DNA of 64,000 nucleotides, from assembly GCF_029502005.1 (NCBI RefSeq), contig NZ_JAMQOT010000006.1, positions 124,001-188,000 on the forward strand, written 5' to 3'. Under the pieces are notes generated by a model, which made no database searches, had not been told where the DNA came from, and saw nothing but the letters and a program-made list of their open reading frames with translations. Numbering within the stretch: position 1 is the first letter of the stretch; each line of letters begins with the position of its first letter. A program made the position numbers and the translations under genes. Below are positions 1 through 64,000 of the stretch, piece by piece. Source of the stretch: Natrinema salsiterrestre. GTDB lineage: Archaea; Halobacteriota; Halobacteria; Halobacteriales; Natrialbaceae.

Positions 1-2227
1 CCAGGGAGTCCGCCGGACCGACGTCCATCCCGGGAGGGACATCGAACAGTTGATACAACCCGTCCGTGACCGCCAACTCGTTCTCGTCGGGGCGAACGTC
101 GAGCTCCCAGCCGGCGAACCCCGCGATCCGCTGGGCCTGTTCGAGCAGCTCCGTCGTCCGCTCGAGCTCGCGTTCGCGTTCCTTGCGCTCGGTGATGTCC
201 TGGACGGAGCCCTGAATTTTGACGACTTCCCCGTCCTCGTACACGGGCTCGCCGATCGACCGAATCCAGCGGTGATCGCCGTCCGCCGTGATCAGCCGCA
301 ACTCGTGGTCGTAGCTCTCCCCGTCTTCGAGCGCCCCCTCGATTGCGGCCTCGATACTGGGGCGGTCGTCGGGATGGTAGAACTCGATGCCGCGATCCAC
401 ATCGATCGGGTCGTCGATCGGAACGTCGTGGATCCGGTACACCTCGTCGCTCCACTCCAGTTCGGGCGGGTCGGCGGTCGCGTCGAGTTCCCACCCGCCG
501 ACGTTCGCCAGCCGCTGGGCCTGCGAGAGCAGCCGCCTCGTCCGCTCGAGCGTTCGTTCTCGCTCCTTTCGGTCGGAAATGTCGCGGCCGATGCCGGCTT
601 CGACCGGGGTTCCGTCGGGATCCTCGAGCACCGACGCGACGAACTCGTAGGGGACTCGCTCGCCCGATTTCGTTTCGAGTGCCGCTTCGACGTGCGTCTC
701 TCCCGTCTCGAAGGCTTCCGCGATCGAGTCTCGGATTATCCGCCGATTCGTCTCGTCGAAGAAGTCCAAGGCGTGCATCTCCGCGATCTCGTCGTCCGCG
801 TAGCCCGTCACCTCGCCCAGCGACTCGTTCCATCGCCGGAGGTCGCCGTCCTCGTCGAGGAGGTAGAAGACGTCGTCGACGGCGTCCAGCATGTCGTCGG
901 TGAACTCGCGGGCGCGCTCGAGGCGCCGTTCCTTGGTCGCGCGCTCGCTGACGTCGCGACCGATGCCGGCGATGACCCGGTTTCCCGCCGGATCCTCGAG
1001 CGCCGAGGCCGAGAATTCGTACGGGATCGTCTCGCCCGACTTCGTCTCGATCATCGATTCGACCCGGGTTCGACCGGTCTCGAGGGCCTCTTCGATCGCG
1101 TTCGCGACCGTTTCGCAGTTCGATTCGTCGAAGAAGTCCAGCGCGTGCATCGCCGCGATCTCGTCGTCCGCGTACCCCGTCACTTCGGTCAGCGACTCGT
1201 TCCAGCGCTGCAACTCGCCGTCCTCGTCGAGCAGATAGACGACGTCGTCGACGGCGTCCAGCATGTCGTCGGTGAACTCGCGGGCGCGCTCGAGTCGTTC
1301 TTCTCGTTCCCGAATCCGTCGAACGTATCGTCGGCGTTCGAACGCGTGACTGAGCCAGCGGGTCATCAGGTCGATAAACGACTTTTCGGCCGGCGTAAAC
1401 GGTCGATCTCGAGGTTCGGCGTTCAGAAAGCACAGCGTCCCGTAGAGATCGTCTTCCACCGTGATCTCCCCGCCGACGTAGCAACTGATGTCCAGCCGGT
1501 CGGCGATCGGATGGTCCGCCCGCCCCGTCGCCGCGGCGTCGTAAATCCCCAGAATATCGTCCGACTCGATCGTCTCCTGACAGTAAGTCGTGGAGAGGTC
1601 CAGTACCATTCCCTCCCGGTCGCCCTCGCGTCCGACGGCCGTCTCGATCTCGTACCGGTCGCTCGACTCGTCGATCCGAGCGATGAGACCCGTCTCGACG
1701 CCCAACCGCTCACAGCCGAGCTCGAGCAGTCGGCGAACCTTCGTCTCACCCCGACAGCTGGGGTCCGACGTGATCCGATAGAGGTCCTGCCGATAGCGTT
1801 CGCTCTCGGCACGCCGTCGTTCGCGATCGCGTACCGCTCCCGCCAGGTCGTCGACGGCCGCCGAAAGCCGGCCGATATCGTCGTCCCGGTCGATCGTAAA
1901 GTCGATCGGACGATCCGCGTCGACGGGTCCGTCACCGGTCTCCTCGGTGAACGCCGCGGTCCGTTCACCCTCGATGCGAGCGACGAACTGTCGGAGTTGG
2001 TCGGTCAGGCGTTCGATGTCGGACTGCCGGTCCGATCCGCTTCGAGCGGCGAGACCCAAAACGAACACTCCCGGACCCGGTACCGATCCGATTCCCAGCG
2101 TTGCGGGCTCCGAAAGCGCTAGCCCCGCCCCGACGCCGATCGCGATACCGATCACGCCGAGAATCCCACCTAACGGCCGTCGCGACCCGGCCGCGAGTAT
2201 CCTGGCGGAAACCGCAGTAACGATCAT
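1..2227 (-). CDS. Multi-PAS/GAF sensor protein (3' end beyond the window)
   Basis: The start is the ATG at 2225-2227 and the frame stays open to base 1, so the C-terminus is missing. Reading from the N-terminus: two hydrophobic stretches near the start (likely membrane anchors), a charged linker, a GAF domain (about 1810-1345), two PAS domains with the phrase DDMLDAVDDV (about 1300-935 and 925-560), then two PAS_3-like domains with PAC-type ends such as QDITERKERE. PAS and GAF domains sense light, redox state or ligands. In haloarchaea such proteins usually end in a histidine kinase or a bacterio-opsin-activator output, and which one applies here cannot be seen. The two middle PAS domains are near copies at 372-base spacing, a recent internal duplication. 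The gene is divergent from a HalOD1 gene across an inverted repeat. Confidence 0.85.
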   Translation of the reverse strand, partial: MIVTAVSARILAAGSRRPLGGILGVIGIAIGVGAGLALSEPATLGIGSVPGPGVFVLGLAARSGSDRQSDIERLTDQLRQFVARIEGERTAAFTEETGDGPVDADRPIDFTIDRDDDIGRLSAAVDDLAGAVRDRERRRAESERYRQDLYRITSDPSCRGETKVRRLLELGCERLGVETGLIARIDESSDRYEIETAVGREGDREGMVLDLSTTYCQETIESDDILGIYDAAATGRADHPIADRLDISCYVGGEITVEDDLYGTLCFLNAEPRDRPFTPAEKSFIDLMTRWLSHAFERRRYVRRIREREERLERAREFTDDMLDAVDDVVYLLDEDGELQRWNESLTEVTGYADDEIAAMHALDFFDESNCETVANAIEEALETGRTRVESMIETKSGETIPYEFSASALEDPAGNRVIAGIGRDVSERATKERRLERAREFTDDMLDAVDDVFYLLDEDGDLRRWNESLGEVTGYADDEIAEMHALDFFDETNRRIIRDSIAEAFETGETHVEAALETKSGERVPYEFVASVLEDPDGTPVEAGIGRDISDRKERERTLERTRRLLSQAQRLANVGGWELDATADPPELEWSDEVYRIHDVPIDDPIDVDRGIEFYHPDDRPSIEAAIEGALEDGESYDHELRLITADGDHRWIRSIGEPVYEDGEVVKIQGSVQDITERKERERELERTTELLEQAQRIAGFAGWELDVRPDENELAVTDGLYQLFDVPPGMDVGPADSL

Positions 2228-2421
2228 AGACCTCGTATGCGACGCTTGACAAAGATACGCGCGGTTGGTTCCGCGTTCGACACGTATAGTTCATCAGGGA
2301 TCGGTTGCGACGATAAGTTCCGCGAGAACGAAACTCGAACCGTAGCCGAACGATAGCACCCGCGGCCTCGGTCGGTCAGGTCTCGGAACCCGATCGCAGT
2401 CGGGCGGTTTCTCCGACACGC

Positions 2422-2462
2422 TATACACGTAGTGTCGCCACCGCGAGAAAATTACGTGTATA
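2422..2462. promoter_or_regulatory. Perfect 10-bp inverted repeat between divergent signalling genes
   Basis: TATACACGTA at 2422-2431 is the exact reverse complement of TACGTGTATA at 2453-2462, with a 21-base spacer. It lies between the sensor start (2227, minus) and the HalOD1 start (2505, plus). The two half-sites are about three helical turns apart, as expected for an operator bound by a dimer or tetramer. The function is inferred. Confidence 0.45.
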
Positions 2463-2504
2463 ACGAGCAAGCAGAACCCGTCCAGTGTCGTCCGTCTAGC
2501 CAAG

Positions 2505-2762
2505 ATGCCCGGGACTACACTGGATTACCACAACGACTCGATCAGTCTGCGGGTGGTCGAAGCACTCGCGGACGCGACCGACACCGACGCACACGAACTC
2601 GAGCCGCTGTACAACGTCGTCGATCCCGAAGCGCTCGATACCCTCTTCGAGCGCGACTCGAGCGTTCCGATTCGCGTCGAGTTCGAGTACGACGATTCGT
2701 CGGTCGAAGTTCGAAGCGACGGGACCGTCACGGTCGACGGAACGGTCCATGACAGTCGGTGA
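2505..2762 (+). CDS. HalOD1 output-domain protein
   Basis: An 85-residue acidic protein that consists almost entirely of one HalOD1-type domain. The pattern SLRVVEALADATDTD, then ELEPLYNVVDPEALDTLF, then a short beta-rich tail (VEFEYDDSSVEV, GTVTVDGT) is typical of this haloarchaeal domain. It occurs alone or as an output module of response regulators and its biochemical role is unknown. The next gene starts 45 bases downstream on the same strand, so the two may be co-transcribed. No DNA-binding motif is visible. Confidence 0.75.
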   Translation: MPGTTLDYHNDSISLRVVEALADATDTDAHELEPLYNVVDPEALDTLFERDSSVPIRVEFEYDDSSVEVRSDGTVTVDGTVHDSR

Positions 2763-2807
2763 GCAGCGACGACTCCATCGAACGTCGACGCGACACGGGT
2801 GGTGTCA

Positions 2808-3635
2808 ATGCTAACCCCGCCAACCGAAACAACCGATTCGAGCGATCGAAACCGCCAATCAGACCCGTCTCTCCTGGTCGTCGACGACGACCGGATAGCC
2901 GCGGCCGTCGAGCGGTCGTTCGACGGGGACGGAGCCGACGTCGTCGTCGAAACCGTGGCGACGCTCGAGGACGCCTGGAACCGAGTCGACGACGTCGATT
3001 GCCTCGTCATCGCGTCGGCGGCAACCGCAGAGCCGGGCGCCGACGAGGCGACCCGCGACGACGCGCCCGAGATCGACGTCGCAGAACTGGACGACCGGCT
3101 CGAGGCGATCGGGACCAACGCGCCCGAGCTACCGACTGTCGTCCTCGTGCCGGAGCGAACCGCCGAAATCGCGCGCACGGTTCGATCGCACGACTGGACC
3201 GCCGTTCTCGAGGAGTCCGAGATTAGCGATCGGTTCGCCGACCGCGTCCACGGCCTCCTCGAGCGGGGTCGGCTGGCCGCGCTGTCGCGGCGGTCGCTGG
3301 CGAGCATCGAGTTCGCCGGGGCCGCCATCGCAGTCGTCGACCCCAGCGGCGACGTCCAATTCGCGAGTCGGTCCTTCGCGATGCAGTTCGGCGACGATAC
3401 CGACGCCATCGCCGGCACGCCGTGGCGGGAGTTGTTCACCGACGCCGCCGTCGATCACCTCGAATCGGCGGCGATTCCGATGGTCGCGAACGGATGGCAG
3501 TGGACCGGTACCTGCACCGGCCGCCGACGGACGGGTGAGACGTTCCCGGTCCGCGTTCGCCTCGGAAGCCTCGAGGACGGCAGTCTGGTAGTCGTGCTCG
3601 ACGGGGGCGAGCGTCGCGACGGGCTCGAGGACTGA
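2808..3635 (+). CDS. PAS-domain protein with receiver-like N-terminus
   Basis: About 275 residues. The N-terminal half (after DPSLLVVDDDR) resembles a degenerate response-regulator receiver: an acidic VVDDD cluster is present, but no clear phospho-Asp/Lys arrangement follows. The C-terminal half is a PAS domain (AGAAIAVVDPSGDVQFAS... through GETFPVRVRLGSLEDGSLVVVL). There is no kinase or DNA-binding domain. The ATG at 2808 is preferred over an in-frame GTG at 2799 because a GGTGGTG stretch sits just upstream. It is probably a signalling partner of the preceding HalOD1 protein; the ligand is unknown. Confidence 0.65.
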   Translation: MLTPPTETTDSSDRNRQSDPSLLVVDDDRIAAAVERSFDGDGADVVVETVATLEDAWNRVDDVDCLVIASAATAEPGADEATRDDAPEIDVAELDDRLEAIGTNAPELPTVVLVPERTAEIARTVRSHDWTAVLEESEISDRFADRVHGLLERGRLAALSRRSLASIEFAGAAIAVVDPSGDVQFASRSFAMQFGDDTDAIAGTPWRELFTDAAVDHLESAAIPMVANGWQWTGTCTGRRRTGETFPVRVRLGSLEDGSLVVVLDGGERRDGLED

Positions 3636-3895
3636 TTCGTCGACGCTCGTGCGTTGCCGTTCGCGTCCCGACACGCAACGGGTGTCGTAGCCACCGAAAG
3701 CCAGTGCAACCGAATCGGAGGATCGCGTTGTGAGTCGTGTATAAATCGGTTCAGTGGCGACGGTAGCGAGTGCCCCCGTCGCGCTCGCTCGTTCGCCGAA
3801 AGACAGCCGTCAGAACGGGGCCGAGACTTCCCCTCCGCGGATCGATCAGCCGAAGAGACGCCGCGTGATTCGACGGGAGAGCGGTCAGGGCGGGC

Positions 3896-5185
3896 CTACG
3901 TCCCGTGGTCCCAGCTGTCCATGTACTCGCGCTGGGTGTCGGTCAGCGAATCGAATGCGACGCCCTCGGCCTCGAGTTTGATCTCGGCGATCTCTCTGTC
4001 GAGTTCGTCGGGCACGTCGTGGACGCCGGCGTCGTAGGCGTCGCCGTTCTCGAGCATTTCCCGCACGCAGACTGCCTGAATACCGAACGACTGGTCCATG
4101 ACCTCGACGGGGTGGCCCAGCGAGACGGGCGCGGCGAGGTTGACGAGTCGTCCCTCGGCGATGACGTTCAGTTTGCGGCCGTCGGCCATCTCGTAGGCCT
4201 CGACGCCGTCTCGCGCTTCGTAGCGATCGACCGCGAGGTCGTCGAGGGCGTCGAGGTCGATCTCGATGTCGAAGTGACCCGCGTTGGCCAGCAAGACGCC
4301 GTCCTGCATCCGCTCGAAGTGCTCTTCGACGATGACGTCCCGGTTACCGGTCGTCGTCAGGAAGACGTCGCCCACGTCGGCGGCCTCGGCCATCGGCATG
4401 ACCTCGTAGCCCTCCATGTGTGCCTCGAGGGCGCGCCGTGGCTCGACCTCGGTGACGATCACATTCGCGTTCTGGCCCGACGCCTTCTGGGCGACGCCCT
4501 TGCCGCAGTAGCCGTAGCCCGCGACGACGACGTTCTTGCCGGCCCACGAGAGGTTCGTGGTCATGGCGATCGACGCCAGCGAGGATTCGCCGGTGCCGTG
4601 GACGTTGTCGAACAGGCGTTTCATCGGGGTGTCGTTGACCGCGAAGACGGGATAGTCGAGCGCCCCGTCCGCGTCCATCGCGCGCAGTCGGTGGACGCCG
4701 GTGGTCGTCTCCTCGGCACCGCCGACGATGCCGTCGATCAGCTCGGGGTAGTCCTCGTGGATCGCGGCGACGAGGTCCATCCCGTCGTCGACGGTGATCG
4801 TCGGTTCGTGGGCGATGACGGCCTCGATGGCGGCGTAGTACTCCTCGTCGTCGACGCCGCGTTTGGCGTAGCTCGTGATGTTGTCGTGGGTATCGAGCGC
4901 CGCCGAGACGTCGTCGTGCGTCGAGAGCGGATTACAGCCGGTGACGGCGACCTCCGCGCCGCCCTCCGCGAGCGTCTCGACGAGCATCGCCGTCTTCGCC
5001 TCGACGTGCATCGCCATGCCGATGCGCTCGCCCTCGAAGGGCCGGTCGGCGACGAACTCCTCGCGGACGTGCTCGAGGATCGGCATGTGTTGGGCGGCCC
5101 AGTCCATCTTCCGGCGTCCCTCCTCGCGAGCGGACTCGAGGTCGTCCAGCTGCTCGCTGATCGGGGGATACTCGGTGTCGGTCAT
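3896..5185 (-). CDS. ahcY: Adenosylhomocysteinase (S-adenosylhomocysteine hydrolase)
   Basis: A 429-residue protein that reversibly splits S-adenosylhomocysteine into adenosine and homocysteine, clearing the product of all SAM-dependent methylations. The N-terminus carries the substrate region (MDWAAQHMPIL, TGCNPLSTHDDV). The NAD-binding signature GYGYCGKGVA is central, followed by TGNRDVI and NAGHFDIEIDLD. The C-terminus ends DSWDHGT, a variant of the usual ...KYRY-type tail. The frame is open 45 codons further upstream, but the ATG at 5183-5185 begins the conserved region (MTDTEYPPISEQL) and is the likely start. A second SAH-consuming enzyme lies at 6238-7533. Confidence 0.95.
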   Translation of the reverse strand: MTDTEYPPISEQLDDLESAREEGRRKMDWAAQHMPILEHVREEFVADRPFEGERIGMAMHVEAKTAMLVETLAEGGAEVAVTGCNPLSTHDDVSAALDTHDNITSYAKRGVDDEEYYAAIEAVIAHEPTITVDDGMDLVAAIHEDYPELIDGIVGGAEETTTGVHRLRAMDADGALDYPVFAVNDTPMKRLFDNVHGTGESSLASIAMTTNLSWAGKNVVVAGYGYCGKGVAQKASGQNANVIVTEVEPRRALEAHMEGYEVMPMAEAADVGDVFLTTTGNRDVIVEEHFERMQDGVLLANAGHFDIEIDLDALDDLAVDRYEARDGVEAYEMADGRKLNVIAEGRLVNLAAPVSLGHPVEVMDQSFGIQAVCVREMLENGDAYDAGVHDVPDELDREIAEIKLEAEGVAFDSLTDTQREYMDSWDHGT

Positions 5186-5464
5186 GGGTCGACTGAGTGG
5201 GAGTAGGGCCAAAACGCTACCGAACCGTGCCGACGAGCGGGGGTCGCATCGGTTTCGGGAGCGGAGACGTGTCCGTAACGGGTTCGAAAACGATCGGCGA
5301 AGGTGGTGGGTGATCCGCAATCGCTACGTGCCGTTTCGATCGGGGCGGTCGGTATCGACCGCGACCGCCGCGATCGGGTACTAACACCGGCGACGGCCGC
5401 TTTGGTGGGCAGCGCCGTCGACCGGCATCAGTCGTTCGAACGCGGTGTGAATCGCGATCCGTCG

Positions 5465-6109
5465 TTAGTTGCCGGCGTTACTCGGCGGGCCGCCGCCGTT
5501 TCCGCCGTTTCCGCCGTTATTGCCGGACGGGCCGGCGTCGCTCGGCGGGCCGCGCTTGTCGTCCTCGTCGTCACCGTCGTCCTGACCGGACTGGCCGACG
5601 TCGCTCGGTGGGCCTCGCTTGTCATCGTCTTCGCCCGGCGGGCCGGGGTCGCTCGGCGGGCCGGCGTGGGCAGGTGCGTTACCCGGGTTGTTCTCGACGA
5701 CGAAGCTCGCGACCGACAGACCGATCGAGTCGTTGGAGTCGTTCGATTCGTTCTGCAGTTCCTCGACGTAATCGGAGACGAGCGATCCGAAGTTCGTTTC
5801 GTTGTCCTCGGTCTCGTTTTCCGTCTCGTTTCCGTCTAACTCATCCTCGGTCTCGTTGTCGTCGGTATCGTTCTCGAGAGTTTCGTTGTCGTCGGTGTCG
5901 TTCTCGAGAGTATCGTTGTCGTCGGTGTCGTTCTCGAGAGTATCGTTGTCGTCAGTCGTGGTGTTATTCTCTGCGAGCGCGAACGTCGCATCGCTATCGA
6001 CGGATGCCGCATCGGCACCGGCCGTATTCGCCGCTGCGGCCATCGGTGCGAAGACGGACGCGACCATCGCGACCGCCAGTACGAGTGCAAAGAGTCGTTT
6101 TTGTCTCAT
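5465..6109 (-). CDS. Exported Asn/Asp/Thr-rich repeat protein
   Basis: A 214-residue protein with a Sec-type signal peptide (basic MRQKR, a hydrophobic core, AAAAN cleavage region at about residue 27). It is followed by tandem ten-residue units of the form DDNDTLENDT, rich in N-x-T sequons that could be N-glycosylated. The C-terminal third holds repeated RGPPSD.GPSG units and ends in a Gly/Asn/Pro-rich tail. No enzymatic domain is recognised. Proteins like this are common on haloarchaeal surfaces, but the role here is unknown. An inverted repeat, ATTCAG/CTGAAT (6121-6126/6133-6138), lies just upstream of the start. Confidence 0.7.
   Translation of the reverse strand: MRQKRLFALVLAVAMVASVFAPMAAAANTAGADAASVDSDATFALAENNTTTDDNDTLENDTDDNDTLENDTDDNETLENDTDDNETEDELDGNETENETEDNETNFGSLVSDYVEELQNESNDSNDSIGLSVASFVVENNPGNAPAHAGPPSDPGPPGEDDDKRGPPSDVGQSGQDDGDDEDDKRGPPSDAGPSGNNGGNGGNGGGPPSNAGN
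5851..5940. repeat. Three tandem 30-bp units coding for a ten-residue repeat
   Basis: Three consecutive 30-base units (5851-5880, 5881-5910, 5911-5940), each ending in TTCTCGAGAG, differ at only a few positions. A fourth, partial unit follows. On the minus strand they encode DDNDTLENDT-type units of the exported acidic protein. The copy number is probably variable between strains. Confidence 0.85.
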
Positions 6110-6190
6110 CCGAGTCGAACATTCAGCGATTCCTGAATAAACCCCTCCGGCAGTTCGATCAGTTCGAAGACTCGTCTCGAGCGGTGAGAA

Positions 6191-6208
6191 CCGTTTATAC
6201 CGTTTATA
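6191..6208. promoter_or_regulatory. Tandem 9-bp TATA-containing repeat
   Basis: CCGTTTATA occurs twice back to back (6191-6199 and 6200-6208). On the minus strand this reads TATAAACGG twice, about 85-100 bases upstream of the exported repeat protein start at 6109. It is a plausible promoter element; the duplication may allow two start sites or simply be a slippage product. Confidence 0.35.
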
Positions 6209-6237
6209 GACTTTTTTGAGAGTTCAACTCGCGATCA

Positions 6238-7533
6238 TCACTCGACCCGGCCGGCCAGCGCGTCGGCCGCCTCGAGCGCTCGCTCCCGAACGCCCGCTTC
6301 GTCGAGCGTCAGCACCTCGCGGTCGCGCATGAGCACGTTTCCGTCGCAGACGGTGTGGCGCACGTCGGCCGCCGCGGCAGCGTACGCGAGGTGGCTCACG
6401 AGGTCGTGACGCGGCGTCAGGTGGGGCGCCTCGAGGTCGAGCACCGCGAGATCGGCCGGTGCACCGGCCTCGAGGCGGCCGGATTCGAGGCCGATCGCGT
6501 CGGCGCTGCCCCGCGTCAGCATGTCGACGACGGCCTCGGCAGGGACCGCGCTGGCGTCGTCGGCGGCGAGTTTGCCGAGCATGGCCGCGTCGCGGGCCTC
6601 GTCGAGCATCGAGAGGTCGTTGTTCGAGGCCGCACCGTCCGTCCCGAGACCGACGGTGACGCCCGCCTCGCGCATGCGTTCGACCGGTGCCATCCCGCTG
6701 GCCAGTTTCATGTTCGAGGCCGGACAGTGGATCACGCCGGTGCCCGCCTCGGCGAGCAGCTCGATCTCCCGGTCGTCGACGTGAACGCCGTGCGCGACGA
6801 AGTCCTCGGGCTCGAGGAGGCCGTGCTCAGCGGCGTACTCGAGTGGGCGCTGGCCGTGTTCGTCGACGATCGGCGCGACTTCGTCCGCGGTCTCGTTCGC
6901 GTGATAGTGGATCGGCACGCCAGCGTCGCGCGCTTCGGGAACGAACTCCGCGAGGTACTCGCCGCCGACGGTCGTCAGCGAGTGGGGCATGAAGGCCGTC
7001 GAAATCCGCCCGTCGGCCGATCCGTCGTACTCGCGAGCGATTTCGAGGCTCGTTTTCGCGTCTTCGCGAGCCGCCTCGCCGTCCTTCCCGACGGTGACGA
7101 TCCCGTGCCCGAGGCGGGCCCGGACGCCGGCCGTCTCGACCGCGTCGGCGACCTCCGGGACGTGGAAGTACATGTCCGCAAAGGCGGTCGTCCCGGATTT
7201 GATCAGCTCGAGCAGGCCCAGCTCCGCACCCGCGCGGACGTCCTCGGGCGTCAGTTCCCCCTCGGCCGGCCAGATGTCTTCCCGGAGCCACGCCTCGAGC
7301 GGTTTGTCGTCGGCGTACCCCCGCAGGAGCGTCATCGCGACGTGGCAGTGCCCGTTGACGAATCCCGGCGTCACGAGCGAGTCCGCGGCGTCGAGGGTTT
7401 CGTCGGCCTCGCCCGCGAGGTCGGGACCGATCTCGAGAATCTCGCCGGCGGCTCGGTCGATCAGTACGTCCGCGGCCGCAACCGTCAGATCGGGTCGGAG
7501 GACCCGCCCGTCGGTAATCGCAAGCGTCGTCAT
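6238..7533 (-). CDS. Amidohydrolase, MTA/SAH deaminase (DadD/MtaD) type
   Basis: A 431-residue cytosolic metal-dependent amidohydrolase. The metal-binding HxH is in VNGHCHVAMTLLRG (about residues 59-72), a further His lies in VPIHYHANET, another in EDFVAHGVHVDD, and the catalytic Asp is in VGLGTDGAASNNDLSMLDE. Length and motif order match the 5-methylthioadenosine / S-adenosylhomocysteine / 5'-deoxyadenosine deaminase family. The proximity to ahcY supports a role in SAM-derived nucleoside salvage. Related families (guanine deaminase, chlorohydrolases) share the fold, so the exact substrate is inferred. Confidence 0.8.
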   Translation of the reverse strand: MTTLAITDGRVLRPDLTVAAADVLIDRAAGEILEIGPDLAGEADETLDAADSLVTPGFVNGHCHVAMTLLRGYADDKPLEAWLREDIWPAEGELTPEDVRAGAELGLLELIKSGTTAFADMYFHVPEVADAVETAGVRARLGHGIVTVGKDGEAAREDAKTSLEIAREYDGSADGRISTAFMPHSLTTVGGEYLAEFVPEARDAGVPIHYHANETADEVAPIVDEHGQRPLEYAAEHGLLEPEDFVAHGVHVDDREIELLAEAGTGVIHCPASNMKLASGMAPVERMREAGVTVGLGTDGAASNNDLSMLDEARDAAMLGKLAADDASAVPAEAVVDMLTRGSADAIGLESGRLEAGAPADLAVLDLEAPHLTPRHDLVSHLAYAAAAADVRHTVCDGNVLMRDREVLTLDEAGVRERALEAADALAGRVE

Positions 7534-7634
7534 TGAGTCAGGGTTCTCGTCGGGCCGCCTTATACTGTCGATTCAGTGGGCAGTGTCCCGGCTCCGGTCG
7601 CCGGGTTTATGGTTTCTTTCGATGACGTGTCCGT

Positions 7635-8312
7635 ATGGATTCAGGGATGCGACACGGCGACGAGCGCCGCGAGGACGGATATCCGCCCGGCGAGGCGCTC
7701 GCGGACGCCTGGGACGAGCACAGCCGCTACGTGGGCTTCGCAGCCGGCCTGTTCGGACTCGGCGTCCTCATCGGCGTCGTCCTCTTCGCGGCCGGCTACA
7801 ACCTGCTCGAGATCATCGAGAACCTCCTCGGCGAGGGGCTCTTTCCGGACGGTATCGGAGAGATGGGCGGGCTCGAACTGGCCCGGTTCCTGCTGGTGAA
7901 CAACACGCAGGCGTTCCTGCTGTCGATCGCCGGCGCGCTCACGCTGGGCGTCCTGACGGCCTGGGCGATGGTGTTCAACGGTATCATCGTCGGGAACGTC
8001 GCCGCAATCGTCACGGACAACGTCGGATTCGACTACATCCTCGTCGGACTGCTCCCCCACGGCGTCTTCGAACTTCCCGCGCTCTTCATCGCCGCCGGCG
8101 TCGGCTTCCGGCTGCTTTACCGGTTCGGCGAGCGGATTTACGGCACGCGAGACGCGATCATCACGAAACGCTACCTCTACCGAACCGGTCTCCTCGTCCT
8201 GGTCGGCTGGTTGCTGCTCGTCGTGGCAGCCTTCGTCGAGGCCTTCGTCACGCCCGCACTGCTCGAGGCCCTGTTCGCCGAGCGCCTCGAGGGGATGAGC
8301 GCTGGGCCGTAG
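7635..8312 (+). CDS. SpoIIM/DUF95-family membrane protein
   Basis: A 225-residue integral membrane protein. Four to five hydrophobic segments are visible: GFAAGLFGLGVLIGVVLFAAGY, FLLSIAGALTLGVLTAWAMVF, the VGLLPHGVFELPALFIAAGVGF segment, and one near residue 190. The sequence FLVNNTQAFLLS and the LLPHGVFELPA motif are characteristic of the stage II sporulation protein M family, which in archaea has no known connection to sporulation. The N-terminal 35 residues are soluble and charged. The function is unknown; a role in membrane organisation or transport is only a guess. Confidence 0.8.
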   Translation: MDSGMRHGDERREDGYPPGEALADAWDEHSRYVGFAAGLFGLGVLIGVVLFAAGYNLLEIIENLLGEGLFPDGIGEMGGLELARFLLVNNTQAFLLSIAGALTLGVLTAWAMVFNGIIVGNVAAIVTDNVGFDYILVGLLPHGVFELPALFIAAGVGFRLLYRFGERIYGTRDAIITKRYLYRTGLLVLVGWLLLVVAAFVEAFVTPALLEALFAERLEGMSAGP

Positions 8313-8425
8313 CGACCACTTTCCCCCATTCAACGACTCTTTCGGCGGATTTCGCGGGCCTGAACGGTCGTGAACGGATCCAATGGTCGCCCCCCTTTTT
8401 CTCCGCGAGGTGACTGTGTCCCGGT

Positions 8426-9439
8426 GTGAACAGACGCGCAATCCAACTGGTACTCGTCGCAGCACTCGTCGCGATCGCCGGGTGCGCCGGCGGTATGGGC
8501 GGGGACCTGACGAACGATTCGACGACCGATGACTCCTCCGTGACGGACTCGAGCGACGGCGGCGCGGGAACGGCCGCGTTCTACGTCAGCGACGAGCCGA
8601 ACGTGATCGACGACTTCGAACACCTCAATGTGACGATCACGAAGGTCGGATTCAAGCAGGCCGGCGACGGTGACTCGAACGAGACCGACGGAGACGACAC
8701 GAACGAGTCCGAGGACGACTCGACTACCGAAACCGACGAAGCGGCGGATGACGACGAATCGACCAACGAGACGGCCGACGACGGCGAATCGGTAAACGAA
8801 ACCGACGAAGAGACGGACGACAACGAAACGGATGAGGAAGAAGCCGAAGAGGCAGACGGCAACGAAGAGGAAGAAGAAGAGAAACAGTCGGACGACGATG
8901 ACGGCGACGAGAGCGACGGCGGATGGGTCGAACACGACGTCGACAATCGGACGGTCGACCTCACCGAGCTGAAAGGCGCGAACGCGTCCATGATCGACGA
9001 GTTCGACTTACCGGCCGGCGACTACGAGAAGGTTTTCATCTACGTCAGCGACACCGAAGGGATCCTGACCGACGGAAGCGAGACGAACGTGAAACTGCCG
9101 AGCAACAAGCTCCAGATCAACTCGAAGTTCACCATCGGTGACGGCGAGCGGGTCGACTTCGTCTACGACATCGCACCACACAAGGCCGGCAACAGCGGGA
9201 AGTACATCCTCAAGCCGGTGATCAGCCAGAGCGGAACGGGCGACAAGGTCGAGATCAACGATATCGATAAGGACGACGAGGCGGCGGACGAGAGCGAAGA
9301 CGAGACCGACGAGGAAAGTGAGGAAGAAGCGGACGAGGAAGAAACGGGCGACGAAGAAGAGACGCAAGCGGACGACGAACAGCAGGCCAACGAGACTGAC
9401 GGGAACGAAACGACTGCGGAGATGGCGCTGCTCCGATAG
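8426..9439 (+). CDS. DUF4382-type lipoprotein with a large acidic insert
   Basis: A 337-residue exported lipoprotein that starts at GTG. The signal peptide ends in a lipobox (AIAGCAGG, Cys about residue 20). The DUF4382-like domain begins AAFYVSDEPNVIDDFEHLNVTITKV and resumes after an insert at WVEHDVDNRTVDLTELKGANASMIDEF, continuing to YILKPVI. Between them lies a roughly 85-residue stretch made almost only of Asp, Glu, Thr, Asn and Ser. The C-terminal 60 residues are again almost pure Asp/Glu. DUF4382 proteins are beta-rich surface proteins of unknown role. The insert may bind cations or act as a hydrated spacer. Confidence 0.75.
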   Translation: MNRRAIQLVLVAALVAIAGCAGGMGGDLTNDSTTDDSSVTDSSDGGAGTAAFYVSDEPNVIDDFEHLNVTITKVGFKQAGDGDSNETDGDDTNESEDDSTTETDEAADDDESTNETADDGESVNETDEETDDNETDEEEAEEADGNEEEEEEKQSDDDDGDESDGGWVEHDVDNRTVDLTELKGANASMIDEFDLPAGDYEKVFIYVSDTEGILTDGSETNVKLPSNKLQINSKFTIGDGERVDFVYDIAPHKAGNSGKYILKPVISQSGTGDKVEINDIDKDDEAADESEDETDEESEEEADEEETGDEEETQADDEQQANETDGNETTAEMALLR

Positions 9440-9522
9440 AATCGGTTCCCGAAATTCGACACCGCACGGAAACGCTATTTTTCGAACGGACGACGATCGT
9501 TGAGTCCTACCGATACCTCCGA

Positions 9523-12114
9523 TCAGCGCCGGAGCCGACCGAGCAGTTCGTAGTCGCGATCCGGCGTGTACCGGCGGAACAGCAGGCTGTTCGAGAGCAC
9601 CGACACCGACGACAGCGCCATCGCACCGGCGGCGAGGACCGGCTGAAGCAAGCCCAAGGAGGCCAGCGGAATCAGCGTCGTGTTGTACCCCAGCGCCCAG
9701 ACCAGGTTCTGCTTGATCTTCTGCAGCGTCGCCTCCGAGATCCGGATCGCCTTCACCACGTCGAGGGGATCGTCGCGCATCAGCGTCACGTCCGCCGCCT
9801 CGATGGCCACGTCGGTCCCGGAACCGATGGCGGTCCCGACGTAGGCGACGGCGAGCGCCGGCGCGTCGTTGACCCCGTCGCCGACCATCATCGCCTTTCG
9901 ACCGTCGGACTGGATGTCTTCGACGGCGTCGGCCTTGTCCTCCGGGAGGACGCCCGCCCGGACGTTGTCCGGATCGATTCCGACCCGTTCGGCGACGGCG
10001 CGGGCCGTCCGCTCGTTGTCGCCGGTGATCATCATCACGTCGAGATCGCGTTCCTGCAGGGTGGCGACCGCCTCGGTCGAACTCTCCTTGACCGAGTCGG
10101 CGTCCGCGACCACGCCAACGGTCTCGCCGTCGGCCGCGACCAGCATCGCGGTCTTGCCCTCCCGCTCGAGCCGCTCCATCTCGTCGCCCGCGGGTGACGG
10201 ATCCACGCCGTGCTCCTCGAGCAGCCGCCGGTTGCCGACCAGGACCTCGCGACCGTCGACGGTCGCCCGAACGCCCTGTCCGGGGACGTTCTCGAACGCG
10301 TCGGGGTCGGCTAGCTCGAGGCCCCGTTCCTCGGCGCCCGCGACGATCGCCTGCGCGAGCGGGTGTTCGCTGTCGCGCTCGGCGCTGGCGGCGAGGCGGA
10401 GCACCGCGTCCTCGTCGAGGGATTCGCGAGTCGCCAGCGCGCCGCCATCAGTGGCCGCGTCGCCGCCGTCCGCGGCGGCCGGCTCTCCCTCGAGCGCGAC
10501 CACGTCGGTCAGCGTCATCTCGCCGGTCGTCAGCGTCCCGGTCTTGTCGAAGACGACCGTGTCGACGTCCTTCGCGCGCTCTAAGATGTCACCGCCCTTG
10601 AACAGGACGCCGTTTTGTGCGCCGAGGGTGCTGCCGACCATCGTCGCCGCGGGAGTCGCCAATCCGAGCGCACAGGGACAGGCGATCAGCACCGCGGAGG
10701 CGAAGACGACGACCGCGAACTCGAACGTCGAGAGGGCGGCCGGGCCGCCGCCGACGAGGTCCAACACCGGCACCGCGCCGCCGATAGCTGCCAGCGTCTC
10801 GGGGAATGCAAACCAGAGGAGCCCCCAGAAAATCGCGTTGAGGATGACCGCGGGGACGAAGTACGCCGAAATCCGGTCCGCCAGATTCTGGATCTCCGGC
10901 TGGCGCGACTGGGCCTCCTTGACCGTCTGGACGATTCCCTGCAGCGCGGTGTCCTCGCCGACCTTCGTCGCCTCGACGACCAGCACGCCGTTCTCGTTGA
11001 TCGTCGAGCCGATCACCTCGTCGCCGTCTTCCTTCTCGACGGGCACGGACTCGCCGGTCACCATCGACTCGTCGACGGCGGACTGGCCATCCACGACGAC
11101 GCCGTCGGTCGGAATCTTCTCGCCCGGCCGGACTTTCATCCGGTCACCGACTGCCACGTCCTCGAGCGGGACCTCCTCCTCGGACCCGTCCTCGTCGACC
11201 AGCGTGGCGGTCTCGGCCTCCATCTCGAGGAGTTTCCGCAGCGCGTCGCCGGCCTGCCCCTTCGAGCGGGCCTCGAGGTAGTTGCCCAGCGTGATGAACA
11301 CGAGGATCAGGACGGCGGTGTCGAAGTAGAGGTTCCCCGCGAGCAGGTCGAGCAGGACGACGAGGCTGTAGACGTACGCCGTCGAAGCGCCCAGCGCGAT
11401 CAACACGTCCATGTTGGCGGTCCGGTTTTTCACCAGGGCCGTGTACGAGTTCGCGAGGAACTCGCGGCCGAGCACGACGTAGACGGGCGTCGCAAGCAGG
11501 AACTCGACCCAGCCGAATTCGACGCCGAAGACCGTCTCCGGTACGTACGCGCCCCCGAGCAGGAATTTGTCGGCGAGGAAGAACAGGAACGGGACCGACA
11601 GGATAGCCCCGAACAGCGTCAACCGGAGCTGCTTGCGGATCTCCGCCTGTCGGGCCGCGTCGCGGCGGTCCTGGTCCGAGTCCTCGCCGCCGTCGTCGCG
11701 GACGGGCGTGTAGCCGGCGTTTTCGATCGCCTCGTAGAGCGCCTCGAGCGAGACGTCGGCGGGGTTGTACTCGACGGTGGCCTCGTCGGTCGCGTAATTG
11801 ACCTCCGCGTCGATGACGCCGGGCACGGACTCCAGTGCCGACTCGTTCGTCTCGGCGCAGTTCGCGCAGGTCATGTCCGTGATCCCGATCGACCGGCTCG
11901 AGCGCTCGGCCTCGTAGCCGGCGTCCTCGATGGCCGCGTAGATCTCGGCGAGCGATACCTCCTCGGGGTCGTACTCGACGCTTCCCTCGTCGGTGGCGAA
12001 GTTCGCGTTCGCCGCCGTCACGCCGTCGAGGGACTCCAGGGCACTACCGATCGTCTGCGAACAGTTCGCGCAGCTCATGCCCCGAATGTCCAACTGTGCG
12101 GTTCGGGTATTCAT
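9523..12114 (-). CDS. copA: Copper-exporting P1B-type ATPase with two HMA domains
   Basis: An 863-residue copper pump. Two N-terminal heavy-metal-associated domains carry MSCANC (about residue 14) and MTCANC (about residue 82). The membrane metal site is CPC in [11 protein letters not shown], the phosphorylated Asp is in DKTGTLT, and the hinge is [10 protein letters not shown]. It expels Cu(I) across the membrane using ATP. It lies downstream of, and in the same direction as, the TRASH-Lrp regulator (107-base gap), so the regulator may control it. The final helix region ([14 protein letters not shown]) is intact and the length is normal for CopA. Confidence 0.95.
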
Positions 12115-12146
12115 TACTGAGTACTAGGGGATCCCGTCTTACCCCC

Positions 12147-12163
12147 TTTACTGATCAGAAGTC
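12147..12163. promoter_or_regulatory. Candidate copper-responsive operator upstream of copA
   Basis: TTTACTGATCAGAAGTC lies 33-49 bases upstream of the copA start. It resembles TTTACTTTAGATCACAAAGT in the regulator/copZ divergent region: both contain TTTACT, GATCA and AAGT in the same order, although the spacing differs. A shared regulator site is inferred. Confidence 0.3.
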
Positions 12164-12221
12164 AAAGAGAATCGGGACGGGTTCTTTGGAATCGAAACTC
12201 AGAAACCGTCCTCGGGTCGCA

Positions 12222-12812
12222 TCAGACGCCTTCCTCGAGCCGATCGTATCGACCCTCGAAGCGACTCTGACAGGACGGACAACAGAAGTGGTACACCTCG
12301 CCGTCGATGCGGGCCGATTCCCCCTCGTCGTCGACGGTGTTGCCACACTCCGCGCAGGTGAGCGCGAACGCCGTGCCCTCGAGCGAGGGCGTCCACTCCG
12401 CGTCGTCTATCAGCGTCACGTCGTACTCGATGCCGTCCGCATCGGGGAGCAGCCCCTCGAGCCACTCGTGGACCCGCTGGACCTGCGCGCGGGCGTAAAA
12501 CCAGACGTCGCCGTCGGCAGTGGCGAAGACGTGTTCGACCGCGTCGGCCTCCGCGACCGTCGCTTTGCAGTCGTCGACAGCGCCCGTGGGAACGGACGCC
12601 CGCACGAACACCGGGACGCCGGCCCGGAGCTGTGACTGATCGACGTCGACGGTGAAGCGTTCGATGATTCCGGCCTCCTCGAGGCGCTCGACGCGGTCGG
12701 AGACCGCCGGCCCGGAGAGGTCGACCGCCTCGGCGATGTCGCTGTAGGGTCGTCGCGCGTCGTCGCCCAGCAACCGCAGGATCTCCATGTCGGTCTCGTC
12801 GAGGTCGCGCAT
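12222..12812 (-). CDS. Lrp/AsnC-family regulator with C-terminal TRASH metal domain
   Basis: 196 residues. An N-terminal winged helix (DLDETDMEILRLLGDDARRP, then SDRVERLEEAGIIERF) is of the Lrp/AsnC type. A middle ligand-type domain follows, then a TRASH domain: CAECGNTVDD...YHFCCPSCQSRF, with Cys and His ligands suited to copper. Regulators of this architecture in Halobacterium are known to control a copper ATPase. Here the gene is flanked by copA downstream and divergent copZ, so it is probably the local copper sensor. An open frame on the same DNA in another phase lacks these motifs. Confidence 0.9.
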   Translation of the reverse strand: MRDLDETDMEILRLLGDDARRPYSDIAEAVDLSGPAVSDRVERLEEAGIIERFTVDVDQSQLRAGVPVFVRASVPTGAVDDCKATVAEADAVEHVFATADGDVWFYARAQVQRVHEWLEGLLPDADGIEYDVTLIDDAEWTPSLEGTAFALTCAECGNTVDDEGESARIDGEVYHFCCPSCQSRFEGRYDRLEEGV

Positions 12813-12854
12813 AGCTCACCGTTGTATCCACCGATCAAAGAAGGTGGCGGCGTT

Positions 12855-12873
12855 TACTTTAGATCACAAAGTA
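12855..12873. promoter_or_regulatory. Inverted repeat between the copper regulator and copZ
   Basis: TACTTT (12855-12860) and AAAGTA (12868-12873) flank AGATCAC. The site sits in the 127-base space between the divergent regulator (start 12812) and copZ (start 12940), so one bound regulator could affect both genes. It is also TATA-like on the plus strand. Confidence 0.4.
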
Positions 12874-12939
12874 TCTCTCGTCATCGCGCTAGCATCGAAA
12901 GCAGTAACGCACAAAGAAGAGCCGCCCCTATGATCTCGT

Positions 12940-13137
12940 ATGAGTCAGACAATTACGGTCGAAGGCATGTCCTGTGAACACTGCGAACAGACCGTCGAAG
13001 ACGCGCTCGAGGGCGTCGCGGGCGTCGAGTCGGCCGACGTCGATCGCGAAGCGGAACGAGCAACCGTCGACGGAGACGTGGACTCTCAGAAGCTCGTTAC
13101 CGCGGTCGACGACGCCGGCTACGACGCGAGCGCGTGA
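12940..13137 (+). CDS. copZ: Copper chaperone, single HMA domain
   Basis: A 65-residue heavy-metal-associated protein with the Cu(I)-binding motif MSCEHC at residues 9-14 (in VEGMSCEHCEQTV) and the usual beta-alpha-beta-beta-alpha-beta length. It would carry Cu(I) in the cytoplasm to the ATPase HMA domains. Its start lies 127 bases from the divergent TRASH regulator, and copA is encoded just beyond, so chaperone, pump and sensor form a functional set. Confidence 0.92.
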   Translation: MSQTITVEGMSCEHCEQTVEDALEGVAGVESADVDREAERATVDGDVDSQKLVTAVDDAGYDASA

Positions 13138-13237
13138 TCGAGCGCCGCGCGTTTCGAGCCGTTCTATTCGCCTCACCCGAGATCCGCGCCCCGATCCGTC
13201 GGATCCCCCCGTTTTCGGCGATGAATTGGCAGCGGCG

Positions 13238-14635
13238 TCAGTGATGGTCGTGCGACGAGTCAGCGCCCGAAATCCGCGGCGGGTGCTCCGCGAAGTCGTC
13301 CGGCGCGTCCTCGAACGTCCGCTTGCACGTACTCGAGCAGAAGTGATAGGTCTCGCCGTCGTGCGTCGCCGCCGGGCCGTCGTCATCGGTCCGCATCCCA
13401 CAGACCGGATCGCGGTACCGGCCGGGGGCACCGAGGCCGCGACGGTACACGTAGAGGAGGAACCCGGAGAGAGCAAACGCGACGAGGTTGAGGTAGAAGG
13501 TATAGTTCACCGCGAAGTACTGCCGCTCGGTCGCCGTCTCGCCGCCGGCCAGGTTCGGAACGATTCCGAGCGCGTCGAACAGCAGTTCCATGAGAAAGCC
13601 CGTGAAGGCCATCGTCACGAAGAAGACGCTGAGGATGTACAGCATGACCGACCAGCCGTAGTACTTCCGGTAGACGTTCAACACCGGAATCGTGATGAGG
13701 TCGGCGTAGACGAACGCGATAACGCCGGCGAAACTGACCCCACCGCCCCAGAGGGCGACCGCGAAGGGGACGTTTCCCATGCTCCCGACGAAGCTGATGA
13801 CCGCGATCGCGACGCCCATGACCGCGTTCTCGGCCGTCACGATCAGGCCGTCGCCCTGGAGGAACAGCGCGTTCCAGACCCACTGCGGGACGAAGACGAT
13901 GACGAATCCCGAAATGAGAAACCCCGCGACGACGTCCGTCCAGATCATCGACCACTCCTTGCGATACTGGTTGCCGAGTTTGTACCAGCCGCCCCAGGAG
14001 CGGAGTTCGTCGTGCCACTCGCCGCTGCTCGCCGTCTGCTGCCGATAGGTCTCCAGACACCCCTCCGAGCAGAATTTCAGCGTCTCGCCGCCGTCGGTCA
14101 CGATGGCGTGCTCGTCCGTCCCCTCCATACCGCAGGTCGGGTCCGTCATATCGCCGTGATCGCGGTCCTGACGCTCGAGTTCCGTTCGAACCTCGTCGAA
14201 CAGCGTCTCCGGGAGCGTCACGCGGACGATGACGGCCATGACCGCGATGAGGACGAGTCCGCCGAGGAGTTCCGCGACGAGGAACTCCCAGCCCAGCAGA
14301 AGCAGGATCATCAATCCGAGTTCGACGATGAGGTTCGTCGAGGCGAACATGAACGCGAGGAAATTCACCGCGTGCGCGCCCTTCGCGAACAGTCCCTTGC
14401 CGATGGCGACGGCCCCGAAGCTACAGCCGCTGCTCGCCGCGCCGAACGCCGTCGCCTTCGCGAGACTCGAGACGTCGTTTTCACCGAGCACGCGGGCCAT
14501 TCGTTCCTTCGAGACGTACACCTGAACGAGACTCGTGATCGCGAGTCCCATGATTATCGCCCACGCCGCCGTCCAGAGGAACCCGACGCCGATCCGGAGC
14601 GACTCGAGGACCCCCTCGACGAGTGTCGCTTCCAT
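13238..14635 (-). CDS. DUF318-type permease with two TRASH/YHS metal domains
   Basis: A 465-residue membrane protein. Two hydrophobic blocks (about residues 15-135 and 225-400) are of the DUF318/ArsP-like permease type, with the conserved ATAFGAASSGCSFGAVAIGKGLF. A TRASH/YHS module sits in the loop between them (DPTCGMEG...LKFCSEGCLETY) and a second at the C-terminus (RDPVCGMRTDD...YHFCSSTCKRTF), followed by a short His-rich end, DSSHDHH. Relatives are proposed Cu/Zn or arsenical exporters. Between copZ and copB, a role in copper or another soft-metal efflux is likely. The substrate is inferred from context. Confidence 0.82.
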   Translation of the reverse strand: MEATLVEGVLESLRIGVGFLWTAAWAIIMGLAITSLVQVYVSKERMARVLGENDVSSLAKATAFGAASSGCSFGAVAIGKGLFAKGAHAVNFLAFMFASTNLIVELGLMILLLLGWEFLVAELLGGLVLIAVMAVIVRVTLPETLFDEVRTELERQDRDHGDMTDPTCGMEGTDEHAIVTDGGETLKFCSEGCLETYRQQTASSGEWHDELRSWGGWYKLGNQYRKEWSMIWTDVVAGFLISGFVIVFVPQWVWNALFLQGDGLIVTAENAVMGVAIAVISFVGSMGNVPFAVALWGGGVSFAGVIAFVYADLITIPVLNVYRKYYGWSVMLYILSVFFVTMAFTGFLMELLFDALGIVPNLAGGETATERQYFAVNYTFYLNLVAFALSGFLLYVYRRGLGAPGRYRDPVCGMRTDDDGPAATHDGETYHFCSSTCKRTFEDAPDDFAEHPPRISGADSSHDHH

Positions 14636-15102
14636 ACGTACTACGTCGGACGGATCGGCTATTGCAGTTGTTCTTCGAAAAATAATGGTTTGCCCGTACC
14701 GAACGACGTCTTCGAAGGTGGCTGGCGAGAATCGCTTTGAATGTCGTCGTCGCTAATCGTCACTGCACACCGATCGTCCGATATCATCACGAGCAGTGGG
14801 TAACTCGGTTCAGAAGCACGAATACCGACCGCCGCCATCCAGGCGTTCCTCACGGGGTTCTCGAGGGAGCCGTCGGCCGTCGGAACGTGGCTGCAAGCGA
14901 CCGCGAGTCCCTTCTCGAGACCGCTATCGAACAGCGCTGGTCCCCCGAACATTGATTCGATGAACCGACAGTCGAGCGATACTGAACGATGGATATCGAA
15001 GATCGATCGGGTTCGGACATTGGATTCGAAGGGGGAATCGCATTGAGTGGGGAGACCGTCTCTAGAGATAGAGACGGACGAATCCGTCACTGGTGAATTC
15101 AC
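14636..15102. other. 467-base gap without a convincing gene
   Basis: Holds the promoter side of the permease (AT-rich near 14680) and the promoter of the SHOCT protein. A minus-strand frame from an ATG at 14955 to 14659 is open for 98 codons with fair codon use, but I do not recognise the product and it runs into the permease promoter. It could be a small gene or a relic. Confidence 0.4.
15056..15077. promoter_or_regulatory. Perfect 9-bp inverted repeat upstream of the SHOCT gene
   Basis: CCGTCTCTA at 15056-15064 is matched exactly by TAGAGACGG at 15069-15077, with the spacer GAGA. It lies 26-47 bases before the ATG at 15103, where an operator would overlap the promoter. A GGTGA ribosome-binding sequence lies at about 15092. 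Confidence 0.45.
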
Positions 15103-15471
15103 ATGGCAACGGACACGCGCGATACGCGACTCGTCACGATCGTCCTCGTTACCCTCGGTGCCCTCGTGGTCCTGCCGATGCTCTTCATGGGCGTTGGACT
15201 GATTGGGTTCGGCCCGATGATGGGCGGAATGTGGGGGCACGGAGCGTGGGATGGCGGAACGGCACCCGGCTGGATGCCCCTCGTCGCCGTCCTGATGCAG
15301 CTCCTGTTCGTCGCCGCCGTCGTCGGTGGCGGATACTTCCTCTACCGTTCGGTCACGGGGGCGGACGACAGCGATCGAGCGCTCGAGGAGCTTCGCCTCG
15401 CGTACGCCCGCGGCGACTTGGACGACGACGAGTACGAACAGCGGCGAAACACGCTCGAGCGGGACAGGTGA
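15103..15471 (+). CDS. Small membrane protein with C-terminal SHOCT domain
   Basis: 122 residues. Two transmembrane segments (about residues 10-32 and 62-85) enclose a Met/Gly/His-rich loop (GPMMGGMWGHGAWDGG) that could bind soft metals such as copper. The C-terminus, ALEELRLAYARGDLDDDEYEQRR, is a short SHOCT domain, a helical motif often found in oligomeric membrane proteins. The position inside the copper island and the Met/His-rich loop suggest a link to copper handling, but this is inference. Confidence 0.78.
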   Translation: MATDTRDTRLVTIVLVTLGALVVLPMLFMGVGLIGFGPMMGGMWGHGAWDGGTAPGWMPLVAVLMQLLFVAAVVGGGYFLYRSVTGADDSDRALEELRLAYARGDLDDDEYEQRRNTLERDR

Positions 15472-15511
15472 GGAAGACCGCAACGAAAGTGAGCACGGAG
15501 GTGACGACCGA

Positions 15512-16177
15512 ATGTCGAGCACGAATGCGGCGGAAACGAGTTTCAGTCGACGCGCGGCTTCGCAGTGGCTCGAGCGGTACACGACGTACGGTCGCTACGG
15601 ACTCCTCGTCGGGACGGGTCTCTGTCTCGTGGCGCTGTTCACGAACCCGGTTCCCGATCCGTCGTTCCCGGGGATGACGCTCCCGGCGTCGCTCCGTCTT
15701 CCGGTCCGACAGCCCCGGATCGAACACTGGCCGGTCACGTACACGATCGGGATCTGGCTGTGGGTTGCCGGGTTCCCAGCGCTGTTTCTGGCGGGATACA
15801 GGCGGTACGGGTCGCGGTTCCGGGTCGGTTCCGAACTGTGGCTCACCGGTCTCCCGACGCTCGCGATGATCGGGTGGACGACTTACTGCCGGTTCTTCTG
15901 GCCGAAGCTGCAGCCGCCGACGTGGAACGCCCCCTCCTACACGCTCGTCTGCTGGCTGTACTGTTCCTCGTACGATCCCCTTTGGAGTAACGCCGCCTAC
16001 GCCGTCGCAGCGCTGGGAGTCGTCGCAACGCTGCTCGCGATCCGTCAGCGCCGAACGCGAGTGACGACGTCCCTGCTCGCCGGCTTCGGCGTGCTCGCGT
16101 TTCCGCTCGGCCTTCCGGCAATCTACGCCGCAGTGCGACGCGTCCGGACGGTGGCTGACGACCACGCCACCGGCTGA
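15512..16177 (+). CDS. Unrecognised polytopic membrane protein
   Basis: 221 residues with about five hydrophobic segments (starting near residues 28, 75, 108, 165 and 190), including YTIGIWLWVAGFPALFLAGY. The ATG at 15512 is chosen because earlier in-frame codons read like non-coding sequence. It starts 40 bases after the SHOCT gene, in the same direction, and is probably co-transcribed with it. No family is recognised. Several Cys residues (CRFFW, CWLYC) lie at or near membrane boundaries, which would suit a metal or redox role but proves nothing. Confidence 0.7.
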   Translation: MSSTNAAETSFSRRAASQWLERYTTYGRYGLLVGTGLCLVALFTNPVPDPSFPGMTLPASLRLPVRQPRIEHWPVTYTIGIWLWVAGFPALFLAGYRRYGSRFRVGSELWLTGLPTLAMIGWTTYCRFFWPKLQPPTWNAPSYTLVCWLYCSSYDPLWSNAAYAVAALGVVATLLAIRQRRTRVTTSLLAGFGVLAFPLGLPAIYAAVRRVRTVADDHATG

Positions 16178-16195
16178 GCCGAGTCGGACACCGGT

Positions 16196-18463
16196 TCAGT
16201 CCGCCGGCTGTGGCTCCCGCGGTGCGGAGACCCCCGGAAGACTCGGCACCGATAGGTCGACGCGCCGGAGGAACTGCGCGTTGATCGCGACGATCACCGT
16301 ACTGAGCGACATGAGCAGCGCGCCGACGGCCGGCGAGAGCAGGATTCCGATCGGCGCGAGGACGCCCGCAGCGAGCGGGAGCGCGAAGACGTTGTACCCC
16401 GCGGCCCAGACGAGGTTCTGCTGCATCTTCCGGTAGCTCGCGCGGCTCAGTTTCACGAGGCGGACCACGTCCATCGGGTTGTTCTGGACGAGGATGACGT
16501 CCGCCGACTGGACGGCGACGTCCGTCCCGCTGCCGATCGCGATACCGATGTCGGCCCGCGTGAGCGCCGGGGCGTCGTTGACCCCGTCGCCGACCATCGC
16601 GACCGACTTGCCCTGCTCCTGTAGTTCAGTGATCTTCTCGTCCTTGTCTTCGGGCAGCACCTCCGCGAAGACGGTATCGATCCCGAGCTCGGCCGCGACC
16701 GCGCGGGCCACGTCTTCCGAATCGCCGGTCAACATCGCCACCTCGAGCCCGAGTTCGTGGAGCGCGTCGACGACGCGGTCGCTCTCCTCGCGGACCACGT
16801 CCGCCAGAGCGAAGGCGGCGACGGGTTCGCCATCGCGGATCAGGTAGACCACAGTCCGGGCGTTCTCGCCGGCTCGATCGGCGAAGCGTTCGAGCTCCGG
16901 CGGGACGTCGCCCTCGAGTTCCGAGAGCAGATTCGGGCCGCCGACGTGAACTCGCTCCCCGTCTACTGTCGCGCGAACGCCTCGGCCTTTCAGCGCCTCG
17001 AAATCGGTCGCAGTCTCCCTCGAGACGCCGCGCTCGTCGGCCGCTTCGCGAACCGCTCGAGCGATCATGTGTTCGGAGTCGCCTTCGACGGTCGCGGCGA
17101 GCCGCAGGGCGTCTTCCTCGGAGACGCCGTCGACGGTCGCGATGTCCACCACGCCCTGCTCGCCCTCGGTGAGCGTTCCGGTCTTGTCGAAGACGACGGT
17201 GTCGAGAGTGCGAGCCCGCTCCATCGCGATTCGATCCCGGACGAGCATCCCGTTTCGGGCGGCCAGTGAGGTGTTGATCGCGACGACCAGCGGGATCGCC
17301 AGCCCGAGGGCGTGCGGACAGGCGATGACGAGGACGGTGACGACCCGTTCGATCACCGTCGACTCGAACCCGGTCGCGATCGTCCACGCGACGGCCGTGA
17401 CGACGGCCGCGCCGAGGGCGACGTAGAAGAGCCACCCCGCGGCGCGGTCCGCGAGCGCCTGCGTTCTCGACTCGCTCGACTGGGCCTCTTCGACCAGACG
17501 CATGATCCCCGCCAGCGTCGTCTCCTCGCCCGTCGCGCTGATTCGGACCCGGAGACTGCCGTCGCCGTTCACCGTCCCGCCGATCACCTCGTCGCCGGGC
17601 TCCTTCCCGACGGGCGTCGACTCGCCGGTGATCATCGACTCGTCGACGTCCGAATCGCCCTCCTCGACGACGCCGTCGGCGGGCACGCTCGCGCCGGGAC
17701 GGACGAGGACAAGGTCCCCCTCCTCGAGTTCGCTCGCCGGTATCTCTTCCGTCTCACCGTCGTCGGTGATCCGCTCGGCCGTGTCCGGCATGAGCTGTGC
17801 CAGCTCGTCGAGCGCGCTCGAGGCCCGGCGGACGCTCCGCATCTCGATCCAGTGGCCCAGCAGCATGATGTCGATCAGCGTGACGAGTTCCCAGAAGAAC
17901 GCCGACTGGGTGGGGAAGACGACGCTCGCGAGGCTGTAGACGAACGCGACGGTGATCGCCATCGAGATGAGCGTCATCATCCCCGGCGTCCGATCGCGTA
18001 GTTCCGGACCCGCCATCCGGAGGAAGGGGACGCCACCGTAGGCGAAGACGATCACCGCGAAGACGGGGGTGAGCCACTCGCTACCGGGGAACGCCGGCAC
18101 CGAAAAGCCGAGCCACTCCTGGAGCGTCTCGCTGTAGAGGAGGACGGGAATCGAGAGCAGCGTCGAGACGAAAAACCGTCGCCGGAACATCGTTTCGTGA
18201 CCGGCGTGCATGCCGCCGTCGCCGTGGTCGCCGCCGTGATCGTGGTCACCGCCGGCCTCGTGGCCGCCGTGATCCTGAGCACCCGCTTCGGCGTGGTCTC
18301 CGCCGTGCTCCTGCCGGTCGCGAATCTCGTCTCGACCCCGTTCGGCGCCGTCGGCCTCGTCCTCGAGCAGCGATTCCTCGACCCGGTCCGACCGGTCACC
18401 GTCGCCTCCAGTAGTATCCGCCGGCTCCGGATCGTCTTCGGTTCGGCGGTCGTGGTCGTCCAT
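16196..18463 (-). CDS. copB: P1B-type ATPase, CopB (CPH) type, His-rich N-terminus
   Basis: About 755 residues from the ATG at 18461-18463. The N-terminus is not an HMA domain but a 70-residue segment rich in His and Asp ([19 protein letters not shown]). The membrane metal site is CPH in [15 protein letters not shown], the phosphorylation site is [10 protein letters not shown], and the hinge is [11 protein letters not shown]. The CPH motif with a His-rich N-terminus is the mark of the CopB group (Cu(II)/Cu(I) export). It complements the CPC-type CopA at 9523-12114. An open extension to 18520 lacks conserved features. Confidence 0.92.
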
Positions 18464-18609
18464 CGGTCGGTTCTCGTCAGACGATACCCGATCGAACACC
18501 AAGATAGTGAGGCAGGCCACTCCCGAGCGAGCATCGAATTCGGACCCCTCGAGACGACCGTTCGCCGGGATGAAAAGACAATTCCCCGCCGATGCCGAAG
18601 ACTGTCCAT

Positions 18610-19470
18610 ATGCGAATCGCCGTTCCCAACAAGGGCCGCCTGCACGAGCCGACGATCGACCTCTTAGAGCGGGCGGGGCTCCACCTCGAGAACGGTGCCG
18701 ACCGGAAGCTCTACGCGGATACCGTCGATCCCGACGTGACCGTGCTGTTCGCCCGCGCGGCAGACATCCCGGAGTACGTCGCCGACGGCGCGGCCGATCT
18801 CGGGATTACGGGATTCGATCAGGTGCAGGAGGCGAGAGTCGACAACGTCTCGGAGCTGCTCGACCTCGAGTTCGGCCGGTGCCGACTCGTGCTGGCGGCA
18901 CCCGAAGACGGCGACATCGACGGGGTCGAGGACCTCGCGGGCAAAACCGTCGCCACCGAGTTCCCGACCATCACCGCGGACTTCTTCGCGGACACCGGCG
19001 TCGAGCCCGATATCGTCGAGGTTTCGGGCGCGACCGAGCTCACGCCCCACGTCGAGATGGCCGACGCCATCGTCGACATCACGAGCACCGGGACAACGCT
19101 GAAGATGAACCGGCTGGCCGTCGTCGAGGAGGTGCTCTCGAGTTCGGTCCGGCTCTTCGGTCGGGACGACGTCCTCGACGACCCGAAAGTCGGCGAGGTT
19201 CGAACCGCGCTCTCCTCCGTGAAGAGCGCCGAGGGGAAGCGCTACCTGATGATGAACGTTCCCCGGGACCGACTCGAGGACGTGCGCGACGTGATTCCCG
19301 GGCTCGGCGGGCCGACGATCATGGACATCGCAGACGACGAGGAAGACGGAGCGATGGTCGCCGTCCACGCCGTGGTCAACGAACGGGACGTCTTCGAGAC
19401 GATCACCGAGGTCAAGGGTGCCGGTGCGAGCGATATTCTGGTCACCGAAATCGAGCGACTGGTCGAGTGA
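18610..19470 (+). CDS. hisG: ATP phosphoribosyltransferase
   Basis: 286 residues from the ATG at 18610 ([11 protein letters not shown]). It catalyses the first step of histidine synthesis, joining ATP and PRPP. The N-terminal catalytic lobes show [11 protein letters not shown] and [12 protein letters not shown] (PRPP-binding signature). The length and a C-terminal segment ([13 protein letters not shown] ... [14 protein letters not shown]) show the long form, with the HisG_C regulatory domain that senses histidine. An upstream ATG at 18592 would add six unconserved residues. hisI is found separately at 59780. Confidence 0.95.
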
Positions 19471-19513
19471 TCCGGCCGAAAAGAGGGATTACTCGACGCG
19501 GTCGACCCGAATG

Positions 19514-19933
19514 TTACTCGAGTCGGCCGGCGATCGGTCGCTCGAGCGATTCGAACTCGAGGAGCGATTCGAACGCGGCACAGTTCGCCGCCGACGCGAC
19601 GAGGTTTCGCACCCGATCGTAGCGGACGATATCGTGGTCCTCGAGGAGGGGAAGGTGAGTTTCGCGCAGCGAGGTGTGGATGCGCTGTCGCAACTGGTGG
19701 ATCGTCGTTCCGACCGTCGGATCGTGTTCCGCGTCGGCGAGTCGCCCGACGAGCGTTCGCAACGCGATCGGATCGTCCGCGGCGAGTACGCAGCGGATCA
19801 CCTCGCGTCGACGGTCGCTGTCGACCACGTGGCGGACCGTCTCTCGCGGGAGCGGGCGACGTCCCATCGCGCCGTCGCTACCGAGGCGGAATCGATCCGA
19901 ACCGGCCGTCGTTCGATCTGGGTGGATCGTCAT
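19514..19933 (-). CDS. DUF7344-like winged-helix protein
   Basis: About 139 residues. The core resembles the haloarchaeal DUF7344 domain: VDSDRRREVIRCVLAADDP, LVGRLADAEHDP, then IHTSLRETHLPLLEDHDIVRYD, a winged-helix arrangement of the type found in small regulators. The start is uncertain: the frame opens at 19987, ATGs occur at 19933 and further in, and the conserved part starts near residue 35. The target is unknown. It is convergent with hisG. Confidence 0.65.
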   Translation of the reverse strand: MTIHPDRTTAGSDRFRLGSDGAMGRRPLPRETVRHVVDSDRRREVIRCVLAADDPIALRTLVGRLADAEHDPTVGTTIHQLRQRIHTSLRETHLPLLEDHDIVRYDRVRNLVASAANCAAFESLLEFESLERPIAGRLE

Positions 19934-19987
19934 GGGCACGTGAGAGTCAGGGGCGGGATGCCGGATAAACGCGAACGGTCGTTTCAT

Positions 19988-20294
19988 CGAATCAGGCTCG
20001 ATTCAGACGATTCAGGCCTGCTCGCACGGGATTAAACGGTCGACAATCCGGTGTAACGGAATAGAGTGGGGCGAACGGATACCGGAACTGGCGGCCGTTC
20101 GACGAACACGTCAGTACTCTAGAGGGGTAACACGGTATTACCGACGGCTACGCCCCGGGGACGGTCGAACCGAAAGGGTTCCGGGGCGACAAAAGCGGGC
20201 GACCGGTCCCGTTCCGACGACGTCTCTGCGACGGACGGCACGCTGGTGGCGCGGCATCGCTCGAGTCGGTCGCGGCGACCGACCGCTGACGGCG
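19988..20294. other. Gene-free stretch
   Basis: GC-rich, with no plausible coding frame or RNA. A short inverted repeat, GGTAA/TTACC, lies at 20126-20130/20138-20142. The rest is likely the 3' side of tbp and the promoter of the DUF7344 gene. Confidence 0.5.
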
Positions 20295-20855
20295 TTACTC
20301 GAGCAGGCCCAGGTCCTCGAGTCGGGAGACGATCTTGTCGACGGCGTGTTCGGCGTCGACCGGCTTCTTCCCGCCGGTGATGACGAGCTTCCCGGAACCG
20401 AAGAGCAGTGCGACGACTTCCGGTTCGTCGAGTCGATAGACGAGGCCGGGGAACTGCTCGGGCTCGTACTCGATGTTCTCCAGGCCCAGCCCGATGGCGA
20501 TCGCGTTCAGGTTGAGGTTCCGGCCCAGATCGGCCGAGGTGACGATGTTCTGGACGACGATCTCGGGGTCCTCGTTGACCTGAATCTGGAGTTCGCGGAG
20601 CTTGTCGAAGACGATGCGCAGGCTCTCGTGGACGTCGTCGGTGCTCTTCGCGCCGGTACAGACGATCTTCCCCGAGCGGAAGATCAGGGCGGCGGATTTG
20701 GGATTCTGCGTTCGGTAGACGAGACCGGGGAACTGCTCGGGGTCGTAGTCGGCCCCCTCGAGGTCCATCGCGACGCTCTGAAGGTCGAGTTCCTGGCCGA
20801 TACCGGTCGACGCCACCACGTTTTCGATGTTGATGGTATCCTTCGGATCCGTCAT
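20295..20855 (-). CDS. tbp: TATA-box-binding protein
   Basis: A 186-residue archaeal TBP, the basal transcription factor that bends TATA DNA with TFB. It is built of two homologous halves: INIENVVASTGIGQELDLQSVA...EQFPGLVYRTQNPKSAALIF and VVQNIVTSADLGRNLNLNAIA...EQFPGLVYRLDEPEVVALLF, each with the GK(I/L)V.TG.K strand. The very acidic C-terminus is typical of haloarchaea. Haloarchaea often have several TBPs; this one has the normal length. The start is set by the ATG at 20853-20855 directly downstream of a strong promoter. Confidence 0.97.
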   Translation of the reverse strand: MTDPKDTINIENVVASTGIGQELDLQSVAMDLEGADYDPEQFPGLVYRTQNPKSAALIFRSGKIVCTGAKSTDDVHESLRIVFDKLRELQIQVNEDPEIVVQNIVTSADLGRNLNLNAIAIGLGLENIEYEPEQFPGLVYRLDEPEVVALLFGSGKLVITGGKKPVDAEHAVDKIVSRLEDLGLLE

Positions 20856-20861
20856 TAGTCG

Positions 20862-20890
20862 CTTAAAAAGACGTATTTAAGATTTATAAA
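20862..20890 (-). promoter_or_regulatory. tbp promoter: TATA box with an overlapping inverted repeat
   Basis: On the minus strand TTTATAAATC covers about 20881-20890, some 25-30 bases before the tbp ATG, giving a leaderless or nearly leaderless mRNA. CTTAAA/TTTAAG (20862-20867/20876-20881) forms an inverted repeat between the TATA box and the start, where an autoregulator could block transcription. Confidence 0.55.
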
Positions 20891-21032
20891 GGTTAGTACC
20901 GCCACCTGATATATCCGGTTTATACGGTCGGCGGTCATTCCGGGGACGGCCGATTTTCGGTTAGTAGACGGGTAAACGGAGTGATATTTGCCGCCGCGTT
21001 CGATCGGTCGGTCGGCGGAAAGCGGTAGGCTC

Positions 21033-22163
21033 ATGGCCGATCCGGAGCGATCATCCGCCGTGTATCTGCTCGAGCTCGGCGGCGAAGACGACGCGTTCGC
21101 GGCCCGCGAAGCGGCCAGCGCAGCGACCGGACTCCGTCGGATCGCACCCGGGCTCGCCGTTGCGGGCGGTATCGTCCCCGAGCGCGTCCGCGGCCTCGCG
21201 TACACCCACCGCGCGAGCGAACTCCTCGGCCGGGGCGACGCCGACCTCGCGAGCGCCCGGGCCGTCCTCGAGGCCGCGTCGATCGACCGATCGGGGTCGG
21301 TCGCGGTCCGGGCGACGGACGTCCACGGCTCGAGCGGCGTGCGGACGGACCGGGTCGAACGCGAACTCGGTCAGGTGCTCGTCGATCGCGGGTTTTCCGT
21401 CGACCTCGACGAGCCCGACCACCTCCTGCGAGTCGTCTTTTCGGAGGGGGTTTTCGAGGCCGGTGCGGGAGGGAACGCCCTCGAGCGCGTCGGTGGCGAG
21501 GAGGACGGCGACGGTGCGGAGCCGACCGGCGAGCGCGTCTCCGTCTGTGCGCTCGGCTGGCTCGCGGCCGAGAGCGTCCGCGATTTCGGGACGCGCGCGC
21601 CGACGGACAAACCGTTCTTCCAGCCCGGGAGCATGGATCCCCTGCTCGCTCGTGCGGTCGCGAACATCGCGGGCGCTCGAGCCGGCGCGACGGTTCTGGA
21701 CCCGATGTGTGGCACGGGCGGCGTGCTCGTGGAGGCCGGGCTGGTCGGAGCGGACGTGATCGGGACCGACGCGCAGGCGAAGATGACTCGCGGGGCGCGA
21801 GAGAACCTGCGGCACTTCCTCGAGCGCGACGAGACCTCCCCGACCGGCCTCGAGCGGGGGTCGTGGCACGTCGGTCGGGGTGACGCGATGCGGCTCCCGC
21901 TGGCAGACGACGCCGTCGACGGCGTGGTGTTCGACGCGCCCTACGGCCGCCAGTCGAAGATCGACACCCACCGGCTCGAGGACCTCGTCTCGGGCGCGCT
22001 CGCCGAGGCCCATCGGGTCGCGCCGCGTGCGGTCGTCATCGCCGATCGCTCGTGGGCCGGCGAGGCGCGTGCGGCCGGGTGGGAACTCGAGGCATCGTTC
22101 GAACGGCGCGTGCATCAGTCGCTGACGCGGTATGTGATGGTGCTCGAGCGGCGATCGCCGTAG
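21033..22163 (+). CDS. trmG10: tRNA (guanine-N2-)-G10 methyltransferase, THUMP type
   Basis: 376 residues. The N-terminal half is a THUMP-type RNA-binding region. The C-terminal half is a SAM-dependent methyltransferase with motif I VLDPMCGTGGVLVEAGLVGADV, motif II IGTDAQAKMTRGARENL, and catalytic motif IV FDAPYGRQSK (a D-P-P-Y variant, DAPY). It dimethylates guanosine-10 of tRNAs in archaea. The ATG at 21033 begins MADPERSSAVYLLEL. Assignment to G10 rather than another THUMP methyltransferase rests on overall similarity. Confidence 0.88.
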   Translation: MADPERSSAVYLLELGGEDDAFAAREAASAATGLRRIAPGLAVAGGIVPERVRGLAYTHRASELLGRGDADLASARAVLEAASIDRSGSVAVRATDVHGSSGVRTDRVERELGQVLVDRGFSVDLDEPDHLLRVVFSEGVFEAGAGGNALERVGGEEDGDGAEPTGERVSVCALGWLAAESVRDFGTRAPTDKPFFQPGSMDPLLARAVANIAGARAGATVLDPMCGTGGVLVEAGLVGADVIGTDAQAKMTRGARENLRHFLERDETSPTGLERGSWHVGRGDAMRLPLADDAVDGVVFDAPYGRQSKIDTHRLEDLVSGALAEAHRVAPRAVVIADRSWAGEARAAGWELEASFERRVHQSLTRYVMVLERRSP

Positions 22164-22301
22164 TTTCCGTTCGCGGTTTCAGTGGTACTGGACAGTTGAC
22201 GCGACGAGTTCGCCCCTATCGTGGCAACACGGAATCGCCACGCCCTCCCCAACCGATTCGTTCGTTCACTTCGTTCACTCACTCATCCCTCGCGATATCG
22301 C

Positions 22302-22330
22302 GTCGCGGTTCGTCGTCGACGAACCGCGAC
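22302..22330. repeat. Intergenic perfect hairpin (13-bp stem)
   Basis: GTCGCGGTTCGTC (22302-22314) pairs exactly with 22318-22330 around a three-base loop. It follows a TTCGTTCACTTCGTTC-like stretch at 22257-22280. The same combination recurs near 46.4 and 62.5 kb. Confidence 0.6.
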
Positions 22331-22452
22331 CCAGCGCGCCAGCATCGGAATCGGACAGTGAGACGCCCAATAGCAATGATTCATGATACTGACCCATATC
22401 GGTCCCGCATTTTATGGTGATCGATATCGTCTGATTAGATAGTGGTGATATA

Positions 22453-22707
22453 ATGAGTGGGACGGAAGATACTGCGAGCGAGGAGTATGGTACAGCACGA
22501 ATCAACCACCGGGGTCGATTGACGATCCCGAAGGAACTCCGCGACGAACTCAACCTCGAGGACGGGACCGAGTTCCGAGTCGTTCGTGACGGTGGCGATA
22601 TCCGTCTCGTCAGGGAGCTTCCCGAACTCGAGACGCTCACGCGGGGAGAAGAGTGGGGTGACGAAGCGTTCCGAGATGCAGGTGACGCGACCTTCGGTGG
22701 GCGGTGA
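22453..22707 (+). CDS. vapB: AbrB/VapB-type antitoxin
   Basis: 84 residues. The central part, ARINHRGRLTIPKELRDELNLEDGTEFRVV, is the AbrB/SpoVT (swapped-hairpin) DNA-binding fold. The C-terminal tail, rich in Glu and Asp and ending DAGDATFGGR, would wrap around the toxin. A GGTGAT ribosome-binding site lies just upstream of the ATG. The stop codon is followed after one base by the PIN-domain gene, the classic antitoxin-toxin layout. The antitoxin also likely represses its own operon. Confidence 0.88.
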   Translation: MSGTEDTASEEYGTARINHRGRLTIPKELRDELNLEDGTEFRVVRDGGDIRLVRELPELETLTRGEEWGDEAFRDAGDATFGGR

Positions 22708-22708
22708 G

Positions 22709-23173
22709 ATGAGTTCGAAACGCGTCCTTCCTGATCTCAATGCATTATCGATTCAGTTGGTCGACGACCATCCGGGGCATCCCTACGTTGCAGAGGAGCT
22801 CGTTCCAGCGCTCACAGGTAGCGATTCGCTGATCGTCTTCGGTTACCTCCCGCTCAGGATTCAGTGGGTGCTTGAGGATCTCGGTTTCGAAACGTACGAA
22901 GCACGAAATGCCGTTTCGTCGCTACTCCAGTATCCGCTGGAATTTATCGACGTAGACAGTCAGACCGTTCTCGATGCCTACGAGATCAGTGCCGAGAAGA
23001 ATCACGACGTCTACGACTGTTTCTATCTCGCCCTCGCCAGACGAGCCGATGCTGACGTGCTCGTGACCACCGATCGCGACTTCGAACGTCTCTGCGACGA
23101 CGAACCGTTCGAGTACGTCAATCCCGTTCCCGAGGAAGTGCTCCAACGCTTTCACAACGTCGGAGAGTCGTGA
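22709..23173 (+). CDS. vapC: PIN-domain toxin, VapC type
   Basis: 154 residues. PIN ribonuclease acidic residues are visible: Asp in LPDLNALS near residue 9, Asp in HDVYDCFYLALARRA, and Asp pairs in LVTTDRDFERLC. VapC toxins cut tRNA or rRNA when free and are held inactive by VapB. The ATG at 22709 starts one base after the vapB stop. Longer in-frame starts would overlap vapB and are rejected. The catalytic acids look complete, so the toxin is probably active. Confidence 0.85.
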   Translation: MSSKRVLPDLNALSIQLVDDHPGHPYVAEELVPALTGSDSLIVFGYLPLRIQWVLEDLGFETYEARNAVSSLLQYPLEFIDVDSQTVLDAYEISAEKNHDVYDCFYLALARRADADVLVTTDRDFERLCDDEPFEYVNPVPEEVLQRFHNVGES

Positions 23174-23234
23174 CAGGGAGGTTGCTCTGCTGGTGAGAAA
23201 CGAAGACGGGACCAAACACGCTGCGTAGCGCAGG

Positions 23235-23672
23235 TCAGTCCTCGATCTCGTGGACGCGATCCCGAAGCCGCTTCCCTTCCTCGGACTCGACGGACAGGTC
23301 CGGAACGGGGACTTTCTCGCCGTTTTCGTCGATCGCGACGAACGTGAACGTGGACTCGGTGGTCTTCTCGGTCTCGCCGCTGCGGGGTTCCTCGCGCCAC
23401 GCGCGCAGGGCGACGTGGACGCTCGTCCGGCCGGCGTCGTAGACGTAGGCCTCGACCAGCGCCGTGTCGCCGATCTGAATCGGCCGCTCGAAGTCGAGTT
23501 CGTTCACGCGGGCGGTGACGCAGGTCTCGCCGGCGAAGCGCATCGCCGACATCGCGCTCACCTCGTCGAGCCACTTCATCAGGTTCCCGCCGTGGAGCGT
23601 GTCGTTGTTGTTCGCGTGATTCGGCTGGACGCGAAAGCGATTCTGAATGTGCGTCTCGAGAAGCGTCGGCAT
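23235..23672 (-). CDS. Hotdog-fold acyl-CoA thioesterase
   Basis: 145 residues of the YciA/acyl-CoA thioesterase type: NHANNNDTLHGGNLMKWLDE (the N-x-x-x-x-x-H-G-G motif and active-site Asp/Glu region), then ETCVTARVNELDF and VEAYVYDAGRTSVHV. It hydrolyses acyl-CoA to free CoA. The acyl chain preference is unknown. It is a stand-alone gene, divergent from the DUF21 gene. Confidence 0.85.
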   Translation of the reverse strand: MPTLLETHIQNRFRVQPNHANNNDTLHGGNLMKWLDEVSAMSAMRFAGETCVTARVNELDFERPIQIGDTALVEAYVYDAGRTSVHVALRAWREEPRSGETEKTTESTFTFVAIDENGEKVPVPDLSVESEEGKRLRDRVHEIED

Positions 23673-23767
23673 ACCCGCCTTTCGCGCGGCGGTCGGATAA
23701 CGGTCCGCGTCTGGGGGGCGGTCGGTGAATCCCCCGCCTTCTTGACCGCCCTGTCCGAACCGGAGGC

Positions 23768-24283
23768 ATGGTCGACCTCACGCTGGCGTGGTTCGGACTC
23801 GGTGCCACCGTCGTCTTGCTGTGTTGTAGCGCCTTCTTCTCGAGCGCGGAAACCGCGATCTTCACGCTGCCGACGGCGTGGATCGACGAGCGGGCGGCGA
23901 CCGACGACCCGCGAGCGGGCGTTCTCAAGGGGTTGCGGGACGACCCACACCGGTTGCTAGTGACGGTTCTGGTCGGCAACAACGTCGTCAACGTCGCGCT
24001 CTCGAGCATCGTGACGGTCGTCTTCGCCACCTACCTGCCGACCGGCATCGCGGTGACCGCCGCGACGGTGGCCGTCAGCGTCGTCATCCTCGTCTTCGGC
24101 GAGATCGTCCCCAAGTCCTACGGGCTGGGCAACGCCCAGGGGTGGGCGATGCGGGTCGCCCGCCCGGTCTCGCTGGTCGAACGCGCCCTGTCGCCGCTGG
24201 TGACCGTCTTCGACGTCGTGACGGGCTGGATCAGCGACCGCCTCGGCGGCACGACCGATCTCGAGAAACCCTACGTCGACTGA
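23768..24283 (+). CDS. DUF21 (CNNM) membrane protein without CBS domains
   Basis: 171 residues with four hydrophobic segments and the DUF21 signatures CCSAFFSSAETAIFTLP, LLVTVLVGNNVVNVALSS and VFGEIVPKSYGL. DUF21/CNNM proteins move or sense divalent cations (Mg2+, Co2+). The family usually continues with a CBS pair and a CorC_HlyC domain; here the protein ends soon after the membrane part, at LEKPYVD. It may be a genuine short form, as no continuing frame is visible downstream. Confidence 0.82.
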   Translation: MVDLTLAWFGLGATVVLLCCSAFFSSAETAIFTLPTAWIDERAATDDPRAGVLKGLRDDPHRLLVTVLVGNNVVNVALSSIVTVVFATYLPTGIAVTAATVAVSVVILVFGEIVPKSYGLGNAQGWAMRVARPVSLVERALSPLVTVFDVVTGWISDRLGGTTDLEKPYVD

Positions 24284-24314
24284 GGGAAACGAGCCGGACA
24301 GGTATCAGGAACGG

Positions 24315-25319
24315 TCAGGCGTCCCGACCGAGTTCCGCCAGCAGGTGCGAGACGTGAACCCGGTCGCTCGTGCCTTCGTGCATCTCGAAATCGATGTCCG
24401 CGGCCAGCCGGTGGATCTCGGCGAGCCGGTCGCCCTGATACCGCTTGCGAGCGATGCGGAGGATCGCCTCGAGCACCTCGTTGCCGTCTAGCCCTTCGTC
24501 GACGAGCAGGTCGTCGAGGGTCGACCGGGCGTCCGTGAACTCGCCGGCTTCGGCGTCGTCGAGCATCGACTCGATCTCCTCGTCCAGGCCGACCTCGCCG
24601 ATCGTCTCGTAGGCCGCGCTCATCGTGAGTTCGCCCTCGTCCTCGACGGTCGTCTGGGCCGCCAGGATCGCCTGCCGGAGGTTGCCGTTGGCGTAGCCCG
24701 CGACGAACTCGAGGCCGTCGTCGTCGTACTCGACGCCCTCGGCCTCGACGATGCGCTCGAGGACGGTGACGATCTCCTCGCTGGTCGGCGAGGGGACGGA
24801 GACGGGGAAACACCGCGAGCGGATCGGCGGGATGAGCTTGGTGGGCTGGCGCGTCGCGACGATGAACTGCGTCGTCCGGTGGTGTTGCTCCATGATCCGG
24901 CGCAGCGCCTGCTGGAAGTCCTCGCGGACGTCCTCGGCGTTGTCCAGGAGGACCGTCGTGTAGCCCCCCGAGACGGGTGCGTAACTCGCGGACTCCTTGA
25001 GGACGTGGTTGATCATGTCCCGCTTGGACATCGAGGAGCGACCGACGAGGAAGTGCGCGAAGCGGGGGTCGTTCTTGATCTCGGTCTTGGTCCGGCCGAA
25101 GAAGTCGGCGACGTTGATCTCGACGAAGTCGTTGTCCGGGTCGTCGTGCGCCTCGCGGGCCAGTGCGCGCGCCGCCGCGGTCTTCCCGCTCCCGGGCGGC
25201 CCCTGCAGGAGGAGGTTGATCGGCTCTGCGACCGCTCGCTGGAGGTACTCGCGAGCGTCGTCCTGTGGCAACTCGGCCAGCTCCGGGGCGTGGGTTTCGG
25301 TCCACAGCGGCGCGTCCAT
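24315..25319 (-). CDS. rfcC: Replication factor C small-subunit paralogue
   Basis: A 334-residue AAA+ clamp-loader subunit that helps load the PCNA ring on DNA. Walker A is GPPGSGKT (residues 40-47). The Walker B position reads LLDNAED instead of the usual DEAD, so the catalytic Glu is replaced. The arginine-finger motif is kept in PIRSRCFPV. C-terminal RFC domains follow. A third small RFC-like subunit is known in haloarchaea. The altered Walker B suggests this subunit binds ATP but hydrolyses it poorly. Confidence 0.9.
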   Translation of the reverse strand: MDAPLWTETHAPELAELPQDDAREYLQRAVAEPINLLLQGPPGSGKTAAARALAREAHDDPDNDFVEINVADFFGRTKTEIKNDPRFAHFLVGRSSMSKRDMINHVLKESASYAPVSGGYTTVLLDNAEDVREDFQQALRRIMEQHHRTTQFIVATRQPTKLIPPIRSRCFPVSVPSPTSEEIVTVLERIVEAEGVEYDDDGLEFVAGYANGNLRQAILAAQTTVEDEGELTMSAAYETIGEVGLDEEIESMLDDAEAGEFTDARSTLDDLLVDEGLDGNEVLEAILRIARKRYQGDRLAEIHRLAADIDFEMHEGTSDRVHVSHLLAELGRDA

Positions 25320-25373
25320 CGCCAGCGAATAGGGCCGGTGCGGGTAAGAATCGGTCGGTTGTCGATCGCTCCG

Positions 25374-26495
25374 CTATCCGCCGGTCGACTCGTTCCCGGT
25401 ACTGCCGTTGCTCGAGTCGTCGCCCGCGTCAGCGAGCGTGAACGTCGTACTGACCGGCTCGCCATCGCGTTCGATCGGCGGCGCGGAGTCGACGTCGTCC
25501 GGCGCGCCGGCGTAGAGCGTCGCGGTCAGTTCGTCGTTCTCGGCGACCGAGGCGTTCTCCGAGAGCTCGACGGTGACGTTCTCGTGTTCGCCCGGCTCGA
25601 GTTCGCCGCTCGTTCCCAGGACCGTGCCGTTCCCTTCGACGGCGACGAACCCCGTCTCGGGGATCGCGGCGGCGACCGTCACGCTCTCGTTGCTCGCGTC
25701 GTCGACGGAGACGCTCGGCTCGGTGTGGAACTCGAGTTCGATCGGCGCGATCGCGCCGTCAGCGTCGGTGTAGACGCCGACCGTCCGGTTTCCGGGGGCT
25801 GCACCGCTCGTGTCCGTCTCGAACGTCACCGTTCGCGATTCGCCGCCCTCGAGTTCGAGCACCTGCCGCTCGAAGACCGTCCCGTCGATGCGAACCGTGA
25901 CGGCCTGTTGGGTCTGGAACTCGGTCGGGTTGCGGATCTCGGCACTGAGTTCGATGGTCTCGTTCGTCGTCGCGTTCGCGGGCGCGTCGATCGATTCCAC
26001 GACGAAGGAGTCGGTCCCGACGGTTTCCTCGGTCGTCGTCACTGTTGCAGTGTCGCTCACCGGGAACCCGTCCTCGAGGTAGGGCCGGTCCTCCTCGCCG
26101 TCGGTCGCCTCGTACGCGTAGCCGTCCCGCTGCGAGGTGTCCCGGTGGACCGTCGCCGTGAGCTGGCCGACGAGTTCGCGGGGCGCCTCGTCGTCGCGTT
26201 CGACGGTGACGTTCTCGTGGCTGCCGGCCTCGAGGCGGTCGGAGACGGCGAGCGTCTCACCGCCGCTGCCGGTGATGACGACGTAGCCGCCCTCCGACAG
26301 GGAGACGGACTGAACCGTGACGTTGGTCCCGTCGCCCTGTTGATCCTCGAACGTGATCGAGGCCTCGGGATCCTGCTCGACGCCGAAGATGGCGGGCGCC
26401 TGGCCGACGACGATACCGGCCGCGAGCACGACCGCGATCGCGATCAGGATACCGATGATCCGCTTGAGCGTCCCGAACGTCAATCTCGAACTCAT
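25374..26495 (-). CDS. Membrane-anchored protein with two DUF7282-like domains
   Basis: 373 residues. One N-terminal hydrophobic segment (about residues 11-32) anchors or exports it. The first DUF7282-like domain (ASITFEDQQGDGTNVTVQSV...GGYVVITGSGGETLAVSD) is followed by a CARDB-like beta domain (SFVVESIDAPANATTNETIE) and a second domain (ETGFVAVEGNGTVLGTSGELE). The end is Ser/Asn/Gly-rich. It is an extracellular structural or binding protein with no identified enzyme activity. Its gene is next to rfcC in the same direction, with no functional tie seen. Confidence 0.75.
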   Translation of the reverse strand: MSSRLTFGTLKRIIGILIAIAVVLAAGIVVGQAPAIFGVEQDPEASITFEDQQGDGTNVTVQSVSLSEGGYVVITGSGGETLAVSDRLEAGSHENVTVERDDEAPRELVGQLTATVHRDTSQRDGYAYEATDGEEDRPYLEDGFPVSDTATVTTTEETVGTDSFVVESIDAPANATTNETIELSAEIRNPTEFQTQQAVTVRIDGTVFERQVLELEGGESRTVTFETDTSGAAPGNRTVGVYTDADGAIAPIELEFHTEPSVSVDDASNESVTVAAAIPETGFVAVEGNGTVLGTSGELEPGEHENVTVELSENASVAENDELTATLYAGAPDDVDSAPPIERDGEPVSTTFTLADAGDDSSNGSTGNESTGG

Positions 26496-26797
26496 TGGGT
26501 GTCGTCGAATGCAGTTTCGTACCGGACGAAGGTAAAATGCGCCGTCCGTTCGCAGTGCGGTGGCTCGGTCCGCGACGGGTCGCGCGAATAGGCGCCAGTT
26601 ACGACAGTTCAGCCGGCCCGTTCGTCGTCGGAGTCGACCCTGCGACGGAGAGGAGATTCCAACGCTCGAGACGGTAGCGGAGGCCGACTCGAGCCCGATC
26701 GACCGCGATTCTCAGGTGCTGAGACCGGTGGGAGAAACCAGCTGGTCGCTCGAGCGATCCGAAGCCGGTTTAATCGCGGCCCGCGGAGCGTGTACCG
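26496..26797. other. Gene-free stretch between divergent genes
   Basis: Promoter space for the DUF7282 gene and for rnz. GGTTTAAT at about 26766-26773 is a likely rnz TATA box, 25-30 bases before its ATG. Nothing else is recognised. Confidence 0.5.
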
Positions 26798-27724
26798 ATG
26801 CCACTGCGCGTGACGTTTCTGGGGACGGCCGGGGCGATTCCGACGACCGAGCGGAATCCGAGTAGCGTCTTCGTCGCCCGGGACGGCGAGGGGTTGTTGT
26901 TCGACGCCGGAGAGGGGACCCAGCGCCAGATGATGCGGTTCGGGACGGGGTTTTCGGTCTCGCACCTGTTCGTCACGCACCTCCACGGCGATCACGTGCT
27001 CGGGATTCCGGGTCTGCTCCAGACGATGGCCTTCAACGATCGCGAGGAACCGCTCGCGATCCACACGCCCCACGGCACGCGCGGCCAGCTGAAATCGCTC
27101 GTGAACGCGCTCGGGAACCGACCCTCGTTTCCCGTGCGGATCAGCGAGGTCGGCGGCGGCGACGTCGCGTACCGTGCCGACGAGTACGAGGTCCGCGCGT
27201 TCGACACCGACCACGACACCCGCTCGGTCGGCTACGCGCTCGTCGAAGACGACCGCAAGGGCCGGTTCGACCGCGAGCGCGCCGAAGAGCTCGGCGTCCC
27301 GGTCGGCCCCAAGTTCTCGCGGCTTCACGAGGGCGAGTCCGTCGAACTCGAGGACGGCACCGTCGTCGACCCCGAGCAGGTGGTCGGCGAGCCCCGCCCC
27401 GGCCGCTCGATCGTGTACACCGGCGACACCCGCCCCGCGGAGGCGACGATCGAGGTCGCCGACGAGCCCGACCTGCTGATTCACGACGCGACCTTCGCCG
27501 ACGACCGCGCCGAGCGGGCGACCGATACGGCCCACTCGACGGCTCGACAGGCCGCCGAGATCGGGAATCGGTCCGGCGCTGATCGACTCGCACTGATGCA
27601 TCTCTCCTCGCGGTACGCGGGCGACACCGACGATCACGAACGGGAGGCCCGCGAGGTATTCGAGGGAACGGCGTTCGTCCCCGACGACGGTGAGAAACTC
27701 GAACTGCCGTACCTCGACGACTGA
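26798..27724 (+). CDS. rnz: Ribonuclease Z (tRNA 3' processing)
   Basis: A 308-residue metallo-beta-lactamase-fold nuclease that removes tRNA 3' trailers. The metal motif HLHGDHVLGIPGLL (about residues 60-75) is present, as are LGTAGAIPTTERN at the N-terminus, AFDTDHDTRSVGYAL, YTGDTRP and the terminal HLSSRY. The length is that of the short RNase Z form. It is a housekeeping gene directly next to the cellulosome-like cluster and convergent with its last gene, so it marks the boundary of that cluster. Confidence 0.95.
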   Translation: MPLRVTFLGTAGAIPTTERNPSSVFVARDGEGLLFDAGEGTQRQMMRFGTGFSVSHLFVTHLHGDHVLGIPGLLQTMAFNDREEPLAIHTPHGTRGQLKSLVNALGNRPSFPVRISEVGGGDVAYRADEYEVRAFDTDHDTRSVGYALVEDDRKGRFDRERAEELGVPVGPKFSRLHEGESVELEDGTVVDPEQVVGEPRPGRSIVYTGDTRPAEATIEVADEPDLLIHDATFADDRAERATDTAHSTARQAAEIGNRSGADRLALMHLSSRYAGDTDDHEREAREVFEGTAFVPDDGEKLELPYLDD

Positions 27725-27773
27725 TCGCCGCGGTTTCGGCTTGCCCTTCTGCCACTTCGATGACGATTCGACC

Positions 27774-29252
27774 TCAGAGCTCCTCGAGCAGTGCGAGGAT
27801 GTCCGAGAAGCCGAAACGGCCGTTCCCGTCGAAGTCGAACTGCTCCGGGTTGTTCCGGATGCCGTCGGCGTCGCGGTGCTCGAAGAGGGCGTTGACGTCG
27901 CCGTGGGTCGTCTCGTTGTCACCGTTGACGTCCTCGTAGAGCCCGTCGTCGTCGAGATCCCGGGCCTCGTACTCGCCGACCGGGATCGTCTCGGGATCGG
28001 ACCCGCCGCTCTTCTCGTCGACGACCGCCGCGTACTCCTCGATGAGGTGGCCGGATTCGCTCGCGTAAAGCTGGAACCCGTCGTGGTCCTGCGTCTCCTC
28101 GAGGACGACCTGCCACGGGAGGACGGCGTTGCAATCGTACTCGTCGGCGACGTCGTACCACGACGCGAGCGTCTCGTTTTTCGTCTCGAGGTCGTGTGTG
28201 GTGTCGTCGACATTGAACTCGCCGAGGTAAGCGGGCTTGCCGATCTCCTCGTGGGCGTCGACGACGCGGTTTCGGATGTACTCGGCCCCCTCCTCGAGCG
28301 GGACGTTCCAGTGGTCGGGATACAGGTGGAACGAACAGGCGTCGATCGTCTCGATCGAGTGGTGAGCGACGTAGTCCTGCCCGTCCCAGTTGCCGTCCGG
28401 GTACTCGTCCTCCCAGGTGCCGTAGTAGTGGCCCTCCGATCCCGTCGAGACGAGGTGATTCCCGTCGAGCGCTTTGACGTACGCGGACATGTCTTCGAAC
28501 CAGGTCCCGAGAATCTCGCGGTGTTCGGGCGGCTCGAGGGAGTCCATGTCCGCGGGCACGTCGTCCTGCTCGAGGCGCGGTTCGTTGGCCAGTTCCCACA
28601 GCATAATCGTCGGATCCTCGCGCCACTCGATCCCGCTGATCGAGTTCTCCCGCGTGAGGATGGTTTCGACGTGGGTACGATACATCTCTCGGGTTTCGTC
28701 CATCGTGTAGAACTCGTAGCGCGACTCGCCACCGGCCCACTCGGCGTACTGGAGCATGCCGCCCTCGTGGTCCCAGTTATCCACGAGCGTCGCGATGAGC
28801 CTGATGCCGCGCTCCCTGGCCGCCTCGATCAGGTAATCGAGGTTCTGGAGGGCCTCCTCGTTGTACTCGCCGGGTTCGGGCTGGAGTGCGAGGGGGCCGT
28901 CTTTGCCTTCGCCGTGGGCCCAGAATCGGACGAGATCGATCCCCAGCTCCCGGTAGAGATCCAAGACGTCGTCGATGCGTTGCCTGGTTCCCTCGTACTC
29001 GTGGGTGATCCAGAAGTTGTTCGCCCCGTTGAAATAGACCGGTTCGCCGCCGGCGACGAACTCGGTTCCGTCGGTCTCGACGAACGCGAGGTCATCGGGG
29101 TCGGTCGTCGGCTCCGCGGCCGCCGCTGCGGTGCCGACACCCGTCGAGGCGATCGCCGCACCGGCGCCGATCACTTTGACGACGCGGCGACGGGTGTGCT
29201 GTGCTGTTCGATCAGTCGTGCGACCGTCCGCAATCGGTTCGTTCCTGGTCAT
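27774..29252 (-). CDS. Exported GH5 beta-mannanase-like enzyme with dockerin
   Basis: 492 residues. A Tat signal (TRRRVVKVIGAGAAIAS, residues 20-36) precedes a GH5 (beta/alpha)8 barrel at about residues 54-415. The proton donor is Glu224 in WELANEPR and the nucleophile is Glu345 in AYLGEFNV. The opening (GTEFVAGGEPVYFNGANNFW) resembles GH5_7 mannanases. The C-terminus (425-492) is a dockerin: calcium loops DVNGDNETTHGD (441-452) and DFDGNGRFGFSD (473-484). It probably cuts mannan outside the cell and docks onto the scaffoldin encoded at 38330-40843. The substrate is an inference from sequence resemblance. Confidence 0.88.
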   Translation of the reverse strand: MTRNEPIADGRTTDRTAQHTRRRVVKVIGAGAAIASTGVGTAAAAAEPTTDPDDLAFVETDGTEFVAGGEPVYFNGANNFWITHEYEGTRQRIDDVLDLYRELGIDLVRFWAHGEGKDGPLALQPEPGEYNEEALQNLDYLIEAARERGIRLIATLVDNWDHEGGMLQYAEWAGGESRYEFYTMDETREMYRTHVETILTRENSISGIEWREDPTIMLWELANEPRLEQDDVPADMDSLEPPEHREILGTWFEDMSAYVKALDGNHLVSTGSEGHYYGTWEDEYPDGNWDGQDYVAHHSIETIDACSFHLYPDHWNVPLEEGAEYIRNRVVDAHEEIGKPAYLGEFNVDDTTHDLETKNETLASWYDVADEYDCNAVLPWQVVLEETQDHDGFQLYASESGHLIEEYAAVVDEKSGGSDPETIPVGEYEARDLDDDGLYEDVNGDNETTHGDVNALFEHRDADGIRNNPEQFDFDGNGRFGFSDILALLEEL

Positions 29253-29394
29253 GTGTATCGGGATTCGTCTCCACAGGATGCTCGCTGTGGATCGCCGGCC
29301 AGACGCACGCGTGCAGAGCGATCGGCCGGTGGTCGACGTTCGAAGCCGGTACCGGCGATTCCGTCTCGGCTCCCGTTCTCGGTCCGACTACACT

Positions 29395-29460
29395 CGCTCT
29401 ACTCCATATTTGTACAAGTATTTTTACTAGGAAATAATTTGTTTTCCATAGCCACATGTG
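29395..29460 (-). promoter_or_regulatory. AT-rich promoter block upstream of the mannanase-like gene
   Basis: An AT-rich block in otherwise GC-rich DNA. On the minus strand it reads GGAAAACAAATTATTTCC (29430-29447), followed by further AT-rich sequence. A CACATGTG palindrome lies at 29453-29460. Similar blocks precede three other genes of the cluster. Confidence 0.45.
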
Positions 29461-29486
29461 ATTCTTCTGTCTACTCGAGATTCGGC

Positions 29487-30989
29487 TCAGAGTTCCTCGA
29501 GCAACGCGAGGATGTCCGAGAAGCCGAAGCGGCCGTTCCCGTCGAAGTCGAACTGCTCCGGGTTGTTCTGGACGCCGTCGGCGTCGCGGTGCTCGAAGAG
29601 GGTGTTGACGTCGCCGTGGGTCGTCTCGTTGTCACCGTTGACGTCCTCGTAGAGCCCGTCGCCGTCCCGGTCGTAGGCCCTGTGTTCCCCGAGATCGATC
29701 CAGTCGGAGTCGTCGCCGACGAACGTGTCGTCTTTCGTGTCCTCGAGCCACTCCCGGACGAACCAGCCCATCTGTTCGGTGTTGTCTTTCAGTTCCCACG
29801 GTTCGGCGGCCCCCTCGCCGGGCGAGTCGAAGAAGGTCGGAGCCCACGTGTCGTCGAAACACCAGGCGAGCCAGCCCATGTTCTCGTAGGATTCCATCCA
29901 CTCGCGAACGGGTTCTCCCCAGTCGCTCGTCGTGCCGGAGTCGACGTTTTCTTCGAATTCCTCGGCGGGATCCCACCCGAATTCGGTGACGACCACTGGG
30001 ACGTCATCGGCCGGCGCACCGTACTCCGGATCGAACGGGCCGACCTCCTCGGTGTCGCCTTCCGACCCCCGTTCGACCGTCTCGTAGGGGAGTCCGTTGG
30101 CCGGATAGATGTGGGCGGCGTAGATCAGGTTCTCGCCCTCGAAGGGATACTCGGCGGCGAACCTGGTCCGAGAGGTCCAGTCGGGCGAGCCGATGACGAT
30201 CGGTGTCTCGGGGGCGTCGGTCCGAATCAGGTCGATCCACGACTGCGCGGTATCGCGCCAGAGCAGCCACTCGTCTTCCGCCGTCGTGACCGCTGGCCCG
30301 TGCTCCCCGTACGACGACCACGTGACTGGGAGCGTCGGTTCGTTGTACAGTTCGAAGAGGACGTTCTCGTCGTCGGCAAAGGCCGGGGCGACCGCGCTCC
30401 AGAACTCCGTCAACAGATCGTCGGTGTCGACGTGAGGATCGAAGCCGAGGCCGTCGAGGCTGTCCGCCCAGCCGTCTCCGACCATGCCCTCCCCGTGAGC
30501 CATCGCCTCCACGTACGGCCGAATGAGGTGGAAGTCGATCATCGCGTAGACGCCCCGGTCGGCCAGCAGGTCGACGGCCGGCCGCAGGAGTTCGTCGACG
30601 ACGTAGTCCAGTCCCCGCTCGTGGACCGCGTCCTCCCCGATCGGGAGCCTGACGACGTTCGGATGCCACCGCTCCCCGTCGGTCGCGTGCTCGAGTATCT
30701 CCCGCTGACTCTTCGGGAACCACGACGCGTCGATGTAATCCAGCGACGCCGGCGAGAGGCCGCGGAGTTTCACCCGCCGTCCATCCTCGGTGACGATCCA
30801 CTTGCCGTCGGTGCCCAGTCGCGGCGTCGGATCGTCGACGGCCGCTGCCGATCCCGACAGCCTACCGAGTGCGAGGCCGGCCGTGCCGACGCCGGCCGCT
30901 TTCACGACCGCCCGTCGCGTCGGTCGCAGGGATCCCCGGTCACCTCGTTCGGTTTCCCTCTTCTCACCAGTAGTGCTACGGTCTACCAT
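29487..30989 (-). CDS. Exported GH5 glycosidase (cellulase-like) with dockerin
   Basis: About 500 residues from the ATG at 30987-30989 (an in-frame GTG at 31007 is possible). Tat signal: RPTRRAVVKAAGVGTAGLAL. The GH5 barrel has AMIDFHLIRP, the proton donor Glu in LFELYNEPT and the nucleophile Glu in VVVTEFGWDP. The C-terminal dockerin keeps both calcium loops (DVNGDNETTHGD, DFDGNGRFGFSD) and ends ALLEEL like the neighbouring mannanase. It probably cleaves beta-1,4-glucan or a related polymer, but the subfamily cannot be fixed by eye. It has no carbohydrate-binding module of its own. Confidence 0.87.
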   Translation of the reverse strand: MVDRSTTGEKRETERGDRGSLRPTRRAVVKAAGVGTAGLALGRLSGSAAAVDDPTPRLGTDGKWIVTEDGRRVKLRGLSPASLDYIDASWFPKSQREILEHATDGERWHPNVVRLPIGEDAVHERGLDYVVDELLRPAVDLLADRGVYAMIDFHLIRPYVEAMAHGEGMVGDGWADSLDGLGFDPHVDTDDLLTEFWSAVAPAFADDENVLFELYNEPTLPVTWSSYGEHGPAVTTAEDEWLLWRDTAQSWIDLIRTDAPETPIVIGSPDWTSRTRFAAEYPFEGENLIYAAHIYPANGLPYETVERGSEGDTEEVGPFDPEYGAPADDVPVVVTEFGWDPAEEFEENVDSGTTSDWGEPVREWMESYENMGWLAWCFDDTWAPTFFDSPGEGAAEPWELKDNTEQMGWFVREWLEDTKDDTFVGDDSDWIDLGEHRAYDRDGDGLYEDVNGDNETTHGDVNTLFEHRDADGVQNNPEQFDFDGNGRFGFSDILALLEEL

Positions 30990-31000
30990 ATACAAAATCT

Positions 31001-31045
31001 CACACAAATCGCGATCAAATATATCTTACTCAATCGTGGAATAAA
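31001..31045 (-). promoter_or_regulatory. AT-rich promoter block of the GH5 gene starting at 30989
   Basis: TA-rich stretch with ATATATTTGATC-like sequence on the minus strand, directly upstream of the start. It lacks the ACAATA-type motif of the other blocks. Confidence 0.35.
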
Positions 31046-31147
31046 ATCCGGTCGATCGCAGATACCGGGTGGCAGCGACGCCGTCGGAGCGGTCGATCGT
31101 CGAGACCCACCGACGGGTCGTCCGCTATCGGTCCGAGCCGATCGACC

Positions 31148-32620
31148 CTATAATCGCTCGAGCAACTCGAGGATGTCCGAGAAGCCGAAGCGACCGTTCC
31201 CGTCGAAGTCGAACTTCTCTGGGTTGTTCTGGACGCCGTCGGCGTTCCGATTCTCGAACAGCGCGTTGACGTCGCCGTGGGTCGTCTCGTTGTCACCGTT
31301 GACGTCCTCGTACAGGCCGTCGCCGTCGATATCCCGGGCCTCGTACTCGCCGACCGAGATCGTCTCCGAACCGCCGCCCGTCTGGGGGAGGTCGTCGGTG
31401 CGTCGCTCGGCGAGGAACGTCTGCCACCACTCGCCCTGATAGTCCTCGCCGCCGAGGAGGGTCCACTCGTCGGGCGCGTCGCCGTCGAACATGTACGGCT
31501 TCCAGGACCGGTCGAAGCACCAGATCTGGGGGTGGACGGTATCGTATTCGTCGAAGAACGACTCGAACGCCGCGCCGTCTTCGGACGTCGTGCCCGACAG
31601 CGGGCTTCCGGCGTCGCGCTGGTAGCCGAACTCCGTGAGGAAGACCGGGACCTCCTCCGACGGTTCGCCGAAGTAATCTCCGAGCGGTCGAAGCCCGTCG
31701 TGGCCGGCGTAGACGTGCCCCGAGTAGGCGAGGTTCTCGCCCTCGAACTCGTGGCGCGGTGCCCAGTAGGTGTACTGGCTCCACCGAGGCGAGCCGATGA
31801 TGACCACGTTGCGCTCGGCGTGGGATCGAATCGTGTCGACCCACGGCTGGGCGGTCTCGCGCCACTCGAGCCAGGCCTGCTCGGCGTCGTCTCCCCGAAT
31901 CCTGTAGTCTTCGCCCGGATCCTGCCCGGCGTAGGGGCCGATCGGCTCGTTGTACAGTTCATAGAGGACGTGGGACTCGTCGGCGAACTCGGGGGCGACG
32001 ACGTCCCAGAACATACGAACCTCCTCGTCGAGGGCCGGATCGGTGTACTCGAGGCTCGTATCGGCGTGACGGTGGTAGTCGACGATGCAGTAGACGCCGA
32101 TCTCCGCGCAGTGGTCGACGACCGGTCGGAGGTGGTGTTCGATGTAGGCCTCGAGTTGTTCCTGAGTAATCGTTCCCGGATCGACCTCGTTCTGGGGGTC
32201 GCCGCTCACGCTGCCGTCGGCCGGGTCGACGGTAACGATATCGCCGGTCTGGACCGGGATGCGGATGATCCGCGCGTGCCAGCTCCTGTCGGGGTCGGTC
32301 GCGTGATCGATCGTCTCGGAGAGCGGCCGCCGCCACGATCGCGCCGTGCGGGCGGGATCGATCACGTTGACGCCGCGAAGCACCACCTCGTTGCCGGCCG
32401 GGTCGCGGAGGACGTTCCCGTCGCGCTCGAGCCACGGCGTCTCGATGCCGCGATCAGTCGTATCGACGTCGGCACGGACGGGGTCGGCAAACGCGCCGGC
32501 GGCCACCCCGGTCGTGCCGACGCCGGTCATCGCGAGAAACGCCCGCCTGGAGTGATCCGTGGGAGTCGTGATTTCGTCGCTGTTCCGGTCTCGTCGTGTC
32601 TCGTGTTCGTTCGTGGTCAT
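31148..32620 (-). CDS. Exported GH5 glycosidase with dockerin
   Basis: 490 residues. Tat signal: HSRRAFLAMTGVGTTGVAAG (about residues 23-42). GH5 motifs: VVLRGVNVIDPART, YCIVDYHRH, proton donor in VLYELYNEPIGPYAG, IIGSPRWSQYTYW, and nucleophile in VFLTEFGYQRD. The dockerin at the C-terminus has loops DVNGDNETTHGD and DFDGNGRFGFSD. The gene starts 55 bases after the beta-helix gene at 32676-34748 with no AT-rich promoter between them, so the two are probably one transcript. The catalytic part is closest in wording to the GH5 at 40886-42775 (same YNEP.GPY and SPRWSQYTYWAP phrases), suggesting duplication. Confidence 0.88.
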   Translation of the reverse strand: MTTNEHETRRDRNSDEITTPTDHSRRAFLAMTGVGTTGVAAGAFADPVRADVDTTDRGIETPWLERDGNVLRDPAGNEVVLRGVNVIDPARTARSWRRPLSETIDHATDPDRSWHARIIRIPVQTGDIVTVDPADGSVSGDPQNEVDPGTITQEQLEAYIEHHLRPVVDHCAEIGVYCIVDYHRHADTSLEYTDPALDEEVRMFWDVVAPEFADESHVLYELYNEPIGPYAGQDPGEDYRIRGDDAEQAWLEWRETAQPWVDTIRSHAERNVVIIGSPRWSQYTYWAPRHEFEGENLAYSGHVYAGHDGLRPLGDYFGEPSEEVPVFLTEFGYQRDAGSPLSGTTSEDGAAFESFFDEYDTVHPQIWCFDRSWKPYMFDGDAPDEWTLLGGEDYQGEWWQTFLAERRTDDLPQTGGGSETISVGEYEARDIDGDGLYEDVNGDNETTHGDVNALFENRNADGVQNNPEKFDFDGNGRFGFSDILELLERL

Positions 32621-32675
32621 GGTCTCTCGTTCGATGTGATCGCCGTCTCAGTCGCTCGTCGTCGCTCGTTCGCCG

Positions 32676-34748
32676 TCATATTCGTTCCAGCAGTTCGAGG
32701 ACGTCCGAGAAGCCGACTCGCCCGTTGCCGTCGAAGTCGAACTTCTCGGGGTTGTTCTGAACCCCGTCGGACTCGAGGTGCCGGAACAGGGCGTTGACGT
32801 CACCGTGGGACGTCTCCCCGTCGCCGGTAACGTCCTCGTAGAGCCCGTCGTCGTCGATGTCCCGGGCTTCGTACTCGCCGACCGAGATCCGGTTGCTGGG
32901 AGTCTCGTCCACAGCTGAAATCGTCCAGCGCTGATTGGCGCCTCCCACCCAGGGCCACTGCACGATCGGTGCGCCCGGGTCGGTAGACCGCTCGAAAACG
33001 TCGAGTACCTGATCGCTATGGACGGCCGCGATGACGAGACCGCCGTCGCCGTCCTCGGCTTTGCCGACCAGAAAGCGCTGGTTGTCACGACCTGTCCACT
33101 CCCACTGGATGACGTCCGTCCCGTTCTCGTCCGACGCCTCGAGGACGTCCAGTGCGGAGCCGCTGTGTTCGTTCTCGATCCGGTGGACACCGTCGCCGAG
33201 GTGCTCGAACCGCCAGTACTGATCCGGATCGCCGCTGGCGGGCCGCTGGACGACGCGGGCACCGTCCTCGGCGGAGCCGTCCTCGATCGACACCACCTGT
33301 CCGCTGTGACGGCTCTCGATTCGGTACCGCCCGTCCAGTTCGACCGGCTCGAGCGGCGGCAGCTCCGGCTCCGAATCCGGTGGCTCCTCGCCTGTCAGGA
33401 CGTTGCCTTCGACGGTCGTACTCGAGGCGAAGACCTCGAGGTCGGCGACGGTCCCGGCGTTCCGGAGGTCGTTATCGATGATGGCGTTCTCCCCCGTTCC
33501 CGGGCCGGTCTCGTAGATCCCGTACCGCTGTCGTGGCTCCGACCGATCGTCGACCACGCGGAGGTTCCGTACCGTCACGTTCGTCGCGGGCTCGTGGGTA
33601 TCGTCGTCTCGGGAGTCGATCCGGACGGCCTCGTTGTCGTTGTTTCGCACCCTCCCGCCGTTGATCTCGAAATCCTGGCAGTCCTGGACGAGAATCCCGT
33701 GGGACCCCGTCCCCTCGATGTCGACGCGATCGATCGCGACCCCGCGGCTGCCCGAGACGCCGAACACGCCCCGCGCGCCGCCGCGGACGACGACCTCGTT
33801 GACGCTGATCTCCGGTCCCGCGCCGTTCGCGACACGGAACCCGGCGTACCCGCCGCCGACGTCGGGATTCGTCGCGTCGACCCGATCGACGGTCGCGTTC
33901 GACGTGTCGTTCAATAGCAGGCCACAGCCGCCCGTATCGGCGGTCTCGACCGTTCCGACCTCGAGGTCGTCGACGCCGTAGGTCTCGACGGCGTGGTGTT
34001 CCGATCCCTCGACGACCGCCGACTCGAGCGTGACGTTCCGGGACCGACCGCCGTCGGCGTCGTCGATCCGAACGCCGAGACCGACGTCTTCGGTTTCGTG
34101 GAGCGATAGCTCGAGGTCGCCGAGGCGGACGTCGGTACAGCTCTGGATCCACACGCCGTATCGGGGGTTGCCCGCGATGGAGAGCCGTGGAATCTCGATC
34201 GATTCGACGCTCTGTGCGCGGATCGGCACGACGAGGTCCTCGCCGGTGTCCTCGACGGTGAGCGTCCCGCGAACGTCGAGGACGGTGTAGCTCGGGAGGT
34301 CGACGGCCGCGACGTCGCCGTCCCACTCGTGGGGGCCGATCGTCCCCGAGTCGTGAACGACGACGGTCTCCTTCGTCGTCCGGCCACGCGTGAGGCTGTC
34401 GACGGCCGCCTGGATCGCCACGAGCGTGTCGGTGCCGCGATAGACCGTCTCGCCGCCGTTCCTCGCGTGCCAGGTGTCGCCGTCCCTCCGAACGTCGGCG
34501 TCGGACCCGGAGTCCGCCGCGACGCTCTGTGAGGTGACCCCCGCGACGAAACTGGTCCCCAGGGCAGCCAGCGCTCGCCGGCGCGTCAGCCCCCGGCGAG
34601 CGTCGACGGTACTACCGGTATCCGTTCTCGCTGGTGTCGAATCCGCTTTGCGCCCTCGCGCTCGAGTATCCGACCGCCTGGTCAGTGCCGCTCCTGTTCC
34701 CCCTGTCGTCGACTCGTCGCTCGAGTCAGTCGATGACTCCCCATTCAT
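32676..34748 (-). CDS. Exported beta-helix / ricin-lectin protein with dockerin
   Basis: 690 residues. The Tat signal is LTRRRALAALGTSFVAG (about 54-70). A right-handed beta-helix covers about residues 100-460, with short repeated turns (VRLGDLELS, VTLESAVVEG, VAIDRVDIEG, FEINGGRVRNN), as in pectate lyases, epimerases and polysaccharide lyases. A ricin-B/CBM13-type lectin follows (SRHSGQVVSIEDGS..., NEHSGSALDVLEAS..., AVHSDQVLDVFERS...), then a dockerin with loops DVTGDGETSHGD and DFDGNGRVGFSD, the most divergent of the six. Catalytic residues cannot be named, so it may be a lyase, an epimerase or only a binding protein. It probably shares a transcript with the GH5 gene downstream. Confidence 0.83.
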   Translation of the reverse strand: MNGESSTDSSDESTTGGTGAALTRRSDTRARGRKADSTPARTDTGSTVDARRGLTRRRALAALGTSFVAGVTSQSVAADSGSDADVRRDGDTWHARNGGETVYRGTDTLVAIQAAVDSLTRGRTTKETVVVHDSGTIGPHEWDGDVAAVDLPSYTVLDVRGTLTVEDTGEDLVVPIRAQSVESIEIPRLSIAGNPRYGVWIQSCTDVRLGDLELSLHETEDVGLGVRIDDADGGRSRNVTLESAVVEGSEHHAVETYGVDDLEVGTVETADTGGCGLLLNDTSNATVDRVDATNPDVGGGYAGFRVANGAGPEISVNEVVVRGGARGVFGVSGSRGVAIDRVDIEGTGSHGILVQDCQDFEINGGRVRNNDNEAVRIDSRDDDTHEPATNVTVRNLRVVDDRSEPRQRYGIYETGPGTGENAIIDNDLRNAGTVADLEVFASSTTVEGNVLTGEEPPDSEPELPPLEPVELDGRYRIESRHSGQVVSIEDGSAEDGARVVQRPASGDPDQYWRFEHLGDGVHRIENEHSGSALDVLEASDENGTDVIQWEWTGRDNQRFLVGKAEDGDGGLVIAAVHSDQVLDVFERSTDPGAPIVQWPWVGGANQRWTISAVDETPSNRISVGEYEARDIDDDGLYEDVTGDGETSHGDVNALFRHLESDGVQNNPEKFDFDGNGRVGFSDVLELLERI

Positions 34749-34774
34749 GATTTCTCGGAGACCGCATACTGCGG

Positions 34775-34850
34775 TGCTGTGACCATAGAGTTAGACATAA
34801 ACTAATAAAATTTTGTATTGTTTTCCCTAATTTATACTCAGTAGCGCTTC
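34775..34850 (-). promoter_or_regulatory. AT-rich promoter block of the beta-helix gene
   Basis: AT-rich sequence 27-100 bases upstream of the start. The minus strand contains GGAAAACAATACAAAATTTT (34807-34826), sharing GGAAAACAA with the block upstream of the mannanase-like gene. Confidence 0.45.
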
Positions 34851-34924
34851 TCGATCAGGAATCGTAGCGACGGGCCGTCGAGCGGCCGTCAGCGATTTCC
34901 GACTGGAAAGGCGCTGCGCTGTGA

Positions 34925-37003
34925 TTAGATCTTCTCGAGCAACTCGAGGATGTCCGAGAAGCCGAAGCGGCCGTTGCCGTCGAAATCGAACTTCTCGGGG
35001 TTGTTCCGGACGCCGTCGGCGTTCCGGTTCTGGAAGAGAGCGTTGACGTCCCCGTGGGTCGTCTCGTTGTCCCCGGTGACGTCCTCGTAGCGGCCGTCGT
35101 CGTCGAGATCCCGCGCCTCGTACTCGCCCACCGAGATCGTCTCGTTGCCGTCGCCGCCGTCGTCCCCGTCACCGATGGTCCGCGTGTCGAAGGGGACCGT
35201 GTCGTCTTTGTGCTCCTCGAGCATCTGCTTGATGTAGACGCCGCTGTCCTCGCCCCCGATCAGGTCCCACTCGCAGGGCAGCTCGTCGCAGCCGACCGGG
35301 ATGTCCTCGAAGGGCGTGTCGTAGAAGTTGTCGTTGACGAGGTCGAGTTCGCCCTCTTCCAGCGCGTTCGGATTGTCGAACATCTTCGGCAGCCAGCGGA
35401 CGTCGGCGCACCAGCCGACCCAGCTGATCCGGTCGTCCCCCTCGACCTGGTCGAGGAACGGGACGCCGTACTCGGGGAGCGTCCCCTGCCCGGTGGTCGT
35501 CCCGCGCAGCCAGTGGGAGACGTCCGCGTCGTTGATCCAGCCGAACTCGGTGATCGCGACGGGATGGTGGTCCATCGCGTTCTGCAGGCCCGCCGCCTCG
35601 TAGGCCTCCCAGCCGTAACACTCCTGCTCGTAGGGGTCGTCCTCCACCGGGAGATAGGGGCTCTCGAGGTCCTCGCCGGTCTCGGCCTCGACCGCGTCGG
35701 GGCTCTGGTAGTTCGTATCGTTGAACCAGTTGTTCATCTGGCTGACGTCGTGGCCCGCGTAGTTGTGCCAGGTGACGGCGATATTGTCGTAGCCCGCGTC
35801 GTTGAAGTTCCGCCAGTGAAGCGCCTGCACCGACTGACACCAGCCGGGGACGCCGACCAGCAGGACGCGATCGGACTGGTACTCCCTGATCTTCTCGATG
35901 ATCGGCCCCATGAACTCGTCGAGGAACGTGTCCCAGAGGGGCTTCTGCTTGAACGCCCCGCAGCCCTCGACGGGACCCCAGATCCCCGGCGCGGTCGGTT
36001 CGTTGTACGGCTCGAAGAGCACGTGGTCCATCTCGCCGTAGCGCTCGGCCACCACGTCCCAGAACATGAGGACTTCGTCGAGCAGCTCCTGATTGACCGT
36101 CCAGTTCTCGTACGCGTACGGCGTGCCCTCGAGGTTGCCCTCGCTAATTCCTTCGACGTAGTCGTCGCCGGGCGTTTCCTCGATGTATTTCTGGTCGACG
36201 TATCCCCACGATCCCGGCGCGTCCTCGCCGAACATCTCGTGGCTGTTGTACGCCCAGTAGTTCGTGTACTCGCTGTCGTAGGGCAGGTGGTTCTCGGCGT
36301 AGGCGGGTTCCTCGATGCCCGGCGGCTGTTCGTGCCAGTGGCGGTGGTAGTCGACGATGCAGTAGACCCCGCGCTCCTTGCAGCGCTCGACGATCGGGTC
36401 GTAGTAATTCTCGAGGTACTCCTCGAGTTCCTCCCGCGTGAACGCCTGTGGTTGTGCCGGGCGCTGCTTCCGGCGATCGTCGTCGACCGCCTGCGGCGAC
36501 TCGAGTTCGCCGAACTCGTACTCGGGTCCGGTGTGCCCCATCGGGTGGTGTGACCCGTCGTCCCTCGTCCCGATGTCCTGTGGCTGTGCGGGAACCCGGA
36601 TGACCCGCGGGTGCCAGCCCGCCTCGTTATTCGTGACCGTATCGACGAGCTGTGTCGGCGTCTTCCCGCGGAGGTTCCGCGTCCGGTGGAGTCGCTTCGG
36701 ATCGGGGATGCTGAGCCCCCGCATCTTGAACGTCTCGCCGTCCTCGTTGACGATCCGATTGTCGTCGCTGACCGTCAGGTTCTGGAACTCGTCGAGCCCG
36801 CCGGCCGCCGCGCTGCCGGCGAATCCCGCGCCCATCCCGAGACCGGCGACGCCCGCGGCGGCGGTCGTTCGCATCACGTTACGTCGAGTGAGGTTGATGG
36901 GCGACGTCGCGTCGTCCTCCGTCCGCTTCAGTACACTCCGTCGCGTGCTCTCGGTCGTCGGTTCATCCGTCTGCTGCGTATTGTCAGTCCGTTTCATTGT
37001 CAT
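34925..37003 (-). CDS. Large exported GH5 glycosidase with dockerin
   Basis: 692 residues. The Tat signal is LTRRNVMRTTAAAGVAGLGMG (about 39-58). The GH5 barrel is longer than in its neighbours, with insertions between strands. Motifs: YCIVDYHRHWHEQP, proton donor in VLFEPYNEPTAPGIWG, LLVGVPGWCQSVQAL, and nucleophile in VAITEFGWIND. Extra Cys residues (CGAFKQK, CYGWEAY, PVGCDELPCEWD) could form disulfides after export. The dockerin loops are DVTGDNETTHGD and DFDGNGRFGFSD. It is the enzyme placed just downstream of the anchor cohesin. A cellulase or mannanase role is plausible but not settled. Confidence 0.87.
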   Translation of the reverse strand: MTMKRTDNTQQTDEPTTESTRRSVLKRTEDDATSPINLTRRNVMRTTAAAGVAGLGMGAGFAGSAAAGGLDEFQNLTVSDDNRIVNEDGETFKMRGLSIPDPKRLHRTRNLRGKTPTQLVDTVTNNEAGWHPRVIRVPAQPQDIGTRDDGSHHPMGHTGPEYEFGELESPQAVDDDRRKQRPAQPQAFTREELEEYLENYYDPIVERCKERGVYCIVDYHRHWHEQPPGIEEPAYAENHLPYDSEYTNYWAYNSHEMFGEDAPGSWGYVDQKYIEETPGDDYVEGISEGNLEGTPYAYENWTVNQELLDEVLMFWDVVAERYGEMDHVLFEPYNEPTAPGIWGPVEGCGAFKQKPLWDTFLDEFMGPIIEKIREYQSDRVLLVGVPGWCQSVQALHWRNFNDAGYDNIAVTWHNYAGHDVSQMNNWFNDTNYQSPDAVEAETGEDLESPYLPVEDDPYEQECYGWEAYEAAGLQNAMDHHPVAITEFGWINDADVSHWLRGTTTGQGTLPEYGVPFLDQVEGDDRISWVGWCADVRWLPKMFDNPNALEEGELDLVNDNFYDTPFEDIPVGCDELPCEWDLIGGEDSGVYIKQMLEEHKDDTVPFDTRTIGDGDDGGDGNETISVGEYEARDLDDDGRYEDVTGDNETTHGDVNALFQNRNADGVRNNPEKFDFDGNGRFGFSDILELLEKI

Positions 37004-37437
37004 CTCGTCGCTCGGATCCGCGTGCGTCCGTCACGGGTCGCCCGCGATAGCTGCGAAGATCCACCCACAAGTCCCCGTTCTACCACATTAAAATTAACTA
37101 CAGAAGTAAAAGAAATTATTGTTACGCGCCTTGTTGTAACATTCCACACATGTGATCCGCGGCCGTTCTCCTCGAAGGGCAGCGCCGAGCCCGTACCCGC
37201 GATCTCACATCTCGACGACCGCGATCGCGTTCTAGAACGGCCTTCGGCCCGCGTCTGGACGACGATCTCGAGAGCGTCGGTCCGATGAGCGTCGCTGTAT
37301 TCGTCGGCCGCCCGTTCCTCGCCGGGCCGAACGGTGCCGACACCGATCGGTTCAGCGCCCCCACGCCCGCCCTCGCGGTGCCGATCGAACCGGCCGCCGG
37401 TTCGTACTCCCAGTGCAGCCGACGCCTCGGTCGAGTC
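37004..37437. other. Gap between the anchor-cohesin gene and a GH5 gene
   Basis: The left part holds an AT-rich promoter block. On the minus strand, AACAATAATTTC lies at 37112-37123 and the CACATGTG palindrome at 37147-37154. The GC-rich remainder (about 37160-37437) shows no gene or RNA that I can support. Confidence 0.45.
37085..37154 (-). promoter_or_regulatory. AT-rich promoter block with upstream palindrome
   Basis: The AT-rich core is at about 37085-37125, some 80-120 bases before the GH5 start at 37003. A CACATGTGAT sequence starts at 37147, the same ten bases as at 29453 upstream of the mannanase-like gene. Confidence 0.4.
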
Positions 37438-38154
37438 TCACTCCGACCGTCCGGACCGATCGCCACGTTTCCCGAGCGCGTACGCGATCCACCCTGCAGC
37501 GCCGATCACCGCGGCCGAGGGACCGAAGCCCGGAATACCGTCGTCGGACCCGGCAGTCGTCTCGGATCCACCGTCGGCCGGGTCGCCGTCTCCGACGGTG
37601 AGCGTCGCCGATTCGACCGACGATTCGACGACGGTACCGTCGCCGTCCTCGAGCCGGACGATCTCGATCTCGGCTGTGGTTTCACCGGCTTCCACCCCCT
37701 CGATCTCCACGTAACCGACATCGAGGTCGGTGGCACCGTCACCGATGGACTTTGCCGCGGCGAGACGCGCCGTCCCGTCTGCCGTCTCGACGTCCTGAAC
37801 CAGGGCGTCGGCGAACGCCTCCCCGAGCCCGGCGTCGACGACGCGAGCGACGGCCGTCTCGACGGTGACCTCGAGATCGAACCCCGAGAGTCCGTCGGGG
37901 GCCTTAGTCAGGCCGACATCGACGGTCGTTGTCCCGCCCGGGTCGATCGCCGCCTCCGCCGGCGTCACCGTTACCGTCGGTGCTTCACTCGTCTGGGCGG
38001 CCGGTCCGGCCTTCCCGGCGACCGGGCCGGCCGCTACGCCCGCACCGACGAGGCCGGCGGCCGCCAGGAACCCCCGCCGGCCGATCGCGTCGTCGGTCGG
38101 TGTCGCGCACTGACTCGCCCCTTCCACCTGTTCCGTTTCCGTCGTTTCGTACAT
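37438..38154 (-). CDS. Single-cohesin surface protein with PGF-CTERM-like anchor
   Basis: 238 residues. Tat signal: GRRGFLAAAGLVGAGVAAG (residues 25-43). One cohesin-like domain at about 59-188: TVTVTPAEAAIDPGGTTTVD, DGLSGFDLEVTV, VDAGLGEAFADALV, ATDLDVGYVEIEGV and a closing ATLTVGDG. A short Gly/Ser/Asp linker leads to IPGFG (207-211), a hydrophobic segment and a basic end (GKRGDRSGR). This matches the PGF-CTERM signal processed by archaeosortase, which attaches proteins to membrane lipid. The cohesin is very similar to the second cohesin of the scaffoldin. It likely holds dockerin-bearing enzymes on the cell surface. Confidence 0.85.
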   Translation of the reverse strand: MYETTETEQVEGASQCATPTDDAIGRRGFLAAAGLVGAGVAAGPVAGKAGPAAQTSEAPTVTVTPAEAAIDPGGTTTVDVGLTKAPDGLSGFDLEVTVETAVARVVDAGLGEAFADALVQDVETADGTARLAAAKSIGDGATDLDVGYVEIEGVEAGETTAEIEIVRLEDGDGTVVESSVESATLTVGDGDPADGGSETTAGSDDGIPGFGPSAAVIGAAGWIAYALGKRGDRSGRSE

Positions 38155-38329
38155 TGGTATACAGCTCCGTCAGAGCCACCGCCGCGTACCGCGGATCGTC
38201 GCTCGACGACCGGGCCGGCGGTGGCAACGGACGGCACTCGTTCGAATCGACTCGCTCCCGTCGTTCGTCTCGGCGTCTCTGTCTCCCGTCGAACCCCGCG
38301 TCGAAACGGCGGTCCGCCGGCGATCGGGA

Positions 38330-40843
38330 TTACGAGACCGTAATCTCGACCTCGTGGGTCGTCTGCCGGCCGCGCTGGTCCGTCACGGTGAGCGTCACCG
38401 TGTAGGTGCCAGCGGACCCGTAGGAGTGTCCGGCGTACCAGCCGCTCGCGGACGTTCCGTCGCCGAGGTCCCACTCGAGCCCGGTGATCCAGACGTCGTT
38501 GGGCGTCGTCTCCCGAACGCGGAAGTCGATGCGCTCGTCGGTCTCGACGTCCGTGGCGCTCGGGTTGATCTTCGCGAGGTGGTCGACCTCGAGGGGGATC
38601 TCGCCGTCGACCGGTTCCCAGGCGTACATCTCCTCGTATTTGGGCTTCTCGCCCCGGTTGGTCCACTGTGCTTCCCAGTCCTCGCCGTTCCAGTGGACGC
38701 GTTCGCCCTTCTGGTAGAGGGTGTCAGCGTCCCACTCGGGATACTCGCTGTCGCCGCCGTCTTCGTTGTCGCCGTCGTCTCCGCCCGCGGTCGTGGCGGA
38801 AACCGTCGCGGGATCGGTCTCCGTCCCCTCCTCACCGACCGCGCTGACGCCGATCTCGTAGGTCGTCTCGGACTCGAGGTCGGTGACTGTGGCGCTGGTC
38901 GAGCTCGTGGTCGTTTCCTCGGTGCCGTCGACGGAGACGACGTACTCGACGGCGTTCGGGTCGGAGTCCCACGCGACCTCGACCGACGTCTCGGTCTCGG
39001 CGACGACCTCGAGGCCCTCGGGCGTGCTCGGCGGCACGTGGGGCTCCGCAGTCGTGGCGGAGACCGTCGCGGGGTCGGTCTCCGTCCCTTCCTCGCCGAC
39101 CGCGCTGACGTTGATGTCGTAGGTGGTTCCCGACTCGAGATCGGGGACCGTAATGCTGGTCGAGCTCGTGGTGAGCGTCTCCTCCCCGCTGGCCCAGACG
39201 TCGTACTCGACGGCGTTCGGGTCGGAGTCCCACGCGACCTCGACCGACGTCTCGGTCTCGGCGACGACCTCGAGGCCCTCGGGCGTGCTCGGCGGCGTGT
39301 GGGCCTCCGCGGTCGTCGCGGTAACCGTCGCGGGGTCGGTCTCGGTATCCTCCCCGCCGATGGCGGTGACGCCGATCTGGTAGGTCGTGCCCGACTCGAG
39401 GTCGGTGACGGTCGCGCCGGTCGCGGTCGTGGTCGTGGTCGTTTCCCGCTCGCCGTCGACGTACACGGCGTACTCGTCGGCGTTCGGATCGGTCGCCCAC
39501 GCGACCTCGATCGAGGTCTCGGTCTCGTCGACCACTTCGAGGTCCTCGGGAACGCTCGGCGGCTTCTCGTCCGGTTCGCCGTCGCCGACGGTCAGCATCG
39601 CCTCCTCGAATTTCGGTTCGATGAGTTTCGCGCCGTCGTTACCGGGGAGCGTTTCCATCGGGGTCGTCCCCTCCGCGACGTCGACGACCGTCTCGCCGTC
39701 GGCGACGCCCTCGAGTTCGACGGTTGCGAGGTCGAGGTCGGTTGTTCCTTCGCTGATCCGTTTCCCCGCCGCTGCGACGGTCGCGAACCCGTCGGTCACG
39801 TCGATCTCGGGCGGGAACAGGGAATCGGCGAACGTCTCGCCGATCCCGGCGTCGACGATGATCGCGGCCTCGGCGTTGACGTCGATGTCGATCTCGAACC
39901 CGGACAGCCCGTTGGGGACCGCCGTCATGCCGATATCGACGGTCGTCGTCTGGCCCGGATCGATCTGCGCGTCGGCGAGATCGACGGTCACCGTGGGCGT
40001 CTCCGGCTCCGACCCCGCGACGGTCGTGGCCTGCACCGTCGCCATCCCGGAGGCGGTCTCGCCCTCACCGACGGCACTGACGCCGATATCGTAGGTCGTC
40101 TCGGCCTCGAGCCCCGTGATTGTCGCGCTGCTCGAGGTCGTCGTCGTCTCCCGCTCGCCGTCGACGGAGACCGCGTACTCGAGGGCGTCCGGCACCGGAC
40201 TCCACTCGACTTCGACCGAGGTCTCGCTCTCGTCGACGACCGCGAGATCCGCCGGCATATCGGGCACGCTGGGGTCGTCGCCGACCCTGAGCGTCGGCGT
40301 CTCGTAGTCCACCGCGACCGCTTCGTCCTCGGCGTCGGTCAGCAGGAAGTCCGACAGTTCGACGTCGGTCGTCCCGTCTTCCCGTGCCTCGAGGACGAAG
40401 GTGGCGAACTCGTACCCGCTCGTTCCGACGTCCATGACCCCGCCGTCCTGCCTGAACGCGGCGTAGTCCGCCCTGAACGAGTCGGTCGGTTCGTCGACGC
40501 TGTTTCGATCGTCCCAGTTCGACGGCCACTCGTCGCCGAGGGAGACCCCGACGATCTCCGCGACCGCGGAATCGACCGCGGCCTCGAGGCCCCAGCCCAT
40601 CACTCCCGTGGGTCCGTTCGAAATCGAGAACGTCACCGTCGTGGTCTCGCCGGCCTCGATCCGTTCGTCAGCGAGGTCGGCGGAAAGCGTGACGTGGTCG
40701 TCGGCCGCGACGGTCGACGTCCCGACCGCGATCGCGCCCGCACTGGCCCCGGCGGCCTGCATGAAGGTGCGTCGCGACGCGGAGGAGTCCGCCTGCTGAT
40801 CGGTGAGCTGTGCGTCGTCGTACGTGTCGTTGTCGTTCGTCAT
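38330..40843 (-). CDS. Cellulosome-type scaffoldin: 2 cohesins, 4 FN3, CBM5/12-like, PKD-like
   Basis: 837 residues with no catalytic domain. Order: Tat signal (SRRTFMQAAGASAGAIAVG, 23-41); cohesin-like domain 1 (48-189); FN3 (191-276); cohesin-like domain 2 (282-422); three FN3 (428-512, 516-600, 604-687); an acidic linker; a CBM5/12-like module (700-748: YPEWDADTLYQKGERVHWNG, then WEAQWTN and AWEPV); a PKD-like domain (755-837: WDLGDGTSASGWYAGHSY, YTVTLTVTD). Cohesins bind dockerins, and the CBM would bind cellulose or chitin. It has neither dockerin nor membrane anchor, so it is probably secreted free. It starts 42 bases after a GH5 gene and is likely co-transcribed with it. Confidence 0.88.
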   Translation of the reverse strand: MTNDNDTYDDAQLTDQQADSSASRRTFMQAAGASAGAIAVGTSTVAADDHVTLSADLADERIEAGETTTVTFSISNGPTGVMGWGLEAAVDSAVAEIVGVSLGDEWPSNWDDRNSVDEPTDSFRADYAAFRQDGGVMDVGTSGYEFATFVLEAREDGTTDVELSDFLLTDAEDEAVAVDYETPTLRVGDDPSVPDMPADLAVVDESETSVEVEWSPVPDALEYAVSVDGERETTTTSSSATITGLEAETTYDIGVSAVGEGETASGMATVQATTVAGSEPETPTVTVDLADAQIDPGQTTTVDIGMTAVPNGLSGFEIDIDVNAEAAIIVDAGIGETFADSLFPPEIDVTDGFATVAAAGKRISEGTTDLDLATVELEGVADGETVVDVAEGTTPMETLPGNDGAKLIEPKFEEAMLTVGDGEPDEKPPSVPEDLEVVDETETSIEVAWATDPNADEYAVYVDGERETTTTTTATGATVTDLESGTTYQIGVTAIGGEDTETDPATVTATTAEAHTPPSTPEGLEVVAETETSVEVAWDSDPNAVEYDVWASGEETLTTSSTSITVPDLESGTTYDINVSAVGEEGTETDPATVSATTAEPHVPPSTPEGLEVVAETETSVEVAWDSDPNAVEYVVSVDGTEETTTSSTSATVTDLESETTYEIGVSAVGEEGTETDPATVSATTAGGDDGDNEDGGDSEYPEWDADTLYQKGERVHWNGEDWEAQWTNRGEKPKYEEMYAWEPVDGEIPLEVDHLAKINPSATDVETDERIDFRVRETTPNDVWITGLEWDLGDGTSASGWYAGHSYGSAGTYTVTLTVTDQRGRQTTHEVEITVS
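38780..39575. repeat. Tandem FN3-coding repeats in the scaffoldin
   Basis: Three consecutive FN3 modules of about 264-270 bases. The last two are near-identical over long stretches: for example, GAGGCCCTCGGGCGTGCTCG occurs at about 39011 and again near 39281. This indicates recent duplication. Confidence 0.8.
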
Positions 40844-40885
40844 TGGATTTGTAGTGTCGTATTTACGGTGTGTCTTCGACTCTCG

Positions 40886-42775
40886 CTAGATCTCCTCGAG
40901 CAGCTCGAGGATATCCGAGAAGCCGAAGCGGCCGTTGCCGTCGAAGTCGAACTTCTCGGGGTTGTTCCGGACGCCGTCGGCGTTCCGATTCTCGAAGAGG
41001 GCGTTGACGTCCCCGTGGGTCGTCTCGTTGTCCCCGTTGACGTCCTCGTAGCGGCCGTCACCGTCGGGATCTCGAGCCTCGTACTCGCCGACCGGGACCG
41101 TCTCGTTGCCGTCGCCGCCGTCGTCGGGGTAGGGATCACCGGTGATGTCACCCGGACCGATGTGGAGGTCGTTCTCGCCGTTGTCGGCGTCCGGATACGG
41201 GTCGTCGCCGGGCGCGAAGTCGTCGTAGTCGTCGGCCATCTCCTGGTTCAGTTCGTGCCACCAGACGCCGGGCGTCTCGTCGTTCAGGTGATTCATCCAG
41301 TCGTCGGCGCCCTTCGCCCCGTCGTTCAGACCGGGGGTGCCGTGTTCGAACATATTCGGCTCGTAGGTGTGGTCGAAACACCACGCCAGCGGGTGGACGT
41401 CGTAGTTCGCGATGAACTCCTCGTACTCCCGGATGTACGGCTGACAGTCGCCGTCGTGCTTACCGCTACAGTCCATCCAGGGCGTGTCGACGTGCATCCC
41501 GCCGCCTTCGATCCAGCCGAACTCGCTGAAGAAGATCGGCACGTACTCGGAGGGCTGACCGAAGTACTTCGAGAGGGGGCGCAGCCCGTCCTGCGTGTAG
41601 ACGTGGGCCGTGTAGCACATGTTCTCGGCGTCGAACTCGTTGTGGGGGGCCCAGTAGGTGTACTGACTCCACCGCGGACTCCCGATCGTGATCAGCTGTC
41701 CGTCCGCGTTCTCCTCGACCGTGTCGACCCACGGCTGAGCGCGATCGACCCACAGGTCGTACCAGGCTTTCATGTCCTCGTGGGAAACGTCGTAATTGGA
41801 CGCGTCCCCATCGCCGGGGGCCTCCGCCGGCGCGGAGAGTTCGCCCGCCTGCCGCTGCGGGCCGCCCCAGTCGCCGCCGTAGGGCCCGGTCGGCTCGTTG
41901 TACACGTCGAAGATCACGTGATCGTCGCCCGCGTATCGGCTGGCGACGATCTCCCAGAACATGTGCAACTCCTCGTCGAGCGCGTTCGAGATCTCCGGCG
42001 GCTCGAGGTAGATATCGTCTTCCTCGAGGTCGTACGCCTCGAGGATGTTCTGCTCGTGGATCAGGTCCCAGATCTCGTCGACCTGGTCCTCGCCGTGCCA
42101 GAGCACGCCGCGCTCGCCACAGACCTCCGGATGGCGCCAGTCCTCGCCGCCGTCGCTCGAGCACTGCCAGACGTTGGGATCGACGCCGTGGTTCTTGTGG
42201 TCCTCCTGGTGGAAGACCGGGTAGTGGCGGTGGTAGTCGATCATCACGTAGGCGCCGCGCTGGGCACCGAGCTCGACGAGTTCGTCGAGGAAGGTCCGAC
42301 AGTACCACTTGACGTCGTCCCTGTCGAACTGTCCCGGCAGGGCCGGACCCCAGTCGTCGCCGTGGGGCATTTCGCTCGGTTTCGCGTTCTTCGTCCCGGC
42401 CGCGAGGAACGACGGCATTACCGGTACCCGGACGACGTTGGTGTACCATCCCTCGGCCTCGTTCGTCGCTAGCTCGAACGTCTCTGGCGCGGTCTGTCCC
42501 CGCCATGTTCGGCTCTGTTCGCCGGGATCTGCGATGTTCACGCCGCGCAGGCGGACTTCTTCACCGCTCGGGTCGACGATCTCGTTTCCGTCCCGTGCCA
42601 GCGGCGGGAGATCGATCTCTTGAGCCACTGCAGAGCTCGTGACGCTGCCGAGACCGCCGAGCGCGACCACGCTCGTTCCGGTCGCCTTCAGTATCGTTCG
42701 TCGCGACGTCGAGACGCCGCGGCCGCCCCTATTCGACTGAGCCGCCGAGTCCGTTTGATCCGTGTTTTTTGACAT
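40886..42775 (-). CDS. Exported GH5 glycosidase with dockerin, first gene of the cohesin operon
   Basis: 629 residues. Tat signal: TSRRTILKATGTSVVALGG (about 23-41). GH5 motifs: EVRLRGVNIADPGEQSRTW, YVMIDYHRHYPVF, proton donor in VIFDVYNEPTGPYGGDW, ITIGSPRWSQYTYWAP, and nucleophile in IFFSEFGWIEGG. The dockerin loops are DVNGDNETTHGD and DFDGNGRFGFSD. Its start is preceded by a strong AT-rich block, and the scaffoldin and then the anchor cohesin follow in the same direction, so enzyme and scaffold would be made together. It is probably a cellulase- or mannanase-like enzyme. Confidence 0.88.
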   Translation of the reverse strand: MSKNTDQTDSAAQSNRGGRGVSTSRRTILKATGTSVVALGGLGSVTSSAVAQEIDLPPLARDGNEIVDPSGEEVRLRGVNIADPGEQSRTWRGQTAPETFELATNEAEGWYTNVVRVPVMPSFLAAGTKNAKPSEMPHGDDWGPALPGQFDRDDVKWYCRTFLDELVELGAQRGAYVMIDYHRHYPVFHQEDHKNHGVDPNVWQCSSDGGEDWRHPEVCGERGVLWHGEDQVDEIWDLIHEQNILEAYDLEEDDIYLEPPEISNALDEELHMFWEIVASRYAGDDHVIFDVYNEPTGPYGGDWGGPQRQAGELSAPAEAPGDGDASNYDVSHEDMKAWYDLWVDRAQPWVDTVEENADGQLITIGSPRWSQYTYWAPHNEFDAENMCYTAHVYTQDGLRPLSKYFGQPSEYVPIFFSEFGWIEGGGMHVDTPWMDCSGKHDGDCQPYIREYEEFIANYDVHPLAWCFDHTYEPNMFEHGTPGLNDGAKGADDWMNHLNDETPGVWWHELNQEMADDYDDFAPGDDPYPDADNGENDLHIGPGDITGDPYPDDGGDGNETVPVGEYEARDPDGDGRYEDVNGDNETTHGDVNALFENRNADGVRNNPEKFDFDGNGRFGFSDILELLEEI

Positions 42776-42869
42776 GGTGTGATGGGTGCCCGCGAACGAG
42801 ATGTGCGATTCGTTCGCTGGGAATGCGGAGGCGTTTCGGATCCTCCTCGAGACATAATTTTAGTCTATA

Positions 42870-42904
42870 GTAATGAAATTTTTGATTATTGTGATAAACA
42901 TTAC
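42870..42904 (-). promoter_or_regulatory. AT-rich block with inverted repeat upstream of the cohesin operon
   Basis: GTAATG (42870-42875) and CATTAC (42899-42904) flank an AT-only core. The minus strand contains CACAATAATC inside it. It lies about 95-130 bases before the GH5 start at 42775 and is a candidate operator/promoter for the first operon. Confidence 0.45.
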
Positions 42905-43369
42905 GTTTGAGTAACTCAAAAATAATTGATCTAATATGTCCGCCGGAGGACCGTTACGGTCGGAGAGCGGACGAGTAACGGGAATCCCAAATAAGCAGGC
43001 TCAGGCCAGAGACCGGACATAACTGAACACATTCCGGTTTGTGGAATAGGGATGGTCAGTCTCCGCTTCCGATCTCCGTATACAATTTCCGACGGAAATG
43101 AAATTTAGTTGCTACATTCGGGACCTATTGTGAGCTGTATTACATTTTGCGGAGCGCTTCTCGAATCAGCGACGGTCAGACGGCACTCGAACTCGCCGCC
43201 ATCGACTATCGGTCCGTTGCCGTCCGCGAGACGACGCTCACTCACCGACGACGTCGGGAATCAACCGCGGAAAACCGACACCGGACCCCCACTTCTAACC
43301 GGCGACCGGTACGTCCTCTCGAGGGCATCACTGCCACAGTCGACTCGACCGCTGAAACCCCGCGCCGGA

Positions 43370-43376
43370 TTTATAG
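43370..43376 (+). promoter_or_regulatory. TATA box of a leaderless gene
   Basis: TTTATAG, with its centre about 27 bases before the GTG at 43400, the spacing expected for a leaderless haloarchaeal transcript. It supports the GTG as the start. Confidence 0.6.
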
Positions 43377-43399
43377 CTACCTCGTTCCTACGGTCCCCT

Positions 43400-45376
43400 G
43401 TGAGTACGCGAACGAGTGCGCTCGATGCGGTCGTCTTCGGTGTCGACATCCAGAGCGGTGACGTGCGCGGCGACGCCCCGTCGTACGCACTCGCGATCTA
43501 CGACGGCGAGGACGTCGGCCGGGACGTCGTCAGCCACCGGAAACTCAGACGACTGATCGACGACGAGGAGCCGGCGATCGTCGCGACCGATAACATGTAC
43601 GAGCTGGCCGCCGATAAGGACCAGCTCATCCACTTCCTCGGCTCGCTGCCCGCCGAGACCATGCTCGTACAGGTGACGGGTGCCGAACAGCCCGAGCCGC
43701 TCTCCCGCGTCGCGAAACGCCACAACGTCCCCTACGGCAAGGACCCCATGCAAGAGGCCGAAGCCGCCGCCCGACTGGCCGCCCACAACGTCGGCCACGA
43801 GGTATCGGCCTTCACCGACACGACGGAGGTCAAGGTCGCCCGCGGCCGCTCGACCGGCAGCGGCGGCTGGAGCGAGGACCGCTACACCCGCCGCATCCAC
43901 GGCTCCGTCAGGAAACGGGCCCGGGAAGTCGAGTCCGAACTCGAGGACGCGAACCTCGAGTACGAGCGAGAGGTCCGAGAGGCCTACGGCGGCTTCGCCA
44001 ACGCCGTCTTCACCGTGGAAGCGCGGCCCAGCGACATCCCCGTCTCTCGGAATCGCTCGGGCGACGTTCGCGTCGAAATCGAGCGGGAGCGCCGCGACGG
44101 CATCGAGTTCGAGCCGCTGGTCAAGCGGCGCGATCACGTCGTCGTCGGCATCGATCCGGGAACGACGACCGCCGTCGCCATCGCCGACCTCGAGGGCGAC
44201 GTCCTCGACGTCTGGAGTTCGCGAACCAGCGACACCGCCGACGTGATCGAATGGATCGTCGAGCGCGGCCGTCCGATCGTCGTCGCGGCCGACGTGACGC
44301 CGATGCCCGAAACCGTCGAGAAGTTCCGCCGGAGTTTCGACGCCGCGGGCTGGGCCCCCGAGAGCGACCTCCCCGTCGACGAGAAACAACACCGCACGCG
44401 CGAACATCCGTACGACGACGACCACCAGCGCGACGCCATGGCCGCCGCGCTGTACGCGATCGACGCCCACGAGGATCAGTTCGAGCGGATCGCCGACAAG
44501 CTCCCGCCGGGCGTCGACCGCGGCGAGGTCACCGCCCGCGTCGTCGCCGGCGAAGAGAGCGTCGAAGCCGTCCTGACCGATCTCGACGACGACGAGAACG
44601 GGGACGAGGAGGACTCGACCGAACACGAGCCCCGCGAACTGACCGAGGACGAAAAACGAATCAAGGACCTCGAGCGACAGGTCGAGCGACTCCAGTCACA
44701 CGTCGACCGCCTCGAGGGCCGCGTCGCCGACCGCGACGAGCGGATCGACGAACTCGAGACCGAACTCGGCGTCGCCCGCCGCGAGGAACGCAAGGAAGTC
44801 CGTCGGGACCGGGAAGTGAGTCGCCTCGAGCGCAAGGCGAACCGGCTCGAGCGCGAGCGCGACGAAGCGCAGGAGGAAGTCGAGGCGCTCGAGGGGAAAG
44901 TCGAGCGAATGAAGGCCCTCTGGAAGCTCGATCACTCCAATTTCAGCGACGTCTCCGCGGAGAAGGAGGGGCTGGTCCCGGTCAAAGTCATCGAGAAGTT
45001 CACGAAGGGCGCGATCCGCGAGGCCGACGACCAGTACGGCATCGCGAGCGGCGACGTCGTCTACGTTCGCGACGCGAGCGGTGCGGGCCGGTCGACCGCC
45101 GAACTGCTCGCGGAGTTCGACCCCCGCGTCGTCCTCAAGGACGGCGGCCTCTCGGAGATCGCCGACGAAATCCTCTTCGAGGCCGAAATCCCGGTCGGCC
45201 CCGCCGACGACGTCGCCATGCAGGAGGTCGACGAACTGGCCGTCGCCCGCGAGGACGACGTCGAAGCCGCGATCGACGACTGGCACGACCGTGCGGAAGA
45301 ACGCAAGCGCGACCGCAAGGCGTCGATGGTCGACCAGCTCATCAGCGAACACCGAGCCGGCGACAACGAAGTCTGA
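43400..45376 (+). CDS. DUF460 RNase H-like protein with coiled coil
   Basis: 658 residues starting at GTG. The N-terminal part holds two RNase H-fold-like segments: VVFGVDIQSGDVRGD...SYALAIYDGE and the central VVVGIDPGTTTAVAIADLEGDVLDVWSS, the latter with a resolvase-like IDPGT motif and DDDHQRDAMAAALYAI. A long Glu/Arg coiled coil (about 410-510) follows, then a conserved C-terminal domain. This is the archaeal DUF460 family, of unknown function, with a possible nucleic-acid role suggested by the fold. Confidence 0.85.
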   Translation: MSTRTSALDAVVFGVDIQSGDVRGDAPSYALAIYDGEDVGRDVVSHRKLRRLIDDEEPAIVATDNMYELAADKDQLIHFLGSLPAETMLVQVTGAEQPEPLSRVAKRHNVPYGKDPMQEAEAAARLAAHNVGHEVSAFTDTTEVKVARGRSTGSGGWSEDRYTRRIHGSVRKRAREVESELEDANLEYEREVREAYGGFANAVFTVEARPSDIPVSRNRSGDVRVEIERERRDGIEFEPLVKRRDHVVVGIDPGTTTAVAIADLEGDVLDVWSSRTSDTADVIEWIVERGRPIVVAADVTPMPETVEKFRRSFDAAGWAPESDLPVDEKQHRTREHPYDDDHQRDAMAAALYAIDAHEDQFERIADKLPPGVDRGEVTARVVAGEESVEAVLTDLDDDENGDEEDSTEHEPRELTEDEKRIKDLERQVERLQSHVDRLEGRVADRDERIDELETELGVARREERKEVRRDREVSRLERKANRLERERDEAQEEVEALEGKVERMKALWKLDHSNFSDVSAEKEGLVPVKVIEKFTKGAIREADDQYGIASGDVVYVRDASGAGRSTAELLAEFDPRVVLKDGGLSEIADEILFEAEIPVGPADDVAMQEVDELAVAREDDVEAAIDDWHDRAEERKRDRKASMVDQLISEHRAGDNEV

Positions 45377-45382
45377 GCGGGC

Positions 45383-45643
45383 CTACGTTTCCGGTCCCGA
45401 CTCCATCGGCGACAGTACCCGCGGGACCTCCTCGAGTTCGACCTCCTCGGTCAGATCCTCGGTACTGTCGACCGGTCCGTTGACGAACAGCGCGTGAGCG
45501 ATGAATCCGATCGCGACGATGCCGAGCGCCATGACGGCGGCCGTAAACGGGACCGCCGTCGCGTAGCCGACGATCGCTCCGGTGCCGAGACTCGCCGCGA
45601 TAGAGAGCAACACGAGATCATAATAGTGTAGCGAGTATCCCAT
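45383..45643 (-). CDS. Small two-helix membrane protein
   Basis: 86 residues from the ATG at 45641-45643: MGYSLHYYDLVLLSIAASLG opens it, with two transmembrane segments (about 8-28 and 32-55) and an acidic cytoplasmic tail (EDLTEEVELEEV). Small proteins of this kind are conserved in haloarchaea, but I know of no function. It is convergent with the DUF460 gene, seven bases away. Confidence 0.72.
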   Translation of the reverse strand: MGYSLHYYDLVLLSIAASLGTGAIVGYATAVPFTAAVMALGIVAIGFIAHALFVNGPVDSTEDLTEEVELEEVPRVLSPMESGPET

Positions 45644-45708
45644 ACGAGAACGACGGGATACAGAGACAAAACGTTTGATCCCGAGGGTCCGGGACTCCTC
45701 GAGACGGG

Positions 45709-45888
45709 TCAGAACATCCCGAAGTTCTGGAGCATCCCCGAAATCAGCGATTTGACGACCAGTCCGAGGCCGGCGACGATGAGTGCCATCCCGGCGGCGA
45801 TCAGCAGGTTCTGCGACGCGATCAGGCCGATACCGGCGAGGAGAATCACGATTCCCGCGATGCCGAGCGCGCCGAGGTTCCGTAACAT
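45709..45888 (-). CDS. 59-residue membrane protein, DUF7470-like
   Basis: Starts at the ATG at 45886-45888 (MLRNLGALGIAGIVILLAGI). It has two hydrophobic helices separated by a short loop, then GLGLVVKSLISGMLQNFGMF. The pattern matches a small haloarchaeal membrane family (DUF7470, from memory). A longer open frame to 46251 lacks coding character. It lies in tandem with the two-helix protein at 45383-45643. Confidence 0.65.
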   Translation of the reverse strand: MLRNLGALGIAGIVILLAGIGLIASQNLLIAAGMALIVAGLGLVVKSLISGMLQNFGMF

Positions 45889-45986
45889 ACCCACGGATGG
45901 AGAGCCGAGCGGAATAAACGGCGTGGTTCCCCGATCGGGTGGAAGAGACGCTCGCGTCCGGTGATCGGGCGAAAAGGAACAATAAA

Positions 45987-45997
45987 GGGTTAAACCC
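45987..45997. promoter_or_regulatory. eIF-1A promoter palindrome
   Basis: GGGTTAAACCC, centred about 27 bases before the eIF-1A ATG. It probably includes the TATA element; the message would be leaderless. Confidence 0.4.
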
Positions 45998-46018
45998 CTC
46001 GAACGCAAAGCCGCGGCC

Positions 46019-46309
46019 ATGAGCGACGACGGAGACGGCGGTCGGAACAACCTCCGGATGCCCGAGGATGACGAGGTCTTCGCGACCGTTACGGACATGC
46101 TCGGGGCGAATCGGGTCAAGGTACGCTGTGCCGACGGGACGGAACGCACCGCTCGCATCCCCGGCAAGATGCAAAAGCGCATCTGGATCCGCGAGGACGA
46201 CGTCGTGCTCGTCGAACCCTGGGACTGGCAGGACGAGAAGGCCGACATCACCTGGCGCTACGAAAAGAGCGAGGCCGACCAGCTCCGTGAGGAAGGCCAC
46301 ATCCAATAA
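46019..46309 (+). CDS. eif1A: Translation initiation factor eIF-1A
   Basis: A 96-residue OB-fold protein that binds the ribosomal A site during initiation. Visible signatures: [40 protein letters not shown] and [15 protein letters not shown]. The N-terminus ([20 protein letters not shown]) is the acidic form usual in haloarchaea. It is a stand-alone housekeeping gene followed by a T-run (about 46317-46321) that may end transcription. Confidence 0.96.
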
Positions 46310-46328
46310 GAACGACTTTTTGCGCTGC

Positions 46329-46351
46329 GTGCGGTCGCGAAGCGACCGCAC
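46329..46351. repeat. Perfect 10-bp hairpin downstream of eIF-1A
   Basis: GTGCGGTCGC (46329-46338) pairs exactly with GCGACCGCAC (46342-46351). It may protect the mRNA 3' end or be one of the dispersed intergenic hairpins. Confidence 0.55.
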
Positions 46352-46424
46352 TCGGCAAAAACTCGACTAAAACCACTCCTCCTTCCTCTCCACTCACTCC
46401 GTTCGTTCCGAATCAGTCGTCGGC

Positions 46425-46449
46425 CCGCTCGCGCCTGTGGCGCGAGCGG
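46425..46449. repeat. Perfect 11-bp intergenic hairpin
   Basis: CCGCTCGCGCC (46425-46435) pairs exactly with GGCGCGAGCGG (46439-46449) around loop TGT. Confidence 0.55.
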
Positions 46450-46674
46450 TGAACGGCGTCGCTCACGGGTCACTGCGTTCCCCGTTCGATCTCCGCGGTT
46501 CTCACTCGCTTCGCTCGTTCCGAACCGCGCACCGCTCGGGTTCTTCGAACCGCTCGCTCGCCGAGACTGCGCCGATAACTCGCTCCGATAGCCGATACAC
46601 GCTAGCTCCTGTACCGGCTTCGTGCTGCACATTTTCCAGAGAATATCCGGATTAGACCGCCCTCGAGCGGCAGG

Positions 46675-47811
46675 TTAGAGATCTGCGACGTCTTCGATCG
46701 CGTCGGTCAGTTCCTTGATGCTCTCGAGGTCGTGTTCGCCCATGTGGCCGATTCGGAACGTCTCCTCGCCGAGTTGCGAGCCGTAGCCGTTCGAGAAGAC
46801 CATGTCGTACTCGTCGCTGACGGCCTCGATGGTCGCGGCGACGTCGATCCCCTGCGTGTTCTCGATGCAGCTCACCGTCTGCGATTCGTACCCCTCCTCG
46901 GGGAACATGTCGAAGTGCTCGCGGGCCCACTCGCGGGTGTACTCGGCCATCTCCCGGTGGCGCTGATCGCGCGCGTCGTGGCCCTCCTCGAGCATGTGCT
47001 TCATCTGTTTCCGGTAGGCCAGCATGATCGGAATCGCGGGCGTGGAGTGGGTCTGCCCCTTCCGCTCGTAGTAGTCGATCGTGCGCTGGAAGCCGCCGTA
47101 CCACGACGCCGACTCCTTCTCGAGTTCGCGCTCGTACGCGTCGTCGCTGACGACGCAGACGGCGAGCCCCGGCGGCATGGCGAACGCCTTCTGGCTCGAG
47201 GCGAAGATGACGTCGATATTGTGTTCGTCGATATCGACGATGTCCCCGCCCAGCGCGGAGACCGCGTCGACGACGAAGTACGTGTCGGGGTACTCCGCGA
47301 CGACGTCGCCGATCTCCTCGATGGGGTTGCGGACGCCCGTCGAGGACTCGTTCATGACGGTGGCGACGACGTCGTAGTGCTTGTCGCTCGATTCGAGGGT
47401 CTCGCGGATGTCTTCGGGCTTGATCGCCTGCCCCCACTCGTACTCGAGCCTGTCGACGTCCTTGCCCAGTCGCTCGGCCACGTTGGCGTGGCGCTCGCTG
47501 AAGCTGCCACAGGTCGGGACGAGGATGTTCTCGTCGACGAGGTTGAGCGTCGAGGCCTCCCAGAACTCCGTGCCCGACCCCGTCAAGATGACGACCTCGT
47601 TGTCGGTGCCGAGGAATTCCTTCGTGTCCTCGACGATGGTCGTGTACAGGTCCGTCATCCGGTCCATGCGGTGGCCGAACATCGGCTCGCACATCGCCTC
47701 GATGACGTCGTCGCGCACTTCCGTCGGACCCGGGATATACAGCGTCTTGTCGGGATAGTCGTCGTTGTATTCGCGTTTCTTAGTCACGGAAACCACTCGA
47801 GTACGGGTCAC
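46675..47811 (-). CDS. Class V aminotransferase (serine-pyruvate / alanine-glyoxylate type)
   Basis: 378 residues from the GTG at 47811; GTG at 47787 is an equally possible start. A cytosolic PLP enzyme with the lysine in VIFASSQKAFAMPPG, the opening KTLYIPGPTEVRDDV, a glycine-rich VILTGSGTEFWEAS and VVDAVSALGGDIVDID. The family transfers amino groups between Ser/Ala and glyoxylate/pyruvate or handles related substrates. serB and serA lie 7-10 kb away, which suggests a link with serine metabolism, but the exact substrate pair is not shown by the sequence. Confidence 0.85.
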   Translation of the reverse strand: MTRTRVVSVTKKREYNDDYPDKTLYIPGPTEVRDDVIEAMCEPMFGHRMDRMTDLYTTIVEDTKEFLGTDNEVVILTGSGTEFWEASTLNLVDENILVPTCGSFSERHANVAERLGKDVDRLEYEWGQAIKPEDIRETLESSDKHYDVVATVMNESSTGVRNPIEEIGDVVAEYPDTYFVVDAVSALGGDIVDIDEHNIDVIFASSQKAFAMPPGLAVCVVSDDAYERELEKESASWYGGFQRTIDYYERKGQTHSTPAIPIMLAYRKQMKHMLEEGHDARDQRHREMAEYTREWAREHFDMFPEEGYESQTVSCIENTQGIDVAATIEAVSDEYDMVFSNGYGSQLGEETFRIGHMGEHDLESIKELTDAIEDVADL

Positions 47812-48007
47812 TGGGACGCGTGACGGTATGGTACTTTTGATACCACAGCGGGAGTGGCGGGGTGAGTGACGCAGCGGTCGCTGCGACGGGAGCGGTACTC
47901 GCGGTAAAAACGGGCTGCGCCTCTCCGGCCCGACAGCCGTGCGATCGGATGCGAGCCGCGAGAGAGGACTCAGCGGCAGTCGCTGTCGGAAACGGCGGTG
48001 AGAGTCG

Positions 48008-48499
48008 TTACTCGACCGTGATGTCGCCGACCATCTGCGAGGAGTGGGGCTGGCAGACGTACGAAGTCATCTCGCTGCTGGCCGTGAAGGTCAGCGTCTG
48101 GTCCTCGCCCGGCTCGGACACCGTCTCGGTAGAGAGATCGTTGACGACCTCGTCGCTGTCGTTACGGATCTCGATGTTGTGTGGCTGGCCGTTGCCCTCG
48201 TTCCAGCCGATCGTGTACTCCTCGCCCTCCGAGAGGATGAGCGTCGGGTTCGACGAGCCCTCGATCGCCGAGGGGCTGACTCCCGTCCACTCGGAGGTCT
48301 GGCCGCTGAACATGATCTCGTCGCCGGCGCTGGCTTCGTACTCGCTTGCGCCGCCACCGTTGCCGTTACCGTTGCCGTTACCGTTTCCGTTACCGCCGCC
48401 GTTGCCGCCACTGCAACCGGCGACGAGCGCCGTCGATGCGGCCGCGCCCGTGAGCTTCAGTGCTGTCCGCCGTGAAACTGCCTTGTCTCGTGCCATCAT
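48008..48499 (-). CDS. Halocyanin-like cupredoxin lipoprotein
   Basis: 163 residues. The Tat signal with lipobox (VSRRTALKLTGAAAST, then ALVAGCSGG) anchors it outside the cell. A linker of alternating Gly and Asn follows. The cupredoxin domain keeps type-1 copper ligands: His in GQPHNIEI and the C-terminal set Cys, His, Met in YVCQPHSSQMVG. It probably carries electrons or holds copper outside the membrane. Spacing and ligands look complete. Confidence 0.85.
   Translation of the reverse strand: MMARDKAVSRRTALKLTGAAASTALVAGCSGGNGGGNGNGNGNGNGNGGGASEYEASAGDEIMFSGQTSEWTGVSPSAIEGSSNPTLILSEGEEYTIGWNEGNGQPHNIEIRNDSDEVVNDLSTETVSEPGEDQTLTFTASSEMTSYVCQPHSSQMVGDITVE
48354..48405. repeat. Gly-Asn codon repeat
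   Basis: Short tandem GTTGCCGTTACC-like hexamers encode the (GN)n linker of the cupredoxin. This is a slippage-prone microsatellite in coding sequence. Confidence 0.7.
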
Positions 48500-48617
48500 C
48501 GGAAGTTGGGGTCGGCCACATAAAAATTGATACCTTCTATCACTCCGATGTTATGACAATACATACCACAATATACGTACTGTCGATCGGGGAGACAGTA
48601 TGCGCTTCCGGACCGGT

Positions 48618-49907
48618 TCAGGCGTCGCCTCGATCCTCCGATCGGAACCGATCGGTCGGTTCGAGCGAGAGCCGCAGGAACGCCGGCACGGTGACGACGG
48701 CGATCGCGATCTCGAGGCCGCCGACGACGACGAACGCGAGGTCGTAGCCGTAGGTGCCGGCGACGGTGCCGCCGACGAGGAAGCCGCCGAGGAAGCCGAG
48801 GCTTCCGGCGAGGTTGAACCCCGCCATGGCGACGCCGCGCTCGTTTTCGTCCGCGAGGTCCGTGACCAGCGCCATCGTCGCGGGGGCGACGAGCGCGCCG
48901 AGGACGCCGACGCCCGCCATCGCGACCGCGGCGGTCGCCACCGAGGGGGAGGCACCGACGAGGAGGATCCCGCCGCCGTAACAGACGGATCCGACGACGA
49001 TCGGGACCGTGCGGCCGATCCGGTCCGAGAGCGCGCCCATCGGGTACTGCAAGAGCGCGAAGGGCGCAAAGAAACACGCCAGCAGGAGCCCGGTCATTCG
49101 GGCGTCGAGGCCGAAGGTCTCCTGAAAGTAGAGCGTCCCGACGAGCGCGAAGAAGCCCGCCGTGAGCCGGTCGACGAAGCCGAACGCGTACGGAATGGAT
49201 AACGTCGGCCGCCGGCGGATGCCGTCCGCGAGCGCGCTGATACTCCGCCGCTCGTCGGGAATTCGATCCTCGACGAGCGTGACGAGGGTACCCACGCAGA
49301 CGAGCAAGCCGGCGGCGACGAGCAACGGCGCGACCGGATCGACCGCCGTCAGCTGCCCGCCGATCGGCGCGCCGAGCGCGGCACCGAGCCCGATCGCGAT
49401 CCCGGCCGCACCCATGTTCCGGCCGTGGCCGCCCTCGAGGTCCATCAGCATGGTCATCGTCAGGGAGAACGCGCCGATGGTCATCGCGCCCTGACCGACG
49501 CGCAGGAGAAGCACCCCCTCGAAGGGGACAGTGCCGATGGCCGGGACCGCCGCGAGGGTAGCGTAGCTGAGCGCCCCGCCGAACGCGCCGACGACGATGA
49601 AGGGAGTCCGGCGTCCGGTGGCGTCGCTCGCGAGTCCCCAGAGCCCGACGAACGCGACGTAGGCGGCGAACTCGGCGACCAGGAACCACATGCTCGCGTC
49701 GAGGGACGTCGCCGCGAACGCCGAGGTCGCCGCGTCGGCGCCCAGCGTCTCGACGAGCGTCGCGACGCCCGGATAGAGCAGGAGCTGCGAGAACAACACT
49801 GCGAAGACGAGCGCGGCGAGCACCACCCGATCGCGGTCGCTCGAGTGCACGGACGTCCGTTGGTTCTCCGGGAGTATGAACTCGTTCGTTTCGATCCGGA
49901 CGAGCAT
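48618..49907 (-). CDS. MFS transporter
   Basis: 429 residues with about twelve hydrophobic segments. The MFS motif A variant between helices 2 and 3 is GLASDATGRRTPFIVVG, and the repeat in the second half is GALSDRIGRTVPIVVG. A proton- or ion-driven transporter, probably a drug/sugar-type exporter; the substrate is unknown. It lies upstream of, and in the same direction as, the cupredoxin gene, but a 118-base gap with its own AT-rich promoter separates them. Confidence 0.85.
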   Translation of the reverse strand: MLVRIETNEFILPENQRTSVHSSDRDRVVLAALVFAVLFSQLLLYPGVATLVETLGADAATSAFAATSLDASMWFLVAEFAAYVAFVGLWGLASDATGRRTPFIVVGAFGGALSYATLAAVPAIGTVPFEGVLLLRVGQGAMTIGAFSLTMTMLMDLEGGHGRNMGAAGIAIGLGAALGAPIGGQLTAVDPVAPLLVAAGLLVCVGTLVTLVEDRIPDERRSISALADGIRRRPTLSIPYAFGFVDRLTAGFFALVGTLYFQETFGLDARMTGLLLACFFAPFALLQYPMGALSDRIGRTVPIVVGSVCYGGGILLVGASPSVATAAVAMAGVGVLGALVAPATMALVTDLADENERGVAMAGFNLAGSLGFLGGFLVGGTVAGTYGYDLAFVVVGGLEIAIAVVTVPAFLRLSLEPTDRFRSEDRGDA

Positions 49908-49987
49908 GATTTCTCCGGATCGGTAGAGGTGCCCATCCGGCGACCGGAACCGACGCGTTTTCGTTCATTGCGGACCTGTAACTACCG

Positions 49988-50644
49988 ATGACAGTCACTC
50001 GCCGACAGCTCCTCGCCGCGGGGGCGACCGCCGGAACCGGAGTCGTCGCCGGCTGTACGGATATCGTCCGGGATTCGCTCTCGTCGACGCGGGGGACCGT
50101 GTCCGAGGCGGCGCTCGAGGAGACCGGGTACAGCGAACACACCGTCGAGGAAGTCGTCGTGGAACGGACCGTGGGCCGGTTCGGAATCGAACGGACGATC
50201 GAGGCCCGGAACTGGTACGCCGAGTACGATCGGTCGATCGCGCTCGATTCGGTCGGTCTGACGCGCGCACAGGCGGCGATCGTCTCCGTCCTCACGACGC
50301 CGCAGGTGTCGGTCCTCGGGAAGACGTTCAACCCCGTCGGCGAGTACTCGACCGACGAGCTCGTCGAACTGATCCAGAGCCGATACGACCGGCTCGAGGA
50401 CGTCCGCTCCGCCGGCGAGGAGTCCGTGTCGATTCTGGGCACCGAAACGACGCTCGCCCGCTACGAGGGGCGCGCTCGGCTGCTCGAGCCCGGCGTGACG
50501 CTCGACGTCTACCTGCAGATCAGCGAGCCCGTCGCCCACGGCGACGACTTCGTGATCGCCATCGCGGTCTACCCGCAGTTTCAGGGCCTCGAGACCGAGT
50601 CGGGTGCGGTTCGGACGATGCTCGAGTCCCTCGAGCACGAGTGA
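49988..50644 (+). CDS. DUF6517-like exported lipoprotein
   Basis: 218 residues. The signal RRQLLAAGATAGTGVVAGC is Tat-type with a lipobox Cys. The mature part has an alpha/beta pattern (EETGYSEHTVEEVVVERTV, NWYAEYDRSIAL, VSVLGKTFNPVGEYSTDEL) typical of a haloarchaeal lipoprotein family that I recall as DUF6517. The function is unknown. It is divergent from the MFS gene. Confidence 0.72.
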   Translation: MTVTRRQLLAAGATAGTGVVAGCTDIVRDSLSSTRGTVSEAALEETGYSEHTVEEVVVERTVGRFGIERTIEARNWYAEYDRSIALDSVGLTRAQAAIVSVLTTPQVSVLGKTFNPVGEYSTDELVELIQSRYDRLEDVRSAGEESVSILGTETTLARYEGRARLLEPGVTLDVYLQISEPVAHGDDFVIAIAVYPQFQGLETESGAVRTMLESLEHE

Positions 50645-50700
50645 GCCCCTCGAAACGCGGCGAGACCTATGGGCGCACGTGGTCTCGAAATCCGAGGGTC

Positions 50701-51039
50701 CTACGGACGAATGTAGGCGTACCCCTCGCTCTGTAGCCGGGTGAGCTCGCCGCCGCCGGAGGGGACTGTTTCGACGCCTTCGACGAGGTCCGAGTCGGCG
50801 AGGTCTTTCATTTCGAGCGTGTTGCTGCAGGCTTTGACTGCGATGCCGGCCTCGAGCAGCGATTTGACCGTCTCGCTGCCGTCCCCGCCGGCCGTCAGGG
50901 GTTCGATCCCGTCGGCTTGCGCGACGATCGCGACGTCGTCGATTTCCACGGAGTCGTCCTCCGTGAGGTTCTCCGCGATGGTGAGTGCGGTCCGTTGCTG
51001 CGCCGGTTCGTCGGCGATGAGGTGGAAAACTGTCTGCAC
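50701..51039 (-). CDS. DsrE/F-like small sulfur-relay-type protein
   Basis: 112 residues from the GTG at 51037-51039. The fold pattern QTVFHLIADEPAQQRTALTI, VEIDDVAIVAQADGI, LLEAGIAVKACSNTLEMKD is that of DsrE-like proteins, with one conserved Cys (in KACSNTL) at the usual site. Such proteins handle sulfur or persulfide. The divergent neighbour makes homocysteine from O-acetylhomoserine and sulfide, so a sulfur link is plausible. A longer open frame to 51393 has no conserved content. Confidence 0.75.
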   Translation of the reverse strand: MQTVFHLIADEPAQQRTALTIAENLTEDDSVEIDDVAIVAQADGIEPLTAGGDGSETVKSLLEAGIAVKACSNTLEMKDLADSDLVEGVETVPSGGGELTRLQSEGYAYIRP

Positions 51040-51188
51040 GTCTCGATAGCAGCGTCGTCTCTCAATAGTGGTTGAGCCTGCGAGCGAACGCGTTCGACGC
51101 GACCGCCGGCCCGAGCCCAGTGGTTCGTGCGTGACATTCTCTAGTCTTCGTTTTTTGCCGTTACTGCGACGCATATGAATCTGGAGGA

Positions 51189-51198
51189 GTATGCATAC
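51189..51198. promoter_or_regulatory. Palindrome GTATGCATAC before metY
   Basis: A perfect 10-base palindrome 6-15 bases before the metY ATG, next to a GGAGGAG run at 51183-51189. It could be an operator that also masks ribosome binding. Confidence 0.35.
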
Positions 51199-51203
51199 TA
51201 AAC

Positions 51204-52622
51204 ATGAGCGACGACGCGAGCGACGGGCACGATGCCGACCGCGAGACGTCTTCGACGTCTCGAAAAGGAGGCGGTGAAACCGCCGACTCCGACCACGAGA
51301 CGCCGGAGGCGTCTCGAGACGGCGAGCACGGACTCGGCACGCGCAGCGTCCACGCCGGCCAGTCTCCCGATCCGGAGACCGGCGCGATGGCACCGCCGAT
51401 CTATCAGACGACCTCCTACGTCTTCGAGGACGCCGACACCGCCGCCGATCGCTACGCCCTCAAGGACGACGGCTACATCTACTCTCGCATCGCGAACCCG
51501 ACCGTCAGCACGCTCGAGGATCGCCTCGCGGACCTCGAGGGCGGCGCGGGCGCGGTGGCGACGGGCAGCGGCATGGCCGCGCTGGATTCTGCAGTACTGA
51601 TCCTCGCCGAGGCGGGCGACAACGTGGTCTGTTCGACCGACACCTACGGCGGGACGACCGCCTACTTCTCGAAGACGGCGACCCGACGGGACATCGAGCC
51701 GAAATTCGTCCCCACCCTCGAGTACGACGCCTACGAGGACGCCATCGACGAGGACACCGCCTTCGTCCACGTCGAGACGATCGGGAACCCCTCGCTGGTG
51801 ACGCCCGACTTCGAGCGCGTCGCCGAGATCGCCCACGACAACGGCGTCCCGCTGGTCGTGGACAACACCTTCGCGACGCCGGCGCTCTGTCGCCCCCTCG
51901 AGCACGGGGCTGACGTCGTCTGGGAGTCGACCACCAAGTGGCTCCACGGCTCGGGCACGACGGTCGGCGGGGTCCTCGTCGACGGCGGCTCGTTCCCCTG
52001 GGGCGAGCACGGCTACGAGGAGATCGCGGGGCCGAACCACGCCTACCACGACGTCGACTTCTCGCGGGACTTCCCCGAGGCACCCTTCGCGGCGACGGCC
52101 AGGTTCCGGTCGCTGCGCAGTCTGGGCAACCAGCAGTCACCGTTCGACGCCTGGCAAACGCTGCAGGGGCTCGAGACGATGCCCCTGCGCGTCGAGAAGC
52201 ACTGCGAGAACGCCTCGATCGTGGCGGACTACCTCGACGACCACGAGGACGTCGCCTGGGTCACCCATCCGGGGCTCGTGGACCATCCCACCCACGACAA
52301 TGCCAGACGATACCTCGAGGACTACGGCGGGATGGTCGCGTTCGGACTCGAAGAGGGATTCGAGGCGGGGAAGGCTTTCTGCGAGAACGTGGAGGTCGCC
52401 CAGTTCCTCGCGAACATCGGCGACGCGAAGACGCTCGTAATCCACCCGGCGAGTACGACTCACGGGCAGCTCTCGCCCGAAGAGCGGGCAGAGGCGGGCG
52501 TTACGGACGACCTGATCCGGATGTCGGTCGGGATCGAGGATCCCGCGGACATTCTCGCCGACCTCGAGCAAGCGATCGCGGCGGCGACGCGAGCCTGTCG
52601 CGAGGAGGGTGAGACATCGTGA
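51204..52622 (+). CDS. metY: O-acetylhomoserine sulfhydrylase / cystathionine gamma-synthase family
   Basis: 472 residues, PLP-dependent. An extra hydrophilic N-terminus of about 45 residues precedes [18 protein letters not shown]. Motifs: [44 protein letters not shown], and the PLP lysine in [13 protein letters not shown]. The C-terminus keeps [13 protein letters not shown]. With metX overlapping by four bases, the likely role is direct sulfhydrylation of O-acetylhomoserine to homocysteine for methionine. Cystathionine synthase activity cannot be excluded. Confidence 0.9.
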
Positions 52623-53824
52623 CGACGAAGAACACGGTCAGTCTCGGGCAGTTCCAGTTCGAGAGCGGGGAGTCGATCCCGAGCCTCGAGGTCGCCTACG
52701 AGACCTACGGTGAGTTCACCGGCGACAACGCGGTGCTGGCCTGTCACGCGCTGACCGGCAGCGCCCACGTCGCCCGCCGGCCGGACGCGGGCGGCGACAC
52801 GGCGGGGCAGGCCCGGGCCTGGTGGGGCGACGTCGTCGGCCCCGGGAAGGCGATCGACACGAACGAGTACTACGTCATCTGTGCGAACGCGCCCGGCTCG
52901 TGTTACGGGACGACGGGGCCCGCGAGCGAGAACCCGGAGACGGGCGAGCCCTACGGGACCGACTTCCCGCCGGTCACGGTCGGCGACTGGACCCGGGCTC
53001 AGCGACAGCTACTCGACGAGCTCGGCGTCGGGCGGCTCCACGCCGTCGTGGGCGGCAGCGTCGGCGGGATGAACGTCCTCGACTGGCTGCGCCGGTATCC
53101 CGACGACGTCGAGCGGGCCGGCGCGGTCGCCACCGCCGCTCGGCTCGACGCCCAGTGTCTCGCGCTCGATACCGTCGCTCGGCGGGCGATCACGGGCGAT
53201 CCCAACTGGAACGGCGGCCACTACTACGGCGGCCCCGAACCCGAGGAGGGGCTGGCTCGAGCGCGCCAGATCGGCCACATCATGTACCTCTCGAAGGCCT
53301 CGATGGGACGCAAGTTCGGCCGCCGGTCGGCGGGGCGGGCGGCGGTTCGCGAAGAGCCGCCGGACCCCGCGGCCGCGTTCTTCCCGTATCGGGAGGTCGA
53401 GTCCTATCTGGACTACCAGGCCGACAAGTTCACCGATCGGTTCGACGCCAACAGCTACCTGTACATGACGCGCGCGATGGACGATTTCGACCTGTCGGCG
53501 GGCTACGAGTCCGACGCCGACGCGCTCGCGGCCTTCGAAGGGGAACTCCTCCTCCTCTCGTTTACCGGCGACTGGCACTTCACCGTCGAACAGGCCGAAG
53601 CGCTGGCCGAGTCCTGCCGCGAGGCCGAGGTCGACGTCGCCCACCACGTCGTCGAATCCGATCACGGCCACGACGCGTTCCTCGTCGAGCCGGAAAAAGT
53701 CGGGCCGCCGCTGGCCGACCTGCTCGAGGACGGGCTCGCCGGCCGTGCGATCACCGACACGGCACCGGAGGCCGACGACTCCGGCGAGTTCGCTCCGGTC
53801 CACACGAGTCTGTTTTCGGAGTGA
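52619..53824 (+). CDS. metX: Homoserine O-acetyltransferase
   Basis: 401 residues, starting at a GTG whose bases overlap the metY stop (translational coupling). An alpha/beta-hydrolase: nucleophile Ser in [14 protein letters not shown], Asp in SFTGDWHFT, His in [10 protein letters not shown]-terminal signature: [14 protein letters not shown] and [14 protein letters not shown]. It makes O-acetylhomoserine, the substrate of the preceding enzyme. Acetyl rather than succinyl transfer is inferred from the partner gene and length. Confidence 0.93.
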
Positions 53825-53871
53825 AGAGACGCGATTCGACCGTTCGAATAGCGACGAATCCCGAGTCCGTT

Positions 53872-54252
53872 CTACAGTCGATCGATGTCCGCGGACTCGA
53901 ACGAGACGTACTGATCGGCGACCGACCGGTCCGACCGGCGGCGGGCGAGCCAGTGTTGCACGTCGGAGGCGAACAGCGCGAGGTTTTCGCGGCCGAGCAG
54001 CGCGATCGAGATCCCCTGCGGCGAACGGAACAGGGCGATCAGCGACCACATGGTACCGGCCGCGACCGCGCCGGCGGCGGAGAAACTCATTCCCAGCGTG
54101 AAGAAGGTCATTCCGTACACGAATCCGATCCCCATCGACGGGAGGCTCGTGCCGAGCGGAACCCGCGCGCTCGCGTCGCGCAGGGTCGGCGCGAGAAAGA
54201 CGATCGAGAGGCCGCTTCCGAGCATGAATACGAGGTCTTGCCACATCATCAA
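53872..54252 (-). CDS. Small haloarchaeal membrane protein
   Basis: 126 residues, several ATGs at the start (MMMWQDL). Three hydrophobic segments: VFMLGSGLSIVFLAPTL, LPSMGIGFVYGMTFFTLGM and SAAGAVAAGTMWSLIALF. The C-terminal 40 residues are soluble. The gene is preceded by an AT-rich promoter (54255-54290). I do not recognise a function. Confidence 0.72.
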   Translation of the reverse strand: MMMWQDLVFMLGSGLSIVFLAPTLRDASARVPLGTSLPSMGIGFVYGMTFFTLGMSFSAAGAVAAGTMWSLIALFRSPQGISIALLGRENLALFASDVQHWLARRRSDRSVADQYVSFESADIDRL

Positions 54253-54436
54253 AACTACTTACTCGCTCACGAGTTAATAACTTCGTCGGTGCCGAAATCG
54301 GTCGTTAGCCATGACAGTCGCTGGAATCGGCCGTTCGAACGGATCGGTGAGTAGAAACCGCAGACGGGTATCGGTGCCGCGCCGGAGAAGTGCAAGCCGG
54401 ATTACGACGGCGAGAATCGGCTCGGTCGCCTCCCGA

Positions 54437-55081
54437 TCAGCGCTCGGCGAGGACGCCGTCGTCGACGAGCGTCTCGCGAGCCTCGGCCATCGACGTGACG
54501 ACGACGTCGCAGTGCGGTTCGACCGCCGGTTTCGGCTCGAAACCGATCGCCAGCCCCGCGACCTCGAGCATCGGCAGATCGTTGGCCCCGTCGCCGACCG
54601 CGACGGTGTCCGCGAGGTCGACGCCGACGTCGGCGGCGAGGTCCGCGAGCGCGTCGTCCTTGGTGCCCTCGATCAGCGGCCCGTCGACCGCGCCGGTGAG
54701 CTCGCCGGCTTTCATCGGGAGCCGGTTCGAGACGATGTGATCCACGGAGACGCCTTCCCGCTCGAGCGCCGTCGCGACGCCGCGTTCGAACCCGCCGGTG
54801 AGGATAGCGGTCGTGACGCCGGCCTCGTTCAGTTCCGCGATGAGGTCGGCGGCCCCCTCGCGGAGGACGACCTCGTCGAAGGCGGCCTCGGCCTCGGCGT
54901 CCGGCAGTCCCTCGAGCAGCGCCGCGCGCCGGCGCAGGCTCTCGGCGTACCCGATCTCGTCGTTCATCGCGCGCTCCGTGATATCGGCCATGCTATCGGC
55001 GACGCTGCGGCGGTCGCCGAGCAGCACGGTCATTTCGGAGTCGGAAAGCGTCCCGTCGAAGTCGAACGCAACGACTGTCAT
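54437..55081 (-). CDS. serB: Phosphoserine phosphatase
   Basis: 214 residues from the ATG at 55079-55081. HAD-type hydrolase: nucleophile in VVAFDFDGTLSDSEM (DxDGT), motif II TAILTGGFERG, a Lys in the KDDALADLA region, and metal motif AVGDGANDLPMLEVAG. It removes phosphate from phosphoserine, the last step of serine synthesis, and pairs with serA at 57520. An open extension upstream to 55231 is not conserved. Confidence 0.9.
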   Translation of the reverse strand: MTVVAFDFDGTLSDSEMTVLLGDRRSVADSMADITERAMNDEIGYAESLRRRAALLEGLPDAEAEAAFDEVVLREGAADLIAELNEAGVTTAILTGGFERGVATALEREGVSVDHIVSNRLPMKAGELTGAVDGPLIEGTKDDALADLAADVGVDLADTVAVGDGANDLPMLEVAGLAIGFEPKPAVEPHCDVVVTSMAEARETLVDDGVLAER

Positions 55082-55280
55082 TGCCCCCCGATTGTCGGGC
55101 CCCGGATAAACCAGTTCAGGTTTTCCCGTCGCGATCGTCGTCGCGGCCCCTCTCGGTGCGGTCGTCGCTATCCGGCCGCTGCGCAGGCGTTCGCGGCGAT
55201 CGGGACCGCCGTTTCGTGTCCATCGCGACAACCCGAGAACCCGACAGTCGCTCGTCTCGCGTCACGACGGGTAGCCGGTG

Positions 55281-55290
55281 TATATATAAG
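55281..55290 (+). promoter_or_regulatory. TATA box of the PAS histidine kinase
   Basis: TATATATAAG lies about 25-30 bases before the GTG at 55313, a leaderless arrangement that supports this start. Confidence 0.65.
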
Positions 55291-55312
55291 GAGTCCCACC
55301 TGTTTCCCTGGT

Positions 55313-56767
55313 GTGACCGACGGCGATCGGAAGCGCGAGCGGTCGAGATCGACCGACGCTCTCGAGTCGCCGCTGTACCCCTTCGAGGAGGGCGAGTTCT
55401 TCCGACAGCTGGTCGCCAACACTTCGGAGGGGTTGTTGACCATCGACGAGGAGAGCACCATCGTCTTCGCCAACCCCGCGATCGAGTCGATCCTCGGCTA
55501 CGACCCCGCGGAACTCATCGGCTCCTCGAAGATGACGCTGATTCCCGACCGACTTCAGCCGGCCCACGCCGCCGGGTTAGAAAAGTACCTCCGGACCGGC
55601 GAGAAACACATCGACTGGGACGGGATCGAACTTCCCGCCGTACACAAGCACGGCCACGAGGTGCCCGTGCTGGTAAGTCTGCGGGAACACACCCACGACG
55701 GCGAGCGGCTGTTCACCGGCCTCTTTCGGGACATCTCCGACCGAAAGGCCCGAGAGCGCCGCTTCGAGGCCGTCTTCAACAACACCTACCACTTCACCGG
55801 CCTCCTCGATCCCGACGGCACCGTCCTCGAGGTGAACGAGACCGCGCTGGCGTTCGCCGGGCTCGAGCGGGACGACGTCGTCGGGAAACCGATCTGGGAC
55901 ACCTACTGGTTCCAGTTCGGAGACGAGTCGCGCGAAACGGCCCTCGAAGGAGTCGAACGCGCTGGCGAGGGAGAGCTGTTCCGGGACGAAATCCGTGTTC
56001 GAGGAAACGACCGAACCGCCATCATCGACTTTTCGATCCGACCGATCACCGACGAGCGGGGCGAGATTCAGCTGCTCGTCCCCGAGGGGCGAGACGTCAC
56101 CCCACTGAAACTCCGGGAGCAGCACCTGCGAGTCCTCCACCGACTGCTCCGGCACAACCTCCGCAACGAACTCAACGTCATCGGCGGGTACGCAGAGACG
56201 CTGCTCGCGGAACTGACGGACGAGGCCCACCGCGAGGAGGCGGCCGAGATCGCGGCGGCGGCCGAATCCCTGATCGAACTCAACGAGTCGGCGAAGGAAC
56301 TCGCCGACGCGACCCTCGAGGACGGTCGCCTGCGGACGCCGGTGGCCGTCGGCGACGTCCTCGAGACGGTGGTCGACGACCTCCGCGATCGATATCCCGC
56401 GAGTACGGTCACGATCACCGGGGCCACGGACGCGGTCGTCCTCGGCGACGATCGGGTCGCGACCGTTCTCGACGAACTCGTCCAGAACGCGATCGTTCAC
56501 ACCGACGAGTCGGTCGTGGAAATCGTCGTCGACGAGGGCACCGAGACGGTCTCCGTTCACGTCCACGACACTGGCCCCGGTATCCCCGCGTCCGAGCGGG
56601 CCGGAATCTTCAACGACGAACCGGTCACGCAAGTCAGACACGGCAACGGGCTGGGACTGTGGCTCGCCAGCCTGATCGTCGACGACTACGGCGGCTATTT
56701 CGACTACGCGCCGCGCGACGACGGCGAGGGGAGTTGCGTCACCGTCCACCTCCCGCGAACGCAGTGA
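55313..56767 (+). CDS. PAS-PAS sensor histidine kinase
   Basis: 484 residues from GTG. PAS 1 (FRQLVANTSEGLLTIDEEST...IESILGYDPAEL) and PAS 2 (FNNTYHFTGLLDPDGTVLEVN) precede the kinase core: H-box LLRHNLRNELNVIGGYAETL with the phospho-His, N-box DELVQNAIVHTDE, G1 DTGPGIPASE, G2 GNGLGLWLASLIV. There is no membrane segment, so it is a cytoplasmic sensor. No response regulator lies next to it, as is common in haloarchaea. The frame is open far upstream, but that part is non-coding in character and overlaps serB. Confidence 0.9.
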   Translation: MTDGDRKRERSRSTDALESPLYPFEEGEFFRQLVANTSEGLLTIDEESTIVFANPAIESILGYDPAELIGSSKMTLIPDRLQPAHAAGLEKYLRTGEKHIDWDGIELPAVHKHGHEVPVLVSLREHTHDGERLFTGLFRDISDRKARERRFEAVFNNTYHFTGLLDPDGTVLEVNETALAFAGLERDDVVGKPIWDTYWFQFGDESRETALEGVERAGEGELFRDEIRVRGNDRTAIIDFSIRPITDERGEIQLLVPEGRDVTPLKLREQHLRVLHRLLRHNLRNELNVIGGYAETLLAELTDEAHREEAAEIAAAAESLIELNESAKELADATLEDGRLRTPVAVGDVLETVVDDLRDRYPASTVTITGATDAVVLGDDRVATVLDELVQNAIVHTDESVVEIVVDEGTETVSVHVHDTGPGIPASERAGIFNDEPVTQVRHGNGLGLWLASLIVDDYGGYFDYAPRDDGEGSCVTVHLPRTQ

Positions 56768-56778
56768 CGAAGGCGGGG

Positions 56779-57234
56779 CTACTCGCCGTCCACGACCGGG
56801 GTCTTGACGATCGTCACCGGACGGGAGGCCAATCGGGCGACGCGGTCGGTGACGCTGCCGAGCAACTGGCGGTACTCGCCGGATCGTTCCTTCGACCCCA
56901 TGACGATCAGATCGGCGTCCGCCTCGTCGGCGTACCCGATGATCTGCTCGTGTGGCGAGCCGTGCCTGACGACCGTCGTCGGCTCGAGTCCCGCCGCCCG
57001 GGCCGCCTCGGCGGCCGATCCGAGCGCGTCCTCGCCGATCTGCTCGAGGGCGGCCTCGAGCCCCTCGAACTCGTGGACGTACTCGTCGCCGCTGTAGGAG
57101 CTGTAGACGTCGCTATCGACGACGTACAGCAGGTCCAGCGCGGCGTCGGTGTGTTCCGCGAGGGCGATCGCGTGTTCGATCGCCAGTTCCGTCCCCTCCT
57201 CCGCGTCGGTCGGCAGTAGGATCCGATCGTACAT
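56779..57234 (-). CDS. Universal stress protein (UspA family)
   Basis: 151 residues. Usp fold: DRILLPTDAEEGTELAIEHA, LLYVVDSDVYSS, VVRHGSPHEQIIGYADEAD and the nucleotide-loop region DLIVMGSKERSGEYRQLLGS, ending in PVTIVKTPV. Convergent with the histidine kinase gene. A second UspA-like gene is at 61406. Confidence 0.9.
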   Translation of the reverse strand: MYDRILLPTDAEEGTELAIEHAIALAEHTDAALDLLYVVDSDVYSSYSGDEYVHEFEGLEAALEQIGEDALGSAAEAARAAGLEPTTVVRHGSPHEQIIGYADEADADLIVMGSKERSGEYRQLLGSVTDRVARLASRPVTIVKTPVVDGE

Positions 57235-57519
57235 ACGAAACAGTGTGTTCCGGAGACATATAACGGCGACCGGTAGTTCCCGACTGGCGGGAGCGAGACG
57301 CCGAATCCACTGACGGCGATCGCGGGAGGTTCCGGTGCCGATCGGTTACCGTTCACCGTCGAATACGACACGGCCCGTGGCGGCGTCGACAGCGTCGGGG
57401 CCCACGCCTGCGTCGTTCGTCCCGCGTGCTCCCTCCCTCGATCGCGACAGGCAGCGGTATTTTTTGCCGCGCACGACCACAACGGAAGGGTTTACGTGTT
57501 CCGCGCGATTGTCTCGCGC

Positions 57520-59106
57520 ATGAAGGTTCTCGTCACGGATCCCATCGCGGATGCGGGTCTGGACGTACTCAGAGACGCCGGGCACGAAGTCGAGACGGGC
57601 TACGAACTCGAGGGCGACGCCCTCCTCGAGGCGGTCTCCGACGCGAACGGACTGATCGTCCGCTCGGGAACGGAGGTCACCGAGGAGGTCCTCGATGCTG
57701 CGGAGGATCTGGTTATCGTCGGCCGAGCGGGGATCGGCGTCGACAACATCGACATCGACGCCGCGAAAGATCACGGCGTCATCGTCGCCAACGCTCCCGA
57801 AGGGAACGTTCGCGCGGCCGCCGAGCACACCGTCGCGATGACGTTCGCGACCGCCCGATCCATCCCGCAGGCCCACATCCGCCTGAAAAACGGCGAGTGG
57901 GCGAAGAGCGACTACCTCGGGACCGAACTGGACGGCAAGACCCTGGGCGTCGTCGGCCTCGGCCGCGTCGGCCAGGAGGTCGCAAAGAAGCTCGACTCGC
58001 TGGGGATGGACATCGTCGCCTACGACCCCTACATCAGCGAGGAGCGCGCCGACCGCATCGGTGCCGACCTCGTCGAGTTCGAGCCGTGTCTCGAGGCCGC
58101 GGACTTCCTGACCGTTCACACGCCGCTGACCCCCGAGACGGAGGGGCTGATCGCCGAGGACGAACTGGACCTGCTGGGCGACGGCTACCTGGTCAACTGC
58201 GCCCGCGGGGGCGTCGTCGACGAGGACGCGCTGGCCGCCAAGGTCGAGGACGGGACCCTCGCCGGCGCGGCGATCGACGTCTTCGCCGAGGAGCCGCTCC
58301 CGGCCGACTCGCCGCTGCTCGAGCACGACGACATCATCGTCACGCCCCACCTCGGTGCCTCGACGGAGGCCGCACAGGAGAACGTCGCCACCTCGACGGC
58401 GAAACAGGTCAACGCCGCACTGATCGGCGAACCCGTCGCGAACGCCCTGAACGCGCCCTCGATCGACGAGAGCGCGTTCCCCCGCGTCGAGCCCTACATC
58501 GACCTCGCGGAGACCGCCGGCAAGGTCGCCGCACAGCTCCTCGACGGCCGCATCGAGGACATCGAAGTCGTCTACGAAGGAGACATCGCCGACGAGGACG
58601 TCGAGTTCGTCACCGCGAGCGCGCTCAAGGGCGTCTTCGAACCCCTCGAGTGGCAGGTCAACGCGGTCAACGCGCCCCAGATCGCCGAGGACCGGGGCGT
58701 CGACGTCACCGAGTCCAAGACCAGACAGGCCGAGGACTTCCAGAGCCTGATCTCCGTGACCGTCAGCAACGACGACGACGAGGTGTCCGTCGACGGCACC
58801 CTCTTCGCCGGCGACGACCCGCGCATCGTTCGCATCGACGGCTACCGCGTCGACGCCATCCCCCACGGACGGATGGTCATCGCGCGCAACACGGACGAGC
58901 CCGGCGTCATCGGCCTGATCGGCTCGGTAATGGGCGACCACGACGTCAACATCGCCGGCATGTTCAACGCCCGCGAGACCATCGGCGGCGAGGCGCTGAC
59001 CGTCTACAACGTCGACAGCGAGGTCCCCGACGCGGCCAAGGAGGAGCTTGAGGCCGACGAGCGAATCATCGGCATCAGCGACATCACGCTGAACGGGCAG
59101 GCCTGA
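57520..59106 (+). CDS. serA: D-3-phosphoglycerate dehydrogenase
   Basis: 528 residues from the ATG at 57520. It oxidises 3-phosphoglycerate, the first step of serine synthesis. Substrate/NAD domains: VIVGRAGIGVDNIDIDAAKD, NAD loop LGVVGLGRVGQEVAKKL, catalytic Arg in NCARGGVVDEDAL, the Glu region AIDVFAEEPLP, and His in TPHLGASTEAAQEN. An intervening domain and a C-terminal ACT domain (MVIARNTDEPGVIGLIGSVM) make the long, serine-regulated form. The first eight codons from 57496 are not conserved. Confidence 0.95.
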   Translation: MKVLVTDPIADAGLDVLRDAGHEVETGYELEGDALLEAVSDANGLIVRSGTEVTEEVLDAAEDLVIVGRAGIGVDNIDIDAAKDHGVIVANAPEGNVRAAAEHTVAMTFATARSIPQAHIRLKNGEWAKSDYLGTELDGKTLGVVGLGRVGQEVAKKLDSLGMDIVAYDPYISEERADRIGADLVEFEPCLEAADFLTVHTPLTPETEGLIAEDELDLLGDGYLVNCARGGVVDEDALAAKVEDGTLAGAAIDVFAEEPLPADSPLLEHDDIIVTPHLGASTEAAQENVATSTAKQVNAALIGEPVANALNAPSIDESAFPRVEPYIDLAETAGKVAAQLLDGRIEDIEVVYEGDIADEDVEFVTASALKGVFEPLEWQVNAVNAPQIAEDRGVDVTESKTRQAEDFQSLISVTVSNDDDEVSVDGTLFAGDDPRIVRIDGYRVDAIPHGRMVIARNTDEPGVIGLIGSVMGDHDVNIAGMFNARETIGGEALTVYNVDSEVPDAAKEELEADERIIGISDITLNGQA

Positions 59107-59257
59107 GCGGGCTCGAGGATACCGACCGACGCGGCAGTCGCTTTCGTCTCGTGCGTTCTTTCTCTCAGGACCGCAGTAGCCGCTGAAACTCACTGCACAC
59201 CTGATCGCACGACTGCATTGCGATCAGTGTGTGAATCGGTTCAGTGGCGACTATAGA

Positions 59258-59629
59258 TCAATCCTCGTAGGCGTGGGCGTCGCTGACCGGCGGTGCCCCC
59301 ATTCCGATAACCGTCGCCTCGCCGTCGGCGTCGGAATCGGTGTACGCCCGGTGCGGGCTCCCCGGTTCGGCGACGAAGAACTGGCCTCGATCGACGCGGT
59401 AGTCGCGATCCGGCGTCTCGACGCTGAGCGTCCCGTCGGCGACGTAGAACACCTCCTCCTGCTCGTCGTGGTAGTGGAGGCCCGATAGCGGGATTTCCTC
59501 CCCTGGCGCGACGCGATACATCCGAAGGCCCAGGTTCGCCATGCCGATCGCGTCACTGATGTAGCGCGTCTCCGACGGCCGATTCGATTCCGGCGCGATG
59601 TCATCCGGGTCGACGACGTGATATCCCAT
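59258..59629 (-). CDS. Small cupin-domain protein
   Basis: 123 residues from the ATG at 59627-59629. Single cupin barrel: metal motif 1 [17 protein letters not shown] (H-x-H...E) and motif 2 [11 protein letters not shown] with a third His. It would bind a metal and a small ligand; the substrate is unknown. The gene is divergent from hisI, with its own promoter space of 150 bases. Confidence 0.85.
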
Positions 59630-59779
59630 AGGAAACAGTTGCAGGCCGTCTCTATAACGGTGATCCGTCTGCCGGCGAATACCGACGGTACTGAGCGGGA
59701 TCGGTCGCCCGAACCGATCGCGCCGCGAACGCTCCGCCGCGGCAAAAGACCTATCGCTCGGACGACCGATATCGCGAGT

Positions 59780-60148
59780 ATGGACGACGACGTTTCGGTC
59801 GACTTCGGCGAGGACGGGCTCGTCCCCGCCGTGGCACAGGACGCCGACACCGGCGAGGTACTCATGCTCGCGTACGTCTCGCCGGCGGCCCTCGAGCGGA
59901 CCCGCGAGACCGGCCGAGCGCACTACTACTCCCGGAGCCGCGATGAACTCTGGGAGAAAGGGGCGACGAGCGGCCACGTGCAAGCAGTCCGGGAGGTGCG
60001 AGTCGATTGCGACGCCGACACCCTCCTCTACCTGGTCGACCAGGAGGGCGGCGCGTGTCACACCGGCCACCGGTCGTGTTTCTACCGGACGGTCGAAGGC
60101 GAAAACGTCGGCGAACGGGTGTTCGATCCCGAAGCAGTCTACGAGTGA
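59780..60148 (+). CDS. hisI: Phosphoribosyl-AMP cyclohydrolase
   Basis: 122 residues. Signatures: [55 protein letters not shown] and the zinc Cys cluster [12 protein letters not shown]. It catalyses the third step of histidine synthesis. There is no fused PRA-PH (HisE) domain. The stop is one base before the start of the next gene, so the two are translated from one message. Confidence 0.94.
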
Positions 60149-60149
60149 G

Positions 60150-61331
60150 ATGAGCGAGCGCGTCCCTCCAGCCGACGCCCGCTCGAACACCGGTACCGGG
60201 ACCGACGACGGCGAGCCGACGCCGCTCGAGTCCCTCGAGGCCGCCCGGCAGCGACTCGAGACGGTCGAGACGCGGATCGGCGACCACGGCGAAGAGACCG
60301 TCGCGGAGGTCGCGACGGCCTACCGGAACGCGACGAAATTACTGGACGACTACGTCGACCGCGCGACGGGCACCGGCAAGGAGAACTTCCAGGCGTACAT
60401 CGAACTCGAGGGAAAGTTCGACGGACTGGTGTCGGGACTGTCGGACGACATCCCCGAATACGAGGCCTTCGAGGAGGCCCTCGAGCGGATCGACAAGCGT
60501 CGGCTCAGCGAGTCGGACTTCGAGCGAGCCACGGAGGCCCTCGAGCCGGCCGCCGAGTACGCCGACCTGCTCGAGGAGCGAGAGGCCGCCCGCGAGGAAC
60601 TGGCGGAGGCCCGCAAAGAAGCGAATAAACGCCTGCGGACCATCGGTGACGAGATCGAGGAGCGCGAACGGCTCCTCGAGCTGGCGACCGCGGATCTGGA
60701 CGCGCCCGTCGACCGCCTCCGGGAGCCGATCGAGACGTACAACGAAGCGATCCGCGAGGCGTTTCGAGAGTATCGGCTCGAGGCCAGCGCCCGCGAGGTG
60801 TTCGACCTGCTCGAGCGAAGTCAGTGGTACCCGTTCGTGGACTACGAGCAGCCGCCCGACGAACTGTTGGCGTACGTCCGCGAGAACGAGGCCGGCGAGT
60901 ATACGATCCCCGAGTTGCTCGAGTACGCGGACTACTCCCGATCGAAGCTCTCCCACTACGTCGAGAGCGCCGACGAACTCAAGCGATCGGTCGCGACCCA
61001 GCAGACGTATCTGGACGGCATCGACGCCGAACCGCTGACGATCGACTGGCCGCCGGAACCCGCCGGCGCGCTCCGTTCCCGGGCGCGCGAGTACCGGCCC
61101 TTCGTCGCTCGGATCGCCGACGAAGACGTGGTCGCGACCCTGCGCGAGGTCCGCCTGCTCGCGACGGAGTCCGACTACGGCCGGCTGCAGACCGCCGCCC
61201 GGGCCGTCGCACAGCTCACCCCCGCCGAACGCGAGCGGCTGACCGACGGCCGCGTCGCGGACGAACTCGAGGCCCTGCGGACCGAACGGGAGCGACTCGA
61301 GGCGGCGCTCGAGGTCGACGACCCGGTCTGA
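60150..61331 (+). CDS. Coiled-coil protein (haloarchaeal DUF7118-like)
   Basis: 393 residues, very rich in Glu, Arg, Ala and Leu and largely helical. Long heptad-type segments occur at about 18-50 and 125-190 (LLEEREAAREELAEARKEAN), with conserved Tyr/Trp around ERSQWYPFVDYEQPPDELL. No enzyme motif. It overlaps functionally with hisI only through the shared transcript. It is probably a structural or scaffolding protein; the role is unknown. Confidence 0.75.
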   Translation: MSERVPPADARSNTGTGTDDGEPTPLESLEAARQRLETVETRIGDHGEETVAEVATAYRNATKLLDDYVDRATGTGKENFQAYIELEGKFDGLVSGLSDDIPEYEAFEEALERIDKRRLSESDFERATEALEPAAEYADLLEEREAAREELAEARKEANKRLRTIGDEIEERERLLELATADLDAPVDRLREPIETYNEAIREAFREYRLEASAREVFDLLERSQWYPFVDYEQPPDELLAYVRENEAGEYTIPELLEYADYSRSKLSHYVESADELKRSVATQQTYLDGIDAEPLTIDWPPEPAGALRSRAREYRPFVARIADEDVVATLREVRLLATESDYGRLQTAARAVAQLTPAERERLTDGRVADELEALRTERERLEAALEVDDPV

Positions 61332-61405
61332 CGGTCGCCGTGCCCGTCGACGTCGGCGTCGGCTGGCGACCTCGGATTTTAGCCGTCGCCGCCCGAAGGA
61401 GACGT

Positions 61406-61801
61406 ATGTCCAGACACGTCCTCGTCCCGATGGACGACTCCGACCCGGCGCGAGCCGCCCTCGAGCACGCGTTCGAGTGGGTTCCCGCCGATCAGATGTC
61501 GATCGTCCACGCGGTCGGCGATCTCGAGGCGGACTACGGCAGCATCGTCTCGGCGGACGACGAACCCCCGTTCTTCGCTGACGTGCGAGCGATCGCCGAC
61601 GAGTACGACCGCTCGACCGAAACGGCCGTCGTCGACGGCGACGGCGTGGCGGACGCGATCCTCGAGTACGCCGACGAGGCGGGCGTCGACGCGATCGTCA
61701 TGGGGAGCGAAGGAAAAGCCGGCGTCTCGCGGATGTTGCTCGGGAGCGTCGCGGAAGCGGTCACGCGCCGCGCGGCGATTCCGGTGACGATCGTGCCGTG
61801 A
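61406..61801 (+). CDS. Universal stress protein (UspA family)
   Basis: 131 residues from the ATG at 61406. Usp signatures: HVLVPMDDSDPARAALEHA, DAIVMGSEGKAGVSRMLLGS (nucleotide loop G-x2-G-x9-G-S like) and AAIPVTIVP. It starts 74 bases after the coiled-coil gene. The role is presumed to be nucleotide binding under stress. Confidence 0.9.
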   Translation: MSRHVLVPMDDSDPARAALEHAFEWVPADQMSIVHAVGDLEADYGSIVSADDEPPFFADVRAIADEYDRSTETAVVDGDGVADAILEYADEAGVDAIVMGSEGKAGVSRMLLGSVAEAVTRRAAIPVTIVP

Positions 61802-62210
61802 GAGCGGTCCCGGTTGCGGGCCGACCACCCGACGGCGTCGTCGATTGTGGTGGTCGAGGGGCGGTGTGTCTCGAATGGTGGGTTCGACCGAGCGCGATCG
61901 AGTGGTCGGCTCTCCGCCGGGGCTCGAGGGTCCCGCGCACGACCGAACATCCGCGGGGGGAGGCAGTCGGAGAACGAGGCCCCGAGGCGATCGAACGCCG
62001 TTTCGATCGAGGAGGCCGTCTCTGGGTGCCATCGCCGGATCACACCCGTCCGTTCAGGAGTTGCTACTGGGGTGTGTCCCCTTCCCCGTCGGTCATCGCG
62101 GCCTCCGGGAACGGCACGGACGGTCCGTGCGCCGAGTGCTGTCGCTCCTCGACGGCGTTAATTTCACTCCGTTTCAGGACGTTTATATCTCGGCGGGATG
62201 TACGTGTGCA

Positions 62211-62320
62211 TGCTTCCGAAACCCTCGGTAGGGGTTTGGAAGCAAGTCTCGGGTGTCCTAACCACCCGGGGCGTTTGGGTGCGCTGCCCCCTGCGCTCGT
62301 GCCTTTGGAGACTTGCTCCA
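62211..62320 (+). ncRNA. Candidate structured small RNA
   Basis: A TATA box, TTTATAT (62182-62188), predicts a start near 62210. The following RNA would fold into a hairpin (GCTTCC 62212-62217 with GGAAGC 62238-62243, and AAACCC 62219-62224 with GGGTTT 62232-62237). Next comes a domain closed by a perfect 9-bp stem (62242-62250 with 62308-62316), enclosing hairpins GGGTG/CACCC (62251-62255/62263-62267) and GGGGC/GCCCC (62268-62272/62286-62290). No protein frame fits. It matches no tRNA, 5S, SRP or RNase P RNA that I can recall. The minus strand also has a TATA-like element (62341-62350), so the strand is not certain. Confidence 0.5.
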
Positions 62321-62485
62321 GTTGAACGTTACCGTAACCTTACTTATAACTAATGAAAACGTGACAGGTAATTATCTGGTGCCGGTTCGAGTACCGATGG
62401 AATTTCTCGAGTGCGGAGCGAAAGCGGAAGGTCGCTGGCATCGCGGGGCGGCGTTACCGCATCGAACGACTTCGTTCACTGCGTC

Positions 62486-62508
62486 TTCGCGCGGCAACGC
62501 CGCGCGAA
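62486..62508. repeat. Perfect 10-bp intergenic hairpin
   Basis: TTCGCGCGGC (62486-62495) pairs exactly with GCCGCGCGAA (62499-62508) around loop AAC; TTCGTTCACT lies just upstream. Confidence 0.5.
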
Positions 62509-62567
62509 CGATCCGAGTGACCGCTGGTCCCCCGCTATTCACGAAAACCACGGGCAAATTCGTTCCG

Positions 62568-62589
62568 CGGGTCGCCCAACGGCGACCCG
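62568..62589. repeat. Perfect 9-bp intergenic hairpin
   Basis: CGGGTCGCC (62568-62576) pairs exactly with GGCGACCCG (62581-62589) around loop CAAC, about 75 bases beyond the 3' end of the phosphohexomutase gene. It may shape that transcript's end. Confidence 0.5.
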
Positions 62590-62663
62590 ATCACAGCGCG
62601 TCACCGCACGTCGGCTCCCCTACTCGAGACGAGCGATCGCCGAATTATCGAGCCGAAGCGACC

Positions 62664-64000
62664 TCAGGCGTCGGCCTTCGCCTCGGCCAGCGCCTCGTAC
62701 ATGTCCTCGGCGAGCGTCTCGGCGCGGTCGCCGTCGCGAGCCTCGGCGTAGATCCGGACGAGCGGTTCGGTTCCGGAGGGACGGGCGAGCACCCAGGCGT
62801 CGCCGTAATCCAGCCGGTAGCCGTCTCGAGTGTTGAGTTCCGCCTCGGCGGCCTGCGCCTGGTTGGCCGCCGCGTCGAGCATCGCGTCGCGCTCGGCCGT
62901 CGACTCGTACTCGATGTTGCGCCGGACGTTGACGTAGCCGTCGTAGGGGGAGACGATCTCGCTGACGGGCCGTTCGGCCACTAGCTCGAGGAATCGCGCG
63001 GCCGTGAAAGCGCCGTCCCGTGAGAGCCGATAGTCGGGGAAGAAGATCCCGCCGTTGCCCTCGCCCGCGACCGGCACCCGTTCGCCGTTGTCCTCGAGTT
63101 CCTCGATCCGCGTGATGATGTTCGTGGAGCCGATTGGGGTGAGCTCGAGCTCGGCCCCGACCTCGTTCACGACGTCGACCAGCCGCTGGGAGACGTTGAC
63201 CGCGGAGACGGTGGTGTCGCCGGGCTCGAGTTCGGCGGCGGCGAGCGCGGCGAGAGTGGCGTCGCCCTCGACGTACTCGCCGTGCTCGTCGAAGAAGATG
63301 GCGCGGTCGGCGTCGCCGTCGTGGGCGATGCCGACGTCGGCGTCGGTGGCCCGAACGAGCCGACCGAGATCGGTGAGATTGTCCGGGACCGGCTCGGGAT
63401 CGCGGCCGGGGAAGTGGCCGTCCGGCTGGGCGTTGACCGTCACGACGCGACAGCCGAGTTCGCGAAAGAACTCGGGGCTGGTCAGCGATCCCGCACCGTG
63501 ACCCGGATCGAGCGCGACGGTGAGGTCGGCGTCGGCGATCGTCTCGCGGTCCGCGGCCGCGAGCAGGTCGGCGACGTACTCCCGGCCGACGCCGTCGATC
63601 TCGTGGACGCGACCGGTCTCGTCCCAGGGAGCGACGGTGAACGACTCCGCGAGCAGGGTCTCCTCGATCGCCTCGAGGTCGGCGACCGCGAGTTCGACGC
63701 CGTCGCTCCCGACGAGTTTGACCCCGTTGTACGGCGGCGGATTGTGCGACGCCGTGATCACCATCACGGGGACCCCTTCCCGTTCGGCGTAGGCCTGTGC
63801 GCCCGGCGTGGGGACGATCCCGAGGCGGTCGACGTCGGTTCCCGTACTCGCCAGCCCGCTGGCGGCCGCGTCGGCCAGCATGCGTCCCGTATGGCGCGTG
63901 TCGCGAGCGATGGCGACCCGGTCCCCACCGTCGCCGTCCCCCCAGGTCGTCCCCGCCGCTTTCGCGACCCGCAGGACGAACGCGGGCGTCAACTCCTCGT
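62664..64000 (-). CDS. glmM: Phosphoglucosamine / phosphohexo-mutase (5' end beyond the window)
   Basis: About 445 residues are present; the first 15-20 are cut by the right edge (the frame continues EELTPAFVLRVAKAAG without a start). Catalytic Ser in VITASHNPPPYNGVK, the metal loop DGDADRAIFF, the sugar loop VAGEGNGGIFFPDY, and the phosphate site ARPSGTEPLVRIYAE. The family moves phosphate between C6 and C1 of hexoses; GlmM versus phosphomannomutase is not fully separable by eye. It likely feeds nucleotide sugars for surface glycans. Confidence 0.88.
   Translation of the reverse strand, partial: EELTPAFVLRVAKAAGTTWGDGDGGDRVAIARDTRHTGRMLADAAASGLASTGTDVDRLGIVPTPGAQAYAEREGVPVMVITASHNPPPYNGVKLVGSDGVELAVADLEAIEETLLAESFTVAPWDETGRVHEIDGVGREYVADLLAAADRETIADADLTVALDPGHGAGSLTSPEFFRELGCRVVTVNAQPDGHFPGRDPEPVPDNLTDLGRLVRATDADVGIAHDGDADRAIFFDEHGEYVEGDATLAALAAAELEPGDTTVSAVNVSQRLVDVVNEVGAELELTPIGSTNIITRIEELEDNGERVPVAGEGNGGIFFPDYRLSRDGAFTAARFLELVAERPVSEIVSPYDGYVNVRRNIEYESTAERDAMLDAAANQAQAAEAELNTRDGYRLDYGDAWVLARPSGTEPLVRIYAEARDGDRAETLAEDMYEALAEAKADA

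Follow-up and report, generated by a model that had tools for sequence, protein, structure and literature searches.

The cellulosome, a cellulose-digesting multi-enzyme complex, has been described from anaerobic bacteria (and fungi). OlpA of Clostridium thermocellum combines a single type-I cohesin with an SLH anchor, and ScaE of Ruminococcus flavefaciens a single cohesin with an LPXTG sortase signal. In this study, we describe a gene of the haloarchaeon Natrinema salsiterrestre whose product would work like these single-cohesin anchors. As in OlpA, one domain of the cohesin fold sits on a putatively anchored protein and could take enzyme dockerins directly at the surface; however, the SLH anchor of OlpA binds the bacterial cell wall, whereas here the host is an archaeon and the tail is of the PGF type, suited to an archaeal membrane. 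With ScaE it shares the single cohesin and a C-terminal sorting signal made of a motif, a hydrophobic stretch and a basic tail. The ScaE sortase leads to peptidoglycan, whereas here an archaeosortase is predicted to lead to a membrane lipid, and ScaE takes the dockerin of a scaffoldin, whereas the scaffoldin at this locus has none.

Among archaea, the cohesin-dockerin proteins of Archaeoglobus fulgidus and ANME (2xdh; PMC9012536, PMC5244752) share the archaeal cohesin fold but have no cellulase link, whereas the partners here are of GH5, GH10 and GH43 type. Citing earlier work, PMC9012536 describes archaea with dockerins and cohesins as devoid of large multi-cohesin scaffoldins, with the exception of its own ANME examples, which have up to five cohesins; haloarchaeal scaffoldins reach 10. 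In Haloferax volcanii, ArtA acts on both Tat and Sec substrates whose C-termini combine PGF, a hydrophobic segment and basic residues, and this processing is coupled to the attachment of a lipid (PMC7157517). These substrates, such as the S-layer glycoprotein and HVO_0405, resemble the present protein in their tripartite C-terminus and in the ArtA of their genome, and they include Tat substrates, which the present protein probably is as well, whereas the present tail scores below threshold, with a weaker helix, a longer charged end and a cohesin as payload. According to PMC10267330, which surveys the use of cellulose by halo(natrono)archaea and mentions neither dockerins nor cohesins, almost nothing is known of the way in which haloarchaea that grow on cellulose keep their enzymes at the cell.

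The gene lies in a stretch of 64,000 nucleotides (hereafter, the window), in a minus-strand cluster that spans positions 27774 to 42775 and comprises six dockerin-ended genes, a scaffoldin and the anchor gene. The features are listed below; G000 is the window genome, and other G numbers denote related genomes.

37438..38154, minus strand: P0001, putative single-cohesin anchor protein (238 aa); open reading frame, homologues in G069 (82%), G067 (60%), G007 and G008
38008..38082, minus: Tat-like signal with RRGFL, residues 25-49 (TIGR01409, conserved RR)
37591..37980, minus: cohesin domain, residues 59-188 (AlphaFold, Foldseek, hhalign, identity to P0002 cohesin 2)
37534..37590, minus: acidic Thr/Ser/Gly linker, residues 189-207 (sequence, low pLDDT)
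37441..37533, minus: PGF-CTERM-like tail, PGFG 208-211, hydrophobic 212-228, basic 229-238 (TIGR04126 below cut-off, PGFG conserved)
38330..40843, minus: P0002, scaffoldin with Tat-like signal, cohesin 1, fn3, cohesin 2, three fn3, CBM5/12-like and PKD domains (Pfam, cohesin HMM)
40280..40690, minus: scaffoldin cohesin 1, residues 52-188 (cohesin HMM)
39584..39997, minus: scaffoldin cohesin 2, residues 283-420, 50% identical to the anchor cohesin (cohesin HMM)
40886..42775, minus: GH5 enzyme with C-terminal dockerin at 40889-41071 (Cellulase 65.1 bits; Dockerin_1 24.1 bits, genome search)
34925..37003, minus: GH5 enzyme with C-terminal dockerin at 34928-35110 (Cellulase 65.8 bits; Dockerin_1 22.0 bits, just sub-threshold)
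32676..34748, minus: beta-helix and ricin-B lectin protein with C-terminal dockerin (Dockerin_1 28.0 bits, 31.9 in the genome search; RicinB_lectin_2 113.7 bits)
31148..32620, minus: GH5 enzyme with C-terminal dockerin (Cellulase 85 bits; Dockerin_1 26.2 bits)
29487..31007, minus: GH5 enzyme with C-terminal dockerin, start codon uncertain (Cellulase 99.9 bits; Dockerin_1 23.3 bits)
27774..29252, minus: GH5-like enzyme with C-terminal dockerin (Cellulase 41.1 bits; Dockerin_1 21.9 bits, just sub-threshold)

The anchor reading frame is intact from its ATG and encodes, in order, a Tat-like signal (IGRRGFLAAAGLVGAGVAAG), the cohesin, the acidic linker and the tail PGFG-PSAAVIGAAGWIAYALG-KRGDRSGRSE. 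The signal falls just below the TIGR01409 cut-off (15.2 against 16.7 bits), and its arginine pair is invariant in five relatives. The complete architecture is retained in G069 and G067; the G069 gene differs by 33 synonymous and 42 nonsynonymous codons. Of the tail codons, 25 are identical, eight differ synonymously and five nonsynonymously. The retained architecture and the codon patterns thus mark a real coding gene. A search of a plasmid collection found no relative.

Only 175 bases separate the anchor gene from that of the scaffoldin, in which fn3 and PKD domains score above the Pfam cut-off and CBM_5_12 below it (19.8 bits), and in which neither a dockerin nor a C-terminal anchor was seen. 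Five GH5 proteins and the beta-helix/ricin-lectin protein each end in a type I dockerin with two calcium-loop repeats (DVNGDNETTHGD and DFDGNGRFGFSD); four of the six exceed the PF00404 cut-off of 22.9 bits. The dockerins, including one on an unlinked GH43 protein, are 74-92% identical although the attached domains differ, so that different enzymes share a single type of dockerin. The window genome holds what defines a cellulosome gene set, a two-cohesin scaffoldin and seven dockerin proteins of one type. Elsewhere in the same genome, a second single-cohesin protein (L001:1207-2016, contig C20) is recognised by Pfam (33.8 bits) and ends in EPVPGFSGGVAILAVLLVAL, with no dockerin gene seen beside it, and an alkaline-phosphatase-like protein (L019:1423-2988, contig C26) has a half-dockerin-like calcium loop near its C-terminus.

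A search with Pfam PF00963 gave no match for P0001, P0002 or the 10- and 8-cohesin scaffoldins of relatives, and fold and profile comparison were therefore used instead. The AlphaFold model of the anchor domain, for which the input was limited to window sequences and those of the Halovivax sp. KZCA124 and Natronoglomus mannanivorans relatives, is a jelly-roll beta-sandwich of nine strands like that of solved cohesins, its pLDDT by block lying at about 83-96. In a Foldseek comparison of this model with the PDB, the 50 best matches listed all contain cohesins (best E 7.9e-10); the third is the A. fulgidus cohesin 2xdh, and the OlpA cohesin structure 3ul4 is also among the matches. By hhalign, the haloarchaeal domains align with Pfam-recognised archaeal cohesins at 97.3% over 124 columns, and for this reason we read the Pfam miss as a failure of model sensitivity. 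The possibility that the sandwich is merely another fn3-type domain was ruled out by the fn3 control, which gave 0.1-0.5%. A single-sequence search of the PDB with P0001 returned no match, and in a profile search the top match was weak (Scaffoldin C, 5lxv, E 0.042). Fold, profile comparison and the identity to cohesin 2 in the adjoining gene together establish the anchor domain as a cohesin, with dockerin binding as its predicted activity.

The tail is less clear-cut. Against TIGR04126 it scores 15.0 bits in the protein scan and 18.6 bits (E 0.012) in a six-frame genome search, where it ranks 11th, both below the curated cut-off of 24.5. A C-terminus with the PGF-hydrophobic-basic pattern occurs in one of the 247 six-frame open reading frames of the window, the anchor gene itself, and in seven of 302 predicted genes from 21 cohesin-centred regions, all seven encoding single-cohesin proteins; as the regions were picked for holding cohesins, this association is no genome-wide rate. 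These ranks and counts rule out a chance match. PGFG is invariant in five relatives, which also keep G..G and AY.L. The helix between PGF and the conserved basic end is weak: its KD hydrophobicity is 1.48, whereas the helices of eight confident PGF-CTERM proteins encoded in this genome have values of 1.98-2.71, and the estimated insertion energy of the anchor helix is an unfavourable +1.8, against -2.2 to +0.7. The G069 homologue has an arginine within the helix, and the anchor continues after it for 10 residues, including D and E, rather than three or four. The genome encodes ArtA (one TIGR04125 match, 317 bits), and a PF09721 search of it found no second archaeosortase or exosortase; ArtA is present in 14 of 14 related genomes tested, with or without the anchor gene, so that its presence is necessary but does not discriminate. 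A reading made earlier from the sequence only had proposed a single cohesin with a tail of PGFG, hydrophobic helix and basic residues, and had named an archaeosortase gene as one check and its absence as a refutation. The observation is confirmed: the cohesin, the PGFG, the hydrophobic stretch, the basic end and the archaeosortase are all there, with the reservations that the helix is weak and the tail scores below the PGF-CTERM cut-off.

The combination is not confined to this locus. A single-cohesin profile matches 244 of 391 genomes of the class at E<=1e-3 and, as counted from the table, about 103 at E<=1e-20. Among these matches are many single cohesins of Sec type that end in a clear PGF tail and adjoin a cohesin and dockerin protein of ~880 aa, the one such neighbour scanned having a PhoX domain (83.7 bits); most Sec and cohesin proteins beside genes of this PhoX-cohesin-dockerin type have PGF-type tails. 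In other families of the phylum, single cohesins of 171-190 aa with PGF tails adjoin cohesin-dockerin genes (L102, L104, L108), that of L104 scoring above the PGF-CTERM cut-off (25.5 bits). A single cohesin with a PGF tail next to a dockerin protein is thus a recurrent archaeal arrangement; in seven related clusters no anchor gene is adjacent. Scores below the threshold are usual among these single-cohesin proteins, the PhoX-linked ones, whose helices are much stronger, reaching 13.6 and 17.7 bits.

Some of these loci deserve a separate description. The common haloarchaeal pair (L065:6635-9487 and 9491-10219; L066, L067; L031-L049) consists of a PhoX-type phosphatase with cohesin and dockerin, next to a Sec-signal single cohesin with a PGF-CTERM-like tail; in L041, an SNase-domain protein takes the place of the phosphatase. 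The pair looks like a surface-docked nutrient-scavenging enzyme. Two proteins (L053:5556-8003 and L051:8492-10735) with an internal divergent cohesin and a C-terminal dockerin are possible adaptors between the scaffoldin and other parts. In G056 (L059), the 18 kb examined contain a two-cohesin scaffoldin but no dockerin gene.

The sub-threshold score and the weakly hydrophobic helix lead us to grade ArtA processing of the tail as likely, and no higher. The main alternative keeps the anchoring role but has the tail retained as a normal membrane helix at the C-terminus, unprocessed by ArtA. Besides the low score, it can point to a single-cohesin protein of G085 that has a strong plain C-terminal membrane helix and no PGF, and to the 258-aa Natronoglomus homologue, published as a membrane protein with two transmembrane helices (PMC10963439). 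We nevertheless regard it as unlikely: PGFG is held constant in the five relatives, whereas the helix varies and is too weak to make a good anchor by itself, and PGF-type tails recur on single-cohesin proteins of several lineages. Considering the score, the helix, the G069 arginine and the G085 protein together, attachment of the anchor to the membrane would be more certain than its processing by ArtA.

What the cohesin holds is suggested by a tree of 60 cohesins. The G000 and G069 anchor cohesins group with cohesin 2 of the scaffoldins from these two genomes (96/78). The G067 anchor cohesin joins its scaffoldin cohesins 2 and 3 (100/96), and in G007 and G008 the anchor cohesins likewise join the cohesins of their own scaffoldins (99/98), while the anchor tails and signals look homologous across all three groups. 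This pattern suggests that the anchor cohesin is kept matched to the local scaffoldin and shares its dockerin specificity, as it should if the two have their dockerin partners in common. Scaffoldin cohesin 1 of the window falls in a separate, long-branched clade apart from cohesin 2, suggesting a different partner or a lost function. The protein might instead be a structural or adhesion protein of the surface, whose resemblance to scaffoldins reflects origin only; archaea without a link to cellulose do have cohesins (PMC5244752, PMC9012536), but a gene placed within a run of enzymes that share one dockerin type, and a cohesin that tracks the local scaffoldin, make such a role improbable. Secretion as a free single-cohesin protein, with a tail neither processed nor inserted, might be read from the weak helix and the G069 arginine, but it is very improbable, given that the PGFG, hydrophobic and basic order is kept in five of five relatives and appears in none of roughly 290 other genes examined.

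We therefore return to an ArtA-processed, enzyme-capturing protein as the best explanation: the gene is probably that of the protein by which a haloarchaeal mini-cellulosome is anchored at the cell surface. Its product would be exported, probably by Tat in view of its RR motif, and its cohesin would project off the membrane on the acidic linker. ArtA, the sole archaeosortase, would remove the PGFG, hydrophobic and basic tail and attach the C-terminus thus created to a lipid of the membrane. Each anchor could then capture one of the dockerin-bearing proteins encoded alongside, GH5 enzymes or the lectin/beta-helix protein, while the two-cohesin, CBM5/12-like scaffoldin, with neither dockerin nor anchor, would bring the same enzymes together two at a time on the polysaccharide, dividing them between a cell-bound and a substrate-bound pool. 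Lacking a dockerin, the scaffoldin itself cannot dock onto the anchor, whose one cohesin would thus hold enzymes one at a time. This fits the placement of enzymes one by one that the sequence-only reading had proposed, and the cohesin-dockerin system it had assumed is borne out by the genuine set of dockerin enzymes around the gene; mostly right, it had overlooked the scaffoldin as part of a cellulosome and the wide recurrence of the arrangement in archaea.

Multi-cohesin scaffoldins are present in 12 further genomes examined in the family, in 11 of them with dockerin enzymes alongside. The largest described here are enzymatic, a GH5 catalytic domain being followed by 10 cohesins in Halovivax sp. 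KZCA124 (L070:3385-9675) and by eight in N. mannanivorans AArc-m2/3/4 (L071:4196-9502). The gene sizes of the Natronoglomus cluster fit the published table (PMC10963439), and its GH5/GH10 cluster MCU4972_2716-2735 is homologous to ours, with a homologous 258-aa anchor and the 8-cohesin scaffoldin. The published reading differs: the 1,755-aa scaffoldin is listed as a GH5/CBM6 endoglucanase and the anchor as an S-layer glycoprotein, dockerins are described as substrate-binding and cohesins were not recognised. A search of freely available papers found no publication on haloarchaeal cohesins, which is no proof of priority; that Pfam misses these cohesins would explain why haloarchaeal cellulosomes have gone unrecognised. 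On a balance that tips only slightly in its favour, we propose that haloarchaea own true cellulosomes, in which scaffoldins have as many as 10 cohesins, each cluster encodes 6 to 15 dockerin proteins and an archaeosortase attaches single-cohesin anchors to membrane lipid, and that the single cohesin with a PGF tail is a general archaeal surface-docking module, PhoX phosphatases included.

The present findings correct the annotation of the scaffoldin and the anchor in the published N. mannanivorans genome, and make it testable how cellulose-growing haloarchaea keep their enzymes at the cell. If the proposal is true, it would provide salt-stable cohesin-dockerin pairs for engineering, and it would extend enzyme docking to another domain of life and to another chemistry of membrane attachment, of the lipid type instead of SLH or LPXTG sortase.
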